This document shows, in pieces, positions 1 through 64,000 of a stretch of 64,000 nt of DNA. Origin of the DNA: Paeniglutamicibacter terrestris. Its GTDB lineage: Bacteria > Actinomycetota > Actinomycetes > Actinomycetales > Micrococcaceae. The notes under the pieces were generated by a model that ran no database searches, had not been told where the DNA came from, and saw only the letters and a list, made by a program, of their open reading frames with translations. How positions within the stretch are numbered: the first letter of the stretch is position 1; each line of letters starts with the position of its first letter. Position numbers and translations under genes: made by a program. The stretch is taken from assembly GCF_012271785.1 (NCBI RefSeq), contig NZ_JAAWVT010000003.1, positions 310,001 through 374,000 on the forward strand, given 5' to 3'.

Positions 1-654
1 GAGGCCGTGGGACTCGTCGGGGCCATCAAGTACGGAAACGCGGACCCGACACAGTGGATGGCTGAAATCGGGGGAGTCTGGCTCGGCGCCATTGTCTTGG
101 TCTTCATCGCCTTCGCGAACATCACCTCCATGGCCAACATCCTTTACACGGCAGTCGTCGGGCTCAGACAGATGTTCGGCGCATGGTTCGCAAAAGTTTC
201 TTGGGAATGGCTGGTCATTGGATTCTGTGTAGTCCCGGTGATCGTCATGTTTGCCATCCCGGGTCTTTACGACGGATTCATGACATTCCTGGTTTGGACG
301 GCGGCCATCTACGGAGCTTTGACCGGAATCATGATTGTCGACTACTTCTTCCTTCGCCGACAGCACGTGGACCTGAAGAACCTCTTCATCGAAGGCAAGT
401 CCTCCATCTATTACTTCACCGGCGGCTACAACATCGCGGCATTGGCCGCGACCTTGATCGGCATTGCCATCTTCACCCTCACGTTCAATCCACTGACCTT
501 TGAGCACACCGGATACTTCCGGTACACCACCGCCTCGCTGCTTGCAGCGTTGGTTGCAGGACTCTGCTACTGGGTTCTGTCCCTACTGATCATCATTCCC
601 CGGGGACTTGGCGGATACCGCGCCATCCTCGAAAAGCACACCACTAGGAGCTGA
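1..654 (+). CDS. NCS1-family nucleobase/allantoin-type permease, C-terminal part
   Basis: The reading frame is open from the window edge, so the N-terminus is missing. The visible 217 residues hold about five hydrophobic segments (around residues 25-45, 68-88, 95-115, 140-160 and 178-200) and the segment GIMIVDYFFLRRQHVDL, typical of the C-terminal half of NCS1 (cytosine/purine/uracil/thiamine/allantoin) permeases in the inner membrane. The gene ends 6 bp before the alcohol dehydrogenase start, so it is the upstream member of the same operon and probably imports the substrate of the enzymes that follow. The family is fairly clear. The substrate cannot be read from the sequence; a guanidino compound is an inference from the downstream ureohydrolase. 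Confidence 0.8.
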   Translation, partial: EAVGLVGAIKYGNADPTQWMAEIGGVWLGAIVLVFIAFANITSMANILYTAVVGLRQMFGAWFAKVSWEWLVIGFCVVPVIVMFAIPGLYDGFMTFLVWTAAIYGALTGIMIVDYFFLRRQHVDLKNLFIEGKSSIYYFTGGYNIAALAATLIGIAIFTLTFNPLTFEHTGYFRYTTASLLAALVAGLCYWVLSLLIIIPRGLGGYRAILEKHTTRS

Positions 655-660
655 ATTACT

Positions 661-1674
661 ATGACCGAAACAATGTTGGCCGCTTACTTCATCGAAGACA
701 ACAGCCCGCTGGAAATCCGTGAAACCGCCATCCCGAAGCCAGGCAAGGGAGAGGTCCTCGTCAAGATGGAAAGCTGCGGCGTCTGCCACACCGACGTGCA
801 CTTCTGGAAGGGCGAAGACGAACTTCCCCGCCCGAAGCCGGCCATCCTGGGCCACGAGGGCGTCGGTTCCATCGTTGCCGTTGGCGAAGACGTCTCCCTG
901 ACTACCGGTGAGCGCGTTGGCGTGGGCTTCGTCTACTCTGCCTGCGGCAACTGCCGCGAATGCCGCAAGGGCCTGGAAACCTACTGCCAGAACTCCCAGG
1001 CCACCGGCGTCCACGTTGATGGTTGCTTCGCCCAGTACATTGTTGCCCCGGCCGAGTGGGTCACCCACGTCCCGGGTGAACTTTCCTCCGAGGAAGCCTG
1101 CCCGCTGCTCTGCGCCGGCGTCACCGCCTACAGCGCAGTGCGCAAGGCCAACATCGAACCGGGTTCCGTGGTGGTGGTCTTCGGCCTCGGCGGCTTGGGC
1201 CAGTACGCGATCCAGTTCGCACGCCTCTTCGGTGCCAAAGTCATTGGCATTGATCTGGACCCGAAGAAGCTGGAAATCGCTAAGGGCCTCGGTGCCCACG
1301 CAGCCTACGCACCGGGTGAGGAAGCCGAAAAAGCAATCCACGAGCTCGGCGGCGCAGACGCACTGCTCAGCTTTGCACCCTCACCGCAGGTCTTCCGCAA
1401 CATGTTCACCCTAGCGGCGCCGACCGCACGCTTCATCCAGGTGGCGCTTCCAAACAACCCGTTCACCTTCAAGGCAGCGGAACTGATCGACCTAGGCATC
1501 ACCATCATCGGCAGCGCCGACGGTACCCGCCTGGAACGCGACCAAGTCATGGCCCTTGCCAAGGACGGGCTGGTGAAGTCCAACGTCGAAACCATGGACT
1601 TCGACGACATCAACGTGGCGTTCAAGCGGCTGGAAGCAGGCGACGCCGAAGGCCGCCTGGTGGTCCAGTTCTAA
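661..1674 (+). CDS. zinc-dependent alcohol dehydrogenase (MDR family)
   Basis: This 337-residue medium-chain dehydrogenase oxidises an alcohol to an aldehyde with NAD(P). The catalytic-zinc Cys in SCGVCHTDVHFWKG (about residue 37), the following GHEGVG and the structural-zinc cysteines in ACGNCRECRKGLETYC (about residues 96-110) are all present. The Rossmann motif VVFGLGGLGQYA is near residue 173. Length and layout match AdhA/AdhP-type enzymes. The start ATG is preceded by AGGAG. It lies between the permease and an aldehyde dehydrogenase, so the pair probably converts alcohol to acid in one pathway. The substrate is not determinable; one option is a guanidino-alcohol or aldehyde related to the downstream ureohydrolase. 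Confidence 0.9.
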   Translation: MTETMLAAYFIEDNSPLEIRETAIPKPGKGEVLVKMESCGVCHTDVHFWKGEDELPRPKPAILGHEGVGSIVAVGEDVSLTTGERVGVGFVYSACGNCRECRKGLETYCQNSQATGVHVDGCFAQYIVAPAEWVTHVPGELSSEEACPLLCAGVTAYSAVRKANIEPGSVVVVFGLGGLGQYAIQFARLFGAKVIGIDLDPKKLEIAKGLGAHAAYAPGEEAEKAIHELGGADALLSFAPSPQVFRNMFTLAAPTARFIQVALPNNPFTFKAAELIDLGITIIGSADGTRLERDQVMALAKDGLVKSNVETMDFDDINVAFKRLEAGDAEGRLVVQF

Positions 1675-1759
1675 CAGCGCCGATTCCGGCAACACCAGCA
1701 GTACACGTTCCACCAGTTTTGCAGTACAAGTTCAAACACGATTGTGAGAGGAGATTCAG

Positions 1760-3271
1760 TTGAGCATCGTCAGCACTGAATCCAACTTTAAGACCTACCA
1801 GATCCCCGCGACCGTCAGCGCCTTCCTGGCCCGGACGCACCAGCTGTTCATCGACGGGCAGTTCATCGACGCCTCCGACGGAGGCACGGTTGCAGTTATC
1901 GAGCCTTCGACCACCGAACAAGTCTCGACGATCGCCAGCGCCACAGTTGCCGACCTCGACAAGGCTGTTGCGGCAGCCCGTCGTGAATTCGACGGGGGCA
2001 CCTGGAGCCAGCTCACCCCGTTGGAGCGCGAGGCCCTGATCCACAGGCTTGCAGACCTGATCGAAGAGAACGCCACGGACCTGGCCTACCTTGAAACCAT
2101 CGACGTGGGCAAACCGCTGGCCGAGGCCGAGATGGACATCCAGGGCACTCTGGACACCTACCGCTACTTTGCCGGTTGGGCCTCGAAGATCTCCGGACGC
2201 AGCGGCGAGGCGGCTGGCCTGCCCGGTGACTACGTGACGTACACCCGCAAGGAACCCGTTGGCGTCGTTGGCGTCATCGTTCCGTGGAACTTCCCGCTGC
2301 AGACCCTGGCCTGGAAGTTGGGCGCTGCCCTGGCCGCGGGTTGCACCACCGTGGTGAAGCCGCCGGAGGTCACCTCGCTGACCGCACTGCGCTTCGCCGA
2401 ACTGGTCAAGGAATCGGGCATCCCCGACGGGGTTGTCAACATCCTCACCGGCAAGGGTTCAACTGTTGGCGCGGCCCTGGCCGCCCACCAGCGAATCGAC
2501 AAGGTCACTTTCACCGGTTCCACCAACACCGGGAAGTCGGTGGGCCACGCGGCCCTGGAAAACATGACGCGCATGACCCTGGAACTGGGCGGAAAGTCCC
2601 CGGTTCTGGTTTTCGCCGACTCGGACCTGGATAAGGCGGTCGAAGAGGTGGCCATGGGCATCTTCTTCAACGCCGGCCAGATCTGCGACGCGGGCTCGCG
2701 TCTGTACGTCGAAGACGGCATCTATGACGAGTTCATGGGCAAGCTAGTGGAACACACCAAGACCTGGGTCCTTGGCCCGGGCCTAGAAGCGGACTCCACC
2801 ATCGGCCCGCTGGTCTCCGAAAACCAGTTGAACTCGGTCATGGGCATGATCCAGTCCGGCATCGATGAGGGCGCCACCTTGTTGGTCGGCGGCAATCGCG
2901 TAGATCGCACCGGCTATTTTGTTGAGCCGACCATCTTTGGCGACTGCAACAACCAGATGACGATCGTCCAGGAAGAAATCTTCGGACCCGTGCTGGTTGC
3001 CCAGCGTTTTAGCACCGATGAGCAAGCCGTCGAACTGGCCAATGACAACCAGTACGGCCTGGCCGCCACGATCTACTCGCAGAACCTGAACCGCGTGCAT
3101 CGCCTGTCAAAGGTGCTCAAGGCTGGCTCGGTGTACGTGAACGCGCAGAGCTCCATCGACCCGGCCATGCCGTTCGGTGGCTTCAAGAACTCGGGCTTCG
3201 GCCGCGACCTGGGCCCGGAGCAGCTTGATTCGGTGACCGAAACCAAGACCGTATGGATCACGCTCTCCTGA
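1760..3271 (+). CDS. NAD(P)-dependent aldehyde dehydrogenase
   Basis: A 503-residue aldehyde dehydrogenase superfamily protein that oxidises an aldehyde to a carboxylate. Visible motifs are VPWNFPLQTLAWKLGAALA, the Rossmann-type FTGSTNTGKSVG, the catalytic Glu in LELGGKSP, the catalytic Cys in FNAGQICDAGSR and the C-terminal EEIFGPVL and PFGGFKNSGFGR. It resembles betaine-aldehyde and gamma-amino/guanidino-butyraldehyde dehydrogenases. The start is TTG with AGAGGAG about 7 nt upstream. No better start lies nearby. It follows the alcohol dehydrogenase and precedes a ureohydrolase, so a 4-guanidinobutanal to 4-guanidinobutyrate step is plausible but inferred. Confidence 0.9.
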   Translation: MSIVSTESNFKTYQIPATVSAFLARTHQLFIDGQFIDASDGGTVAVIEPSTTEQVSTIASATVADLDKAVAAARREFDGGTWSQLTPLEREALIHRLADLIEENATDLAYLETIDVGKPLAEAEMDIQGTLDTYRYFAGWASKISGRSGEAAGLPGDYVTYTRKEPVGVVGVIVPWNFPLQTLAWKLGAALAAGCTTVVKPPEVTSLTALRFAELVKESGIPDGVVNILTGKGSTVGAALAAHQRIDKVTFTGSTNTGKSVGHAALENMTRMTLELGGKSPVLVFADSDLDKAVEEVAMGIFFNAGQICDAGSRLYVEDGIYDEFMGKLVEHTKTWVLGPGLEADSTIGPLVSENQLNSVMGMIQSGIDEGATLLVGGNRVDRTGYFVEPTIFGDCNNQMTIVQEEIFGPVLVAQRFSTDEQAVELANDNQYGLAATIYSQNLNRVHRLSKVLKAGSVYVNAQSSIDPAMPFGGFKNSGFGRDLGPEQLDSVTETKTVWITLS

Positions 3272-3306
3272 CAACGGATGGCACCAAGACTTTTTAGGAG
3301 AACACC

Positions 3307-4263
3307 ATGGTGAATTTCACCCCCGTTGGCCCAGTTGCGGCCACCGAAGTACCGCGTTACGCGGGCCTGGGAACCTTTGCACGACTGCCACAAATCACCC
3401 AGGTCCCGGACTACGACGTGGCCATCGTCGGGGTTCCCTTCGATGGCGGAACCTCGTTCCGGCCCGGTGCCCGCTTTGCCCCCGCCGCCGTGCGCGAGGC
3501 ATCGCGCCTGCTGCGCCCCGGGTACCACGTTGAACTGGAAACCACTCCGGTGGAAGTTGCCCAGTTCGTGGATGCCGGTGACATCGCCTGCACCCCGTAC
3601 GACAACCACAAGGCTGTGGCCCAGATCCAGGAACAGGCCGCCAAGCTGGTGGCCAAGGGCAAGACGGTCATCGCGATCGGTGGCGACCACACCATCGCCC
3701 TGCCGATGATCAGGGCAACCTCAGCCGTTCACGGCCCGGTGGCGCTGCTGCACTTCGACGCGCATCTGGACACCTGGGACACCTACTTCGGTGAGGAGAT
3801 CACCCACGGCACCATGTTCCGCCGGGCCTTCGAGGAGGGCCTGCTGATCGAGGACCGTTCCATGCACGTGGGCATCCGCGGGCCGGTCTACGACAAGGAT
3901 GACTTCCTGCGTGACCACGAGTTCGGTTTCCAGATCATCCGCTGCACCGACATTGACAAGTTCGGCGTTCAAGCGGTGATCGACCGCATCAAGGAACGGA
4001 TCGGTGACCTCCCGGTCTACCTGTCCATCGACATTGATGTACTTGACCCCGCCTTTGCCCCTGGCACCGGAACCCCGGAAATCGGCGGTCTGTACTCGCG
4101 GGAAATGCTGCAAATCGTGCGTGGGCTCGTTGGTCTGAACATCGTCGGCGCCGACGTGGTTGAGGTTGCGCCAGCCTACGACCACGCCGATGTCACCTCG
4201 CTGGCAGCAGCCACGCTGGTGTTTGAGATGATGGCGTTGCTGACGAAGAAGCAGCCCATCTAA
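3307..4263 (+). CDS. agmatinase/guanidinobutyrase-type ureohydrolase
   Basis: A 318-residue arginase-family enzyme that hydrolyses a guanidino group to urea plus an amine. The binuclear manganese motifs are complete: GGDHTIALP (about residue 122), FDAHLDTWD (about 147) and SIDIDVLDPAFAPGTGTPE (about 240). Length fits SpeB-type agmatinase or 4-guanidinobutyrase, and these motifs alone cannot separate the two. A good ribosome site (TAGGAG) precedes the ATG. Context with a permease, alcohol dehydrogenase and aldehyde dehydrogenase favours 4-guanidinobutyrate or a similar guanidino acid as substrate, giving GABA plus urea; this is inference. It is the last gene of the operon and is followed by a strong hairpin. 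Confidence 0.88.
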   Translation: MVNFTPVGPVAATEVPRYAGLGTFARLPQITQVPDYDVAIVGVPFDGGTSFRPGARFAPAAVREASRLLRPGYHVELETTPVEVAQFVDAGDIACTPYDNHKAVAQIQEQAAKLVAKGKTVIAIGGDHTIALPMIRATSAVHGPVALLHFDAHLDTWDTYFGEEITHGTMFRRAFEEGLLIEDRSMHVGIRGPVYDKDDFLRDHEFGFQIIRCTDIDKFGVQAVIDRIKERIGDLPVYLSIDIDVLDPAFAPGTGTPEIGGLYSREMLQIVRGLVGLNIVGADVVEVAPAYDHADVTSLAAATLVFEMMALLTKKQPI

Positions 4264-4276
4264 AGCAGTTCATGGC

Positions 4277-4318
4277 AAGCGGTGTTGTCGCCAACAAAAG
4301 TTGGCGACAACACCGCTT
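4277..4318 (+). terminator. perfect 19-bp hairpin ending the guanidino operon
   Basis: Arms AAGCGGTGTTGTCGCCAAC and its exact complement are separated by AAAA, 13 bp after the ureohydrolase stop. Only a short T-rich tail follows, so termination strength is inferred from the stem. Confidence 0.85.
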
Positions 4319-5114
4319 GTTCCTATTGGGGGATGAAAATCTGTAATTGGTTGTTGTAGGAACCTAACGGCAGGGGACCAGTGGTCCAGAACCTAGTTGG
4401 CTTCGCACTGCGGGGGAGGAAGGCACCACGCCCAACACCCAGGGAATGCTGGCCAGCCCGTCCAGCAAGGTACATGCAATTTTTTTGATGTGTTTTGTTT
4501 GCACGGGGTCCGGAAGGGCTCCTACGAATACGGTCCCGCGGGGCGGCTGCCCGCGCACCTTAGCGCGGGAAAGCGGGATCTGGTGGTTGTCCCTTAAAGA
4601 GCGGACTCCGCGGGGAGAGAGGGCCGCCGGGGCTTTCTGCTGGCTGCCAAGGGCGTGCAAACGTGGCCACGGATTATCTCCAGCACGCTGGGCGGGCTGG
4701 TCCTGGTGGGAACCGGAATGGTTTGGGGTGTTGGCAGCCCGGTGTCAGGATGGTGGCCCGTTGAAGCTCGCTGGTGGTTGCTTGGTGGGTGGGGAGCCGG
4801 CATCACGCTCATCGTCTCGGGCGGTTTCACCTGGGGAATGATCGTCTGTAGTTTTCGTCGATTCCGAGGGCATCCCATTGCGGCCCTAAACGATGCGCCC
4901 CTGGCCTCCGACGACAGACCCCTCACCGCAGTTCCGCCTCGCTAGCACGCTTGGCGATCCGCAATAGTGCCCCGAAAAGCGGCTTGCTACTTGGAAGTCC
5001 TTGCCTGGGCATTCTCGATCCGACTCGTCCTCCGAACGTATCAGCGCCGCGGTGGAACGACGATCGCCGGCCTTATCGGACCACTGAGTCAGCCTAGATG
5101 CAGCGCCATCGCGG
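4319..5114. other. sparse region with at most one weak gene
   Basis: About 800 bp between the operon hairpin and the HTH gene. Six-frame reading shows no recognisable family. The only coding-like stretch is the GTG-started frame 4655-4945, listed separately. The rest shows nothing I can assign. Confidence 0.5.
4655..4945 (+). CDS. possible small two-TM membrane protein
   Basis: A GTG-started frame of 96 residues, not recognised. It has two hydrophobic segments (about residues 8-28 and 40-65) joined by a Trp-rich turn (SGWWPVEARWWLLGGW), then a basic stretch FRRFRG and a polar tail. That pattern is more protein-like than the other frames here. The ribosome site is weak and there is no operon partner. 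It could be a chance open frame; conservation in relatives would decide. Confidence 0.3.
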   Translation: MQTWPRIISSTLGGLVLVGTGMVWGVGSPVSGWWPVEARWWLLGGWGAGITLIVSGGFTWGMIVCSFRRFRGHPIAALNDAPLASDDRPLTAVPPR

Positions 5115-5336
5115 CTAGCTCGAACCGGGAAGGTGCGTCGCCGCCGCGTGCTTCTCAGCGATCAGGTACTCATTTACGGCCCGGGCGGGAACCCGATATG
5201 ACCGGCCGAAGCGCACGGCCGCCAGTTCCCCCTCATGGATCAGCCGGTAGACGGTCATCTTTGACACGCGCATTGCCATGGCGACCTCGGCGACCGTTAG
5301 GTAGTGGGCGTCCTCGAAGCTTTTCAGGTCAACCAT
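5115..5336 (-). CDS. small excisionase/MerR-like HTH DNA-binding protein
   Basis: A 73-residue protein with one helix-turn-helix domain: YLTVAEVAMAMRVSKMTVYRL followed by GELAAVRFGRSYRVPARAV. This is the excisionase-type winged HTH found as short stand-alone genes across Actinobacteria. The frame is open further upstream (to 5423), but the ATG at 5336 is preferred because GGGGA sits 5 nt before it and homology begins at MVDLKSFED. It is probably a DNA-binding regulator. No phage or integrase gene is adjacent, so an excision role is not supported. Target unknown. Confidence 0.8.
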   Translation of the reverse strand: MVDLKSFEDAHYLTVAEVAMAMRVSKMTVYRLIHEGELAAVRFGRSYRVPARAVNEYLIAEKHAAATHLPGSS

Positions 5337-5626
5337 GTTATCCCCATCATTGTGTCCGTCATTCTTAGGCGGACCAGCGGACTCAATGTGCACCTTTAAC
5401 CCCTGGCGCAGCGTTATATCCATCGTAGGGGCAAATTGCGCCTTGTGCTATGAATGACACCTTCATGGGTGCGGGGGAAGACTTCCGACCATATGGAACC
5501 GATATTTGGGACTCCTGTCGACTTTTCGTTCCGGGGCTCGGTTCCGGCCCGACGGGCGGGTTGGTTTAGCTAAATCGGTCGAGGACCGGTCACCAACAGT
5601 CGCAGACATCCCTCGAGCTCCGCTTC

Positions 5627-6067
5627 TTAGGATCGCTCTGCCATCTGTTTAATCGTGGTGATCGCCTCCGACCACATTCCGCGCATGTCGTCGGCCCACT
5701 CGTCAGGCACCTCGAGCTCGACGACGAGAGTCGTCACCCCGTTGGTCTCGCTGAAGGAGTAGCTCTCATGCAGCCCGACGGCGGGCCCCTCACGGTTCTC
5801 GACGCCTTTGTCGATATCACCCAGATAGCGGATCATCACGAACTCGTGGGGCCGGTTCTCGACGATGGTGCCGAAGAGACCGCTCGCCGTGCCGTCGTCG
5901 TTCGGGCCGAGGAAACGGATTTCCTCGCCCTCGTTCCAGCTGCCCTCGTAGGTCGATCCCTCGTGAAAGGCGCCTGTCCATTCGCGGTAGGTGTCGAGGT
6001 CGAGCATGACGTTCCAGACATGGTGCGCGGGAGCGTCGACATCGACGCTGAATCGAAGATTTTCCAT
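5627..6067 (-). CDS. SRPBCC-superfamily (START/polyketide cyclase-like) protein
   Basis: A 146-residue SRPBCC-fold protein of the activator-of-Hsp90-like/polyketide-cyclase kind. Visible features are the opening FSVDVDAPAHHVWNVMLDLDTYREW, the central strand segment EGEEIRFLGPNDDG and the C-terminal helix WADDMRGMWSEAITTIKQMAE. The fold makes a hydrophobic ligand cavity; no function can be given. It stands alone, transcribed opposite to comEC, inside a degenerated stretch. Confidence 0.8.
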   Translation of the reverse strand: MENLRFSVDVDAPAHHVWNVMLDLDTYREWTGAFHEGSTYEGSWNEGEEIRFLGPNDDGTASGLFGTIVENRPHEFVMIRYLGDIDKGVENREGPAVGLHESYSFSETNGVTTLVVELEVPDEWADDMRGMWSEAITTIKQMAERS

Positions 6068-6109
6068 GCGTGATTGTAGACCGAGAAGCCTTGGCGGCTC
6101 AAGACAAGG

Positions 6110-6420
6110 CTACGAGGCCTGTGCATCGGCGATTTCCGCGACGTGGAACCCGGAAATCACCTCGCCCCACTTCGGCCAGTTGATTGTGTGACCTGCCCAT
6201 TCGGTCACCATCCAGTTCTGAAAGGCGGCCAGACAGTCCGACGCCACGAGATGGTAGAAGCGATGTTCATCGGACCGCTTGGCGTGGGATTCACCTTGGT
6301 TCTCGAATGCCATCAGGAATCTGCCCCGGTTGCCCCGTCGGCGATGAAGTCCAACCAGAGGCGAGGTGGCAATTTCGGGAACTTATAGGTCTTGATGCCC
6401 TGCTCGCGGACATAAGCCAT
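6110..6420 (-). pseudogene. two short overlapping frames, probable gene remnant
   Basis: Two coding-like frames overlap by TGATG: 6313-6420 (35 residues, MAYVREQGIKTYKFPKLPP...) and 6110-6313 (67 residues, with the Trp-rich stretch NWMVTEWAGHTINWPKW). Together they may be one older gene split by a frameshift near 6313, or two tiny translationally coupled genes. I do not recognise the family. Confidence 0.25.
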
Positions 6421-6522
6421 GATTTTGGCAGTCCACGGTCAACAACCGATCACACGGACTGGGCAGCCCCTTCTGTTCTGAGGGCGGCGGCTATAAGCGA
6501 GCAAAGCCCGGCTGCGTTTTCT

Positions 6523-6726
6523 TCCTCGAACACCAAGGATTTAAGGTCATTCAAGGTCGGCATCACAAACCTCGACACCAAGCGTTTAGAGCACTTCCAG
6601 GCCGATGGATGGACCGTCCTTTACTGTGAACATTTCTCCGACGGAAGCCATGCCCTTGCCGTCGAAGGGGCCATCAAGCACTGGTGGCGGGACAAGCTAT
6701 GGCACACCAAGCCTTGCCCCAGCTAA
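6523..6726 (+). pseudogene. fragment of a GIY-YIG-like protein
   Basis: The last ~60 codons of an open frame read SFKVGITNLDTKRLEHFQADGW...ALAVEGAIKHWWRDKLW. This resembles the C-terminal part of small GIY-YIG-like proteins with a (Y/F)KVGITN...GW...E.AI..WWR pattern. The upstream part of the frame has no matching sequence and lacks a GIY-YIG N-terminus, so I read this as a 5'-truncated remnant. The assignment is from memory of the pattern only. Confidence 0.4.
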
Positions 6727-6910
6727 GTACTGGCGCGATTCTTGCTCATTGTTTAGGCCAGCGTACGTTTGGCACGCCAGCACCGATGTTGCCCGCGGAA
6801 CCGGTCAAGCCCGAGAGGCCAGTGCCAATAGCCAGTACAAGCTCAGACGTTCTCCACAGCCCGGCGCCACTGGAACCGCAACTTGAAAGCGATCGTGTGG
6901 ACTTGAGTAC

Positions 6911-9439
6911 ATGGGTTCTCACCGGTGGGCGGATCTAGTCGCAAGAGGCAGGTCGAATTCGGTCCCTGGTGTGGGGCTGCTTGCAGACTTCCTTCGTGCT
7001 GTGCTGGCTCGGCGGCCGAAGGACGAAGCCGAACCGGCTCCCGGACCCATGGATTTGCGGGGCGGCTGGTCTCTGCTGGGGGCTTGGATTTCCGCATCTG
7101 CCGGGGTTCGGTTGGGTCAGGCCCAGTTGATTCTCTGGGCACTTGGCTTGTGGTTAGTTGCAGGGATCGGGGTGCTGCTGCTCTTACGACGTAGGCATGG
7201 GCGAATAGGGGAGTCGGCCACCCCGAGTTTTGCTGGCCTTGCGTTGGGCTGTGGTGCGGCGGCCATTGTCTGTACGCAGTTGCTTCTCTCGGGTGTCGGT
7301 CTCATCAACCCAGCTCTGGAGGCGGCGGCTCACAATGGTTCCACCGTACGCATCCAACTGGAACTCGCATCGGCTCCGAGTACTAGCACCGTAACTAACA
7401 GATTCACCCCGGGCGAGCCCGCCCACACGCAATTTACCGCCGATGCCCGCACCGTGGCCGTGAGCAGTGACGGTCGATGGGTGCGAGCGGCGGTGCCAGT
7501 ATGGCTGAGTTTTGCTGAGTCCAAGGCTCCGAGCGGTGAGTTAAGTACCGGCAGTACCGTTGAGTTGCTGGCGACGGTGTCATCGAGTGAACCGGGGGAC
7601 CGTCAGCAGTATTGGATCAATGCCGCAGCGCCGTTGAAAGTGGTTGGGGTGAATGCTGCTCCGAGCGTGTTTAAGCACATGCGTGAGCGTTTTACGGATA
7701 GCAGCACCGCTCTCCCGCACCCTGCTAGGGCGCTGCTGCCGGGCATGGTGTTTGGGGATCGTAGTCCCATGGATCAGGAGCTTTCTACGGCGATGAAGGT
7801 TGCCGGGCTTTCACACCTCAGTGCCGTCAGTGGCGCTAATTGCGCCTTGGTGCTGGGATTTGTGCTGGCGCTGAGCAGAGCTGCAGGACTCGGGCGGGCC
7901 GCCACTTTACTGCTGGGGCTGGCCGCACTGCTCGGCTTTGTCTTCCTAGTCGGAAACGAACCCAGTGTGTTGCGGGCGGCGGTGATGGGCAGCATCGCTG
8001 CAGTGGGAGTCCATGCCAATCGGGGAAGAAATGCGTTGGCCACACTGGGGTTGGCGGTGCTCGTGCTCCTGACCATTGATCCGTGGCTGGCAGGGGAACC
8101 CGCCTTCCAACTATCGACGATGGCCACGGCCGGGATTGTGCTGATGGGCCGACGCATGGCACAGCGGCTGAACCGCTGGTTACCTGCCTTCCTTGCCGAA
8201 GGCACGGCCGTTTCCGTCGCGGCACAGATCGCTTGCCTACCGGTGTTGGTGACTTTGAACCCGAGCTTCTCGCTCTATTCGGTGCCGGCAAACTTGCTGG
8301 TGGCACCGCTGATCCCGCTCATCACCGTGGCAGGGACCTTGGGTGTGGTGGTACTGATTCCGGTGCCCGTGCTGGGTGTGGCGCTGATCTGGGTGGCGGG
8401 CATGCCGACCATGGTGGTGGGTTTGCTGGGCACCTGGATTTCGGAATTGCCTGGCGCACTGCGCCCATGGCCCGTTGGTTTAGCTGGCATCCTGCTGGCT
8501 TGGGGGATCGTCGTGGGGGCGCTGACCGCCCTGGGATACGTTCCTCCGACAGCCGTTCACTGGCGTTCGCGAATTCTGCTCGCTGTCCAAAGTGTTGTCA
8601 CCGGCGTGCTGCTCGGGTTGGTATTGCCCCTGACGGCACTGGTCCCGGTGCCGGTGATCACCGATTGGATCATAGCGGCCTGCGATGTGGGTCAGGGTGA
8701 TGGGATGGTGCTCAACGCCGGGGCGGCGGGAGCGGTGGTTGTGGACACGGGCAAGGAGCCCGAGGCCATGAATGCTTGCCTCAAACGCCTGAAGGTCAAG
8801 AACGTGGCGGCACTCTTCATCTCACATCGCCACGCCGACCACGATGGCGGGATCGCCGGAGTCGCGGCAGGACGCACTGTAGGTAGCTTCTTCTATTCGG
8901 TCGCCGACGATCCTGCCGATCCGCCGCACTTAGCCGACACATCGGGTCAGCAGAAGACCGCTACCCAGCTCGGTTCCGGGGCTACCGGCAAAGCCGGAAC
9001 CGTCTCGTGGAACGTGCTGGGACCCATCCCGGGCGGTATTAATACGGGGGAGAACGATGCTTCCCTGGTTATCAGGTTCGAGATCCAGGTGTCGGGTTCG
9101 GATCGCCGGGTTTCGTTACTTGCCACCGGCGACATGCAGGAAGAGGCCATGGACCAGCTCATCGCTCAGGGAACTATCACACACGCCGACATCTTGAAGG
9201 TCTCCCACCATGGAGCCGCTAACGGAGGGATTCACACCGCACCCACGGTGCGCCCGGTACTGGCTTTGGTCAGCGTCGGTAAGGACAACACCTATGGTCA
9301 CCCCTCCGATACCGCGCTGCGGGCACTTGAGGTAAACAATGTGAGAGTCATGCGCACGGATCTGAGCGGAACCATCATCGTGAGCTGGGGTGATCGTGGC
9401 TTGAGCGTCTCCTCGCTTGGGCCTTCTACGACCCAGTGA
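6911..9439 (+). CDS. comEC: ComEC/Rec2-family DNA uptake channel protein
   Basis: An 842-residue polytopic membrane protein. ComEC carries single-stranded DNA across the cytoplasmic membrane in natural competence. The N-terminus has hydrophobic segments and the DLR...W motif common in actinobacterial ComEC. The competence domain follows (HLSAVSGANCALVLGFVL near residue 300, many TM helices to about 570). The C-terminus is a metallo-beta-lactamase-like domain with DVGQGDGMVL, SHRHADHDGG (about 637-646) and KVSHHGAANGG. The zinc-ligand motif is complete. The ATG at 6911 lacks a clear ribosome site; ATG 7049 is an alternative. holA follows, as usual, but the expected upstream comEA is not present. 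Confidence 0.92.
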   Translation: MGSHRWADLVARGRSNSVPGVGLLADFLRAVLARRPKDEAEPAPGPMDLRGGWSLLGAWISASAGVRLGQAQLILWALGLWLVAGIGVLLLLRRRHGRIGESATPSFAGLALGCGAAAIVCTQLLLSGVGLINPALEAAAHNGSTVRIQLELASAPSTSTVTNRFTPGEPAHTQFTADARTVAVSSDGRWVRAAVPVWLSFAESKAPSGELSTGSTVELLATVSSSEPGDRQQYWINAAAPLKVVGVNAAPSVFKHMRERFTDSSTALPHPARALLPGMVFGDRSPMDQELSTAMKVAGLSHLSAVSGANCALVLGFVLALSRAAGLGRAATLLLGLAALLGFVFLVGNEPSVLRAAVMGSIAAVGVHANRGRNALATLGLAVLVLLTIDPWLAGEPAFQLSTMATAGIVLMGRRMAQRLNRWLPAFLAEGTAVSVAAQIACLPVLVTLNPSFSLYSVPANLLVAPLIPLITVAGTLGVVVLIPVPVLGVALIWVAGMPTMVVGLLGTWISELPGALRPWPVGLAGILLAWGIVVGALTALGYVPPTAVHWRSRILLAVQSVVTGVLLGLVLPLTALVPVPVITDWIIAACDVGQGDGMVLNAGAAGAVVVDTGKEPEAMNACLKRLKVKNVAALFISHRHADHDGGIAGVAAGRTVGSFFYSVADDPADPPHLADTSGQQKTATQLGSGATGKAGTVSWNVLGPIPGGINTGENDASLVIRFEIQVSGSDRRVSLLATGDMQEEAMDQLIAQGTITHADILKVSHHGAANGGIHTAPTVRPVLALVSVGKDNTYGHPSDTALRALEVNNVRVMRTDLSGTIIVSWGDRGLSVSSLGPSTTQ

Positions 9440-9537
9440 TCAACACGGTCCCGTACCTAAGGCATCCGGTGATGCCGCAGATTGTCGTTGGCGATAGGAT
9501 CGATAAGGTTTGAAAATCACTATCTAAAGGGTTGGTC

Positions 9538-10536
9538 ATGGCAGCGCCACGAGGCACGTCCAAGAATGCCGGTATTTCCTGGCGGTCGGTGACTCCGGCA
9601 CCGTTGATCCTCTTGCAAGGTTCCGAAGAGTTGCTTGCCAGCCGTGCCTTCGAAACCGTGCGTACGGCCTTACGCGGCAACGCGGAGATCGAAATGACCC
9701 GCTTTGAAGCCAATAGCTACGAACGTGGCGAATTGCTCCTAGCTTCCAGCCCTTCGCTCTTTAGCGAAACTAAGCTCATCGAGATTCGTCAGCTGGGCAC
9801 CATGAACGAGGACTTCCTCAATGATGCGCTGTCCTATGCCAAATCGCCGGCGCCCGACGCCACCCTGGTGATGCATCACAGTGGTGGAGTACGCGGAAAG
9901 AAGCTACTTGACGCGCTCAAGGCAGCCGGGGCCATCGTGGTGGATTGCCAGCCGTTAAAGAAGGACGCCGAAAAGATCGACTTTGTGGCGCAAGAGTTCC
10001 GCACCGCAAAACGCAAGCTCACCGCCGAGGGGTCCCGAGCCCTAGTGGCAGCGCTAGGCAGTGATCTCTCCGAGTTGGCTGCTGCATGCTCCCAGCTGCT
10101 CCAGGACACCACCGGCGCCGTTGACCAGGACGTTGTTGATAAGTATTACGGCGGGCGAGTTGAAGCCACCGGCTTCAAGGTAGCCGATGCCGCCCTAGCC
10201 GGACGCGCAGACGTTGCGTTGAGCACCTTGCGCCATGCACTGGCCACGGGTACCGACCCGGTGCCGATCGTTGCCACGCTCGCCATGAAGCTCCGCCAGG
10301 TCGCGAAGGTCGCAGGTGTTCGCAAGTCCTCCGGACAGCTGGCCAGCGAATTGGGTATGGCGCCATGGCAGGTCCAGCAGGCGCAGGAACAGGCCAGGAA
10401 TTGGAAGGCCGAGGACCTTGCTCGCTGTATTCGTCTGGTTGCCGAAGCTGATGCCCAGGTGAAGGGCGCATCACGCGATCCCGAGTACGCGGTGGAGCGT
10501 GCAGTAATGCAGATTTCCTTGGCGGCTCGACACTAA
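9538..10536 (+). CDS. holA: DNA polymerase III subunit delta
   Basis: A 332-residue clamp-loader delta subunit, which opens the beta sliding clamp during replication. The N-terminus (TPAPLILLQGSEELLASRAFETVRTAL) and C-terminal helical domain (KLRQVAKVAG...LGMAPWQVQQAQEQARNWKAEDL) match actinobacterial HolA, and the length is normal. The ATG at 9538 has AAAGGG 6-7 nt upstream and is preferred over the in-frame TTG at 9532. Its position after comEC is the standard order in Actinobacteria. Confidence 0.92.
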   Translation: MAAPRGTSKNAGISWRSVTPAPLILLQGSEELLASRAFETVRTALRGNAEIEMTRFEANSYERGELLLASSPSLFSETKLIEIRQLGTMNEDFLNDALSYAKSPAPDATLVMHHSGGVRGKKLLDALKAAGAIVVDCQPLKKDAEKIDFVAQEFRTAKRKLTAEGSRALVAALGSDLSELAAACSQLLQDTTGAVDQDVVDKYYGGRVEATGFKVADAALAGRADVALSTLRHALATGTDPVPIVATLAMKLRQVAKVAGVRKSSGQLASELGMAPWQVQQAQEQARNWKAEDLARCIRLVAEADAQVKGASRDPEYAVERAVMQISLAARH

Positions 10537-10863
10537 AGGTTCATCTTCGCGGGCAGTGATATAGCGCGCGAGTTGATGGTGAGCGGCGCGCTGCGCTCGT
10601 GGGCGGGTTGTTCACCCCGATATAGCGACCACAATCGTCTAGCCCGAGAATTACGAGCTTGTCGGGCGAGAAAGTACAGCCCGGGGCCGCGATGATAGCT
10701 CGGTCCCGCAGAGTGAAGATCTGCTCACTTGCCACCTAGCTCAACACGCTGAGCACGGCTTCAGGATCAGCTCGTGAGCCGTAGGCATTGTGGTCGATGT
10801 TTGACGACGGATGGAATCCATCAGCAGAACTCGATTTTTGAAAGTCAGCGTGAAGTTAAAAAC
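10537..10863. other. intergenic, no assigned gene
   Basis: Lies between holA and the rpsT terminator. A minus-strand frame 10541-10735 (64 residues, ASEQIFTLRDRAIIAAPGCTF...) looks slightly coding-like and may be a remnant, but I recognise no family and see no good start. Confidence 0.4.
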
Positions 10864-10907
10864 GACAGGCTCCCTTTCCCCTAGATATGGGGGAGAGGGA
10901 GCCTGTC
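10864..10907 (-). terminator. rpsT terminator
   Basis: An 18-bp GC-rich stem (GACAGGCTCCC... paired with ...GGGAGCCTGTC) is followed on the minus strand by GTTTTTAA. It is a strong intrinsic terminator for rpsT. Confidence 0.9.
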
Positions 10908-10925
10908 GATGCAGTGAAGCAATCC

Positions 10926-11186
10926 TTAGAGGGCGTTAACCTTCTTGGAGATGGCCGACTTGTGGTTTGCTGCGTTGTTCTTGTGCAGCACACCCTTCGT
11001 TGCGGCCTTATCGATCTTGCGGCCAGCTGCAAGCAGTGCTGCAGTTGCTGCATCCTTGTCTTCGGCTACAACGGCAGTGTTAACTGCGCGGATTGCAGTG
11101 CGAATCTCGGACTTGACGGCAGCGTTACGCTGGCGCGACTTCTCGTTGGTGAGAATGCGCTTCTTCTGGGACTTGATATTTGCCAC
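10926..11186 (-). CDS. rpsT: 30S ribosomal protein S20
   Basis: An 86-residue S20 that binds 16S rRNA in the small subunit body. The sequence starts [21 protein letters not shown] and ends [19 protein letters not shown], the expected full-length family pattern, rich in Lys/Arg and Ala. The frame is open upstream to 11315, but homology fixes the start at the GTG at 11186. It is monocistronic, with its own terminator, between holA and the PemK-like gene. Confidence 0.96.
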
Positions 11187-11492
11187 TGTATTTAAACTCT
11201 CTTGCTCATCGCTTATATGGTCGGTGAGGGATATCTTCCGGGCCATTGACTGAGCGGCGTGGGGATACCTATGGCGACCCGGGAGAAGTGCCCGTCGACC
11301 TGCGCGGACACACAAGATGTAATACTAGCAGGTTCAGGTGGCCATCTCGACACGTCGGGGACATTTGTGTTGTGATCTAGGACCGTTCACTGGTCTGTTG
11401 ATTCATGAGTGTGCACCCAGATCGGCTAAGCGCAAACATCAGAAATCCCGCGCAGGGGCAGGGGTTTCGTGCAAGTAACCCAACATCAAAAA
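11187..11492. other. rpsT upstream region
   Basis: About 300 bp that must contain the rpsT promoter on the minus strand. No other gene or structured element was seen before the hairpin at 11493. Confidence 0.5.
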
Positions 11493-11536
11493 AGCCCTGC
11501 GCCGCGCCGCTTAGGTGAGCGGGATGGCGCAGGGCT
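11493..11536 (-). terminator. terminator of the PemK-like gene
   Basis: Arms AGCCCTGCGCC and GGCGCAGGGCT; on the minus strand the stem is followed by TTTTTTGATG. Confidence 0.88.
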
Positions 11537-11560
11537 AAATGCCGGGCAAAGATGCCGGGA

Positions 11561-12136
11561 TCAGGCCGAGGCTAGGCTTTCGGCAACACGCGTAAAGTTC
11601 TGGCGATCCATGATGGCGCCCTCGCGGCGGATGCCGCCCTCACTCAGGCGGATGACTCGGTCCAGTTTCACTTCGCTCGGGCGCCCCTGCTTGTCCCAGG
11701 CCCCGGTTCCGACGTCTAGGTAGTCCCTGTCATTGGTGCGCGTATTGGTGTGGTCCTTGGAGGTCAGCATTAGGGCCAGCAGGTAGTTGGCATCACGACC
11801 CACCAGCAACACCGGGCGATCCTTACCCTGGGCATGGTCCTCTTCATAGGGGACCCATGCCCAAACGACTTCCCCTGGGTCCGGGCGCCCGTCGGCTTGA
11901 GGTGCGTACTGTGCGTTAACGGTTCCGGGGAAATCCCCGGGATATCCGCCGAACTCCCAGCTTCCCTTGGCGTTGCTGCTCGTTGTTGATGCGGTGGGCC
12001 GACGCGTCGAGGGTGAAGATCCGCTGCGGTTTGAGCCGCGGTTCGCGTTGGAACCCTGTTGCTTTGCTGCATCCTTCAGGGCAGATCCGAGTGCGCGGCC
12101 GATGAACCTGAGAATGGCTGAGGAATTGAACTTCAT
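11561..12136 (-). CDS. PemK/MazF-family protein with long N-terminal tail
   Basis: A 191-residue protein. The C-terminal half (about residues 85-190) has the PemK/MazF-like core: PGEVVWAWVPYEED, DRPVLLVGRDANYLLALMLTSKDH and VKLDRVIRLSEGGIRREGAIMDRQNF. MazF-type proteins are mRNA interferases in toxin-antitoxin pairs. The first ~80 residues are low-complexity Ser/Gly/Asn/Arg-rich, and this is unusual for a free toxin. No antitoxin gene is adjacent. Related single-copy genes beside lepA occur in Micrococcaceae, so a housekeeping or growth-control role may be more likely than a classic TA toxin; that is inference. Confidence 0.82.
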   Translation of the reverse strand: MKFNSSAILRFIGRALGSALKDAAKQQGSNANRGSNRSGSSPSTRRPTASTTSSNAKGSWEFGGYPGDFPGTVNAQYAPQADGRPDPGEVVWAWVPYEEDHAQGKDRPVLLVGRDANYLLALMLTSKDHTNTRTNDRDYLDVGTGAWDKQGRPSEVKLDRVIRLSEGGIRREGAIMDRQNFTRVAESLASA

Positions 12137-12271
12137 GTGGTCAAACTACCAGTTTGGACTCGCGTTCGGCTCGTGGTGCGACACCGTGGCCCTAGTCATG
12201 GGACAATGGCCTGTGCGCAGCAAGTTGCGCGCCCCTGAACATTTTCGTCCCCCATTAGCGAGGTCCCTTAC

Positions 12272-14116
12272 GTGTCACCCTTGGCCCGCACCGCACCGGT
12301 GCCTGCCGCGACAGATCCGGCGATCATCAGAAATTTCTGCATCATCGCCCACATCGACCACGGCAAGTCGACCCTGGCCGACCGGATGTTGCAGCTCACC
12401 GGAGTCGTCTCCTCACGCGATATGAAGGCCCAGTACCTGGACCGAATGGATATCGAGCGAGAACGCGGCATCACCATCAAGTCCCAGGCCGTTCGCATGC
12501 CTTGGGAGGTTGATGGTCAGTCCTACGCACTGAACATGATCGACACCCCCGGGCACGTCGACTTCACCTATGAGGTTTCGCGTTCGCTGGCCGCCTGCGA
12601 AGGCGCGATCCTGTTGGTGGACGCCGCCCAGGGTATTGAGGCCCAGACGCTGGCAAACCTCTATTTGGCGATTGAGAATGACATGACGATCATTCCCGTG
12701 CTGAACAAGATTGACCTTCCCTCTGCACAGCCGGAAAAGTATGCGGCGGAGATTTCCAAGCTCATTGGCTGCGAACCGGAGGACATCCTTCAGGTTTCGG
12801 GCAAGACCGGCATGGGCGTTGAGGCCCTGCTGGACAAGGTCGTTCGCGACCTGCCGGCCCCCGTAGGGGATCCGGACGCACCGGCCCGCGCCATGATCTT
12901 TGACTCGGTGTACGACACCTACCGCGGCGTCGTGACCTATGTCCGAGTTGTCGACGGCAACATCTCGCCGCGCGAGAAGGTCCAGATGATGTCCACGGGT
13001 ACCGTTTATGACCTGCTGGAAATCGGAGTCTCCTCACCGGAGCCGGTTCCTTCCAAGGGTCTGGGCGTCGGTGAGGTGGGATACCTCATCACCGGCGTGA
13101 AGGACGTACGCCAGTCAAAGGTCGGCGACACCGTCACCAACTTTGCCAAGCCGGCGGAAAAATCGTTGGGCGGTTACCAAGACCCGAAGCCGATGGTCTT
13201 CTCCGGTCTGTACCCGATCGACGGTTCGGACTACCCTGCCCTGCGTGATGCGCTGGATAAGCTGCAGCTTAACGATGCGGCACTGACCTATGTCCCGGAG
13301 ACCTCCGTGGCCTTGGGCTTCGGTTTCCGCGTCGGTTTCTTGGGTCTATTGCACCTGGAAATTACTCGCGAACGCCTGGAAGCCGAGTTCAATCTGGACC
13401 TGATCTCCACCGCACCCAACGTGGTGTACGAGGTCATGACCGATGACAAAAAGCTGCGCACCGTGACCAACCCGAGTGAGTTCCCCGACGGGAAGATCCT
13501 CGAGGTACACGAGCCGATGGTTGCCGGCACGATTCTGGCACCCCACGAATTTGTTGGCGCCATCATGGAATTGTGCCAGTCACGCCGTGGTGTCATGCGC
13601 GGCATGGATTACCTCTCCGAGGAACGCGTGGAGATCCGTTACTGGCTTCCGCTGGCAGAAATCGTCTTCGACTTCTTCGACGTGCTCAAGTCCAAGACCC
13701 GCGGGTACGCCTCGCTGGACTGGAAGGCCGACGGCGAACAGATTTCCGATTTGGTGAAGGTCGACATTCTGCTCCAAGGTGAGCAGGTTGACGCCTTCAG
13801 TGCTGTCACGCACCGCGACAAGGCGTACGCCTACGGACTGATGATGACCAAGAAGCTGCGCGAACTCATTCCTCGCCAGCAGTTTGAGGTGCCGATTCAG
13901 GCGGCCATTGGCTCACGCATCATCGCGCGCGAATCCATCCGAGCGATCCGTAAGGACGTTTTGGCCAAGTGCTACGGTGGCGATATTAGCCGTAAGCGCA
14001 AGCTGCTCGAAAAGCAGAAGGCCGGTAAGAAGCGCATGAAGATGGTTGGTCGTGTGGAGGTTCCGCAGGAAGCCTTCATTGTTGCCCTCTCCTCCGACGA
14101 GCCCAAGAAGAAATAG
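12272..14116 (+). CDS. lepA: elongation factor 4 (LepA), ribosome-associated GTPase
   Basis: A 614-residue translational GTPase that binds the ribosome and affects initiation/back-translocation. GTPase motifs are complete: [15 protein letters not shown], the switch-[18 protein letters not shown] and NKIDLP. Elongation-factor domains 2-3 and V follow, then the LepA-specific C-terminus with [13 protein letters not shown]. The start is GTG. It ends 2 bp before hemW, so the two are cotranscribed. Confidence 0.96.
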
Positions 14117-14118
14117 TT

Positions 14119-15348
14119 ATGCCCTCTGCTTTACCCCTCGGGGACCCGGCGCCGGCTGACGGCTTGCTTCCGGCAAGTTGTATCACCGGCGCCGCGGAGC
14201 GTACCTTCTCGGTATACGTCCATATTCCCTTCTGCGCGGTGCGCTGTGGCTACTGTGACTTCAACACCTACACGGCCCATGAGCTGGGTTCCGGATCCAG
14301 CCAGGAGTCCTATGCCGAGGCGGTTTCCGCGGAAATTGCCTTTGGCGCCACGGTACTTGAGACCTCCGGGGTTCCTCGGCGTGAAGTCTCCACCGTCTTC
14401 TTCGGTGGGGGCACGCCGACCCTGCTGCCCGCAGCAGATTTAGTCCGGGTGCTGGCCGAAATTCGTACCCAATGGGATTTGGCGCCCGACGCCGAAGTCA
14501 CCACCGAGGCTAACCCGGACTCCGTGACCAGCGAATCCCTGCAGGCTTTGGCCGACGGCGGCTTCACCCGTGTGTCCATCGGCATGCAGTCAGCGGTTCC
14601 GCACGTCTTGGCCACCCTTGACCGGACGCACAATCCCGATCGAGTGGGTCAGGCAGTTGCCTGGGCAAAGGAAGCTGGCCTGGCGGTCAGCGTTGATCTG
14701 ATCTACGGAACTCCGGGGGAGTCCATCGAGGACTGGCGCACCAGCGTGCAGACCGCGCTGTCCTACGACCCGGACCATATCTCTGCCTATGCACTGATCA
14801 TCGAGGAAGGCACCCGCCTCTTCGGGCAGATCCGCCGCGGTGAGGTGGCAGACATTGACGATGATGATCACGCCGATAAATACCTGATTGCCGACGAGCT
14901 CTTTGCTGCCGCCGGATTCCAATGGTACGAGGTCAGCAACTGGTCTAAGACCGAGGAAAACCGCTGCCTGCACAACCTCGCCTATTGGCGGGGAGGTGAC
15001 TGGTGGGGAGCGGGCCCCGGTGCCCACTCCCACGTGGGCGGGCTGCGCTGGTGGAACGTTAAACACCCGGCGGCTTACCAGCAGCGCATCGATGCTGGAA
15101 CCTCGCCGGCTGCAGGCCGCGAAACCCCGGACGCGGACGCTCGCTATCTGGAGAAGGCCATGCTGCTCACGCGCATTGTTGATGGCATGAACATCGCCGA
15201 TCTTCAGCCTGCCGGACGCACGGCCATTGCCGGGCTGATTGCCGACGGTTTGGTGGTCCCGGAGGCCGCCTTCGCTAAGAAGGTCGTGCTGACCTTGCAG
15301 GGACGGCTACTGGCCGATGCTGTATTGCGAAGACTGCTGGACTTCTAG
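14119..15348 (+). CDS. hemW: radical SAM heme chaperone HemW
   Basis: A 409-residue HemN-like radical SAM protein. HemW proteins carry heme to respiratory enzymes and were formerly annotated as oxygen-independent coproporphyrinogen oxidase. The 4Fe-4S ligands are C39, C43 and C46 in HIPFCAVRCGYCDF. FFGGGTPTLLP, TEANPDS and IYGTPGES follow in the usual order, with a HemN-type C-terminus. HemN's extra N-terminal cysteine is absent in the CxxxCxxC form, as expected for HemW. It is in an operon with lepA and is followed by a bidirectional hairpin. Confidence 0.93.
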   Translation: MPSALPLGDPAPADGLLPASCITGAAERTFSVYVHIPFCAVRCGYCDFNTYTAHELGSGSSQESYAEAVSAEIAFGATVLETSGVPRREVSTVFFGGGTPTLLPAADLVRVLAEIRTQWDLAPDAEVTTEANPDSVTSESLQALADGGFTRVSIGMQSAVPHVLATLDRTHNPDRVGQAVAWAKEAGLAVSVDLIYGTPGESIEDWRTSVQTALSYDPDHISAYALIIEEGTRLFGQIRRGEVADIDDDDHADKYLIADELFAAAGFQWYEVSNWSKTEENRCLHNLAYWRGGDWWGAGPGAHSHVGGLRWWNVKHPAAYQQRIDAGTSPAAGRETPDADARYLEKAMLLTRIVDGMNIADLQPAGRTAIAGLIADGLVVPEAAFAKKVVLTLQGRLLADAVLRRLLDF

Positions 15349-15391
15349 TCCCAGTATTGGCCGGCCAAAAGGTTCGGTGAAAAAACGGCAA

Positions 15392-15456
15392 CAAAAAAAC
15401 GGTGTGGAACTCGCCATTCGCCTTGCGGCGGTGCTGAGCTCCACACCGTTTTTTGT
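15392..15456. terminator. bidirectional terminator between hemW and the DUF4870 gene
   Basis: ACAAAAAAACGGTGTGGA pairs with TCCACACCGTTTTTTGT around a 26-nt loop. A-run on one side and T-run on the other suit termination of both convergent genes. Confidence 0.88.
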
Positions 15457-15470
15457 GGTGTCAGTTCTTC

Positions 15471-15884
15471 CTAGTGGAAGAGGCGCAGATTCAGTCCATA
15501 GCGGTACGGCCGCGACTTATTCACGTTGATGCCGGCACGTACTCCGCTGACGGTGAGGAAGAGCCAGTCAATAACCACCAGGACCGCAAAGACCCATCCG
15601 ATGACCGGGATGAGCGAGAGCAGCTGAAGCACGATCGCCAGAATGGTTAACGGGAAGGTGAAATTCAACGCTTCCTTTGACTCCTGGGCGGTGAAGGGGC
15701 CACGCGAGCGGAACACCGAGTAAATGATCAGCGCGGGGATGCATCCGAGGATCGCACCGAAGTGGGCGATCGTTGCCCACTGCCTGTCCTCGGTTGGCGT
15801 CAGTGGCAGGGGTGCGGCGGAAGAGCCTTCGAATCGATCCGGCTGACTTTGACCACCGGGTGCTTTTCGTGCCTCGTTTACCAC
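15471..15884 (-). CDS. DUF4870 (Tic20-like) membrane protein
   Basis: A 137-residue integral membrane protein. After a ~40-residue polar N-terminus come WATIAHFGAILGCIPALIIYSVF, then TAQESKEALNFTFPLTILAIVLQLLSLIPVIGWVFAVLVVIDWLFLTVSGVRA, the usual DUF4870 arrangement of four helices with the conserved SKEALNF motif. Function unknown. The start is GTG at 15884. It is convergent with hemW. Confidence 0.88.
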   Translation of the reverse strand: MVNEARKAPGGQSQPDRFEGSSAAPLPLTPTEDRQWATIAHFGAILGCIPALIIYSVFRSRGPFTAQESKEALNFTFPLTILAIVLQLLSLIPVIGWVFAVLVVIDWLFLTVSGVRAGINVNKSRPYRYGLNLRLFH

Positions 15885-16078
15885 TGCTGCAGTCCTCTTC
15901 GTAGGGATGATTGAATCGAACGCCAGTTTATCCTCAAAGCAATGCCGTGAACTAACACGAAATGCCCACAGGATGGCATTTTCGGCGCAGGAGGCGCATT
16001 GTGATCATTTTGTCACCAACACTGGGCGCGGATCCGCTCCTTCGTCCGCCGGTGGTGATCAAGCTCATGGCGAAACGC

Positions 16079-16933
16079 TTAGTGCCCCTCGGCGGTGAGG
16101 AAGTCGATGACCTCTTCCACCCGGCCCAAGAGTGATGGTTCCAGATCCGCATAGGAGCGCACCTGGCCAAGGATGCGTTCCCAGCCCTGGGCCACGTCAA
16201 TCTGTTCGGCGTACGGCCAGCCCAGACCCTTGAGGATGCCAGTCTTCCAGTCGGTGCCGCGCGGAACTACCGGCCACGCCTTGATTTTCAGTACCGAGGG
16301 CCTGATGGCTTGCCAGACATCAACATAGGGGTGACCGACGATCAGCACATTGCCGGCTGCTCCGGGTACTCGCATGGCCTCGGCAGCGATTTTTGCTTCC
16401 TTGGTGCCGGAAACCAGGTGGTCAACGAGAATGCCGAGTTTGCGCTGTGGCGACGGATTGAAGGCGCGGATGGCGGAAGCGAGATCATCAACACCGTGCA
16501 ACGGTTCAACGACGATGCCTTCAACACGCAAGTCGTGCCCCCAGACCTTCTCCACCAACTGCGCGTCGTGCTTACCCTCGACCCAAATGCGGCTGGCCCG
16601 AGCCGTGCGGGCCTTCATATTCGTGACCATGCGTGAGCCCGACGCGCTGCGCGCGGTGCCCTGAGGTGCCGGGGGAACCGCGGCGGGCTCGATGATTTCC
16701 ACCGGCTCACCCTCCAGCAGGAAGCCGAATCCGGCGCGGAAGGATCGGGTACGTCCGTGACGATCCTCGAGGACCAATACCCGCATGCCCCCAGATTTTT
16801 CGGTGCGCACCACTTCACCCACCCAGCCACTTTCCACGTCCTCCAGCAGGAGTCCACGGGCAAGTGGGACCTGACGCAAAACACGTTTCTTGGGGGCGCT
16901 GATGTCCTGGGCGCCCCACCCTTGATAGTTCAT
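16079..16933 (-). CDS. DUF3097 protein
   Basis: A 284-residue actinobacterial protein of the DUF3097 family. The central part has a TOPRIM-like look (RIWVEGKHDAQLVEKVWG, PLHGVDDL, LGILVDHLVSGTKE, VLIVGHPYVDVWQAI), suggesting nucleic-acid or nuclease-type chemistry; that is inference. I chose ATG 16933 (MNYQGWGAQDIS) because the family pattern begins there. ATG 16969 and GTG 17023 are in-frame alternatives. It is divergent from hrcA, and this is the usual position of the family in Micrococcaceae. Confidence 0.85.
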   Translation of the reverse strand: MNYQGWGAQDISAPKKRVLRQVPLARGLLLEDVESGWVGEVVRTEKSGGMRVLVLEDRHGRTRSFRAGFGFLLEGEPVEIIEPAAVPPAPQGTARSASGSRMVTNMKARTARASRIWVEGKHDAQLVEKVWGHDLRVEGIVVEPLHGVDDLASAIRAFNPSPQRKLGILVDHLVSGTKEAKIAAEAMRVPGAAGNVLIVGHPYVDVWQAIRPSVLKIKAWPVVPRGTDWKTGILKGLGWPYAEQIDVAQGWERILGQVRSYADLEPSLLGRVEEVIDFLTAEGH

Positions 16934-17102
16934 CGTGTCACTTTCGGCTATCAGCTGATGTTGGGTCATCGTCCTTGGTTCTTGGTCGCGTACCGCCGGC
17001 TTCGGCCGGGACTCCGCGCCCACGTGGGGCGGCAGTGTGTCGAAGTACGCATCAAGCTATGGGACCAGACCATGCTAACAAGTACGTAAGATCGTATTAG
17101 AC

Positions 17103-17129
17103 TTGGCACTTGAACATGTCGAGTGCTAA
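17103..17129 (+). promoter_or_regulatory. CIRCE operator for HrcA
   Basis: TTGGCACTT - 9 nt - GAGTGCTAA. The right arm is a perfect match to the CIRCE consensus TTAGCACTC-N9-GAGTGCTAA and the left arm matches 7 of 9. It lies 65 bp before the hrcA start, as expected for HrcA autorepression. Confidence 0.9.
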
Positions 17130-17194
17130 CTCCGGTCCCGCGGGCCGGGGCACCGCCCGACCGCTGTGAACCGCTGTGTCAGGAGAAGGTGGGA

Positions 17195-18208
17195 ATGACC
17201 GAACCGCGCCGGCTCGAGGTCCTTCGAGCTATCGTTGAAGACTACGTGCAGTCACGCGAACCAGTTGGTTCGCGTGCTCTTTTAGAGCGCCACGATCTCG
17301 GTGTCTCGGCCGCCACCATCCGCAACGACATGGCCTCACTCGAGGAAGAGGGGCTCATTGTCGCCCCGCACACCTCCTCGGGCCGCATCCCTACCGAAAA
17401 GGGATACCGGCACTTCGTGGACCAGATCGGTGACGTCAAGCCGCTGTCCGGACCCGAACGCCGCGCCATCGCCGCCCTCTTGGAGGGCTCCCACGATGTG
17501 AACGATGTCCTGGAGAACACGGTGCGACTACTGGCCAGCATCACTCGGCAGGTCGCGCTGATCCAGGTTCCGCATTATTCCAACGCCACGGTCCGCCACA
17601 TCGAATTGGTTGGGCTCGGGGCAGGACAGACTCTGGTGGTCCTTATCGCCTCCAGTGGCAAGGTGGAACAACGCGTGATCCTGCTGCCCCGTACGGTGGG
17701 CGAGGACGATCTGGCGCGTCTGCGCTCGATACTGCTTACGGTTCTGGCATCGAAGCCGATCGCCGAGGTGGCCCGACTGGGTCAAGGCGCGATCGACCTC
17801 GTGGAACCGCGCCTGGTCGTAGCGGTGCGCATCATTACCGAGGTACTCGGTTCCCTGGCGCGAAATTCCTCGGTAGACCGCATCCTCACCGCCGGGACGG
17901 CCAACTTGTCCCGGTCTAATATGGATTTCCCCCTGAGTATTACCCCGGTGCTCGAAGCTCTCGAGGAACAAGTGGTGCTACTGCGCCTCTTTTCCGAACT
18001 CGAGCAGGACGCTCACGGTATTGCCGTGGGAATTGGCACCGAGAACCAATACGGTGCATTGACCGAGGCCTCGGTGGTTGCCACCGGCTACGGTCCGGGA
18101 GAGCAAGCCATGATTGGTGTGCTCGGCCCGACCCGCATGAATTACCCCACCTCGATGGCCGCCGTGCGCGCCGTCTCCCGCTATCTCTCAAGAATCCTGG
18201 CCGGTTAA
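17195..18208 (+). CDS. hrcA: heat-inducible transcription repressor HrcA
   Basis: A 337-residue repressor of class I heat-shock genes that binds CIRCE. The N-terminal winged HTH ([51 protein letters not shown]) and [16 protein letters not shown] are textbook. The GAF-like dimer domain follows, ending with [11 protein letters not shown]. An upstream in-frame start at 17123 exists, but ATG 17195 has GGAGAAGGTGGGA just before it and matches family starts. It is the first gene of an hrcA-dnaJ-rsmE operon behind its own CIRCE. Confidence 0.96.
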
Positions 18209-18257
18209 TGCCTGCCGGGAATCAGTTTTTGACGTACGAAAGGACACAGCGAGCACT

Positions 18258-19397
18258 GTGAGCAGCCATTACGAAGTATTGGGCGTCAGCAAGGACGCTA
18301 CCAGCGAAGAAATCAAGAAGGCCTACCGCAAGTTGGCCCGCAAACTCCACCCGGATGTGAACCCGGGGGAGGATGCGTCTGAGAAGTTTAAGCTGGTCAC
18401 CCGCGCCTACGAGGTGCTGTCCGATGCCGAGAAGCGTGCCAACTACGATTCCACCGGCAACGAAAACGGCACCGGCCAGAGCGGCTTTGGCGGCGGCGGC
18501 TTTGGCGGCGGCGGCGGCTTCGGCGACATCTTCGAGCAGTTCTTCGGCGGCGGTGGCGGCGGTGCCCAGGGCCCGGCATCACGCACCCAACGTGGCCGTG
18601 ATGCCTTGATTACCGCGACCATTGACCTGGCCGATGCCGTTGCCGGCACCGTTTACCCGCTGGACATGGAAACGGCAGTCACATGCTCCGTCTGTGAAGG
18701 CAGCTGCTGCCGCCCGGGTACCTCCCCGGTCACCTGCGACATCTGCCACGGCGCCGGTCAGATCCAGCGCCCGGTACGTTCGTTCCTGGGTCAGATGATG
18801 ACGGTGGAGACCTGCGCATCCTGCCGCGGCTTCGGCACCACCATCCCGGATCCTTGCAACGAGTGCAACGGACAGGGACGTGTGCGTGAGCGTATTTCCA
18901 AGCAGCTGAAGGTACCTGCCGGCGTTGCCAGCGGAACCCGCATCCACCTGACCAATCAGGGTGAGGCAGGTCCCGGCGGTGGCCCCAACGGCGACCTGTA
19001 CGTGGAGATCGAGGTACGCCGACACAAGGTCTTCGAACGTGACGGTGTTGACCTGCACGCACGGATGAACGTTCCGATGACCGCAGCGGCTCTCGGCGCG
19101 GATCTGGATCTGGAAACCTTCGACGACATTCAGGTCATCGAGGTTGAATCCGGTGCTCAGTCAGGAGACACGGTCCGGCTTCCGGGTCTCGGTGTCCCTC
19201 GCCTGCGCGGTGGAAAGCGCGGAGATATCATCGTGCACCTGCAGGTTGAGACCCCCACCAAGGTTGATGCTGCACAGCGCGATCTACTGGAGCAGCTGGC
19301 CAAACTCCGCGGCGAAGAATTTGCCGAGGGCCGTTTGGACTCCAACGGTGGAATGTTCTCGCGCTTGCGCGGGAAGCTGGGCAACCTGGGCTCATGA
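18258..19397 (+). CDS. dnaJ: molecular chaperone DnaJ
   Basis: A 379-residue Hsp40 cochaperone of DnaK. The J-domain is residues 1-65 with HPD at 31-33; a Gly/Phe-rich linker is at 75-103. The zinc domain has four modules: C143/C146, C160/C163, C186/C189 and C200/C203. C-terminal substrate-binding domains follow. Oddity: the first module reads CSVCEGSC, so C150 replaces the second glycine of CxxCxGxG. The start is GTG. Located directly after hrcA, it is the actinobacterial second DnaJ (DnaJ2 type), without dnaK or grpE here. Confidence 0.95.
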
Positions 19398-20197
19398 GCA
19401 ACCAGTGCTTTTTCCTGCCCGTCGGTGAGCTTGCCGACGCGCGCGTGGATACCGAGCTGAGCCTAGATGGTCCCGAGGGCCACCATGCCGTCACGGTCAA
19501 GCGCGTACACGCCGGAGAGCTCATTGATCTGGTGGATGGCACGGGTGTGCGAGCCGTGGTGGAGGTCGTGACGACTCATAAATCATCACTGACCGCCGTG
19601 GTGCGCGCCCTGGATGTTGAAGCGGCTCCGGCCGTGGGCATCACGCTGATCCAGGCGCTGGCCAAGGGGGACAGGGATCTGCAGGCCGTGGAGTCGGCAG
19701 TGGAATTGGGCATTAGTGCCGTACGCCCCTGGCAATCTGACCGCGCCATTGTGCGCTGGAACGAAGCCAAGGCATCCAAGGCGATCGGCAAGTGGGAAAG
19801 CACAGTGCTCGCGGCACTCAAGCAATCGCGGCGCACCTTCCTGCCCGAGGTGTTGCCGATGCTCACCACCAGTGCCCTGGCCAAGGACATCGAGGAACGG
19901 ACCGGTTCGGCCACCCCGACCCTGGTGCTCGTGCTGCATGAACGCGGCACCGCGCCGCTGGCTCAGGTCATCGATCAGTGGTTGGATGCCAATCCGGCAC
20001 TGCGTGATGCTAAGGGGACAACCCGAGGTGAAATCCAGCTGGTAGTTGGTCCCGAGGGCGGTATCTCTGATGCCGAGTTGGAGAAGTTCATGGCCGCCGG
20101 TGCCAAGGTCGCGCTCCTGGGACAACACGTCCTGCGCGCTTCAACCGCTGGCCCCGCAGCCCTGGTCTTAACTCGGCACCTGCTCGGACAGCTCTAG
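19394..20197 (+). CDS. rsmE: 16S rRNA m3U1498 methyltransferase
   Basis: A 267-residue SPOUT-class methyltransferase that modifies U1498 of 16S rRNA using SAM. The N-terminal PUA-like part includes [23 protein letters not shown]. The C-terminal SPOUT knot has [17 protein letters not shown] and [16 protein letters not shown], the diagnostic SAM-binding loop. It overlaps dnaJ by 4 bp (ATGA), so it is translationally coupled in the hrcA operon. Confidence 0.94.
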
Positions 20198-20203
20198 ACA
20201 AAC

Positions 20204-20261
20204 AAAAAATGATCCCCGCGGGTTCTTAGCAATGTGCTGAGTTCCCGCGGGGATCATTTTT
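20204..20261. terminator. bidirectional terminator after rsmE
   Basis: AAAAAATGATCCCCGCGGG pairs with CCCGCGGGGATCATTTTT over a 21-nt loop. It serves rsmE and the convergent lipoprotein gene. Confidence 0.9.
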
Positions 20262-20270
20262 AGTATCTGG

Positions 20271-21197
20271 CTACTTGGTGACGGTGAAGTCCTTGGTTTC
20301 GGTACCCACGCGCTTACTCGAGGCCGAATCCATTCCCCAGGCGGTAACGGTGTAGTCCCCGGGGGCCAAAACATAGGTGAAGGAAAATTCGTTGTGTCCA
20401 AGACCTTTTTGTCCGGTACTTAGGGTGCCGGTGGCTACCGTTGAGCTCTTTGACGTGTCGGTGTCACGACGGGTGATTTCCCAAAACTCACCGCCGGTAT
20501 ACGTTGCGCTGACTCCATGGAAGGTCACCTCGCCGCTGGCGAAGCTGCTATTAAATTGTGGATCGATGATCCACAGTGGCGCGGCAAGTTTGGCATCACG
20601 GGCGAAGTTGTGGTCCAGCGGGATCTGGCCGAAGGCGTTGTAATCACTTTGCCCATCAACAAGAATTCTGACGCTCGGTTCCAAGCCCTCGGTCAATACC
20701 CCGGCATTTGACGCCGCAGCGGTTGCCGTGAAGACCAGCTGCGCAATGGAGCGCTCGGCCATGCCGTGATCTAGGGAGGCGGCGAAGGCCTTGGCCGCTA
20801 GATCGATGGTGATGACATTGTTTGAACTAATGGACGCGCCGACCGTGGCACTGGGACGCCAGGCACTGAAGTATTTAGGATCCGAAGGCTTTTCGGAGAG
20901 CATGTAGGACACGGCATCGGCCACCGGGTCGGCTGCCACAGGAACCGTAACAAATTCGCGGTACAGGGAAACCGTGGTGTCTTGCTCGCCGAGCCAGTAC
21001 ACCGGGATGTGGTCGGTGGTGTTCAGTGATTCCATCTCGACGCCGGAGAGCGGAGTGGAACTCTGGATGCTGGTGGCCGCTTGCGGCATGGAGAGCTGCT
21101 CGTTCGGAATAGCAATGCCACAGGCCGCGAGTGTGCCAAGCACCACGGTGAGTCCCAAGACCGCATATCGGGTCGGGGTGCGACGGGAACGGAACAT
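20271..21197 (-). CDS. lipoprotein with GerMN and Gmad2 domains
   Basis: A 308-residue exported lipoprotein. A signal peptide ends in the lipobox LAAC at C26. A GerMN-like domain (VYWLGEQDTTVSLYREFVTVP... VITIDLAAKAF... LVFTATAAASNAGVLTEGLEPSVRILVDG) is followed by a Gmad2 immunoglobulin-like domain (WIIDPQFNSSFASGEVTFHGVSATYTGGEFWEI). Such domains occur in spore-germination and cell-envelope proteins; here a cell-surface role is likely but unknown. ATG 21197 is chosen; an in-frame TTG at 21224 is possible but lacks a ribosome site. Divergent from phoH. Confidence 0.85.
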   Translation of the reverse strand: MFRSRRTPTRYAVLGLTVVLGTLAACGIAIPNEQLSMPQAATSIQSSTPLSGVEMESLNTTDHIPVYWLGEQDTTVSLYREFVTVPVAADPVADAVSYMLSEKPSDPKYFSAWRPSATVGASISSNNVITIDLAAKAFAASLDHGMAERSIAQLVFTATAAASNAGVLTEGLEPSVRILVDGQSDYNAFGQIPLDHNFARDAKLAAPLWIIDPQFNSSFASGEVTFHGVSATYTGGEFWEITRRDTDTSKSSTVATGTLSTGQKGLGHNEFSFTYVLAPGDYTVTAWGMDSASSKRVGTETKDFTVTK

Positions 21198-21614
21198 CGG
21201 TGAGTAAACACTCTCTTCAGGCAATGGTGGTTAGGTGAGACGGGAATAGTACGCCGCGCGGTGGGAGACGGCGCCAGCGTGCATTCCAGCTTGGCATAAC
21301 TTGACGGTCGGTAGGGTGCAAAAACCCCGGAACCGGTAGGACCGTTGTGTGATTGATATGTTGCGGTCGTAGTTGTGGCCAAATTGTTGACTAACGCTCT
21401 AGCTGGGCCGAAAATAGGCACCCAACCCCGTTCGATGAATAGTTTTTGTGATCCTCCGTCATCCTTGTCCGCTGCTGTGAGAAAGTAGCGAGGGTCAACG
21501 CCGGATCTGCTGCTGGCATTCGCGATAGGATTGGGCGAGTGCAGGGAACCATGGCCGCGGAGACACCGCTGATGCCATTTGCCCACACGGAATGCGGAGG
21601 GCTGCAACAGTCGT
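21198..21614. other. divergent control region between lipoprotein gene and phoH
   Basis: About 400 bp without a supported gene. It should hold the promoters of both flanking operons. I see no riboswitch-like or operator-like structure in it. Confidence 0.5.
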
Positions 21615-22730
21615 ATGGACCAACAAGTGAGCCAAGTGGGTCAACCTCGGGAAACCGAGACGCTGATCCAATTCGACAGTTCAGATCAAATGCTCGCCAC
21701 GCTCGGCGCCCACGACGAGTTGTTGCGTGTGATCTCCGGAGCCTATCCGCTAGTTGGGTTGCACGTTCGCGGCAACGATCTGCGGCTTAATGGCGATCCC
21801 GGCCAAGGGCAAAAGGCCCTGCGGGTGATCTCAGAGGCGCGCACGCTGGCAGCCAACGGCACCCGCGTCTCCGCCCAAACCATCGAGCAATTGGTACGCA
21901 TGCTCGAAAGCGCCACAGCGGCCAATCCGCAATCGGTATTGGGCATGAAGATTCTCTCGGGGCGTGGCAAAGAAATCCGCCCGAAAACCGAGAACCAAAA
22001 GAACTACGTCGAGGCCATCGATGAAAACACCGTGATCTTCGGCATCGGCCCGGCAGGTACCGGCAAGACCTACCTCGCCATGGCCAAGGCCGTGGCGGCA
22101 CTCCAGGCCAAGGAAGTCAGCCGCATCATCCTGACCCGCCCGGCCGTTGAAGCCGGCGAGAAGCTCGGTTTTCTCCCCGGTACCCTCACGGACAAGATTG
22201 ATCCCTACCTGCGCCCGCTCTACGACGCGCTGCATGACATGATCGAACCCGATTCGATGCCCCGGCTCTTAGCCGCCGGAACCATCGAGGTGGCCCCGCT
22301 GGCCTACATGCGTGGACGCACCCTGAATGACGCATTTATCATCCTGGACGAGGCACAGAACACCACCCCCGAACAAATGAAGATGTTCCTCACACGCTTG
22401 GGCTTTGGCTCCAAGATCGTGATCACCGGGGACATCACTCAGGTTGACTTGCCCAGCGGTACCAAGTCCGGGCTGCGGGTGGTCACCGAGATCCTCGAGG
22501 GTGTTGATGACATCGCCTTCTGCGAACTTGATGCCACCGACGTGGTGCGCCACCGGCTGGTTGGCGCCATCGTTGGCGCATACGAGCGCTGGACCGTGCG
22601 TCAGGACCCCAACTTCAATCGTTCCGCCGCCCGCTCGCGGCGTCGGGCAGCAACGTCGAAAAACCCAGAGCACCGAACCGATACCAAACGTACGGGCAGC
22701 GCGCCCGCCAACCAGGAGCAGTCCCCATGA
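21615..22730 (+). CDS. phoH: PhoH-family ATPase (YbeZ-like)
   Basis: A 371-residue PhoH-like P-loop ATPase linked to RNA metabolism and, in many bacteria, to YbeY. Motifs are Walker A GPAGTGKTYLAMA, LTRPAVEAGEKLGFLPG, Walker B FIILDEAQNTTPEQMKMFLTRLG and GDITQVDLP. ATG 21615 is preferred, with GGAGGG upstream, over an in-frame TTG at 21579. The last 4 bp overlap ybeY, the conserved gene order, so the two are coupled. Confidence 0.94.
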   Translation: MDQQVSQVGQPRETETLIQFDSSDQMLATLGAHDELLRVISGAYPLVGLHVRGNDLRLNGDPGQGQKALRVISEARTLAANGTRVSAQTIEQLVRMLESATAANPQSVLGMKILSGRGKEIRPKTENQKNYVEAIDENTVIFGIGPAGTGKTYLAMAKAVAALQAKEVSRIILTRPAVEAGEKLGFLPGTLTDKIDPYLRPLYDALHDMIEPDSMPRLLAAGTIEVAPLAYMRGRTLNDAFIILDEAQNTTPEQMKMFLTRLGFGSKIVITGDITQVDLPSGTKSGLRVVTEILEGVDDIAFCELDATDVVRHRLVGAIVGAYERWTVRQDPNFNRSAARSRRRAATSKNPEHRTDTKRTGSAPANQEQSP

Positions 22731-23200
22731 GCGTAGAGGTTAACAACGAATCCGCGATCGCGGCGGATCTGGATCGGATCAGCGCACTGGGTCGCTCGAT
22801 TCTCGCCGCCATGTTTGTGCACCCGGAAACCGACGTCTCCATCATCTTGCTTGATGAGGAGCCGATGAGCGCCCTGCACGTGGAGTGGATGGACCTCGAA
22901 GGCCCCACCGATGTGATGAGCTTCCCGATGGACGAGCTGCGCCCGGGTACCTCCGGGGCACCCAGTGCCGCGGGAATGCTCGGGGACATCGTGATTTGCC
23001 CGCAGGTTGCCACCACCCAGGCCGCCGCGGGGGGTCACTCCGTGGAGGATGAAATCCTGCTGCTCACCACGCACGGCATGTTGCACCTCTTGGGCTTTGA
23101 CCACGAAGAGCCGGACGAAAAGGACGTGATGTTCGCCCTGCAGCGTCAGCTGCTCGAAGCGTTTCTTGGCCGCCCCGCACCCCGGGAGACGACAGACTAG
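22727..23200 (+). CDS. ybeY: endoribonuclease YbeY
   Basis: A 157-residue zinc-dependent endoribonuclease involved in rRNA maturation and ribosome quality control. The metal motif H-x3-H-x5-H is complete in HGMLHLLGFDH, and the family segment EGPTDVMSFPMDELRPG is present. It overlaps phoH at its start and the corC-like gene at its end, so these form a tight operon. Confidence 0.96.
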   Translation: MSVEVNNESAIAADLDRISALGRSILAAMFVHPETDVSIILLDEEPMSALHVEWMDLEGPTDVMSFPMDELRPGTSGAPSAAGMLGDIVICPQVATTQAAAGGHSVEDEILLLTTHGMLHLLGFDHEEPDEKDVMFALQRQLLEAFLGRPAPRETTD

Positions 23201-24510
23201 TGACCGCGATCATTCTCGCGCTCTGTGCCTTGGTGTTTATCATCGTGGCAGCACTGCTCACGGCCGCCGAATCGGCCTATCTGTATCTTTCGAGACAACA
23301 AGCCGAATCACTACGCAACGACTACGGCACCCCGGCTCTGGACAAAATTCTTGCCGACTCACTAAATCACACCCATGCCGTGCGGTTCTGGCGGATCTGG
23401 TTTGAGACGGCCTCCGCGGTCGCGGTGGCCATCCTCTACCACGATCGACTCGACAACATCTGGTGGGCGGGCCTACTGGCCACCATCACCATGGCGGCCG
23501 TCAGCTTCGTGCTGGTGGGCGTATCCCCACGGCGCTTCGGTCGCGGACACGCCGATACCGTGGTCCGCTATACCGCGCCACTGGTTCGCTTCCTCCGCGT
23601 GGTCCTGGGTCCGATTCCGAGCTGGCTGGTGAGCATCGGCCAGTCGCTGTCCCCACGTTCGGTCGCAGAAGATGATGGCTTCCTCTCCAAGGAACGCCTG
23701 CGCGATCTGGTGGATCGAGCCACCGAGGGCGACGAGCTGGAGGACGACGCGGCGGAGATCATTAACTCCGTCTTTGACCTGGAAGACACCTACGTCCGCT
23801 CGGTCATGGTGCCACGCACCGAGATGAAAACCATCGACAAGGGCCAGGGCCTGCGTACCGCCATGGATTTGTTCCTGGCCTCGGGCTGTTCCCGCATTCC
23901 GGTGATCGGGGAGGATGCAGATGATATTTTTGGCATCCTCTACCTCAAGGATGTGGCCTACAAGCTGCACCTGAACCCGCAATCGGTGGATCTGGTCGAG
24001 GATCTCTCGCGTCCGGCACGCTACGTGCCGGAGTCAAAGTCCGTGGCCGAATTACTTCCGGAGCTGCAGGGTGAATCCACCCATATGGCCATCGTCATTG
24101 ACGAATACGGCGGCACCGCCGGGCTGGTTACCCTCGAGGACCTGATCGAGGAAATCGTGGGCGAAATCGACGACGAATACGACCGCCAGGTCATCGACAT
24201 CGAAGAGGTGGGGGACGGCAGCTACGTGGTGCGTGCCCACGCCTCCATTGACGAGGTCGGTGAACTCTTTGACATCGAAATTGATGAAGATGAGGTCGAT
24301 TCCCTCGGTGGACTCTTGGGCAAGGCGCTGGAATCGGTGCCGGTGCTCGGCTCGCACGCCAGCTATGCAGGATTAGAAATGAAAGTCCTCTCGCTGAGTG
24401 GACGGCGCAACCGGATCGGTAAGATCCTGGTGCGCAAATCAGTTACGCAACCCCAGACCGGCGAAACTACCGCCGCCAAAGATGCAGGGCATCACAAGGA
24501 GTTATCATGA
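23200..24510 (+). CDS. CNNM/CorC-type hemolysin-family transporter protein
   Basis: A 436-residue membrane protein. The N-terminal DUF21 domain has about four hydrophobic helices (residues 1-150). Two CBS domains follow (about 205-325: [12 protein letters not shown]..., [34 protein letters not shown]), then a CorC_HlyC C-terminal domain ([31 protein letters not shown]). Relatives affect Mg2+/Co2+ efflux; the name hemolysin is historical. The start codon overlaps the ybeY stop (TAGTG). Confidence 0.92.
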
Positions 24511-25478
24511 GCCGGAACATCAAGAAGCCACAGATGCTGCCCACCGGAGGCTGGCCAGATGACTTCCGCGCCGGATTCACCTCCTTCGTGGGCCGCCCCA
24601 ACGCGGGCAAATCAACGCTAACCAACGCGTTGGTTGGCCAGAAGGTGGCCATCACCTCCTCCAAGCCGCAGACCACCCGCCACACCATCCGCGGTATCGT
24701 GCACCGCGCGGATTCCCAGCTGATCCTCGTTGACACCCCCGGGCTACACCGCCCGCGCACACTGTTGGGTCAGCGCCTCAACGACCTAGTAGCTGACACG
24801 CTCTCGGAAGTTGACGCCATCGGTTTCTGCCTGCCGGCCAACGAGAAGATCGGCCCGGGTGACAGGTTCATTGCCACCCAGCTGGCGCAGCTGCAAAAGA
24901 AGCCCATCGTCGCGATCGTGACCAAGGCCGATACCGTCGATCGCGCCGCATTGATGGCTCAGCTCATGGCCGTGACCCAGCTGGGCATCGACACCCTGGG
25001 CGAGGATGGTTGGGCAGCGGTGGTGCCGGTTTCGGCCACCGGTGACTACCAGGTATCCGAGGTTGCCGATGTGCTGGTGAAGCAGATGCCGCTGTCCCCG
25101 CCGCTGTACCCCGATGGTGAACTCACCGATGAGCCCGAGGCCAAGATGGTCTCGGAGCTGATTCGTGAGGCAGCGCTCGAGGGTGTGCGCGATGAACTTC
25201 CGCACTCGCTGGCAGTGGTGGTTGAGGAAATGATTCCGCGTGAGGGACGCCCCGAGGATAGCCCGCTGCTTGATGTACGAGTGAACCTCTACGTGGAGCG
25301 CTCGAGCCAGAAAGCCATTGTTATCGGCAAGGGCGGGGCGCGGCTGCGAGATGTTGGAACGCGTTCACGCAAGGCCATCGAGGCCCTTTTGGGTACCCGT
25401 GTCTACCTTGACCTGCACGTGAAGATCGCCAAGGAATGGCAGCGCGATCCCAAGCAGCTGGGCAAGCTCGGCTTCTAA
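24507..25478 (+). CDS. era: GTPase Era
   Basis: A 323-residue Ras-like GTPase with a KH domain that binds 16S rRNA during 30S assembly. G1 is GRPNAGKSTLTNALVG, followed by KPQTTRHTIRG (G2), DTPGLHRPR (G3) and TKADTVD (G4). The KH core is IVIGKGGARLRDVGTRSRKAIEALLG. It overlaps the previous gene by 4 bp (ATGA) and ends the phoH-ybeY-corC-era operon before a strong terminator. Confidence 0.96.
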   Translation: MSRNIKKPQMLPTGGWPDDFRAGFTSFVGRPNAGKSTLTNALVGQKVAITSSKPQTTRHTIRGIVHRADSQLILVDTPGLHRPRTLLGQRLNDLVADTLSEVDAIGFCLPANEKIGPGDRFIATQLAQLQKKPIVAIVTKADTVDRAALMAQLMAVTQLGIDTLGEDGWAAVVPVSATGDYQVSEVADVLVKQMPLSPPLYPDGELTDEPEAKMVSELIREAALEGVRDELPHSLAVVVEEMIPREGRPEDSPLLDVRVNLYVERSSQKAIVIGKGGARLRDVGTRSRKAIEALLGTRVYLDLHVKIAKEWQRDPKQLGKLGF

Positions 25479-25498
25479 GCGTTTGTAGTACCAGCTGG

Positions 25499-25540
25499 GG
25501 CCGTGGTGGCACGTAAGTGCCACCACGGCCTTCGAGTTTT
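25499..25540 (+). terminator. era operon terminator
   Basis: A 14-bp stem (GGCCGTGGTGGCAC, loop GTAA, and complement) is followed by TTCGAGTTTT. Confidence 0.9.
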
Positions 25541-25628
25541 AAGCTGCTTCCCGAACTTTGTGACAGTCCATTGCAATAATCGATGGTCGATGCCCGGTGA
25601 GTCACATATCCGGTGATACGGTGAACAA

Positions 25629-25685
25629 ATGCATTTCGGACTACTTCTACTAAGCCGCCGCGGCGAGACCCACACAGGACTCTAA
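25629..25685 (+). CDS. leuA leader peptide (leucine attenuator)
   Basis: A short frame, too small for ordinary gene finders: MHFGLLLLSRRGETHTGL. Four consecutive leucine codons (CTA CTT CTA CTA) include three CTA, a rare codon in high-GC actinobacteria, and a fifth Leu precedes the stop. It lies 83 bp before leuA. GGTGA sits just upstream of the ATG. Ribosome stalling here under leucine shortage would control leuA; leucine-rich leaders before leuA are known in Actinobacteria. I read the sequence directly; regulation is inferred. Confidence 0.8.
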   Translation: MHFGLLLLSRRGETHTGL

Positions 25686-25753
25686 AGCGTCCTTCGGCCG
25701 ACCCCTCGCTGCGGAGTCAAACATCGTCCCGGCCCACTTTCTCACCACCTTAG

Positions 25754-27508
<1,755 letters not shown>

Positions 27509-27537
27509 ACCAAGACAGCCGTTCGCGGCTGAACCTC

Positions 27538-27583
27538 GTGAGCGGGTGCACCTGCCAAAATAGTGGCCGGTGCACCCGCTCAC
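27538..27583 (+). terminator. leuA terminator
   Basis: A perfect 15-bp stem, GTGAGCGGGTGCACC with its complement, over a 16-nt loop, followed by GCATTTCTCT. Confidence 0.88.
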
Positions 27584-27608
27584 GCATTTCTCTGGGATCA
27601 TAGAACAC

Positions 27609-28361
27609 GTGGCACGATCAAGTTTTGCAGCAAAAAGTTACCGCACCCGCGGGATTATTCTGCGTACCCATAAGTTGGGTGAGGCGGATCGAATCATCAC
27701 GCTCTTGAGCCCGGAACTCGGCTTGATTCGTGCCGTGGCCAAGGGTGTGCGACGTACCAGCTCCAAGTTGGGGGCAACTCTTGAACCCTTCATGGAGGTC
27801 GACGCCCAGATTGTTGCTGGCCGTTCGCTGCACACCATCCTTCAGGCCCAATTGCGCCACCCCTACGGTCAGGCACTGGTGGCCGACTATGCCGCCTACA
27901 CCGCCGGCGCCGCAATGCTGGAAACCGCCGAACGACTCACCGACGCCGACGCCGAATCGATCGCCCCGCAATACCGCCTGCTGCACGGGGCCCTGGCCAC
28001 GCTGGCGCGCGGCGGTCATGAGCCGGGCACGGTGCTTGATTCCTATCTACTGCGCGCCCTCGCCACCGCCGGCTGGGCACCAAGCTTCAGCCACTGTGTG
28101 CGCTGCGGCGCGGTCGGCCCACATCAGGCCATCAATATTCCCCTCGGCGGGGTGGTCTGTCATGACTGCCGCCCCGCCGGATCAATCTCCCCGTCTGCCG
28201 CAACCGTCACGCTGCTCGCCGCCCTTTTGGACGGGCAGTGGAGCGTGATTGACGCGGCGGATGCCACCACCCGAGCGCAGAGTGCCACGGTGGTGGGCAA
28301 CTACCTGCAATGGCACCTGGAACGCGCCGTCAAATCCCTTAAACTCGTGGAGCGAAGTTGA
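27609..28361 (+). CDS. recO: DNA repair protein RecO
   Basis: A 250-residue protein that helps RecR load RecA on SSB-coated DNA. The N-terminal OB fold ([52 protein letters not shown]) and the zinc site CVRCG...CHDC in the C-terminal half are present. The GTG at 27609 is chosen because the earlier in-frame GTG at 27570 lies inside the leuA terminator. The stop overlaps the uppS start (TTGA), so translation is coupled. Confidence 0.93.
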
Positions 28362-29185
28362 GTAAAGCCATCAAGATCACCGGAAAACCAGGACCGAATG
28401 TCCCCGCGCTGCGCGCCGATGATGCAGCGATGCCAAATATCCCGCGCGAGTTGCTACCGCAACATGTCGCGATCGTGATGGACGGTAACGGGCGCTGGGC
28501 CAATGCGCGCGGTCTTGCCCGCACCGAGGGTCATCGCGCCGGTGAGGCGGCACTGTTGGACGTGATGGCCGGAGCGGTGCAGATGGGCATCAAGTATGTC
28601 TCGGTTTACGCGTTCTCCACCGAGAACTGGAAGCGCAGCCCGGAAGAGGTACGTTTCCTGATGGGCTTCTCCCGGGATGTGCTGCGTCGTCAGCGCGACA
28701 CCCTGAATCAATGGGGTGTGCGCATTCGCTGGGCGGGTCGAGAACCGAGGCTCTGGCGCACGGTGGTCAATGAGCTTAAGGAAGCCGAGCAGCTCACTGC
28801 CGGTAACCAAACCTGCCAGCTGACCATGTGCGTGAACTACGGTGGGCGCGCCGAAATCGCCGACGCAGTGAAGGCCATCGCCGAACAGGTGGCTGCCGGG
28901 ACGCTGAAGCCCTCACAAATTACCGAAAAGACCGTTGCGAAGCATCTGGATGAACCCGAGATGCCGGACGTTGATCTTTTCCTGCGCACCAGTGGTGAGC
29001 AGCGGACCTCGAACTTCCTGCTGTGGCAATCCGCCTACGCGGAAATGGTGTTTATTAACGAACTCTGGCCGGACGTTGACCGCACCACGCTGTGGGAAGC
29101 GGTGCGTGAATATGCCAGCCGCGACCGTCGGTATGGGGGAGCGGTAGACAAGCCGGCCAACGCGGCACCGACGACCGCGCCTTAA
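28358..29185 (+). CDS. uppS: isoprenyl transferase (undecaprenyl diphosphate synthase type)
   Basis: A 275-residue cis-prenyltransferase that makes the polyprenyl diphosphate lipid carrier for cell-wall synthesis. Family motifs: [17 protein letters not shown] (catalytic Asp), [15 protein letters not shown] and [30 protein letters not shown] start overlapping the recO stop. Product chain length cannot be told from sequence here. recO-uppS order is typical of Actinobacteria. Confidence 0.94.
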
Positions 29186-29230
29186 ATAGCGCTCGGTGGG
29201 TGTGCCGGGTGGCTCGTGACCCGTCGTGGG

Positions 29231-30457
29231 TTAGCGCTGGGCGTGTCCTTTGGCCCGGGCGTTGTCCCGGGCCAACAGCCCTCGCACGTACCCCGAACTC
29301 CACCTGTCCATGGCGGCGTAGGCCGCTGCCCGGGGCTGAGGCAGGGAGGAAAACACATCGTGCATGCTGCCATTGATGACAGCGTTGGTGACCTCGCGCC
29401 CCAGCTTCAGGGATCGCTCACGCACCACATTAACCTCCAAAACGCTATCGCTATGCAGCATCGCCTCATCGAAGCTCGTGCCCAGATGTGTCGTTTTGGA
29501 GGTCAACACCAGGATCGGGATGCGAATGTCCAGTCCTCTGGCGACCTCCCGGTGTCCGGCCATCACCGCGGTGATCCAGCCGGCCGTGACCGGGAAAGCG
29601 ATCTGCGGGCGCCAAAGCGGATGAAGATCCCAGTGACCGTGCGCCAGCCTCGAGAGCGAGCGCCAATAATTATCGAGTTCCGGCAGGTGCAGTTTGGCGC
29701 GCGGACGCCGCCGGGCGATCGGTTCCACGACACCTTGGGCGGCGTAGCGCACCAAATAGCTGCCCTGCATCTCCAACCACGGACTATTGAGGATCAATGC
29801 GTCGAAGGCCTCGGGGTTCCTGTTGACCCACAGGCTTGCTATCAGTCCGCCGGTGGAATGGGCCACGCAGACTCCCGGCGCGTCATGTCCTTCTAACGAG
29901 CGGATCATCGCCAGTGCGGCGTCCAAGTCGGCGTCGTACTCATCCAGCGACAAGGTGAACCCGGGATTTAAATGGTGGGCTCGCAGGCTGCGCCCGTACC
30001 GGCGCAGGTCCAGCGCGTAAAACGCGAAACCCCGGGCCGCCCAGTGGGCGGCCATTTCGGTGTTGTAGAAGTAGTCACTCCACCCATGCACTGCCAGGAC
30101 AAAACCCGGGTGCTCGCTGACCGTCGGCTGCTGGGCGTTGGATGGGGGAGTGTGGGTTGTGCTTCGTGCGGCGGTCGGCGGCAAGAATCGTTCAATCAGA
30201 CGTGATAACCAGGACGTCTTACCGGGCTGGAAATTCTCCGGCGCCGATTCCGGTGGTAGATAGCGCACGAGGGTGGCGCAGAGTTCACCCTCGTCATCAT
30301 GGCCCATCGGCAGTGTGGTGTAACTGAAACCAACGCCCAGAATGTCCTCTTCCCACCGGCCCTGCGCAGTGGTGAGGGTGTAGTGCGGCCACTTGGCGCT
30401 GGGATCATCGTCCGGAGCACGGATTGAACCTGTATCGAGGGGCGATGGTTGCGACAT
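29231..30457 (-). CDS. alpha/beta hydrolase (serine aminopeptidase S33/lysophospholipase type)
   Basis: A 408-residue cytoplasmic alpha/beta hydrolase. The oxyanion/HGW strand FVLAVHGWSDYFYN is near residue 125, and the nucleophile elbow is CVAHSTGGLIA (about 200), with Ser in S-T-G-G rather than the more usual GxSxG. A late Asp/His region includes LVLTSKTTH and GSMHDVFSS. It resembles monoacylglycerol lipase/lysophospholipase relatives; substrate unknown. Convergent with uppS and divergent from pyrD. Confidence 0.83.
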   Translation of the reverse strand: MSQPSPLDTGSIRAPDDDPSAKWPHYTLTTAQGRWEEDILGVGFSYTTLPMGHDDEGELCATLVRYLPPESAPENFQPGKTSWLSRLIERFLPPTAARSTTHTPPSNAQQPTVSEHPGFVLAVHGWSDYFYNTEMAAHWAARGFAFYALDLRRYGRSLRAHHLNPGFTLSLDEYDADLDAALAMIRSLEGHDAPGVCVAHSTGGLIASLWVNRNPEAFDALILNSPWLEMQGSYLVRYAAQGVVEPIARRRPRAKLHLPELDNYWRSLSRLAHGHWDLHPLWRPQIAFPVTAGWITAVMAGHREVARGLDIRIPILVLTSKTTHLGTSFDEAMLHSDSVLEVNVVRERSLKLGREVTNAVINGSMHDVFSSLPQPRAAAYAAMDRWSSGYVRGLLARDNARAKGHAQR

Positions 30458-30517
30458 GTGTTGAGCATAACGAACTTGAAGTTGTTTGGGGCCGAGGTTG
30501 CGGGAAGACTAGGAGTC

Positions 30518-31609
30518 ATGCGCATATACCCCACGATTTTCCGAGTCGTTTTCCAGGGCATGGACCCGGAGAAAGCCCACCATTTATCCTTTAACGCCTT
30601 GCGGCTGGCCGAGAAGTTTGGGGTTTCGAGTGTCTACCGCAAGTTGTGCGCCCCGAAGCCATCCCTGCGCCGCACCGTGATGGGCATCGATTTCCCCTCG
30701 CCCTTTGGGCTGGCAGCCGGATTCGACAAGGAAGGTGCGGGCATCATGGCCCTAGCCGATCTGGGTTTTGGCCATGTAGAGGTTGGCACCATCACCGGGG
30801 CCGCACAGCCGGGCAATGAGCAGCCGCGGCTCTTCCGGCTGGTTGAGGACAAAGCCGTCATCAATCGCATGGGGTTCAACAATGCCGGGGCCCACGCCGT
30901 GGCCCCGCGCATTCGCGAGGCTCGGATGCGTTTGAGAAATCGATTTGGCGCCCATCGTCCGATCATTGGTGTGAATATTGGCAAGACCAAGGTGGTGGAG
31001 TTGGATGACGCGATTGCCGACTACCTGATCTCCACCCGCGAGCTTGCCGCTCACGCTGATTATCTGGTGGTGAACGTGTCATCCCCGAACACACCCGGGC
31101 TTCGCCTGTTGCAGGGTGTTGAGACGTTGCGCCCACTCTTGGGAGCCGTAGGTGTTGAGGCGGACCGGGTTGCTGGACGCCATGTGCCGCTGTTGGTGAA
31201 GATCGCGCCGGATCTGACCGATGCTGACATTGCCGACGTCGCCGCACTGGCCACCGAACTGAAGCTTGATGGCATCATTGCCACCAATACCACCATCGCT
31301 CGCGAACCTCTGGTCACCGATGCGTTCAAGGTGGCCGGAATTGGTGCCGGTGGACTTAGCGGTGCCCCATTGAAGGCTCGCTCGCTGGAAGTATTGAAGG
31401 TACTGCGTGAAAAGGTGCCGGCGGACATGGCCATCATCTCCGTTGGCGGCATTAGCAGCGGTGCGGACGTCATTGAGCGTCTGGCCGCCGGTGCCGACCT
31501 GGTGCAGGGATACACCGCGTTCCTCTACGAGGGACCGGCCTGGGTGCGCAGCATCAACAAGGAGCTAGCCGAGGCCGTTTCCCGCGGCGAACGTTTGAGC
31601 GCTAAGTAA
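30518..31609 (+). CDS. pyrD: dihydroorotate dehydrogenase (quinone), class 2
   Basis: A 363-residue membrane-associated FMN enzyme that oxidises dihydroorotate to orotate in pyrimidine synthesis, reducing quinone. The N-terminal helix segment (YPTIFRVVFQGMDPEKAHHLSFNALRLAE) is the class 2 membrane-associated part. FMN and substrate motifs include GLAAGFDKEGAGI, INRMGFNNAGA and VVNVSSPNTPGLR with the class 2 catalytic Ser, and a C-terminal SVGGISSGADVIERLAAGADLVQGYTAF. ATG 30518 is favoured over an earlier frame start at 30449 because homology begins there. Confidence 0.95.
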   Translation: MRIYPTIFRVVFQGMDPEKAHHLSFNALRLAEKFGVSSVYRKLCAPKPSLRRTVMGIDFPSPFGLAAGFDKEGAGIMALADLGFGHVEVGTITGAAQPGNEQPRLFRLVEDKAVINRMGFNNAGAHAVAPRIREARMRLRNRFGAHRPIIGVNIGKTKVVELDDAIADYLISTRELAAHADYLVVNVSSPNTPGLRLLQGVETLRPLLGAVGVEADRVAGRHVPLLVKIAPDLTDADIADVAALATELKLDGIIATNTTIAREPLVTDAFKVAGIGAGGLSGAPLKARSLEVLKVLREKVPADMAIISVGGISSGADVIERLAAGADLVQGYTAFLYEGPAWVRSINKELAEAVSRGERLSAK

Positions 31610-31626
31610 GAATTCCGTAGCCAGCT

Positions 31627-31666
31627 GGGCCTCCGACGCTTGTTGCGTCGGAGGCCCACTGTTTTT
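31627..31666 (+). terminator. pyrD terminator
   Basis: GGGCCTCCGACGC, loop TTGTT, then the complement, followed by ACTGTTTTT. Confidence 0.9.
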
Positions 31667-31697
31667 CGTGGCGAACTGCCGGGCTTCTTAAGCGAAA

Positions 31698-31747
31698 AGG
31701 CGTGTGGCCCCGCTCCGGATTAACCCGGTGGTTGGGGCCACACGCCT
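31698..31747 (-). terminator. terminator of the DUF3043 gene
   Basis: AGGCGTGTGGCCCC pairs with GGGGCCACACGCCT; on the minus strand it is followed by TTTTCGCTT. Together with the pyrD hairpin it separates the convergent genes. Confidence 0.88.
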
Positions 31748-31777
31748 GGTGTGGATTATTGAACGCTAGTGCGTGTT

Positions 31778-32359
31778 TTAGCGGGGATCGTCTCCGCGGC
31801 GGACCTGCGGCTTGGGCAGGCGCAGCTTGCGGAACTGCATGCCGCGCATGACGCCATACCAAATGACGCCGCGCTCTACGGAGCCAAAGCGGGCGATGAG
31901 GCCCTTCTTCAGGCCGCGAGATGCGATGAAGGCCTCGAGGGCAACCAGCACGACCAGGATCCACAGGGCAAAGGTGACGTACACCGTTACCTGCGGGAAT
32001 CTGGAAAGGCTCAGCGAAACGATGAGGAAGGCGAATACGGCGAACATCAGGTATTCACCGACCATGATGCGGCGATCCACGAAGTCGCGAGCGAAACGCT
32101 TCTGCGGGCCACGATCACGGATGGCCATGAATCGCTCATCGCCAGTTTCATTGGCCAAGCGCATGCGGTTTTGCGCTTCGAGTCGTTGTTCGCGTTCGGC
32201 CGCGCGCGCAAGCTTGCGGTCGGTGGGCACCAGGGGGCGCTGATTCTGCGCCTGCTGCACACTACGTTTAGGGGTCGGGGCATTTTTGCCGACGGGCTTG
32301 ATGGTCTCTTCTGTGGGCGCTTCTACGGAAGCTGCCTGATCTTTCTTGCGTCCAAACAC
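31778..32359 (-). CDS. DUF3043 membrane protein
   Basis: A 193-residue actinobacterial DUF3043 protein. The N-terminal half is charged and coil-like (KRSVQQAQNQRPLVPTDRKLARAAEREQRLEAQNRMRLANETGDERFM). Two transmembrane helices follow (YLMFAVFAFLIVSLSLS and VTVYVTFALWILVVLVALEAFI), then a basic C-terminal tail. Function unknown. GTG start. It is divergent from the M20 dipeptidase gene. Confidence 0.9.
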   Translation of the reverse strand: MFGRKKDQAASVEAPTEETIKPVGKNAPTPKRSVQQAQNQRPLVPTDRKLARAAEREQRLEAQNRMRLANETGDERFMAIRDRGPQKRFARDFVDRRIMVGEYLMFAVFAFLIVSLSLSRFPQVTVYVTFALWILVVLVALEAFIASRGLKKGLIARFGSVERGVIWYGVMRGMQFRKLRLPKPQVRRGDDPR

Positions 32360-32429
32360 CGCACCAGTCTAGCGTGCAGAGGCGGTGGGGCAGGTATTGC
32401 CCCGCCCGTACAGTTGTAGGCTTTTCTCT

Positions 32430-33839
32430 ATGACTACCAAGAACACCGACAACACGGCGAACTTTGGCGTTGACCGCGACGCATTGGCCGCCCACGTTGA
32501 TGCAGCTTTTGACCGTATCGTTTCCGAACTGAGCACACTCGTGGCAATTCCGGGTATCGCGTGGGAATCTTTTGATTCGGCCCAGCTGGACCGGAGTGCC
32601 GAAGCCGTCGCGGAGTTGGTGCGCGAAGCCGGCATGGAAAATGTTGAGATTCTCCGCGTCCCCACGGCGAGCGGCGCCATGGGCGGACCTGCCATCGTGG
32701 CTAATCGTCCGGCCCAAGCGGGAAAGCCCACGATTCTGTTGTACGCGCACCACGACGTGCAGCCTCCGGGCGATGAAGCCCTGTGGAACACCTCCCCCTT
32801 TGTCGCCACCGAAATTGACGGTCGACTCTATGGCCGAGGTGCAGCAGATGATAAGGCGGGAATCATGGTGCACATTGCCGCCCTGCGCGCGGTGCTAGAC
32901 AGCGTTGAGAACTTCGGCCTGGGTGTCACCTTCTTCCTTGAGGGGGAGGAAGAAGCCGGCTCACCGAGCTTCCGCCAATTCCTTGAGACCCACCGTGACC
33001 GACTGGCCGCCGACGTCATCGTCGTGGCCGACTCCAGCAACTGGAAGGTCGGTGTTCCGGCGCTGACTACTTCACTGCGCGGAATGGTCGGGGGAGAGGT
33101 TGAAATCCGCGTGCTGGATCATGCCGTTCACTCCGGCATGTTCGGTGGACCACTACTTGATGCGCCAACGGTTGCCGCCCGGCTGATTGCCACCTTCCAT
33201 GATGAAGTGGGCAACGTAGCCATCAAGGGATTGGTTTCGAACGAGCTGGCCACCGTCGATTACCCGGAAGCAGAATTCCGTAAGGATTCCTCGGTATTGG
33301 ACTCGGTGACGCTGGCCGGTACCGGAAACCTGGCTGACCGCTTATGGAACAAGCCGGCCCTGTCGATCATCGGCATGGACATCCCCTCGGTGGCGGTGTC
33401 CTCTAATACGTTGATTCCATCGACCCGCTTTAAGCTGAGCCTTCGGGTGGCGCCGGGACAGGATCCGCAGGCCGCCACGGAGGCGGTACGCGCCCACATC
33501 ATGTCCCAGAATTTGGGTGGAGCCCAGGTGAACTTCGTGTCCGATGAGAACGGTCAGTCCTTCTCCACCGATACCAGTGCGCCGGCGGCGCAGGCCAGCC
33601 TGTGGGCCTTGGGTGAGGCCTGGGGAGTCCCGGCCGTAGAAACCGGCATTGGTGGATCGATCCCTTTTATCTCCGATCTGTTGGAAGTTTTCCCGGAGGC
33701 GCAGATTCTGGTCACGGGCGTGGAGGACCCCGACTCTCGAGCACATTCGGCCAATGAGTCGCTGCACCTAGGTGACTTCCGTCATGCCATTCTGGCCGAG
33801 TCCCTGCTGATGGCCCGTTTGAACAATTACGGCCTATAA
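32430..33839 (+). CDS. M20-family dipeptidase
   Basis: A 469-residue zinc metallopeptidase of the M20 (CNDP/PepV-like) family, cleaving dipeptides or acyl-amino acids. Metal-binding motifs: YAHHDVQPPGD (first His, Asp), GRGAADDKAG (bridging Asp) and FFLEGEEEAGSPSF (catalytic Glu pair). The central dimerisation domain includes VLDHAVHSGMFGGPLLD. The last motif, DSRAHSANESLHLGDF, gives the final His ligand. ATG 32430 fits family starts; the frame is open to 32385. Cytoplasmic (no signal peptide). Confidence 0.92.
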   Translation: MTTKNTDNTANFGVDRDALAAHVDAAFDRIVSELSTLVAIPGIAWESFDSAQLDRSAEAVAELVREAGMENVEILRVPTASGAMGGPAIVANRPAQAGKPTILLYAHHDVQPPGDEALWNTSPFVATEIDGRLYGRGAADDKAGIMVHIAALRAVLDSVENFGLGVTFFLEGEEEAGSPSFRQFLETHRDRLAADVIVVADSSNWKVGVPALTTSLRGMVGGEVEIRVLDHAVHSGMFGGPLLDAPTVAARLIATFHDEVGNVAIKGLVSNELATVDYPEAEFRKDSSVLDSVTLAGTGNLADRLWNKPALSIIGMDIPSVAVSSNTLIPSTRFKLSLRVAPGQDPQAATEAVRAHIMSQNLGGAQVNFVSDENGQSFSTDTSAPAAQASLWALGEAWGVPAVETGIGGSIPFISDLLEVFPEAQILVTGVEDPDSRAHSANESLHLGDFRHAILAESLLMARLNNYGL

Positions 33840-33947
33840 CGAACACGGGACATAACCGCGACAGCATTTGTTTGCTCGTCGTACCATTGAAGATGAGGGG
33901 CAGCGCTTGAGGCGTCGCCCAAGTGAGCAGTATATGGAGGATTACAC

Positions 33948-34322
33948 ATGACAACTGCAGCAAATGAGACCACCGCAGACCCGACCGAGCTTTCGACCCA
34001 CCAGGTCCAGCTCACGGATGTTGCAGCGGGAAAGGTCCGCTCATTGCTTGAGCAAGAGGGACGCACCGATCTTCGTTTGCGTGTCGCTGTCCAGCCGGGC
34101 GGCTGCTCTGGCCTGATTTACCAGCTTTACTTTGACGAGCGCCTGCTTGAGGGCGACGCCGTCAAGGATTACGACGGTGTCGAGGTCGTAGTCGATAAGA
34201 TGAGCGTTCCTTACCTGGATGGCGCATCGATCGACTTTGAGGACACCATCTCAAAGCAGGGCTTCACCATCGACAACCCTTCCGCCGGTGGGTCTTGCGC
34301 CTGTGGAGATTCCTTCCACTAA
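33948..34322 (+). CDS. erpA: iron-sulfur cluster insertion protein (HesB/IscA/ErpA family)
   Basis: A 124-residue A-type Fe-S carrier. The three conserved cysteines are present: the first in QPGGCSGLIYQL and the other two in GGSCACGDSF near the C-terminus. The actinobacterial ErpA-like N-terminus (TTHQVQLTDVAAGKVRSLLEQEGRTDLRLRVAV) fits. A strong GGAGG precedes the ATG. It sits upstream of the cytochrome oxidase genes, as in other Micrococcaceae, but has its own terminator. Confidence 0.93.
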   Translation: MTTAANETTADPTELSTHQVQLTDVAAGKVRSLLEQEGRTDLRLRVAVQPGGCSGLIYQLYFDERLLEGDAVKDYDGVEVVVDKMSVPYLDGASIDFEDTISKQGFTIDNPSAGGSCACGDSFH

Positions 34323-34336
34323 GCCGGAACCAATTG

Positions 34337-34380
34337 CACCGCCCATACGTTGAGTCATCTTCGTCCCTGGGCGGTGTTTT
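34337..34380 (+). terminator. erpA terminator
   Basis: CACCGCCCA pairs with TGGGCGGTG, followed directly by TTTT. Confidence 0.75.
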
Positions 34381-34527
34381 GGTCGGCATTCGAGCACCCG
34401 AGAGGGTAAGCTCTACGGTAAGTAGTAAAACTATGGTTTTCTTCGACCTCATCAGCGTTGATTCACTTGAGTCCGGCCGCTGGGCGTCGAAGACTCATTC
34501 AGCACCAACAAAGAGGAAGGGCCGTCT

Positions 34528-35403
34528 GTGAGTTCGCAAGACCGAACCAGCAGCCGCGGTAAAGGTGTAGCCAAAGTCTTGGCTATCGCCGGCGCTGGCG
34601 CGTTGTTGTTGACGGGATGTTCGGAGCAAGTCCAGCGAGGTTGGCTCCCGAACGTCGAACGTGACACCACCAACCACACCGGTATGATCCAGGATCTCTG
34701 GGTTAACACGTGGATTACCGTACTTCTGATCGGTATCCTGACGTGGGGCCTGATGCTTTGGTGCATCATTGCCTACCGCCGCCGCAAGAATGACACTGGC
34801 TACCCGCGCCAGCTCAGCTACAACTTGCCGCTTGAAATCTTCTACACGGCCGTACCTCTCGTACTCGTCCTGACGTTCTTCACGTTTGCAGATGGTGCCG
34901 AGAAGTCGATCAATACCGCCGTGGATTCCGAGCTTGTTGTTGACGTCCGTGCCAAGCAGTGGGCATGGGACTACAACTACAGCTACAAGGGTCAGGAAAA
35001 TTACGAGGCAACGACTCAGGCTCACCTCACCGGCAAGGAAGGCGTTGAGGAAACTCTTCCAGTCCTTTACCTGCCGGTTGGAAAGACTGTGACGCTTGAG
35101 CTGAATAGCCGCGACGTTATTCACTCGTTCTGGGTTCCTGCATTCTTGCAGAAGCTTGACATGATCCCGGGCAAGACCAACTACATTTATCTCACCCCGC
35201 AGGTCGAAGGAACATTCGACGGCAAGTGTGCAGAGCTCTGTGGTGAGTACCACTCCGAGATGCTTTTCAACGTGAAGGTAGTACCCGAGGCCGAATTCGT
35301 CGCTCACATGGCAACCTTGCCTGAGGGTCACATCGGCGCCGAGTATGATCGCCAGCCGGGCACGGTCAACCAGACCAAAACCGCCCACACGGAAGGAGAG
35401 TAA
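34528..35403 (+). CDS. ctaC: cytochrome c oxidase subunit II
   Basis: A 291-residue CuA subunit of aa3 cytochrome c oxidase, which takes electrons from cytochrome c. A lipoprotein-type signal ends with LLLTGC (C31). Two TM helices follow (about 55-75 and 100-120). The cupredoxin domain has WAWDYNYSY and the CuA ligands in GKCAELCGEYHSEM (two Cys, Glu, His, Met), plus the upstream His in VIHSFWVP. GTG start with AGAGGAAGGG upstream. First gene of ctaC-ctaD-ctaF. Confidence 0.96.
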   Translation: MSSQDRTSSRGKGVAKVLAIAGAGALLLTGCSEQVQRGWLPNVERDTTNHTGMIQDLWVNTWITVLLIGILTWGLMLWCIIAYRRRKNDTGYPRQLSYNLPLEIFYTAVPLVLVLTFFTFADGAEKSINTAVDSELVVDVRAKQWAWDYNYSYKGQENYEATTQAHLTGKEGVEETLPVLYLPVGKTVTLELNSRDVIHSFWVPAFLQKLDMIPGKTNYIYLTPQVEGTFDGKCAELCGEYHSEMLFNVKVVPEAEFVAHMATLPEGHIGAEYDRQPGTVNQTKTAHTEGE

Positions 35404-35409
35404 TCCGTC

Positions 35410-37128
35410 GTGACTACTTACGAATACGCAACGGACGAGGCCACTAGCCTCGCGCCTCGCGTGGTGCCGGTATCCAAGGGGCGGATTTTCGTCAACTGGA
35501 TCACCTCCACCGACCACAAGACCATCGGGTACATGTACCTGATCATGTCGTTCATCTTCTTCTGCATCGGTGGCGTCATGGCACTGGTGATCCGCGCCGA
35601 GCTGTTCGAGCCCGGTATGCAGATCTTGCAGACCAAGGAACAGTACAACCAGCTGTTCACCATGCACGGCACCATCATGTTGTTGATGTTCGCAACCCCG
35701 TTGTTCGCGGGCTTCGCCAACGTCATGATGCCGCTGCAAATCGGTGCACCGGATGTGGCCTTCCCGCGTTTGAACGCACTGGCCTTCTGGTTCTTCGCCT
35801 TCGGCTCGACGATCGCCGTCTCCGGTTACCTCACCCCACAGGGTGCGGCTTCCTTCGGTTGGTTCGCTTACGCGCCGCTGTCGAACACCACCTTTAGCCC
35901 CGGCGTCGGTGGAGACCTCTGGGTCTTCGGTCTGGCACTCTCGGGCTTCGGTACCATCCTTGGTGCGGTCAACTTCATCACCACGATCATCTGCTTGCGC
36001 GCACCGGGTATGACCATGTGGCGCATGTCGATCTTCACCTGGAACACGTTGATCACCGGCATCCTGATCCTGATGGCCTTCCCGCCGTTGGCAGCAGCTC
36101 TGTTTGCACTTGGTGCCGACAGGCGTTTCGGGGCCCACGTCTTTGATCCCGAATCGGGCGGCCCAGTCTTGTGGCAGCACCTGTTCTGGTTCTTCGGCCA
36201 CCCCGAGGTTTACATCATTGCCTTGCCGTTCTTCGGCATCGTCTCTGAGATCTTCCCGGTCTTCTCCCGCAAGCCGATCTTCGGCTACAAGGGTCTGATC
36301 TTCGCCACCATCTCGATCGCGGCACTGTCCGTATCGGTATGGGCCCACCACATGTACGTCACCGGCTCGGTCATGCTTCCGTTCTTCGGCTTCATGACGA
36401 TGTTGATCGCCGTACCCACGGGTGTGAAGTTCTTCAACTGGATCGGCACCATGTGGCGAGGCTCGATCACCTTCGAAACGCCGATGCTCTGGAGCATCGG
36501 TTTCATGGTGACCTTCCTCTTCGGTGGTTTGACCGGCATCATCCTGGCGGCCCCGCCGCTGGACTTCCACGTCTCGGACACCTACTTCGTGGTTGCTCAC
36601 TTCCACTACGTGGTCTTCGGTACCGTGGTATTCGCTATGTTCGCCGGATTCTACTTCTGGTGGCCGAAGTGGACCGGCAAGATGCTCAACGAGCGCTTGG
36701 GTAAGATCCACTTCTGGTTGCTGTTCATCGGCTTCCACGGCACGTTCCTGATCCAGCACTGGTTGGGTGTTCTGGGCATGCCGCGTCGTTACGCCGACTA
36801 CATGCCGGAAGACGGGTTCACCACCATGAACCAGTTCTCCACCGTCTTCGCCTTCATCCTGGGTATGTCGATGATCCCGTTCTTCTGGAACGTTTGGACC
36901 ACTCACCGCCACGGTAAGAAGATCCACGTGGATGATCCTTGGGGCTTTGGTGCATCGCTGGAATGGGCAACTTCTTGCCCGCCACCGCGCCACAACTTCC
37001 ACTCCATCCCGCGTATTCGTTCCGAGCGTCCGGCTCTTGACCTGCACCACCCGGAACTGAGCGCACGCTCGACTCCGGAAACCGCAGTTGCCAAGATCTT
37101 CGGCCCGGCTGACCAGAAGGATAAGTAG
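35410..37128 (+). CDS. ctaD: cytochrome c oxidase subunit I
   Basis: A 572-residue, 12-TM heme a/a3-CuB subunit that reduces oxygen and pumps protons. Signatures: [21 protein letters not shown] (heme a ligand His), [10 protein letters not shown] with the His-Tyr pair, [10 protein letters not shown] (CuB His pair) and the late [11 protein letters not shown] with the two heme ligands. The C-terminal tail is cytosolic. 6 bp after ctaC. Confidence 0.97.
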
Positions 37129-37130
37129 AG

Positions 37131-37532
37131 ATGAAAGTAGAGTCTTGGCTCTTCCTCGGCGGAATCTTCTTCTTCACGCCGGTCGGAATCGTTTACGGAT
37201 ACATGGTTGATTGGAAGGAGCCGGTCGGTTTCCTCGGCCTCTTCCTCCTCTCGGGCATGTGCATCCTCATCGGTTGGTACCTGCTGTTCACCGCAAAGCG
37301 CGTTGGTCCTCGTCCCGAGGACCGTCTTGATGGGGAAATCCACGAGAACGCCGGATCCATCGGAGTCTTCGCTCCGTGGAGCTGGTGGCCGCTGATCCTG
37401 GGTACGGGCGCCGCTATCGGCTTTGCCGGTTTGGCCCTGGGCTTCTGGGTAATGTTCATCGGCGTCGGCTTCACCATCATTGCGTTGGTCGGCTGGGTCT
37501 ACGAATTCAGCCGCGGTAACCACGCTCACTAG
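37131..37532 (+). CDS. ctaF: cytochrome c oxidase subunit IV (actinobacterial)
   Basis: A 133-residue four-TM accessory subunit specific to actinobacterial cytochrome bcc-aa3 supercomplexes. It starts MKVESWLFLGGIFFFTPVGIVYGYMVDWKEPVG and contains the conserved GPRPEDRLDGEI loop followed by APWSWWPLILG. It starts 2 bp after the ctaD stop. The partner genes ctaE-qcrCAB, often close to ctaF in relatives, are not in this window. Confidence 0.95.
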   Translation: MKVESWLFLGGIFFFTPVGIVYGYMVDWKEPVGFLGLFLLSGMCILIGWYLLFTAKRVGPRPEDRLDGEIHENAGSIGVFAPWSWWPLILGTGAAIGFAGLALGFWVMFIGVGFTIIALVGWVYEFSRGNHAH

Positions 37533-37563
37533 TACGGGCGTTGTACTGAAACACTGATCTCAT

Positions 37564-37611
37564 CAAGAGCGGTGCTTCTTCCCCTTGTAGGGGAGGCAAG
37601 CACCGCTCTTG
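37564..37611 (+). terminator. ctaCDF terminator
   Basis: CAAGAGCGGTGCTT pairs with AAGCACCGCTCTTG over a 20-nt loop, 32 bp after ctaF. T-run is short (GACGTTT). Confidence 0.82.
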
Positions 37612-37695
37612 ACGTTTAACGGCCCAGGCCAACAATGCGGGAGAATGGAAACACAAGGGGTGCCGGAAGGCCGTCACCCCGACGATGGAGTATCG

Positions 37696-38481
37696 ATGAA
37701 ACCCTACGCGCCACGGCCCAAGGTCAACGGGCTGATCGACGAGAATTCGCCGGTGAGCAAATACCGGCAGATTCGCGAGATCTTGCGAACCCATGCCAAG
37801 ACGGTATGCCAACCCGGGTACCGCCTGCCGCCCGAACGTGAACTTGCCGAAGGATTCAACGTCGCCCGCAAGACACTGCGTCAGGCCATCGATTCGTTGG
37901 TGGAGGAAACGGTACTCACTCGCGTGGTCGGGGTGGGCACCTTCGTTTCGCACCCCAAAGTTGACCTCCAGATCCGGCTGAACTCCTACAGCGAGGAGAT
38001 GGTCAGGCGCGGCATGGTGCCAGATGCGCACGTCTTGCGTTTTGACGAGGTACCCGCCTCCAGTAGCCTCTCCCGGCATATGGAGATCGAGGAAGGCACC
38101 ATGGTCATCCGCTTTAGTCGCCTCCTGCTGGCCGATGGCAAACCCATGAGTTTGGATGAGAATTTCCTGCCCAGCGAATTGGTGCCCGGCTTCCTCAAAG
38201 ACACCCCGCCCAGTTCGCTTTATCAGTCCTTGCATGAACGCTATGGTCTGGTTCTGGAATGGGGAGAGGATCAGATTGAAAGCACCGCAGCCAGCGCCGA
38301 ACACGCGAGCCTGCTGCAGGTAGACGTCGGCTTCCCGCTGCTGCGGATCACGCGCTACGCATTTGTTGGGGAGGGACTGGTGGATTATTCGGTCTCGCTC
38401 TACCGCTCGGATCGATACAAGTTATTTGTACCGTTGCAGCGTCAGGGGAGCCGTAGCCCGCGTTACACCACCATGCGCTAA
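37696..38481 (+). CDS. GntR-family transcriptional regulator with UTRA domain
   Basis: A 261-residue HutC-subfamily repressor. Winged HTH at about residues 17-85 (KYRQIREILRTHAKTVCQPGYRLPPERELAEGFNVARKTLRQAIDSL...GVGTFV), then a UTRA effector domain (VLRFDEVPASSSLSRHMEIEEGTMVIRFSRLLLADGKPMSLDENFLP). ATG 37696 has TGGAG 5 nt upstream; frame open to 37609 but that overlaps the terminator. Targets and effector unknown (UTRA often binds amino sugars or related small acids). It is the last core-like gene before the mobile region. Confidence 0.9.
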   Translation: MKPYAPRPKVNGLIDENSPVSKYRQIREILRTHAKTVCQPGYRLPPERELAEGFNVARKTLRQAIDSLVEETVLTRVVGVGTFVSHPKVDLQIRLNSYSEEMVRRGMVPDAHVLRFDEVPASSSLSRHMEIEEGTMVIRFSRLLLADGKPMSLDENFLPSELVPGFLKDTPPSSLYQSLHERYGLVLEWGEDQIESTAASAEHASLLQVDVGFPLLRITRYAFVGEGLVDYSVSLYRSDRYKLFVPLQRQGSRSPRYTTMR

Positions 38482-38736
38482 CAACCCCCGGCTGGTGCCC
38501 GGATCGTCACTTGGTACCCGGATCGACACTCGTGTGGCAGCTTACCCACGATCGGGCTCCGGCCGGCAGGACCGTGGCATAGCGACGCCCGGACGAAGAG
38601 TTCTCCTTCTCCTGGGATAAACAGCCGTGCTCGCTGAGCGTCTTCCGCGAGCGTGCGGAAAGTTGGATTCCGTCATCATTGTGCCGACAGGCCACACCCA
38701 TGCCGGAACAGCTGGCACATCTGCTCAGGATGATTC
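38482..38736. other. gap between gntR and transposon end
   Basis: About 250 bp with no supported gene; ends with GATTC directly before the GGGG tip of the Tn3-like repeat. Confidence 0.5.
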
Positions 38737-38774
38737 GGGGGCTGACCGGTAGCGGAACAATGGTTGGCGTTAAG
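38737..38774 (+). repeat. left 38-bp terminal inverted repeat, Tn3 family
   Basis: 38 bp beginning GGGGGCTGAC, with AGCGGAAC in the middle, and ending GGCGTTAAG. Length, GGGG tip, GGAAC core and GTTAAG inner end match Tn3-family repeats; by eye about 25 of 38 positions agree with the Tn3 repeat as I recall it. The repeat's inner end contains the stop codon of the resolvase remnant, a normal tnpR layout. A related inverted copy lies at 49436-49473. Confidence 0.8.
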
Positions 38775-39341
38775 TAGTCTGTTTGAGCGGTATGGTTCGA
38801 GTGTTGCTGGTGGCTAAGTGTCGGTAAATGGACGCGCGGGAGACTGCCAGGGCTTTGGCGATCTGGGTGGGACTCTCCCATTGGCATGTCTGGCCTACGC
38901 GGCTGCGAGGGTATCGGCTTCCATGACGGTGGGGCGACTGCCGGTGCGGCCTTGGGCACGGGCTGCGGCTAAGCCAGCCAAGGTCCGTTCACGGATCATG
39001 TCGCGCTTGAGTTCGGCGAACGCGGCCATCATGACAAAGAAGAACTTCCCTTCTCCGGTAGGACTGTAGGTTCCGGTGAGAATACGCAGGCCGACTCCTC
39101 GCTCGTGGAGGCTGTCGGCGTTGGTAAGCACGTCCTTCGCCGACCGGCCGAGACGGTCCAATTTCCACACGCACAAGGTGTCCGTCGGACGGAGATGATC
39201 GAGTCCTTCAACGAACCCCGGGCGGGCGGTGGCGCGTCTGGAGATCTTGTCTTCGAAGATCCGGCCGCAGCCCGCCGATTCAAGGGCGTTGCGCTGGAGT
39301 TGGGATTCTTGCCCTTTGGTGGAAACCCGGGCGTTACCTGT
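38770..39341 (-). pseudogene. Tn3-type serine resolvase, broken
   Basis: Serine recombinase of the resolvase/invertase family. Preserved: ARVSTKGQESQLQRNALESAG with the catalytic Ser, CVWKLDRLGRS, and FFFVMMAAFAELKRDMIRERTLAGLAAARAQGRTGSRP. Lesions: no start codon with GYARVST (reads GNARVST after unrelated sequence), an in-frame TAG at 38895-38897 after DTLAAA, and a 1-nt deletion ~20 nt further. The HTH continues in another frame as ESPTQIAKALAVSRASIYRHLA and ends inside the terminal repeat. Once the tnpR of the flanking transposon. Confidence 0.85.
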
Positions 39342-39490
39342 GACAGTTGGCCCGGAACGGCGGTTAAGTTGCAACGTCAAATGGCGGTATGCCATTTCCC
39401 TGCGGCCGCATCCCATGCAATGTTCGGCCCAAAGGGTGTCCCGCCGGTTGCGGGTGACACTGCAACCAACTTCGTTGTCGTGAGCGATGA
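39342..39490. other. unassigned stretch upstream of the resolvase remnant
   Basis: Where a res recombination site would be expected. I see no clear resolvase dimer sites by eye. Confidence 0.3.
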
Positions 39491-39492
39491 AT

Positions 39493-39832
39493 TTACCGAA
39501 GCTTTTCCGGTATCTGGAAGTTGCCGTTGTTGGCGTTGTCGGAGTACTCGCAGCAGGATGCCAACAACAATACGTCCACTCCGGTCAGGACCGAGGCCGG
39601 TGGCAGCGTCACTACCAAAGCAATAGATGCGAGCGCGCCGATGGCTTGCCGTGCCTTGGGACACCGACGATCAGCAACGGGATGGGTGAACGCAGCAATG
39701 CTCGCCAGCAGATAGTCGACGAACACCCCAGAGTACGAGAACCCGGTGGCGTGGCGCAGATCCGCCACGGTGATCACTAGGCAAATCACGACCGCGAGAA
39801 CCACTTCGGCGTGATGCGGGACCTAGTAGCGA
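39493..39832 (-). pseudogene. C-terminal fragment of an APC-family amino-acid permease
   Basis: Reading the minus strand, VPHHAEVVLAVVICLVITVADLRHATGFSYSGVFVDYLLASIAAFTH... and ALASIALVVTLPPASVLTGVDVLL resemble the last helices of APC amino-acid/polyamine permeases (PHHAE...DLR.AIGFSSFGVL.YY..AN..A.T). An in-frame TAG lies just before the first helix, and the 3' end runs into unrelated sequence. Only about 100 codons remain. It is a dead fragment inside the transposon. Confidence 0.5.
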
Positions 39833-40068
39833 GGGTGGACGGCAGCAAGCCAATTCGGCAGATCATGTTCCCTGGCCATGGCGAAACTGGTTCCCGGGTG
39901 TCGCGCTGGGGGATCGAATAAGAAATTCCAGCGGCAACTGGCAGTTGCGCACGAGCGGCACTGTCGAAGTTCGCCTAAGGGCGTTGGCAAGCTCCGGAAC
40001 CCACGGGTTGATATGTGCGAAATCGATCGCTGAATAGGTGCGTCTAGGTATCCTCGAGCGACTGCTCT
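39833..40068. other. gap, nothing recognised
   Basis: No frame with coding character was seen between the permease fragment and the histidine kinase stop. Confidence 0.4.
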
Positions 40069-41745
40069 TTAGCGTTCGTGCGGTCCACCGTGCGTGGATA
40101 CGGGCTGTGGCAGGGTGAATCGTATGGTGGTTCCTTTTTTGGGGGTACTTTGCAATCTAATGGTCCCGCCGTGCATTTCCACAATGGATTTGGTGATCAG
40201 TAGGCCTAGGCCAAGTCCGGGGATGGCGCGTTGTAAGGCCGACTCGGCCCTGAAAAACCTGGTGAATGCTTCTGCTTGCTCGGTGTTACTCATGCCCATT
40301 CCTGTGTCTTGGATGGTACATACGAGGTCTTCGCTCTCGGGCCAGGCCCGCACTGTGACAGTACCGCCATCGGGAGAGTACTTAATAGCGTTGGAGACGA
40401 GGTTATCCAGCACCTGTCCGATTCTCCCGGCATCAATGACGACAGGCATTGGACCCTCGACCAAACTCATTAAGGTGACCGCATTTGTGGCTGCCGAAGG
40501 GGCTGCTGCCGCCAAGCTGTGCGCTACTAGCTGGGCAAAGTCGGTCGGAGTAGGTCGGTACGTCAACGTTTTTGCGGTCAAAAGGTCATTGACAAGACCT
40601 AGTAGGCGTTCAGCGTTGCGTTCGATGACTGCTACAGAGCTGGCTACCTCGGAGGGGAGGTCCTGCCCGTCGTCCATGATGAGACTTGCATAGCCCAAGA
40701 TGGAGGACAACGGTGTTCGAAATTCATGGGAGACCCGGGCTACAAAGTCATCCTTGGCGGCCAGCGCGGTAAGCATGCCTGTGACGTCGTGGAAGGAAAT
40801 TACAGCGCCATCATTATTGCCATCAGCGTCCTTCATCGTGCGGGCAGTGGTGGAGAAGGCGCGGGCTCGGTCGCCCGATCCGACCCAGATCTGGCAGTTA
40901 GTGAAAGACTCGCCCCGAACGGCCCGGCGCACGGGGCGATCCTCGGTGCCCAACGGTGTCACCTTGTCCGTTCCAAACAGCAATAAGTCCTTCTCTTCCG
41001 GATCCCCGGTGTGATCGGGGACGGCAAATGCGTGGAAAGCCTGTTGGGTGGAGTTCATCAACTGGTCATGGCCCTGAGCATCAACTACCACCACGCCCAC
41101 GGGGATTGCATCCAGGACAGTGGAGAGAAGCTGTTCGCGCTGGCGGCTAGCTTCCAGCGCAGCGCGCAACTGCACATCCATGGCGAGAACTGCCAAACGC
41201 TGGCGGTCCAGTCTTGCTGTCATGCTCACCACTGTCAGGGAAAAGCCGGCCATCATGAACGGGAAGAGTAGCGGCTTGCTCAACTGCTCCGCCGTGACCG
41301 GAATACCGGCAAGAAGGATTGGGGTCCAGATGATTAACAAAGTTCCCACTAGGCTGCTGAAAACTGCCGTCTTGCGTGCCAGGCCCGAGGTAGAGAGCCA
41401 GAAGACAGGAAACAGCATCAGCAATCCAGCCGACGTTGCGTATAGCAGGCTGCCCTCACGGGTAAAGCCAATAGCCACAAAATCCAGGTACGGAATGACC
41501 AAGAAGGATGAGGTCGGGAGCCTCTCCCAAGGGACCGCAAAGCAGAGGACAAAGATGGCGGCGTGCATCCACAAGCCAGTGACAAAAACGGGATTAGCGA
41601 AGATCTGCGGGAAAACAACGCCAGCATGGACGACCATCAAAATCACCGTCAGGCTGAGTGGTGCCTGGGTGAGAATGACCCTGACCCGTAGGGAACGAGA
41701 GTGAAAGTGACGGTGAACTAAACCCGCTGTGCTGGACTGAGTCAT
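40069..41745 (-). CDS. membrane histidine kinase with PAS-like domain (orphan)
   Basis: A 558-residue sensor kinase. About six TM helices span residues 22-175. A short coiled-coil (180-205) and a PAS-like domain (about 206-325: LLSTVLDAIPVGVVVVDAQGHDQLMN) follow. HisKA has H340 in ARVSHEFRTPLSSILGYASLI; HATPase has NLVSNAIKYSPDGGTVTV, DTGMGMSN and GLGLGLLITKSIVEMHGGTI. All catalytic boxes are intact, in contrast to its broken neighbours. No response regulator gene is adjacent, so the partner is elsewhere. Signal unknown. Confidence 0.9.
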   Translation of the reverse strand: MTQSSTAGLVHRHFHSRSLRVRVILTQAPLSLTVILMVVHAGVVFPQIFANPVFVTGLWMHAAIFVLCFAVPWERLPTSSFLVIPYLDFVAIGFTREGSLLYATSAGLLMLFPVFWLSTSGLARKTAVFSSLVGTLLIIWTPILLAGIPVTAEQLSKPLLFPFMMAGFSLTVVSMTARLDRQRLAVLAMDVQLRAALEASRQREQLLSTVLDAIPVGVVVVDAQGHDQLMNSTQQAFHAFAVPDHTGDPEEKDLLLFGTDKVTPLGTEDRPVRRAVRGESFTNCQIWVGSGDRARAFSTTARTMKDADGNNDGAVISFHDVTGMLTALAAKDDFVARVSHEFRTPLSSILGYASLIMDDGQDLPSEVASSVAVIERNAERLLGLVNDLLTAKTLTYRPTPTDFAQLVAHSLAAAAPSAATNAVTLMSLVEGPMPVVIDAGRIGQVLDNLVSNAIKYSPDGGTVTVRAWPESEDLVCTIQDTGMGMSNTEQAEAFTRFFRAESALQRAIPGLGLGLLITKSIVEMHGGTIRLQSTPKKGTTIRFTLPQPVSTHGGPHER

Positions 41746-41992
41746 GGGACTTCCATCTGTGGCACGCGCCGGGCCCGGGGATCCAAGGACGACCGTGCCG
41801 CGACGTGTGAGAGGGAACTACGTGGCACCGGAAGTATTCCGGGCAACACGTAACGATAATGTCATAGCCCATCGGTGATCCCATATATTCGGCCTTGGGG
41901 AGCAGCGGCACAGCTGTTGGCGCTAAACGGGAGATCGTGGTCCCGGGCTGCGGTTCTTCTGCTACCAGAGTCGTCTGCACTCCGCAGGGTGA
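41746..41992. other. kinase upstream region
   Basis: About 250 bp holding the presumed kinase promoter on the minus strand; no other feature supported. Confidence 0.4.
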
Positions 41993-42573
41993 TCAGCGAT
42001 CGCTGGCTTTCGGCGGATCAGGCGTTTGGGTTGAGGTGGCGGTAGAGCGTCGCGCGACTCCGCCGAGCAATCGTGCCGCGTCTTCCGCGGTGCGTCCCTT
42101 CACACGAGTATCCTGCGCGATCAAGAGATTGTTGGCGGTCACTGCCGGGGCCGAGAGCGGCCGGCCGAATCTGGTGCCCGATTGACGCGCCGCGGCGATT
42201 CCGGCATTGACCCGTTCCATGATTAGCTCGCGCTCGTACTCTGTCAGAGAGGCCAAGAAGTTCAGCATCATCCGCCCGGCCGAGGTAGCTGGGTCGTTCC
42301 CGTCCGAATTGGATTGGACGTTCACGCCGCGTTCACGCCGCGTTCGCGCAGCAGGTTCACGGCATTCAGGCCATCGACCAAGGATCGGCCAAGCCGGTCG
42401 ACCCGCCATACCACCACGGTGTCTCCGGCCTCGGCGTACTCGAGCAGCTTCTTCAACCGGGCCGCTCAATAACTGTTGTTCGTGGCTGCAACGCCCACCA
42501 CTCTTTGCTGACTTCGCGGGTGGCGGTCGGCGCGTTTGGTGCCCACACCACTGTCCGTAGCCTGACGGTTCAT
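41993..42573 (-). pseudogene. second serine resolvase, broken
   Basis: The C-terminal two thirds are recognisable: DTVVVWRVDRLGRSLVDGLNAVNLL, then, after a frameshift, RERGVNVQSNSDGNDPATSAGRMMLNFLASLTEYERELIMERVNAGIAAARQSGTRFGRP and an HTH (KGRTAEDAARLLGGVARRSTA). The shift coincides with a perfect 11-bp tandem duplication (42321-42342). The N-terminal frame begins MNRQATDSGVG...QQRVVGV and stops where ARVST should be, so the catalytic Ser segment is deleted. It is not the same resolvase as the one at 38770. Confidence 0.82.
42321..42342. repeat. 11-bp perfect tandem duplication
   Basis: TTCACGCCGCG occurs twice in a row inside the resolvase remnant. Removing one copy restores the reading frame. 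Confidence 0.92.
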
Positions 42574-42679
42574 AGGCCGAGTCCTAAGGTATCTGGCTCC
42601 GGGTAAAAACCATGCAGGAACCGGTGCCCGTTAGCGATGTCGGAATCGTGCAAGCGACCTGTGCCAATCAGGTCAGAAC

Positions 42680-43107
42680 CTAGGTACCTACTGTTCGGGA
42701 GATTTCCTTCAATGCCGCCTGAAGCCTGGCATCGGCTTCGTTGGTGACCTCACGTGTCGCATCGCTCTGGCTGAGCTTGACCATGGTTTGCGGTCGATGG
42801 CCTCGATGGTGGTTTCCATGGCGGCAGGAGCGCGACGTGCGACGACGTGCGACGACGCTGCGCGGGAGCAGTGCGCCCAGCTGCGGTTCGGCGGTGTTGC
42901 CGCGTTGGGACAGTTGCGGGTTGCCGGCTCCGAGAATGATCTAGTCCCCACGGAGGCCTCGGTCTCGTGGCCCACCTTCTGGGTGATGGTCCCCTTCACA
43001 TCGATGTCCGTCAGGACGCCGAATCCCTGTTCTGCCAAGGCGCCGCGTGTCCGTTCGACAGCTTCTTGCCAGGACAGTGGGACGGTGATGGCGTGGGTGT
43101 AGGTCAC
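42680..43107 (-). pseudogene. DUF302 protein, broken
   Basis: Start GTG 43107 with GAGGAGAA upstream: TYTHAITVPLSWQEAVERTRGALAEQGFGVLTDIDVKGTITQKVG is a normal DUF302 N-terminus. The central part is deleted, and the rest reads in another frame as IILGAGNPQLSQRGNTAEPQLGALLPRSVVARR, after an in-frame stop; a 10-bp tandem duplication (42837-42856) shifts the frame again before TMVKLSQSDATREVTNEADARL. DUF302 genes often accompany rhodanese/TauE sulfur clusters, as here. Confidence 0.82.
42837..42856. repeat. 10-bp perfect tandem duplication
   Basis: GTGCGACGAC twice in a row, inside the DUF302 remnant, causing a frame change. Confidence 0.92.
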
Positions 43108-43316
43108 TGTGGTTCTCCTCGGGTCGTGGTGTGGAGGCGTGCCTGCCTCGACTGCGTACTTCGCCGCGGCAGGGGACCTCGGTTCTGTGGCCATGCTGCG
43201 GGTTGGTGTGGTCGCGCGGAGGTGTTGCCGGGGCATTGTCCGCAGGGGTCGGCCGGGGATGCGGTGGGTGCGTTTCATGCATACGGATCGCGACGATTAG
43301 CCCGGTAGACGCCCAT

Positions 43317-44422
43317 CTAGCGTCCACTCCATGCGGGACGGGCGACGTCGCCCACGGAGGCCCGTAGCGTGGGCTTGACCATGGCGGTTCCCGCGCCAGA
43401 CAAGACAGTTTCCAAGGCCCAGGCACCAAAGCCGTCCCCGAGCGCGATGAACGCCAGGGCTCCGGCCTGGACCAACATGCCGGAGGTGATGAGGTGTTTG
43501 CGTCCGATCCGGTCCGAGAGAGCACCGGTCGCCATTTGGCCTATGCCCCAGGCCCCGGGATTTAGGGCGAAATGTAGGACGATCTGGCCCATGCTGAGAT
43601 CCGCGGTGGCGAACAGGAGGTGGAACTGGCCCGAGGAGAGTCCGAAGTTCAGGTTGTTCACCAGACCGGCCAGGCTCGGCGAGGACAAGGCCGGTTCCCA
43701 GAAGCTGCTCAGGGAAAGGATTTGGGCGTTGGCTAGGATGTCGGCCAGGCCAGGCCAGGCCGAGCCGAGCGCAAGCGCCCCGGGCATCAATGTTTACGGC
43801 ATCCAGGAGGACATGTGGGGGTCTCCCGGACGGAAAGGCCTGACAGCAGCAGTGCCATTGCGGTGAAGGCGATTCCCAAGAGGAAGGGTGCCGGACGCAG
43901 CCCGGACTGTTCGGCGAGGTATCCGGTCAGCAGGGACACGGCGGCCACGTCACCGAAGCCCGCGGCCCCGTTCAGTCCCATGGCCAGGCCATGCTGTGCC
44001 GGGCCGTGCCCACCAGATCGATCTTCATGATGAGGGTGCTCGACCGGGTCAGCCCCCGGTTGATGCCCAGTAGCACGTTTGCGGCGACGGCCCAGCCCCA
44101 ATCCGGCGCAAGGATGAACATGAGCGGCAGCGGAATGGTGAAAAGCCATCGGCCAGCAGCACGGGCTTTCGTCCGTAGCGGTCCGAGAGGGTCCCGGCGA
44201 ACCAGTTGGAGGTTGCCTTGGCGATCCCGAAGGCCGCCACGTAGGCAAGCAGGAACGTGTATCCGCTCAGGCCGAATTCGAAGTGGGCCAGCAGTGCCAA
44301 GAAGGTTTGTTGCTGTCCAACCATGCCCCGACCAGCGCGTTGACCGCGACGAGCAGGCTGAACTCCGCCGCGTTGTCGCGCAAACTCAAGATGGGGAGCG
44401 CTCTGGTGGTGGACTGCTTCAT
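43317..44422 (-). pseudogene. MFS transporter, broken in several frames
   Basis: A major-facilitator gene spread over at least three frames. N-terminus from ATG 44422: FSLLVAVNALVGA; then (other frame) VGQQQTFLALLAHFEFGLSGYTFLLAYVAAFGIAKATSNWFAGTLSDRYGRKPVLLADG; then GLAMGLNGAAGFGDVAAVSLLTGYLAEQSGLRPAPFLLGIAFTAMALLLSGLSVRET; then GLVNNLNFGLS...GIGQMATGALSDRIGRKHLI. It stops early after GDVARPAW, where about five helices' worth of family sequence would continue. A 5-bp unit (CAGGC) repeated three times lies at 43746-43760. Same strand as, and directly downstream of, TauE. Confidence 0.85.
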
Positions 44423-44477
44423 GCTCGGACTCCTGGTGTGCTGGGGGCCGAAAGGCCGGACGGCGATGGGCCGGCGG

Positions 44478-45374
44478 TTAGTGGGCTTCGGTTGCCGTGG
44501 TGGTGGCGGGGGACCCCAGGGGCGTGCGTCGCAGGGGGCATGCCGGGATGGCAAACCAGCATAGGGCCGCGGCGGCCGCGATTGCGGTGGCCGTGACGCC
44601 CAAGATGAGGTTGGCGGGGGATGGTAGTTCCTGGAAGAGGACGAAGACGCCCATGGCCAGGACGAAGAAGCCAAAGCCCTTGCGCAGGGCCGATTCTGGG
44701 ATCCGTCCGGCCAGCCGGGCCCCGAGGAAGGAACCAAGGATCGCGGCGGCCGTGACCCCGCCGACCAGTGCCCAGTCCAGGGTGACTGTGGTGAGGTAGC
44801 CGCCAAGTCCGGCGAAGGACTTCATGGCGATAACTACCAGTGAGGTGCCGACTGCGACGGGCATCGACAGGCCGCCAAGCAGGGCGAGCGCCGGGACGAC
44901 GAGGAAGCCGCCGCCGGCGCCGACGAGCCCGGTGACCAGGCCCACGACTAGACCCTCGATGATGACCTTGAATGCGGGCAACTCGGCGTCGTGGGTGGCG
45001 TCGGTGTGATTCTTGCGGCCGCGGATCATGGCCAGGGAAGTGGCGACCATCATCAGGGCAAAGGCGATCATGAGGATTGTTCCGGGGATGCGGCCCCCCA
45101 GGAGGCCTCCGCCGAAGGCCCCTGCCATGCCGGCTGCGCCGAAGATCAGTCCTGTGCGCCATTGCACGCGTTTCTTGCGAGCATGAGTCACGGCGCTGAC
45201 CGCCGAGGTCGCTCCGACCACGAAGAGGGATGCAGCGATGGCTTCCTTGGGGTTCATGCCTGCAACATAGGTGAGGATCGGGACGGTGAGGATGGACCCG
45301 CCGCCGCCGAGCAGGCCGAGGGAGATCCCGATCAGCACCGAGAGCAGGAGGGCGAGTGCGAGTGTGAGGGGCAT
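44478..45374 (-). CDS. TauE/SafE-family sulfite/organosulfur exporter
   Basis: A 298-residue inner-membrane protein with eight or so TM helices in two related halves: LLGGGGSILTVPILTYVAGMNPKEAIAASL near the N-terminus and LVGAGGGFLVVPALALLGGLSMPVAVGTSLVVIAMKSFAGL in the middle are the paired TauE/SafE signatures. Family members export sulfite, thiosulfate or sulfoacetate. In this operon with a persulfide dioxygenase, which makes sulfite, sulfite/thiosulfate export is the likely job (inference). Intact, unlike its downstream neighbours. Confidence 0.92.
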   Translation of the reverse strand: MPLTLALALLLSVLIGISLGLLGGGGSILTVPILTYVAGMNPKEAIAASLFVVGATSAVSAVTHARKKRVQWRTGLIFGAAGMAGAFGGGLLGGRIPGTILMIAFALMMVATSLAMIRGRKNHTDATHDAELPAFKVIIEGLVVGLVTGLVGAGGGFLVVPALALLGGLSMPVAVGTSLVVIAMKSFAGLGGYLTTVTLDWALVGGVTAAAILGSFLGARLAGRIPESALRKGFGFFVLAMGVFVLFQELPSPANLILGVTATAIAAAAALCWFAIPACPLRRTPLGSPATTTATEAH

Positions 45375-45436
45375 GGAGGTGGCCTTGTCTTGGGAGGAAG
45401 GGCGGAGGGCGTGCGGGTTGGCGCCGGTGCGTGGCT

Positions 45437-45733
45437 TTAGGTGACGGGCAGGCCGGCGCGTTGCCAGGCGATCATGCCGCCGCCCATGGTGTCTGCGGTG
45501 TAGCCGGCCCCGGTGAGGGCGTCGGCGACGCGGGCGCTGCGGTTGCCGCTGCGGCAGATGACGATGACGGGGCGGTTCCGGTCTAGCTCCTCCAGTCGGG
45601 CCCCCAGCTCGCCCATGGGGATGTGGATGGCACCGGGGATCATGCCCTCGGTGATTTCGAAGTCTTCGCGGACGTCAAGGATCTGGTCCGTGGCACGTCG
45701 TCGCTCGGTGTCGGTGATGGAGATTTCGGGCAT
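45437..45733 (-). CDS. single-domain rhodanese
   Basis: A 98-residue rhodanese that transfers a sulfane sulfur via a Cys persulfide. Active-site loop VIVICRSGNRSARVA; flanking ILDVREDFEITEGMIPGAIHIPMGEL and DTMGGGMIAWQRAGLP are the usual ends of the fold. ATG 45733 has GAAGGAG upstream; the longer open frame to 45922 has no family match. Cotranscribed with the gene before it and TauE after it. Confidence 0.93.
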   Translation of the reverse strand: MPEISITDTERRRATDQILDVREDFEITEGMIPGAIHIPMGELGARLEELDRNRPVIVICRSGNRSARVADALTGAGYTADTMGGGMIAWQRAGLPVT

Positions 45734-45852
45734 GGTCTGCTCCTTCGGGGGCGTGTTCAAGCGGCATGTGGGTGTTTTTCGGGCCCGGATCAAGGTGATC
45801 CGGGCCCGAAACCGGGAGAAATTCGGTTGGGAGCGGACCAACCGGGTGGGTG

Positions 45853-46437
45853 CTACGACTTCTTGGTCGGAAGCTGAGCGAGGACTGATGTGCGGGTCGG
45901 TTCGTTGCCGGTCTTGTTCCATGGCATTACTGATAGGGCTTTGCCCATGGCGCAGGTGTTGGTGGCAGCCGAGAAGGTCAGGCCCGCGCCGATGACTCCG
46001 GCGACGCTGCGGATCTGCGGGGACAGGAACCTGCCCCCGACCAATCCCGCAATGACGAGGGAACCGGCGGCCATGCGCACCTGGCGTTCCAGGTCCCAGC
46101 GCTTGGAACCTTCCACGGTCTGACCTCCGGCCTGGTGGTAGGCGGGAACGCCGCCGGCCAAGACGTGGGCGTTACCGAATCCGACTGACGCGAGGTTGGT
46201 CTTGGCTTCGGTGGCGCGCACTCCAGATTGGCAGACCAGCACCACCTTGGTGTTGAGCTTGGCGGCGAGTTCTTCGGTGTGTTCGGCCAGCAGCGGGAGG
46301 GGGACGTTGTATGAGCCCAGGATGTGTAGGGATTCGAATTCGGCGGCGGAGCGCACGTCAAGCACCACGACGTCAGATCCGGTGGTGATCCAGTCCTTGA
46401 GTTCTTCGGGGCTGGTGGTCTGGGGAACAGGGTTCAT
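45853..46437 (-). CDS. rhodanese with DUF2892 membrane domain (YgaP-like)
   Basis: A 194-residue protein. Residues 1-105 are a rhodanese (VVVLDVRSAAEFESLHILGSYNVPL; active-site VVLVCQSGVRATEAK). Residues 115-170 form a DUF2892/YgaP-type hairpin of two TM helices (MAAGSLVIAGLVGGRFL... GVIGAGLTFSAATNTCAMGKALSVMPW). The fusion anchors persulfide transfer at the membrane. It lies between cstB and the single rhodanese in the sulfur operon. Start ATG 46437 (MNPVPQTT) fits family layout. Confidence 0.92.
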   Translation of the reverse strand: MNPVPQTTSPEELKDWITTGSDVVVLDVRSAAEFESLHILGSYNVPLPLLAEHTEELAAKLNTKVVLVCQSGVRATEAKTNLASVGFGNAHVLAGGVPAYHQAGGQTVEGSKRWDLERQVRMAAGSLVIAGLVGGRFLSPQIRSVAGVIGAGLTFSAATNTCAMGKALSVMPWNKTGNEPTRTSVLAQLPTKKS

Positions 46438-46545
46438 GGCTGGTGGGCCCTTTCTGCCGGGCATGGCGCCCAGCGGCATCCTGCATCCGGAAGGGGGATG
46501 AGGAAATACGTAGAATTTGTGGTCGGGGGATGGGTGGTGGAGAAC

Positions 46546-47943
46546 TTAGGCGTTCTGCAGTTGCTTCCAGTTGGCCCATCCGGAGTAGCTGCCCTCGAGT
46601 TCAACAATATTGAACCCGGCACGGCGCAGCGCGGAAGCAGCTACGGAGTTGCGTACCCCGGACTGGCAGTAGCTCACGATCACACCGTTGGCTGGAAGGG
46701 TGTTGGTGTTCCAGAGCACTCGTCCTGCGCTGAGCTGCTCGGAACCCGGCACGTGCCCGGCGGTGTGCTCGGTCTTGTTGCGCACATCCAGCAGTAGGGC
46801 GGCGTCGAACCCTGCCAGCTCGGCGGGGGAGATCGTGCGAGGCACGTAGAGGGGCAATCCGTCCAGGGACGTGATGTATCCGGCGACTTTGTCGATGCCC
46901 ACACGGATGAGGTGGTCCCACATCTCGGTGGCACTTTTGCTGTCCGGAGCCAAGAGCACCAGCGGGCGCTGGTCGGTTTCGGGGTCTACGGCCCAGGCGC
47001 CGTAGCTTGCTGCCTTGGTGCCGGCGGGAATGTTCAGTGCCCCGGCGACGGTGCCTTCGTGGACCAGGGTGTGGTGGCGCGTGTCGACCACGCCGATTGC
47101 GTCGGCAGCTAGAGCCGCGGCGACGTCGTCGGTGGCCAGCTCGGTCAAGGGTGTTCGCTTGCCTATGATGGCCGGGCCCTGGCGGTTTTCGCGTTTCATG
47201 CGGCCGAAGTAGGCGTGGGCATCGGGCTGTCCGTCAAGCAGTGCCTCGACGAAGCCTGCCTCGTCGTTCGATTCCAGGTAGTGCCCCCACCAGGCGAAGT
47301 TGCGCTCGTAGCCAACGGTGGAGGACGGGATCGCGCCCAGTGCCTTGCCACAAGCACTGCCGGCGCCGTGGCCCGGGTAGATCTGTATGTAGTCGGGCAG
47401 GGTGAGGAACTTGTTCTTCAGCGAGAGGAATAGGTCGTGGGCCCCGGCGAAGCGGGTGTCGGTGCCGCCGGCGGCCTCGTCAAGCAGGTCCGGGCGGCCC
47501 AGGTCGCCGGAGAAGACGAAGTCGCCCGAAAGTAGGAAGCCGGGCTTGTCGCTGAAGGCGCCGTCGGTGACCAGGAAGGAAAGATGTTCAGGGGTGTGTC
47601 CGGGGGTGTGTAGGGCGGTGACGGTGATGTTTCCCAGCGTGATGGTGGACTGGTCCAGGAGGCGTTCGGCCTCGAACTCGTATTGCCAGTCGGCCCCGCC
47701 CTCGCCCGAGACGAAGATGGCGGCGTCGGTGGCGGCGGCCAGTTCGCGGGTGCCGGAGAGGTAGTCGGCGTGAATATGGGTTTCGGTAACAGCGACGATC
47801 TTCATGCCGTTTTTGGCGGCGAGGTCCTGGTACACCTGGATGTCGCGGCGGGCATCCACTACAACGGCCTGGCCCTTGGCCTGGCAGCCGATGAGGTAGC
47901 TGGCTTGTGCGAGGTCCTCATCATAGATGCGTTCGAGAAGCAT
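46546..47943 (-). CDS. cstB: persulfide dioxygenase-rhodanese fusion (CstB-like)
   Basis: A 465-residue three-part enzyme. Residues 1-240: metallo-beta-lactamase fold of the ETHE1/persulfide dioxygenase kind (ETHIHADYLSGTREL, LHTPGHTPEHLSF, LSGDFVFSGDLGRPDLL). The fourth metal position is Tyr instead of His (HIHADY), acceptable because ETHE1 iron uses two His and an Asp. Residues 265-355: a degenerate rhodanese without Cys. Residues 375-460: a rhodanese with active Cys in VSYCQSGVRNS. This is the CstB domain order (dioxygenase, pseudo-rhodanese, rhodanese), oxidising low-molecular-weight persulfide to sulfite/thiosulfate. GGAGAG precedes ATG. Two palindromic operators lie just upstream. Confidence 0.92.
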   Translation of the reverse strand: MLLERIYDEDLAQASYLIGCQAKGQAVVVDARRDIQVYQDLAAKNGMKIVAVTETHIHADYLSGTRELAAATDAAIFVSGEGGADWQYEFEAERLLDQSTITLGNITVTALHTPGHTPEHLSFLVTDGAFSDKPGFLLSGDFVFSGDLGRPDLLDEAAGGTDTRFAGAHDLFLSLKNKFLTLPDYIQIYPGHGAGSACGKALGAIPSSTVGYERNFAWWGHYLESNDEAGFVEALLDGQPDAHAYFGRMKRENRQGPAIIGKRTPLTELATDDVAAALAADAIGVVDTRHHTLVHEGTVAGALNIPAGTKAASYGAWAVDPETDQRPLVLLAPDSKSATEMWDHLIRVGIDKVAGYITSLDGLPLYVPRTISPAELAGFDAALLLDVRNKTEHTAGHVPGSEQLSAGRVLWNTNTLPANGVIVSYCQSGVRNSVAASALRRAGFNIVELEGSYSGWANWKQLQNA

Positions 47944-47974
47944 GGTCTCTCCTTAAGGTGCGTGAATCGTCGGA

Positions 47975-47992
47975 GATACCCCATGGGGTATC
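47975..47992. promoter_or_regulatory. CstR-type operator 1 (before cstB)
   Basis: An 18-bp perfect palindrome GATACCCCATGGGGTATC, 31 bp upstream of the cstB start. Confidence 0.82.
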
Positions 47993-48011
47993 CGGCTGTT
48001 CATTAAACCGT

Positions 48012-48029
48012 AATACCCCCGGGGGTATT
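48012..48029. promoter_or_regulatory. CstR-type operator 2 (before cstB)
   Basis: An 18-bp perfect palindrome AATACCCCCGGGGGTATT, 37 bp from operator 1 centre to centre. Confidence 0.82.
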
Positions 48030-48128
48030 GGTCAAGTCGTTCAATAGATGCCCCAAGGTTGCCTGAAATGCAAGAGTGGCCGCCGGCGTCGGAGTAAACG
48101 GTGCCGACCGCCGCTAATTTCGGAGCAG

Positions 48129-48311
48129 TTAGGCTCGACGGCCAAAGAGGCGCGCGAAGTACCCGCCCTTCTTGCTGGACTCTTTCGGGGCCTTTGGGTC
48201 GCAGGAGCAGCGCTCGCTCTGCGGCACGTGGGCCATGACCTGTTTGACGTGCTGGCCGCATCCGGCCCAGGTGGTTTTCTGGCACTTGCGGCATTTGGTG
48301 GCGCGGCACAT
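48129..48311 (-). CDS. small Cys-rich conserved protein (CRATxCxxC type)
   Basis: A 60-residue protein, MCRATKCRKCQKTTWAGCGQHVKQVMAHVPQSERCSCDP..., with six cysteines (C2, C7, C10, C18, C35, C37) and several His. Short proteins starting CRAT.C..C.K.TWAGCG.H occur widely in Actinobacteria; function unknown. The Cys pattern suggests a small zinc or metal knuckle. It lies between the cstB and cstR control regions and is followed by a basic/aromatic tail (GGYFARLFGRR). Operators 3 and 4 are upstream, so co-regulation with cstR is likely. Confidence 0.75.
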   Translation of the reverse strand: MCRATKCRKCQKTTWAGCGQHVKQVMAHVPQSERCSCDPKAPKESSKKGGYFARLFGRRA

Positions 48312-48377
48312 GTGGTGGCTCCTTGAGGGTCAGGTTATTGCGGGGGCGGGATAACCCCTTCGCATTCGAGTATTGCA

Positions 48378-48395
48378 TATACCCTAGGGGGTATT
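48378..48395. promoter_or_regulatory. CstR-type operator 3
   Basis: TATACCCTAGGGGGTATT, an imperfect palindrome of the same type in the divergent region between the Cys-rich gene and cstR. Confidence 0.75.
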
Positions 48396-48422
48396 GAGCA
48401 TCCTTGTTTTCGAGTTACTTCA

Positions 48423-48438
48423 AAACCCCTGGGGGTAT
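48423..48438. promoter_or_regulatory. CstR-type operator 4
   Basis: AAACCCCTGGGGGTAT, 38 bp before the cstR start. Confidence 0.7.
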
Positions 48439-48475
48439 ACAATGAGGGAAATTACCACACACGAAGGGGCTCGTC

Positions 48476-48733
48476 ATGGAACTTGAAGCGGAAACCATGA
48501 AACCCGCAATTAATAGGCTCAAGCGCGCTCAAGGGCAGCTTAATGCGGTGATTCGCATGCTTGAGGAGGGCAGTGATTGCCGCGCGGTGGTCACTCAGCT
48601 TTCAGCAGCCTCCAAGGCCATCGACCGCGCCGGTTTCTCCATTATCGCCACCGGGTTGGAGCAGTGCCTCAAGAGTGAGGACTCCTCAAACGATCGCGCC
48701 GAGATGGAAAAACTCTTCCTCTCCCTGGCCTAA
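48476..48733 (+). CDS. cstR: CstR/CsoR-family persulfide-sensing repressor
   Basis: An 85-residue all-helical repressor (DUF156). N-terminal NRLKRAQGQLNAVIRMLEEGSDC gives the family helix and C35; the second Cys is C64 in ATGLEQCL. Copper-sensing CsoR has His four residues before that Cys; here it is Gly60, so copper sensing is unlikely and the two-Cys layout fits CstR, which forms di/trisulfides with persulfide. Neighbouring dioxygenase, rhodaneses and TauE support this. ATG 48476 with GAAGGGG upstream. Autoregulation by the palindromes upstream is inferred. Confidence 0.9.
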   Translation: MELEAETMKPAINRLKRAQGQLNAVIRMLEEGSDCRAVVTQLSAASKAIDRAGFSIIATGLEQCLKSEDSSNDRAEMEKLFLSLA

Positions 48734-49270
48734 CCCCGTCTAATCAGCGGCCATTTTCCCTGGAATTTGACCACGGGTATCCGGGGTTCTGGCAGCGCAC
48801 ATGCGAGAACGTCGTCGGTGCAGCGGTTTCGTAACCGCCACGGAATTGTTCCCCAGCCGCAAAGCGGGCCGTGGCGATCAGAGCCCATGTTCGTCACTCG
48901 GGTACCGCGCACCGAGCAGGGCTATCCACTGAGGTTGGTTCATCCAGTGGCCCAAAGGGCGAGGGTAGAAGTTAGGCCGCGCGGCCATTTAGCGCTGTGA
49001 AGAGGAGGCCATGTGCCGTTGCGATTCACAATCTAGCTGTTTAAATTTTGATGCCAAGTTGTCACGGTGGGGGTTAGCTTTTGCGACACTATGTAGGTTG
49101 CCACTTTTTGGACCGGCCGCCGTGGCGGTCAGAGGTGGACATATGCGTAGCCATCGTGCAGGTGTTGGGCCAGACGCGCGATGGCCGCAGGGACGTCCAC
49201 GACGCCTTTGACCAGCGGCGCCCCGGTTACCGGCAGCCTGATCCTGACAAGGATCTTCGTTAAGGCTACC
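48734..49270. other. no intact gene; degenerate sequence
   Basis: About 540 bp after cstR. The minus-strand frame 49129-49368 includes DVPAAIARLAQHL, which may be a shifted continuation of the tnpA remnant. Otherwise nothing is recognised. Confidence 0.35.
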
Positions 49271-49408
49271 CTCGCCGTGACGGCGACCAACCAAGTCCAT
49301 TTCCTGATCGTCAAGAAAGAGGAAACGTTCCAACTCGGCCCGCGAGATCGGACTTGAGAACTGGCCATACACCGCTACTGGGTCTTCACTGAGAAATCCA
49401 ACTGGCAT
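49271..49408 (-). pseudogene. N-terminal stub of a Tn3-family transposase
   Basis: MPVGFLSEDPVAVYGQFSSPISRAELERFLFLDDQEMDLVGRRHGE matches the start of Tn3-family TnpA (DUF4158: MPV.FL...AA.YG.F..P.SRAQLERFF.LDD.D..L...RRG.HNRLGFA). About 46 codons remain, then the frame diverges; some 900 codons of a normal TnpA are missing. The stub begins just inside the right terminal repeat, as expected for tnpA. Confidence 0.8.
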
Positions 49409-49435
49409 GGCACCAATTTGCGTTAATCGCGAAGG

Positions 49436-49473
49436 CTTGGCGCTAACCATTGTTCCGCTGCAGCTCAGAACCT
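49436..49473 (-). repeat. right terminal inverted repeat, Tn3 family (degenerate tip)
   Basis: Reverse-complement relative of the 38737-38774 repeat: CTTGGCGCTAACCATTGTTC... with about 30 of 38 positions matching by eye, including a 15-bp identical core AACCATTGTTCCGCT. The outer tip reads AGAACCT instead of GCCCCC. No 5-bp target duplication matching GATTC is visible outside it. Confidence 0.75.
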
Positions 49474-49551
49474 AACTCCACCTGGTCCGTTGAGTTCTGC
49501 CCGCGCCGCCCTAGGGGGAAAGCCGGTATTCCGTTGTCACGTGGGGAGCGA

Positions 49552-50004
49552 TCATCCTTCGTCCTCTTTATCAGGGGTGTGGGCGACCAAGACGGGGCAG
49601 GTGGCGTGCGCGATGCAATATGAGCTGACCGAACCAATGAGCAAGCCTGCGAGCCTGCCGTGGCCTCTGCGGCCTACGATGAGCAGGTCGGCATTCCTAC
49701 CGGCTTTGATGAGCGCGGATCTCGGATCCCCTTGCACCAAGCTGACTGTGACATTGCTGGGTGTATCGGTGCCGAAAACACTGCTCACTGCCTGGTTCAG
49801 GAGGTTCGCGGCGCTCTCTTTGAATCCCTCGATGCCTGCGAGCAGGTAGCTGTCATACATCCGAGGGAAGTCCCAACAGCCGATTGCCTCGATGTGGGCG
49901 TTCAACGAACCGGCTAAGTGTTGGGCGTGCCGAAGCGCTTCGAGGGAAGCGTCCGACCCATCCACACCCACAATGATTTTCGATATTCCGTATCCAGGTC
50001 TCAT
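49552..50004 (-). CDS. universal stress protein (UspA family)
   Basis: A 150-residue Usp with the ATP-binding fold: KIIVGVDGSDASLEALRHA at the N-terminus and GRRGHGRLAGLLIGSVSSYCIAHATCPVLV at the C-terminus, containing G-2x-G-9x-G-(S/T). ATP-binding type Usp proteins are typical of DosR hypoxia regulons. Start ATG 50004 with GGAGG upstream; the frame is open to 50040. It is the first gene right of the transposon end. Confidence 0.92.
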   Translation of the reverse strand: MRPGYGISKIIVGVDGSDASLEALRHAQHLAGSLNAHIEAIGCWDFPRMYDSYLLAGIEGFKESAANLLNQAVSSVFGTDTPSNVTVSLVQGDPRSALIKAGRNADLLIVGRRGHGRLAGLLIGSVSSYCIAHATCPVLVAHTPDKEDEG

Positions 50005-50561
50005 AGGAGCCTCCAGTGCTATGGGTGTAGGGCTTCCCAAGCTACCGACTGCGCCGTTGGAACACCATAGGAGTCCAAGAATTTCCAGCTCCTCGCCGTC
50101 GGCGGCATTCCCCTAGGGCGCCTGCGAGTGGAGAATAGTCGGCGGGCGCACCGACCAAGCAGCTTTTCCGATCCGCTGTCCCTAATACCTAGGTGACAGC
50201 TGCTAATGGGGCGTCAGCATTCGCACCCATGGTAGAGGCGGTAGAGGCTGGTGCCCGGTCACGGAATAGAGCTTGCCGTTCAGGACGTTTTCCCTCCATC
50301 AAGGGCAACGCCAGCAAATGAACGAAGCAGAGTCTTAGTAGGGAGCGCGAGCCGGTCCGCGACATTAACCCAACGCACAAGCTCCATGCATCCCCTCACG
50401 GCATCAATGCCGGACAGCACGGGCCGGCGCCAAGTTTCTCTCCGTTCAAACAATGAGGGTGTCCACAAGTCTTGTCCCATCACGTCCTGCTCCGTAGCCT
50501 TGGCTTCACGGACACCTCCCGGTTGTCTTTTTTGATGAAGGACTAACCCTGAGGACGCTGT
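50005..50561. other. divergent region between usp and alcohol dehydrogenase
   Basis: 557 bp with no supported gene. It contains a 9-bp tandem duplication GGTAGAGGC (50231-50248) and a hairpin-like GCTGTC...GACAGC around 50175-50200. A minus-strand coding-like stretch near 50280-50480 (CMELVRWVNVADRLALPTK) may be a remnant; not recognised. Confidence 0.4.
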
Positions 50562-51632
50562 ATGAAAGCCCTGATCTATCATGGCCCCGGCGACATGTCT
50601 TGGTCGGAGGCCCCCAAGCCGCAGGTTCTCAACCCGGGGGATGCCATCGTTCGAGTAGAGACCACCACCATCTGTGGCACTGACCTTCACATCCTCAAAG
50701 GGGATGTTCCTGCGGTGCAGCCGGGACGGATCCTGGGTCACGAGGGCGTGGGCACGGTGGTGGAAGTCGGTCCGGGCGTTCACGACATTACGGTGGGTGA
50801 CCGGGTCCTGATTTCCTGTATCAAGTCCTGTGGACACTGCTCCAACTGTCGGGTGGGCCTATACTCCCATTGCCTAGGGGAGGAAGGCCAATCCGGCATC
50901 GGGTGGATTTTGGGGCACTTGATCGATGGCACCCAAGCCGAATACGCGCGGATCCCATACGCTGACAACTCGCTTCACAAGATCCCCGAGAACGTCAGCA
51001 ACATCGAAGCGGTCATGCTCTCAGACATCCTGCCCACCGGGTTTGAGATCGGTGTGTTGGCCGGCAGGGTCAATCCTGGGGACGTGGTGGCCGTCATCGG
51101 TGCCGGCCCGGTCGGGCTTGCCGCCGTTGCCACAGCAGGACTCTGCGGCGCGGGAACGATTGTGGCTATAGACCGTGACACCAACAGACTTGACCAGGCT
51201 CAGGGTTTCGGGGCTACGGACACCGTCAATTCCACTCACGTGGACTGGCAGAGTCAGGTGTTGGCACTCACCGACGGTGAGGGAGTGGACGTGGCGATCG
51301 AAGCCGTCGGCCTACCCGAAACCTTCACTATGGCCGTTGACCTCGCCCGCCAGGGCGGGCGCATTGCCAACATCGGGGTCCACGGCGCCAGTGTGGAACT
51401 TGCCCTTCAGGATCTGTGGATCCGGAACATCGGAATCACAATGGGCTTGGTCAACACCAACACCACTCCGATGCTGCTCAAACTCGTGGCGCAGCACAAG
51501 ATCCCGGTAGCCAAGTTCGCCACACATTTCTTCACCCTCGATCGGATGATTCATGCCTATGACACCTTTGCCCGGGCTTCCGAAACGAAGGCATTGAAAG
51601 TCATTATCAACCGCGCCTCGGCGCTCGCCTAA
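50562..51632 (+). CDS. zinc-dependent alcohol dehydrogenase family protein
   Basis: A 356-residue MDR dehydrogenase. Catalytic zinc: CGTDLHILKG (C38 region) and GHEGVGTVVEVG. Structural zinc: CGHCSNCRVGLYSHC. Rossmann: VAVIGAGPVGLAAV. It resembles stress-associated zinc alcohol dehydrogenases of Actinobacteria, sequence unlike the one at 661. ATG 50562 follows TGAGGACG. The next gene starts 10 bp downstream, so they form an operon. Substrate unknown. Confidence 0.92.
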   Translation: MKALIYHGPGDMSWSEAPKPQVLNPGDAIVRVETTTICGTDLHILKGDVPAVQPGRILGHEGVGTVVEVGPGVHDITVGDRVLISCIKSCGHCSNCRVGLYSHCLGEEGQSGIGWILGHLIDGTQAEYARIPYADNSLHKIPENVSNIEAVMLSDILPTGFEIGVLAGRVNPGDVVAVIGAGPVGLAAVATAGLCGAGTIVAIDRDTNRLDQAQGFGATDTVNSTHVDWQSQVLALTDGEGVDVAIEAVGLPETFTMAVDLARQGGRIANIGVHGASVELALQDLWIRNIGITMGLVNTNTTPMLLKLVAQHKIPVAKFATHFFTLDRMIHAYDTFARASETKALKVIINRASALA

Positions 51633-51642
51633 GGAGTTCATC

Positions 51643-52284
51643 ATGGATCACGTCACCATCATCGGTAACGGACATATGGCCAGAGCCATCGCCGTCCGCA
51701 TGCTCCGCGCCCGGCATTCGGTCCAGATCATTGGCCGCAACAGCGAAAAGACGCAAGCTCTTGTGGAGTTTCTGGGTGCTGGTGCCCGAGGCGACGAAGA
51801 GGGGACCCCCGTTGAGGGAAATATCGTCTTCTTGGCCGTCCCGTTTTTGGAAGGCAAAAAGACGGTCAGTACCTATGGCGAGTCACTGGCGGGAAAAGTC
51901 ATTGTTGATATTAGCAACCCGGTGGACATGGCCACCTTTGACCACCTGTTGACCCCGGCTGGGACCTCCGCGGCGGAATCGATTGCCTTGCTGGCACCTC
52001 CTTCCAGCAACGTGGTCAAGGCCTTCAACACCTGCTTCGCCAAGTCACTGGAAGTGGGACAAGTGGCGGGAGTACCCTTGGATGTTTTCATTGCCGGGGA
52101 TTCCGAGGCAGCCAAGGCCAAAGTCAGTGCGGTTGCGGCCGCCTCAGGGTTACGTGTGATCGACGTTGGCCCGCTACGCAGGGCGCGTGAGCTCGAATCC
52201 ATGATGCTCTTGGTCATGGGGCTCCAAGCGAACCCCGAGCACGTGGGTTTCAACTGGGACACGTCCCTGAAGATCCTTCCATAG
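51643..52284 (+). CDS. NADP-dependent F420-reductase-like oxidoreductase
   Basis: A 213-residue single-Rossmann protein: VTIIGNGHMARAIAVRMLRARHSVQIIGRNSEK is an NADP-binding motif (Arg after strand 2), followed by NIVFLAVPFLEGKKTV, VIVDISNPVD and VVKAFNT. It belongs to the Npd/F420-dependent NADP reductase-like family (COG2085), whose members often do not use F420. It is operonic with the alcohol dehydrogenase, so the pair may work on linked substrates. Function uncertain. Confidence 0.85.
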   Translation: MDHVTIIGNGHMARAIAVRMLRARHSVQIIGRNSEKTQALVEFLGAGARGDEEGTPVEGNIVFLAVPFLEGKKTVSTYGESLAGKVIVDISNPVDMATFDHLLTPAGTSAAESIALLAPPSSNVVKAFNTCFAKSLEVGQVAGVPLDVFIAGDSEAAKAKVSAVAAASGLRVIDVGPLRRARELESMMLLVMGLQANPEHVGFNWDTSLKILP

Positions 52285-52295
52285 GAAGAGAAGAG

Positions 52296-52607
52296 ATGAA
52301 CACGGCACCGGCGAGGCCCGAGCGGATCGTCGTTGACCTCGGTGACTCAGGAAGCTGCACCAACGAGGTCAAAACCGCTGCAATCACTACAACGGATTTG
52401 ACTGTGGAAGTGCGTATTCTCGAGTGCTGGAGCAGCTTGGAAATTCCCTTTGACTTGAGATTGTCAGGAGATCAGATCCTGGACGCTGAATGCTTGGCAG
52501 ACAAACTGTGCGATTGGTCGATGACATTTCCGATCGTGCCTTGGGTTCAAACTGCCCACCTTGGCCGAGCATCGCCTTCACGTATGGTCATTCGGCCGCG
52601 GTCCTGA
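52296..52607 (+). CDS. hypothetical protein
   Basis: A 103-residue frame starting 11 bp after the previous stop, with AGGAAGAGAAGAG before the ATG. Acidic in the middle (FDLRLSGDQILDAECLADKLCDW) and basic at the C-terminus. Not recognised. The spacing and ribosome site favour translation. The latter third may be read-through into non-coding sequence. Confidence 0.4.
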   Translation: MNTAPARPERIVVDLGDSGSCTNEVKTAAITTTDLTVEVRILECWSSLEIPFDLRLSGDQILDAECLADKLCDWSMTFPIVPWVQTAHLGRASPSRMVIRPRS

Positions 52608-52797
52608 TCGGGGACATTACCAACACCCGAATGCTTGACTTGCGCCAATGTGGTTGAGGTGGTTCGGAAGGCATACCATCGTTTCGGTTTTAGTCGGCCT
52701 GCTCCGACCACCCATTCCCGCCACGTATTGATGGTCACCAAGCCGTAACCAACGGATACCGCCAAGATCACTGTTCAGCAAACTCTGAAATGAGTCG

Positions 52798-54657
52798 ATG
52801 AAAGCCATCCGCAAGTACCCCATGATCACCGTCACCCTTTTGATCGGGGGGCTGGTATTGCTGCTCTCGATTTTGGGTCTGGAAACCGTTGCCCAATGGA
52901 TCGCCAGTGCTTTTGCCGTGGCCGCCGGCCTGCAACGAGGAACAGGGATGGTCCGCGAAATGATCCATGGACGGTGGGGTGTGGATGTCCTTGCCGTCAC
53001 GGCCATTGCCAGCACGATCGCCGTGGGTGAGTATGTCGCTGCCCTGATCGTCGTACTTATGCTCTACGGTGGTTCTGCTCTGGAAACCCATGCATCGGGA
53101 AGAGCGAAGGCAGAACTCCATGCTTTGCTGGCGCGTACCCCCCAAATTGCCCACCGGGAAGTCAACGGAGGGCTGTTGGAAAATGTTGCCGTGACGGAGG
53201 TTGTGGCCGGTGACCTCCTAGTCCTGCGTCCGGCCGAGGTGGTACCGGTCGACGGACTCTTACTCTCTGCCAGGGGGTCCTTCGATGAGTCCGTCATTAC
53301 CGGCGAAAGCCTTCCGGTCGATATGATCAAAGGCGATGTGATTCTCAGCGGCTCGGTCAATGGCGTGTCCGCCGTACGCATGCGGGCCACCGCCTCGGTG
53401 ACCAATTCCCAATACAGCCGCATTGTCTCGTTGGTGGGAAATGCGGCAGCCAGCCGTGCCCCGGTGGTCCGTCTCGCAGACCGCTACGCCGTCCCCTTTA
53501 CTTTTCTGGCCTTGGCTCTTGGGGGAGGCGCCTGGCTACTTAGCGGAGAGGCCTCGCGGTTCGCCGAGGTAATGGTCGTCGCAACCCCTTGTCCGTTGCT
53601 GATTGCGGCCCCAGTGGCGTTCCTCGGCGGCATGAGTAGGGCCGCCAGAAACGGGATCATTGTCAAGAGCGGCGGCACCCTTGAACAACTGGCCCGAATC
53701 AGAACGGCCGTCTTTGATAAGACCGGTACCTTGACGCAAGGACGTCCCACGCTGGCAGAGGTCAGGACGGCCGGCGGCCCCGCACCGGTCGCCAGCGAGC
53801 TGGAAGTGCTTGGATCTGCGGCCTCGGCGGAATTGCACTCCTCCCATGTCCTTGCGGCCTCCGTGGTCGCCTCGGCACAGGACCGAGGGGTGGAACTGTC
53901 GGTGCCGTCCGACGCGGTTGAACACGCCACTGATGGGGTAGCCGCACTGGTGGACGGGTGCCGTGTTGTCGTTGGGAAACGATTGTTTGTCGAGGCCAGC
54001 GTCGGTCCGATCAAGGAAGAGCCGCTCACCGGTGGCCAGCTTGCCGTCTATGTCGGGTTCGACAACGTCTATGCCGGCGCCCTCATCATGAGCGACCCGT
54101 TGAGGAGCAACGCCGTGAAGACGCTGGACAGGTTGACAGCACTGGGGATTCAGCGCACCGTGATGGTTACTGGTGACGCCCAGACGACGGCGGAGCACAT
54201 CGCCGGCTTGGCCGGCATCGCCGAAGTTCTGGCAGGTTGTCGGCCGGAGGACAAAGTCCGCATCGTTCGAGACTTGACTCCGGGGCGGGTCATGATGGTC
54301 GGAGACGGCGTCAACGATGCACCGGTCCTGGCGGCTGCCGATGTGGGGGTGGCCATGGGGGCCCGGGGTTCAACGGCCGCTAGCGAATCCGCAGACGTGG
54401 TGATCATGGTGGATGACCTGTCCAAGGTGGCCGATGCTGCACGCATTGGCAAAGACACCATTCGGATAGCAGTCCAGAGCATCTGGATAGGCCTCGCGCT
54501 GAGCGTGATGTTGATGGGGCTGGCCGCGGTGGGTTACGTTCCGGCGATTGCCGGGGCGCTGAGCCAAGAGTTGGTCGACCTGGCCACCATTCTCAATGCG
54601 CTGCGGGCGCTCAAGCCAGGGGAACGCTCCTCAGGAGTCCGTGGGGCATCGCAGTGA
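52798..54657 (+). CDS. heavy-metal P1B-type ATPase without HMA domain
   Basis: A 619-residue metal-exporting ATPase. TM metal site TPCPLLIAAPVAF (C265); phosphorylation loop DKTGTLTQG (D307); actuator TGESLP; hinge GDGVNDAPVLAAADVGVAMG. There is no N-terminal HMA or His-rich domain (starts directly with helices). The nucleotide-binding HP dipeptide reads SSHVLAA, so Pro is Val. Metal specificity is not evident; CPC-type with this short form occurs among Zn/Cd/Pb or Co exporters. CtpF-like ATPases belong to DosR regulons in mycobacteria, so the setting fits a stress island. Confidence 0.92.
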   Translation: MKAIRKYPMITVTLLIGGLVLLLSILGLETVAQWIASAFAVAAGLQRGTGMVREMIHGRWGVDVLAVTAIASTIAVGEYVAALIVVLMLYGGSALETHASGRAKAELHALLARTPQIAHREVNGGLLENVAVTEVVAGDLLVLRPAEVVPVDGLLLSARGSFDESVITGESLPVDMIKGDVILSGSVNGVSAVRMRATASVTNSQYSRIVSLVGNAAASRAPVVRLADRYAVPFTFLALALGGGAWLLSGEASRFAEVMVVATPCPLLIAAPVAFLGGMSRAARNGIIVKSGGTLEQLARIRTAVFDKTGTLTQGRPTLAEVRTAGGPAPVASELEVLGSAASAELHSSHVLAASVVASAQDRGVELSVPSDAVEHATDGVAALVDGCRVVVGKRLFVEASVGPIKEEPLTGGQLAVYVGFDNVYAGALIMSDPLRSNAVKTLDRLTALGIQRTVMVTGDAQTTAEHIAGLAGIAEVLAGCRPEDKVRIVRDLTPGRVMMVGDGVNDAPVLAAADVGVAMGARGSTAASESADVVIMVDDLSKVADAARIGKDTIRIAVQSIWIGLALSVMLMGLAAVGYVPAIAGALSQELVDLATILNALRALKPGERSSGVRGASQ

Positions 54658-55299
54658 CAGGCTGAGACCCTGTCCTAAAATATCCGGAGTGCATCCTCGT
54701 CGCCGAGCAAAAAATTATCACCCGGACTTCGCCCGTGGGGGCTACAAACAATAAGGGAGAGCGGCCTGCTTTCGGAGAATCCTGTCCAGCGGCTCCGATG
54801 TGCCATTCATGCCCTCTTCAGTCCCGCGCCAGACATGGAAGGGGTCCGCCGGTGCAGGCGGCCCCGACCTTTGATTCTAAGCACTGCGGGTACGCGGGTG
54901 ATTGTTCCGGCAGAGTTCGTTTCTTGGTGTTCAAGAGAAGTGTAAGTCAGTTCTTGCCGGTGGTGGATTGCTTAGTTTCAGCTCGGCCATAGAGCTACTC
55001 TCTAAGTCAAATTGTCCTGTAATTGGTAGCTCGGATAGAGCAAGCACCGTGCCCTAGCGACCGGCGGGTAGGTTGCTTTTCGTGACTTGAGCTGTCCTTT
55101 CTGACTTCCCTGCCTTGCATCTGGGGGCGGTCGTCCTTAGTACTGCTACGACCACGAGCGTCACTATGATCCAGGACCCAACCATGTGGCTTTAGACCCT
55201 TCCGTCCGTCCGGTGAACCGTGGAGTGTTGAGGTGCCATGGTGTTGAGGTGGCATGCCAGCGCCAGGGTTCCGGCCCGTTAGTGTGAGGAGGGGGGACC
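54658..55299. other. gene-free region
   Basis: 642 bp. No supported frame. Includes an imperfect 16-bp tandem duplication (55225-55256), one mismatch, 44 bp before the DUF3040 start. Confidence 0.5.
55225..55256. repeat. 16-bp tandem duplication (one mismatch)
   Basis: GTGTTGAGGTGCCATG followed directly by GTGTTGAGGTGGCATG. Confidence 0.9.
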
Positions 55300-55611
55300 A
55301 TGTCGCTCTCGGCTCGTGAAGAAGAGATCCTGCAATCCCTGGAAAAGGCTTTGTCAGACCAGTATCCCGTGCTTGAAAGAAGACTAAAGCACTTCGCGAA
55401 TCTCTCCGGCGGTGGTTGGATGGTGGGCATCGGGTTCCTGTATCTCCTTCCGGGACTGGGACTGTTGTTCTTGGGTTTGTTCAGCAGCTCCACGTGGTTG
55501 GGCATCGTGGCGTTCCTCGTCTTGAACGGTGGCGCATATCTCGCGTCAGTGAGGGTGAATCCCGTTAGCCTGCTTCGCCCGAACCGCGCGCAATCCGCTC
55601 CTTCCACATGA
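55300..55611 (+). CDS. DUF3040 small membrane protein
   Basis: A 103-residue protein. The N-terminus MSLSAREEEILQSLEKALSDQYPVLERRLK is the DUF3040 signature. Two TM helices follow (GWMVGIGFLYLLPGLGLLFLGLF and WLGIVAFLVLNGGAYLA), then a basic tail. Function unknown. AGGAGGGGG precedes the ATG. Single gene between two gaps. Confidence 0.85.
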   Translation: MSLSAREEEILQSLEKALSDQYPVLERRLKHFANLSGGGWMVGIGFLYLLPGLGLLFLGLFSSSTWLGIVAFLVLNGGAYLASVRVNPVSLLRPNRAQSAPST

Positions 55612-55812
55612 CGTGGAACCCCCTGCCGGCAGTAGGAGCCTAACCGCCGCGCAATGACTGAGCGCGCTGGGAATGTGCGCTTCTTCCGCCCAAGCTTTGG
55701 GTTGCATCACGACGGATCAAGTACAGACACAAGAATATTGAATCGATGCACGTCATCGCCGCGTTAAACGACGGCCGGGTCTAAGAATCCCTTCCACGCT
55801 GCGGATGTTTCC

Positions 55813-57555
55813 CTACGTCCTAGTCGTTTCTCCCAAGCTGGTGCCAAGAGGTGCCGTCCATTCAAACCGAGTCCCCTGGTCCTGAGAACTCTTGACCAGA
55901 AAAGTTCCGTTGAGTTCCTGGGCCCGTGCTTTCATGTTGTCCAGCCCGTTCCGGCCCTTGAGCCTGCGGAAACCACATCCGTCGTCGACCACTGCCACCA
56001 TGATCTTCTCGGTGTCGACATCCACGCGAACGTTGATGCTCTCCGCCTTCGCGTGGTGTACGGCGTTGCTGAGGCCTTCGGAGATGACGGCCAAGACATG
56101 ACCTTCCATGGCCAATGGGACGAGCCGGTCAATGCCCTCTCCGAGGTGGAGGCCGGGCGCAAACGGCAAGGTGGCGGAAAGCTTCCGGACCACCTGACTG
56201 ATTCTGTTGCTCAGCGATCGCACGGTGTCTCGCGGTTCCTGAAGTGAATGGATTGTCTCACGGATATCGGCCATGGTTGAGTCGAGTTCTTCCGTAATGG
56301 CATCAATGCGTTCCAGCGCCACGGGCTCGGTCGTGAAGAGGGCCAGGCTTTTGGTGCTGAGGCCCGCGGCAAATATCCGCTGAATCACCAGATCGTGCAG
56401 GTCCTTGGCGATGCGGTCCCGGTCGGCAAAGACGGCAGATTCCTCCCGGTTCCCGGACACGCGCATCAGTTCCAATGCCAGGGCGGATTGGCGTCCGTAT
56501 TTCCCAGCTAGGATGTTTTCGTGGTCGCTATAGGGCTGTTCCCCGGGACCGCGTGCCAGGATCAGGAAATCATCACCTACTGCGCCTGAACTCAGGGCGA
56601 TCAGTAGGGCCGGTCCGATCCCGGATTCCTTTTCGGCGCGAGGCAAGTGCGGGGACAGGTCAAGGGCAACAGCTTTGTTCGTTTCGTGTGCCCTTCGCAT
56701 CGGGCCCTCCCCGAGGTGAAACGATCGGTGCAGGAACTCCGGGGCAAGTAATCCGGCCCCTGCAGAAATCCGAAGGGTTCCCTGGTCGCCATCACGGAGG
56801 CCGACCAGAGCCAGTGCCGCACGGGAGGCTTCCAACCCCTGACGGGCGACAATGGTTTGCCCCGATCTCTTTTCCTCGTTTGTCCGGTCCAGCATCTGCA
56901 CGGCCACCTGCATGCTTGCTTCCATCCAACGGGTGCGCAAGTGAGCCTCATCAAATAGCTGCGCGTTTTCAATGGCGAATCCCGCCGCGACGGCCAATAC
57001 GACGGTCAAATCCTCATCGGCGGCAGTGAATGGTTCACCACCACGTTTTTCGGTGAGATACAGATTTCCGAAGACGACATCGTGGATGCGGATGGGGACG
57101 CCGAGGAAGGACCTCATTTGAGGGTGAAATCGTGGAAACCCCACGGACGCAGGATGCGTGTGAAGGTCCTGCAGCCGGATCGGGTGGGGATCGCGCATGA
57201 GCACGCCAAGGACCCCCTGGCCGGTGGGCAATGGTCCGAGGCATTCGACCGTTTCGTCATCGATTCCCTCGGTGATGAAGCGGCTCAGCGTCTGCCCGTC
57301 CCCGACGACTCCCAGCGCCCCATACCTGGCATCGGTGAGCTTGCATGCCGACTGAACAATATGCTGCAGGACTGAGTCCAGACTCAGGTCCTGGGAAATG
57401 GCGATGACCGAAGACAGTAGTCCCTGCATGCGTGTCTGGAACTGGACTAATTCCTCCACACTGGTGCTCAAGACCGTGCGGATATCCTCCAAGCCAGGGG
57501 TCGGAGCGGAAGACCGTTCCACTAGGGGGCGGGGGTCCGCCGATGAAGACTCCAT
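55813..57555 (-). CDS. GAF-domain sensor histidine kinase, DosS/DevS-like
   Basis: A 580-residue cytosolic kinase. GAF-A is about residues 55-200, GAF-B about 215-365. GAF-A contains DLHTHPASVGFPRFHPQMRSFLGVPIRIHDVVFGNLYLTEK, very close to mycobacterial DevS/DosS; H144 in FHPQM lies at the position of the DevS heme-ligand His as I remember it. HisKA_3 phospho-His is H387 (AKDLHDLVIQRIFAAGL); HATPase has SEGLSNAVHHAKA and VVDDGCGF. This suggests an O2/NO/CO or redox sensor controlling a DosR-like regulator. No regulator gene is adjacent. GGAGAG precedes ATG 57555; no match upstream of it. Confidence 0.9.
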   Translation of the reverse strand: MESSSADPRPLVERSSAPTPGLEDIRTVLSTSVEELVQFQTRMQGLLSSVIAISQDLSLDSVLQHIVQSACKLTDARYGALGVVGDGQTLSRFITEGIDDETVECLGPLPTGQGVLGVLMRDPHPIRLQDLHTHPASVGFPRFHPQMRSFLGVPIRIHDVVFGNLYLTEKRGGEPFTAADEDLTVVLAVAAGFAIENAQLFDEAHLRTRWMEASMQVAVQMLDRTNEEKRSGQTIVARQGLEASRAALALVGLRDGDQGTLRISAGAGLLAPEFLHRSFHLGEGPMRRAHETNKAVALDLSPHLPRAEKESGIGPALLIALSSGAVGDDFLILARGPGEQPYSDHENILAGKYGRQSALALELMRVSGNREESAVFADRDRIAKDLHDLVIQRIFAAGLSTKSLALFTTEPVALERIDAITEELDSTMADIRETIHSLQEPRDTVRSLSNRISQVVRKLSATLPFAPGLHLGEGIDRLVPLAMEGHVLAVISEGLSNAVHHAKAESINVRVDVDTEKIMVAVVDDGCGFRRLKGRNGLDNMKARAQELNGTFLVKSSQDQGTRFEWTAPLGTSLGETTRT

Positions 57556-57929
57556 GGTCTCTCCGTCCAAGTGCCGCAGGGGACTGACTTCCGGGGGCCG
57601 CGTCTTGACCGAGGATAGCCAACAGGCTACGCCCACTGGCTCTTGAACACCAGCAAGAGACCCTACAGGATCCGGGATGAGTCAACGGCAGATTTCCCCG
57701 GTTCGGAACCACGCTACCGGGGTTCCGACCTTGGCAAGCCCCGGGGCACAGAAATGGATGTGGTCCATGCCGGGGGCCAAAATGGTGCAGTGCATGGAAA
57801 GGACAGCTCTCCGGAGAAAGGGGGACGGGACGTTTGGCCCTACCGCCACGAAGCGCGGTGGCCAACGCTGGGGTAGGTCAAATCGCCGCTTTTCTGCGGC
57901 AACAACCCACACCTAGTAGGAGAAATGTC
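57556..57929. other. divergent control region of kinase and hsp20
   Basis: 374 bp without a supported gene. Contains DosR-like boxes: a strong one at 57827-57840, and a weak one, GGGACTGACTTCCG, at 57580-57593, only 25 bp before the kinase start. Confidence 0.5.
57827..57840. promoter_or_regulatory. DosR-box-like palindrome before hsp20
   Basis: GGGACGTTTGGCCC agrees with the mycobacterial DosR core GGGACTWWAGTCCC at 11 of 14 positions; 89 bp before the hsp20 start. Confidence 0.5.
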
Positions 57930-58394
57930 ATGAACGAAATTCTCAGGTCGCCGCGCCAGTCCGCGGTGTCGAGGTCCCCTTTCGACCTGTTCGCAAAGTC
58001 CCCATTCGGCATGCTCGATTCCCTGCAACGGCTCTTTGACGGGGAAAACGAAAACTCCACCATGAGGGTGGAGGAGTTCGTTGAGGACAACTCGTTGGTT
58101 GTTCGGGCCGAACTGCCCGGCATCGACCCCGACAAGGATGTGGAGGTGTCGGTCGCCGACGGGATCCTGAGCATCAGTGCCCACCGCGAGGACACCTCGG
58201 AGACTCGTTCGGAGGGCAGATACCGCTCCGAGTTCCGCTACGGATCGATGCTGCGAAGGATTGCTCTTCCGGAAGGCGTAGGCGAGTCCGAGGTAAAAGC
58301 CTCCTACAAGGACGGCATCTTGGAGGTCCGCGCACCGATGCCGGCCCAGAAGCCCGCCCCCGAGACCACCAAGGTGGCCATCACTACGGAATAG
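57930..58394 (+). CDS. Hsp20/alpha-crystallin small heat-shock protein
   Basis: A 154-residue ATP-independent chaperone. The alpha-crystallin domain is about residues 45-140: EFVEDNSLVVRAELPGIDPDKDVEVSVADGILSISAHRED, YGSMLRRIALPEGVGESEVKASYKDGILEVRAP. Resembles mycobacterial Acr/HspX, a key DosR target. ATG 57930 with TAGGAGAAA upstream; the longer frame to 57834 has no match. 51 bp before the BON gene, so they form an operon. Confidence 0.94.
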   Translation: MNEILRSPRQSAVSRSPFDLFAKSPFGMLDSLQRLFDGENENSTMRVEEFVEDNSLVVRAELPGIDPDKDVEVSVADGILSISAHREDTSETRSEGRYRSEFRYGSMLRRIALPEGVGESEVKASYKDGILEVRAPMPAQKPAPETTKVAITTE

Positions 58395-58445
58395 GAAAGC
58401 ATTGCCCGCCGAATCGACTCGCAGCCCACCAAGACCAAGGACATC

Positions 58446-59114
58446 ATGGAGAATCATCCCGCACCCACCGACCGCACCGTTCAAGCCGCCGTCGAATCCG
58501 AACTCCGGTGGACACCTGACGTGGAGGCAGCACACATCGGGGTGAGCGTGCAGGACCATGCCGTCACCTTGAGCGGTGAAGTTGCCAACTACCCCGAACG
58601 GCTGGCCGCCCAGCGGGCGGCACTGCGCGTGAAAGGGGTTTCCGCTGTGGCCGACGAGCTCTCGGTCCACTACTCCGGGGCGCCGAAGACAGACGGGGAC
58701 ATCGCCGAATCGGTGGGATACGTGCTCAACAACCACGCGAGCATTCCTCCGGGATCGGTCAAGGCCACGGTCCGCAACCACGTGGTGACACTCACCGGAA
58801 CGGTGCCCTGGAATTACCAGCGGGAAGAGGCTGCCAAGGCCATCGGAGCGGTCACCGGGGTGAACCTCGTGGAGAACCACATCGGATTGCCCCAGCAGCC
58901 CTCCGCGACCGTCTTGGCGGACAGGATCAAGGACGCGCTAGCCCGGAATGCCGCACTCGCGGCGCGGAACATCAAGGTTTCCGTCCAGGGTGACCGCGTC
59001 ACCCTGAGCGGGTATCTGCCCTCTTGGTTTGAGAAGAAGCAGGCCGGGCTTGCTGCTTGGGCGGCTCCGCACGTGGGATCGGTCCAGAACAACATCACCA
59101 TCGGCCTGGAATGA
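58446..59114 (+). CDS. triple-BON-domain protein
   Basis: A 222-residue protein made of three BON repeats at about residues 10-75, 80-145 and 150-220: each has a V...L.G.V...  core, e.g. VSVQDHAVTLSGEVANYPERLAA, ATVRNHVVTLTGTVPWNYQREEA and VSVQGDRVTLSGYLPSWFEKKQA. BON domains occur in osmotic-stress (OsmY) and lipid-interacting proteins. No signal peptide, so cytoplasmic. Repetition with divergence between copies. Function unknown; operonic with hsp20, thus a stress role is likely. Confidence 0.9.
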   Translation: MENHPAPTDRTVQAAVESELRWTPDVEAAHIGVSVQDHAVTLSGEVANYPERLAAQRAALRVKGVSAVADELSVHYSGAPKTDGDIAESVGYVLNNHASIPPGSVKATVRNHVVTLTGTVPWNYQREEAAKAIGAVTGVNLVENHIGLPQQPSATVLADRIKDALARNAALAARNIKVSVQGDRVTLSGYLPSWFEKKQAGLAAWAAPHVGSVQNNITIGLE

Positions 59115-59320
59115 CCTGACCGCGAGGCCGGGCATTTCCTGGCCGCACGGGTGCACTTGACACAAGGCTTGCATGAGATCGCCTACAGCGGGAGATCTGC
59201 GATAACTCCGCAAACACGCTGTGGTGCTTCCCGTTGCAGTCCGTACCTCGATCGACGAAGCAGCCCGGAAGGATCAACCCCGGGTGAACAAGATCGCTAT
59301 TTGAAAGGAGGTGGGACACA

Positions 59321-60403
59321 ATGCGCACCTTTGGTATTGAGGAAGAGTTCTTTGTTGTTGAACCGCTGACTGGTCTACCCGGCGTGCCGCATGCCTCGGC
59401 TCGGAGCGAACTGCTGGCTCTGAGCATCGGCGGTGCCGGGACACGCAGCGAGTTTCTCGCCTGCCAGTTGGAAGGGGTTGGCCCGATCTGCACCGAGGGT
59501 TTCGAAGCACTTGAGTCGGCGCAAATGTACCGCAAGGCCTTGGCCCACGCGGTTAGGGACTTGGGATACCACGCAGTGGCGCTGGGAACTCCGCCGCGCA
59601 TTTCGACGGCTCCGGCCGTGGTGAGCTCCGGCGACAGGTACCGCGCGATCCATTCCTTGTGTGGGGAGCTCGCCACCTCGCACTACCTTTCGGGCTTGCA
59701 CGTGCACGTGCAGGTGGAGGACCTCGATTCCGGCATCATAGCGCTGAACCAGTTGCGGCGCTGGCTTCCGGCCTTGACGGCGTGTGGGGCAAACTCGCCC
59801 TATTGGCGCGGACATGACACCGGATTCGCGTCCTGGCGGACCATTCGCTATCGGCAGTGGGCACTCCAAGGCATACCGCCGTACTTCTCAGATGCGCAGG
59901 AATACACCGATCGGATGCGATTCGTCCTTGATGCCGATATAGTGCTGGATCCGGGCCATGTGAGGTGGGGTGCCCGGCTTTCCTCCTCGTTACCAACTAT
60001 CGAGGTCCGGGTGGCAGACACTCAAATGAAAGCCTCGAATTCCATCCTGCTGGCTCTAATTATCAGATCCCTGGTCGACGCCAGTCTGACGGGGGAACCT
60101 GAAGGCTTCCAACCGATGCCAGAAGCCATTGATATTGCCCAATGGCAAGCGGCAAAATTCGGTTTGCACGGCAATAACTTCGATCCCACGGACGGGAGAA
60201 AGACGTCCGCTACTGGGATGATGCACCGGCTGATGGAATACATCCGTGATGCGTTGAAGCGGAATGGGGATTATGAGTATGTCACCGCAGGGCTCTCGGG
60301 GATCCTGCAGCAGGGAACGGGGGCCAGTATTCAACGCCGGCACTTCAAACAGGGCGGTTTCACCGCCGTGCTGGATGAAGCAGCCCTCGCCATCGCTGAC
60401 TAG
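59321..60403 (+). CDS. YbdK-type carboxylate-amine ligase (GCS2 family)
   Basis: A 360-residue glutamate-cysteine ligase family 2 protein. It starts MRTFGIEEEFFVVEPLTG, has HYLSGLHVHVQVED (HxHV active-site metal motif) and ends with QGTGASIQRR, all of the YbdK signature. YbdK-type enzymes have weak gamma-glutamylcysteine ligase activity; in Actinobacteria relatives make thiols or related amides. AAAGGAGGT lies 9 nt before the ATG, an exceptionally complete Shine-Dalgarno. 206 bp after the BON gene, probably own promoter. Confidence 0.92.
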   Translation: MRTFGIEEEFFVVEPLTGLPGVPHASARSELLALSIGGAGTRSEFLACQLEGVGPICTEGFEALESAQMYRKALAHAVRDLGYHAVALGTPPRISTAPAVVSSGDRYRAIHSLCGELATSHYLSGLHVHVQVEDLDSGIIALNQLRRWLPALTACGANSPYWRGHDTGFASWRTIRYRQWALQGIPPYFSDAQEYTDRMRFVLDADIVLDPGHVRWGARLSSSLPTIEVRVADTQMKASNSILLALIIRSLVDASLTGEPEGFQPMPEAIDIAQWQAAKFGLHGNNFDPTDGRKTSATGMMHRLMEYIRDALKRNGDYEYVTAGLSGILQQGTGASIQRRHFKQGGFTAVLDEAALAIAD

Positions 60404-60566
60404 CGCGGGTGCATTCGCGGCCGCGAGCTGGCGTGAGGTCAACGGCCTAGTCGTGTTGGCTGCCCCGCGGCAGTGGGGTGTGGGTCATCATCCCCAAGGA
60501 TTTTGACGTTCAACGCCAAACGTATGTCTCCGGCGAACACATTTGGCTGAAGGCCTGCAGCTGAGA

Positions 60567-60833
60567 TCACCGCGTCGAGCCCTGACCGCGGCGGAGTACC
60601 GAGAGCCTGGCAGTATATTCATTCTCATCGATTTCACCGCGGGCAAACCGCTCGGCGAGCAGGTCTTCTGCCATGTTGCGACCCGGCGCTTCGCCCTCGT
60701 ATCGCCGGTTGGAGACGCCCGCGGACCGGCCGAACAAGATGACCGTCGTAATGATGACACCCCAAAACAAGACAACGCTGAGGATCATCAGGACATTGCC
60801 CAACCCGCCCATGTCTTGGTTCCAATTCATCAT
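60567..60833 (-). CDS. small membrane protein with SHOCT domain
   Basis: An 88-residue protein: one TM helix (VLMILSVVLFWGVIITTVILFG) then a linker and a C-terminal SHOCT motif (AEDLLAERFARGEIDENEYTARLSVLR). SHOCT domains occur as short C-terminal tails in membrane/oligomer proteins. ATG 60833 has AAGGAAA upstream; the next codon is also ATG. A DosR-like box lies 74 bp upstream. Role unknown. Confidence 0.88.
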   Translation of the reverse strand: MMNWNQDMGGLGNVLMILSVVLFWGVIITTVILFGRSAGVSNRRYEGEAPGRNMAEDLLAERFARGEIDENEYTARLSVLRRGQGSTR

Positions 60834-61806
60834 GACGGTTTCCTTCCGTACCTCAAATAGTCGCTGACTCATCCTTCACTATCGAGGGCGGTTTCGGATG
60901 GTGACAGAGTCTTTGGTCCCAGAGAGGCCGGGTCGACTCCTTAAGTGCCAAGACAAACCCTGCATGTAAAGAGCTCGGGGGCGGTCCACTCCCGGGGCAG
61001 GTACTGGGTGATTGTTGCTGCCAGGATTCAACCCGCGCAGCCATAGGCACCGGCGTTCTAAGCGCGTGCACCGAAATGATCGCCGTGACCACCTGCTGCA
61101 CTTACCTGAATCCGCTGCTCCTCACTCGGGTGTGGGGACATAGTGCAGAAGACTTCGAACGTGGTCTAAAGCTCAACGGGGGGTGTCCCCTTTCCATGGA
61201 CCTGGGATAGCTTCCGCGGGTGGCAGCCTCCGGAGAGGAATGCATCCGCGGAAGTCTGCAACATGACGGTGGTACTTACCCAGGTGTCCTAAATATTGGG
61301 AAGGGCGATTCCGAATCGGAGGTTCGAGACCGAACACCGGCAGCTAGGTCCAGGGTGTTCGGACCGGTGGCGTTGATCTGACAGTGTGCTTAGACCATTT
61401 CGGCGATATCCGGAATTGATGTGTCCTAGGCACCCAGACGTGTGGAGGTGGGGTCGTGACAATGGTTTGGTCCCAACCACTTCTGCCAGATGGAGGGGAG
61501 CCGCTATTGCCCGTTTCGGCTGGAGCACTCCAGAGGGAAGATCATTCCCATTGCGAGGACTCCCTCCATCGATATGGCGATCGTAAGAGGGAACGACTGG
61601 GGTCCCAACAACGCATATTCGACGATTCTTCCCGAGCCAGGCCCGGGTCTCAGGGGCATCTGTAGTAGCGCAGTGTGACTCGAACTTTCAAAAGAAAATC
61701 CGCTTCGGGACTTTGCGCACTGGCTTGGGACCGGGGGGTGCCGTTGACTGTGAGGACGATAAGCACAACTCGCGCTCACCGAGTTTCTCGGGTAAGGCAG
61801 AAAGGA
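60834..61806. other. 973-bp region without a convincing gene
   Basis: Several short open frames but none with a recognised family or clear ribosome site. Contains the DosR-like palindromes at 60907 and 61592. Confidence 0.5.
60907..60920. promoter_or_regulatory. DosR-box-like palindrome before the SHOCT gene
   Basis: Minus strand GGGACCAAAGACTC matches GGGACTWWAGTCCC at 11 of 14 positions, 74 bp before the SHOCT start. Confidence 0.5.
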
Positions 61807-61809
61807 ATG

Positions 61810-62676
61810 ATGGACGTGAATCATATCGAGGCTCAGCCCAGGAGTGATTCATCTTTCCGGCCCCCCGGGCAGGAGCCTTGGCATCGATATGTGGCGTTGG
61901 GGGACTCCTTTACCGAAGGATACGGCGATCCCGAACCTTCGAGTCCGGGGGGATACCGCGGTTGGGCGGATCGCGTTGCAGAGGAACTCAGCCTTGAACA
62001 CGACGGCTTCTCCTACGCCAATCTGGCCGTCCGGGGGTCTACCGTCCGCCAAGTGATTGATCGGCAGCTAGCCCGGGCGGTGGACCTTGGCCCGGATTTG
62101 GTGACTTTCCAAGCGGGTGGAAACGACCTCATTCGTCCTGGGGCCGATCCAGACCGGCTGGCCGCCGCTATCGAACCTGCCATCAAGACCCTGGCCTCGA
62201 CTGGCGCCGCCGTAGTGCTTTTCGTCGGGCCGAATTCCGGGCCGCAGACCGTCTTGGGCCACGTGAGACCGAAGATCGCGCTCTTTAACGAGAACCTTCG
62301 TGCCATTGCTGTGCGTCAAGGTGCGGTAGTGGCTGACCTATGGGCACTGACGGACCTGACGGATTCATGTATGTGGGATCGGGACCGGCTGCATCTTTCC
62401 CCGATGGGCCACCAAAGGGTCGCAGCCATGGTGCTCGATAGCCTTGAAGTCCCGCATGGCCTCGTTCCCTTCCACATCAGGGCTCTGCCGACGCGAACCT
62501 GGACCCGGACCAAGGCCGATGACTTCACCTGGGTCCGTGAATATCTTGTTCCGTGGGTCCTGCGCAAAGCCACCCGACACCCAGTGCTTCCGGTACCGGC
62601 ACCCAAACGTCCAACCCCCGGCCCCGTCGAAGGATGCAGAAGTACTTTGACTGTGCCAAGAGGATCCGAGGTGTAG
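61810..62676 (+). CDS. SGNH/GDSL-family hydrolase
   Basis: A 288-residue esterase-like protein. Block I is VALGDSFTEGYGD (catalytic Ser), block III FQAGGNDL (Asn) and block V DRLHLSPMGHQRVA (Asp and His). No signal peptide. The C-terminal 60 residues are Trp/Pro/Lys-rich and extra compared with the minimal fold. ATG 61807, ATG 61810 and GTG 61816 all follow AAAGG; 61810 has the best spacing of the ATGs. Substrate unknown (acyl ester likely). Confidence 0.9.
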   Translation: MDVNHIEAQPRSDSSFRPPGQEPWHRYVALGDSFTEGYGDPEPSSPGGYRGWADRVAEELSLEHDGFSYANLAVRGSTVRQVIDRQLARAVDLGPDLVTFQAGGNDLIRPGADPDRLAAAIEPAIKTLASTGAAVVLFVGPNSGPQTVLGHVRPKIALFNENLRAIAVRQGAVVADLWALTDLTDSCMWDRDRLHLSPMGHQRVAAMVLDSLEVPHGLVPFHIRALPTRTWTRTKADDFTWVREYLVPWVLRKATRHPVLPVPAPKRPTPGPVEGCRSTLTVPRGSEV

Positions 62677-63221
62677 CCCCATGTCTAAGACTTCTGCAGC
62701 GGGGCTAGCCTGCGATTATGGATGTCCTGATAGTCAACCTCGACAATGACCCCCCCTATGAAAATGTTGGCTGTATACCTTGGAAACCCAGCCGCCAACG
62801 AACAACTCTTAGCCGGGCAGGTGGCATCAGATATTCAGCGCAGTCGACTTCGAAAAGCGACTGAAAACAGCCCTCCTGTTAGGAATCGGTCTAGCTCCCG
62901 AGTCTTTCATCAAAGGATCGTTTCCCAAGAAACCCAACGGAATCCCGAGAGAGTTTTTCTATGTTTGGAATCTATGGCCCAAAGATTCCGAGCAAACGGG
63001 TGCCAGCTAAATTATCCGATATAGGGGATTCTCGAGTTCATCTTCACGGCCTATTTGCGTCCGTAAGAGGAAGGTCTGCGGGACAGTAAGCGGATGACGC
63101 CGCCGCATCAGTGGGTCCGAGTATCTATCCGTACGAGTGTGATCGTAAGCTTGTCGTCACCCCGATCCAGTCGCACCCGCAAACAAGCTCGCTTGCAAGG
63201 GTTGAGATGATCTACGGCAGT
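62677..63221. other. gene-free region
   Basis: 545 bp. Frames such as 62746-63024 are short, unrecognised and lack a convincing ribosome site. A fragment MDVLIVNLDNDPPYENVG from 62719 may be a decayed gene. Confidence 0.4.
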
Positions 63222-63647
63222 TCAGGCCACGAACAGGATCTGGGACGGCCTGAACATCCTTGGGCGCGATGTCGCCTCGCCTTTGCGGATGCCACGGACA
63301 TCCGCTAAGGACCGAAGCTGACGCGACTCTAGAGCCCCTAGGTCTTTTTTGCGGTTTCCGCCAGAGATCATCGAGGCCAGTGCCATAACCCTGGTGACGG
63401 TCAAGACTGCAGGCCCCTGGCCAATCCTCTTGGCCAGGGGGTGGGACGCGGCGAAGGTCGTTAGATACATGCCCGTAAGGGGGGCACCCCGTGCCGAGCC
63501 GGCGTCGTTATTCCAGACCGTGAAGGCGACCAGGCCGCAGGCCGCCAAGATGACGCCGTCTGCCTGCCGGTTGCCTGTGTCGCGGGCGACCTTGTAGCCG
63601 AGCAGGAGGCCGACCATTGCCAAACCGATCGAAATGATGCGGGACAT
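63222..63647 (-). CDS. small membrane protein of unknown function
   Basis: A 141-residue protein: IISIGLAMVGLLLGYKVARD and DGVILAACGLVAFTVWNND look like two TM or amphipathic helices, then PLAKRIGQGPAVLTVTRVMALASMISGGNRKK, then a basic tail. GAAGGAGA precedes the ATG. Not recognised. C-terminal 25 residues may run past the true end of the ancestral gene. It faces the end of the SGNH region and diverges from the glycosyltransferase. Confidence 0.55.
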   Translation of the reverse strand: MSRIISIGLAMVGLLLGYKVARDTGNRQADGVILAACGLVAFTVWNNDAGSARGAPLTGMYLTTFAASHPLAKRIGQGPAVLTVTRVMALASMISGGNRKKDLGALESRQLRSLADVRGIRKGEATSRPRMFRPSQILFVA

Positions 63648-63905
63648 TCGAAGTCTCCTTCAGCGGGACGGACAAGCGATGACCTGAGCATAGGTTCCGT
63701 ATGGGAGCACAAGCATGAAAACCGGCTGCGTTCCATAGAAGGTTCCGGCATGAACCCGACTTGTATTGTCTGGCCGAATCGCAAGGAACCTCGCGGTTCG
63801 TCGCTGTCGAGTGCGGAGCACCATGGATGGTGTGCCGGGAAGCCCATCGGTGGCGATGCCGCCCAGCCGCTGGGCGACCACGGAGCGGATCCGGAGGAAC
63901 CTGCC

Positions 63906-64000
63906 ATGCATGTTTTGATCATGTCGTTCGGGACCCGCGGCGACATCGAGCCCTACGCTGCCTTCTCCGGTGCGCGGGCCCGCTCGCGCAACGATGTCAC
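63906..64000 (+). CDS. glycosyltransferase (UDP-sugar/sterol GT type), N-terminal start only
   Basis: Only 31 codons are in the window: MHVLIMSFGTRGDIEPYAAF... is the N-terminal Rossmann strand of GT1/GT28-type glycosyltransferases (M.VL...GTRGD(V/I)QPY.AL...L...GH.V). GGAGG lies 8 nt upstream. Target could be a lipid, sterol-like compound or antibiotic; not determinable. The gene runs off the window. Confidence 0.8.
   Translation, partial: MHVLIMSFGTRGDIEPYAAFSGARARSRNDV

Follow-up and report, generated by a model that had tools for sequence, protein, structure and literature searches.

The window analysed here is a stretch of 64,000 nucleotides from Paeniglutamicibacter terrestris (G000:C23:310001–374000; genome of 4.34 Mb in 31 contigs), and all coordinates count from its first nucleotide, including those that lie beyond its right end. 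As a preliminary description of this DNA had noticed, the window carries two related 38-bp repeats in opposite orientation, at 38737–38774 (plus strand) and 49436–49473 (minus strand), which share an identical run of 15 bp. They are identical at 29 of 38 positions. The closest named relative that we found for these repeats is Tn6517. Their proposed assignment to the Tn3 type is borne out by 6 mismatches (left repeat, 32/38 identical) and 5 mismatches (right repeat, 33/38 identical) to the Tn6517 IRL, whereas no 38-mer came closer than 13 mismatches when the window was shuffled 50 times by mononucleotides. The tip of the right repeat is decayed and reads AGGT, not GGGG.

Both repeats are accompanied by remnants of transposition genes in the orientation and order known from Tn6517. 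On the left, positions 38737–39338 align with the tnpR end of Tn6517 at 84% identity and contain a tnpR (serine resolvase) pseudogene (38800–39344, minus strand), which shows 84% nucleotide identity over 615 aligned positions and encodes two pieces with 81–88% amino acid identity to Tn6517 TnpR. The pseudogene is interrupted by an in-frame TAG (38895–38897) and a frame change near 38853–38877. The left repeat itself had been thought to hold the resolvase stop, but the TAG lies outside it, and the tnpR of Tn6517 likewise stops 22 bp to the inside of its repeat. On the right, positions 49264–49472 are 85% identical to the tnpA end of Tn6517. A tnpA start does adjoin the right repeat, as had been claimed, although it comprises the first 48 codons (49265–49408, minus strand; 79% identical to Tn6517 TnpA) and not 46; the remainder of the gene was not found. 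These two ends, with their cut tnpA and broken tnpR, support the view that the repeats at 38737 and 49473 belong to a decayed Tn6517-like element of the Tn3 family.

The segment between the repeats contains a block of genes for persulfide detoxification (cst block). A CstR-like repressor of the CsoR family (48476–48733, plus strand) is divergently oriented to a CstB-like persulfide dioxygenase-rhodanese (46546–47943, minus strand), which is followed on the same strand by rhodanese 1 with a YgaP-like transmembrane domain (45853–46479), rhodanese 2 (45437–45922), whose real start possibly lies further in than listed, and a TauE/SafE sulfite exporter (44478–45374). All of these are open frames, in agreement with the cargo named in the preliminary description. 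The block continues with an MFS transporter (43278–44422, minus strand), broken into several frames, and a DUF302 gene (42683–43107, minus strand), broken into two. The C-terminal fragment of a DsrE-family gene (49132–49215, minus strand) is out of place.

A PAS/HisKA histidine kinase (40069–41745, minus strand) had also been counted among the cargo, but it is located outside the cst block. Homologues were found in G007, G013, and, partially, in G010. In G007 the homologue shares a contig with the cst cluster at a distance of ∼93 kb, and in G013 it is more than 1 megabase away from either cst cluster. Because its homologues are far from cst clusters in these two genomes, we rejected the kinase as a member of the cluster.

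The CstB-like protein is a metallo-β-lactamase (MBL)-fold dioxygenase fused to rhodanese domains, features a THIHAD motif, and carries its active-site cysteine in a CQSGVR loop of the last rhodanese domain; activity toward persulfides is predicted. Almost the whole protein can be aligned with the solved structures 3tp9 and 3r2u. The latter is listed as a metallo-β-lactamase family protein, which we take to be CstB of Staphylococcus aureus. CstR proteins are recognized by two conserved cysteines and the lack of a histidine ligand four residues before the second cysteine. The repressor of the window possesses both cysteines and aligns best with 7mq1, presumably a CstR; the position four residues before the second cysteine is occupied by glycine here, by asparagine in 7mq1, and by histidine in 2hh7.

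The interval between cstR and cstB contains three operator-like sites that follow the pattern ATACCCC-N2-GGGGTAT, in some cases with a single mismatched pair: the palindromes ATACCCCATGGGGTAT (47976–47991) and ATACCCCCGGGGGTAT (48013–48028) upstream of cstB and the near-palindrome ATACCCTAGGGGGTAT (48379–48394) upstream of cstR. In 200 shuffles of this interval, matches to this pattern occurred with a mean of 0.03 and a maximum of 1. Sites are present at matching positions in 13 of the 13 loci compared, four of which are plasmids of much the same sequence and thus not independent, and the regulatory layout is therefore conserved. Judging from what is known of these protein families, the cst block may form a CstR-repressed operon, in which persulfide would inactivate CstR, CstB would oxidize the persulfide, and TauE would export the product.

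The cst block is itself connected to a second Tn3-family transposon, termed element B. A terminal repeat of element B is found at 41890–41927 (plus strand; 34/38 identical to the repeat at the tnpR side of a further copy, which this genome carries on contig C29), followed by an element B tnpR pseudogene (42062–42456, minus strand; 75–83% amino acid identity in two frames). Positions 41890–42470, which correspond to the far end of the C29 element, and 42614–48736 match element B at 81–84%. The cst block entered the window with element B, the tnpR end of which was left at 41890–42470.

The copy of element B on C29 (L017 4338–18466; 14,129 bp) is apparently a complete Tn3 transposon with persulfide cargo. 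It is organized in the order repeat, tnpA, cstR and cstB block, further cargo, tnpR, repeat, and its terminal 38-bp repeats are identical at 34 of 38 positions. Its TnpA comprises 1064 amino acids without internal stops, scores above the cut-off for PF01526 and NF033527, and also contains PF13700; its tnpR encodes 191 amino acids. The element is flanked by a duplication of GGTAA. Indeed, G014 provides a clean empty site, in which left and right flanks of 3538 and 1504 bp, respectively, match at 99.9% and overlap by exactly the 5 bp GGTAA. Transposase, resolvase, terminal inverted repeats, and 5-bp duplication, as expected of the Tn3 family, are thus united in one element. Further copies exist in G013 (99.5% identity over 13.3 kb) and G003 (97.7% over 9.8 kb). 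The G013 tnpR shows 87% identity and is split by an insertion of 2.7 kb. No target duplication is seen at the G013 copy (GGATA on the tnpA side, GATTC on the tnpR side, L054 5711) or at the G003 copy (TTAAC/TATCT), so that one of the three copies examined shows one. Element B is the best evidence for persulfide genes as Tn3 cargo. This idea, originally attached to the segment 38737–49473, is supported by the duplication and the G014 empty site of element B better than by that segment.

The segment 38737–49473 had been described as one transposed unit of 10.7 kb. However, its 5-bp flanks differ, with GATTC before the left repeat and AACTC after the right one, and none of the catalogued repeats has a 5-bp flank that would make it a partner of the internal repeat at 49473. 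A search with the left end also matched G000:C23:384181–384216 and thereby revealed a third 38-bp repeat of the Tn6517 type at 74174–74211 (G000:C23:384174–384211), 10 kb past the end of the window. This repeat, the element B remnant at 41890–42470, and the position of the histidine kinase outside the cst block had escaped the preliminary description. When aligned with G011, which lacks the insertion, the left flank extends to 38736 and the alignment resumes at 74212, so that the empty site in this relative puts the right junction at 74211 and not at 49473. The pentanucleotide GATTC is present on both sides (38732–38736 and 74212–74216, the latter at G000:C23:384212–384216), but only once in G011 (L050). 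At the left junction GATTC is followed by GGGGGCTGACC, and at the right junction it is preceded by GGTCAGACCAC. Because this 5-bp duplication surrounds 38737 and 74211, the two repeats at these positions are the inserted pair, and the insertion spans 35,475 bp. The outer repeats are identical to each other at 31 of 38 positions and each to the Tn6517 IRL at 32 of 38. With terminal inverted repeats of ∼38 bp at both ends and a 5-bp target duplication, the island carries the marks of Tn3-family transposition.

A 5-bp match by itself would arise by chance in 1 of 1024 cases. We rejected an extended repeat as the source of GATTC, since the outer flanks read GATTC and GAATC in repeat orientation and hence form a direct repeat. 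GATTC also precedes repeats of the element B type in L054 and L060. The precise empty site is known from one genome, G011, in which all four matching segments lie within one 20-kb stretch. Their identity is 97% (34902–38539) and 83% (38652–38746) on the left and 75% (74212–74536) and 95% (74540–89647) on the right, which means that the flanks next to the insertion reach 75–83%, compared with 95–97% further out. Furthermore, 112 bp at 38540–38651 are missing in G011, and ∼0.8 kb of G011 (L050 4037–4860) have no counterpart in this stretch of the window's genome. The site was therefore not otherwise untouched. The genes of the left and right flanks are also neighbors, with a gap of 0.7–3.8 kb, in 11 of the 12 stretches compared from other congeners, G012 aside; the twelfth (G010) is uninformative.

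The island is inserted beside the chromosomal ctaCDF-GntR genes. In addition to persulfide detoxification, its stress-related genes encode universal stress proteins, Hsp20, a BON-domain protein, a glutamate-cysteine ligase family protein, a P-type ATPase, and NhaA. A tblastn search of C23:310001–414999 with three Tn3 transposases recovered no intact Tn3 transposase, only the ∼48 codons at 49.3 kb. Lacking a Tn3 transposase gene, the island is therefore at most a non-autonomous derivative and not an autonomous member of the family.

A CstB-length homologue is present in 11 of the 15 genomes of the genus, at 15 places; G008 yields short CstB matches only. The tnpA of element B lies beside cstR in 3 of 10 of these places (the window and L017–L025; the remaining five are those of G005 and G012 and, as second copies, of G003, G013, and G014), a comparison by nucleotide similarity in which distant transposases could be missed. 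In G010, a 0.8-kb piece with 64% identity to tnpA adjoins cstR. Relatives of the element B TnpA (E up to 1e-100) occur in 31 of 295 genomes of the family. CstB is encoded nearby in two of the 74 public loci with a related tnpA, those of the G003 and G013 species; these 74 were retained from the 80 highest-ranking of 166 relatives, a number of them lie on short contigs, and records near the window's genome were possibly left out. A nearly identical tnpA is found next to different genes in P. antarcticus (L103) and in Arthrobacter sp. ERGS1:01 (L060). Four Arthrobacter plasmids carry the cst block followed by a resolvase that shares 93–94% identity with the element B resolvase, and in two of them (L063 and L064) the resolvase is succeeded by a repeat that differs from the element B repeat at 7 positions. 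In the stretches of these four plasmids, no tnpA was annotated or found by blastn.

Taken together, the region 38737–74211 is most probably (we estimate a probability of roughly 0.8) an inserted mosaic island bounded by two Tn6517-type repeats, of which the window holds the left part and which contains remains of at least two Tn3 elements. One of these is the Tn6517-like remnant with its tnpR end at 38737 and its tnpA end at 49473, the middle having been lost; the other is the remnant of element B with its tnpR end at 41890, together with which the cst block arrived. The outer repeats may have been recognized by a TnpA acting in trans or by one that has since been lost. Some observations speak against a simple version of this proposal. 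Both outer repeats are resolvase-side ends, whereas in a regular Tn3 element a tnpA side is paired with a tnpR side; on the right, a Tn6517-like outer repeat is joined to a tnpR end that is element B-like (77%); and the TnpA of element B, the sole full-length Tn3 TnpA of its kind in its genome (all that matches besides it is the 48-codon piece and two short stretches of weak similarity), is only 52% identical to the TnpA of Tn6517, so that the genome offers no evident source of a matching transposase. The two resolvase-side ends and the hybrid right end suit a mosaic non-autonomous element moved in trans, of the kind that PMC4133298 describes as TIMEs.

We consider it improbable that the 10.7 kb of 38737–49473 represent one decayed Tn3 transposon that was inserted here with the cst cluster as cargo. 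Such a unit would account for the Tn6517-like order and orientation of tnpR and tnpA and for their similar divergence (84 and 85% identity), but not for the absence of a target duplication, for the right junction at 74211, or for the fact that the cst block has at 41890 a tnpR end belonging to a different Tn3 element. There is similarly little to recommend the reading of the cst cluster as an old resident block with the Tn3 pieces as chance neighbors. It is in line with the broad occurrence of CstB-length homologues in the genus and with the few places at which the element B tnpA adjoins cstR; on C29, however, the block is enclosed by both repeats of one element, which has its own tnpA and tnpR as well as a target duplication and an empty site, and on the four Arthrobacter plasmids it is followed by a resolvase closely similar to that of element B. 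A stronger contender, if still somewhat short of probable, is a variant of the mosaic-island reading in which a smaller Tn6517-like insertion at GATTC grew by the later addition of the cst block, the stress genes, and IS110, so that the 35 kb were never one unit. The nested end of element B at 41890, the internal Tn6517-type end at 49473, the misplaced DsrE fragment, and an IS110-family transposase in L015 all fit this variant, which is about as simple as a mosaic mobilized in trans, but the right outer repeat is not the tnpA end expected of the original partner of 38737. Within the preferred reading of a mosaic island between two Tn6517-type repeats, we tentatively suggest that the 35 kb moved as one, in trans, between the resolvase ends of two different Tn3 elements. 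The same tentative suggestion envisages, in the Micrococcaceae, a network of partly broken Tn3 elements that trades whole stress islands between chromosomes and plasmids and in which at least one complete transposon would regularly carry persulfide tolerance.

The cargo of Tn3 transposons is known mostly as genes for resistance to antibiotics, mercury, and arsenic. As element B indicates, tolerance to reactive sulfur can spread by Tn3 elements as well, and in the open-licence literature that we searched, no report of this cluster as Tn3 cargo was found. Genomes with and without the insertion of element B offer a means to measure the value of the persulfide cargo.

The cst block resembles the cst operon of S. 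aureus in its CstR-type repressor and its CstB-type fused dioxygenase-rhodanese, but differs from it in gene order and in the partners TauE, MFS transporter, and DUF302; among the genes identified in the block there is neither a CstA nor an Sqr. Among transposons, the segment 38737–49473 is comparable to Tn6517 from the Arthrobacter plasmid pA40H2, a Tn3-family element of 7,080 bp that encodes a transposase, a resolvase, and hypothetical passengers (PMC6305408). Both share 38-bp repeats with an inward tnpA at one and an outward tnpR at the other and 84–85% nucleotide identity at both ends, whereas in the window only 48 codons are left of tnpA, tnpR is a broken gene, and other DNA has taken the place of the interior. 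The island as a whole recalls the TIMEs and mosaic non-autonomous Tn3 elements portrayed in PMC4133298, which have 38-bp repeats and 5- or 6-bp duplications but no transposase of their own. Like these, it consists of other DNA between Tn3 repeats, but it is far larger, and its outer ends are the tnpR ends of larger and not of miniature elements. The persulfide cluster itself was published in 2018 as the "SUL module" of plasmids from Antarctic Arthrobacter (PMC6305408), with a CsoR-family regulator, a sulfur dioxygenase, two rhodaneses, TauE, MFS, and DUF302 in the same order. Whereas the account of the module in that paper presents it as a plasmid module without a link to a transposon, here it is also found inside an apparently complete Tn3 element.

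The island, a 35,475-bp insertion at window coordinate 38737–74211, carries abundant stress-type genes in the rest of its length (window 49552–62676 and L015, the stretch covering its right part). These encode two universal stress proteins, a zinc alcohol dehydrogenase, a P-type ATPase, a GAF histidine kinase, Hsp20, a BON-domain protein, GCS2, a GDSL lipase, an ion channel, and NhaA. The island also contains an IS110-family transposase gene at L015 8319–9356 (window coordinate 64318–65355). Window 59302–60396 and parts of 63307–64000 have homologues in the congener G004, <20 kb from its cst cluster. Another congener, G013, possesses a piece 80% identical to window 39530–39891 (C9:153851–154213) that is located ∼18 kb from a cst cluster and is separate from the G013 homologue of the window's histidine kinase. 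To the left of the island, window 34495–37050 on the minus strand features an open frame of 851 codons, antisense to two genes that we take by eye to be ctaC and ctaD. In all likelihood, base composition accounts for this frame.

The flanks of element B, the apparently complete Tn3 transposon with a cst block on contig C29 (locus L017 4338–18466), are 99.9% identical to the chromosome of G014, its empty-site relative (L017 800–4337 and 18467–20000). In contrast, genes of the island site in G011 show mostly 75–86% identity to those of other congeners. The region into which element B inserted may itself have passed between species in recent times. GATTC precedes element-B-type repeats at two further places, in G013 (L054 5706–5710) and in Arthrobacter sp. 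ERGS1:01 (L060 13907–13911), perhaps reflecting a target preference.

Related transposase and resolvase genes also occur with other partners. In P. antarcticus (L103 9224–21165), pilin-type SpaA proteins and a sortase are encoded between tnpR and a tnpA that is split over two frames, both element-B-like. The same transposon possibly carries surface pili here. On pA58H2 and the YC-RL1 plasmid from Arthrobacter (L061 20931–23877 and L062 17763–19871), a Mu-type transposase gene comes after the element-B-type resolvase gene, accompanied on pA58H2 by an AAA ATPase. This arrangement looks as if the resolvase gene had been traded between Tn3 elements and Tn402-like ones.
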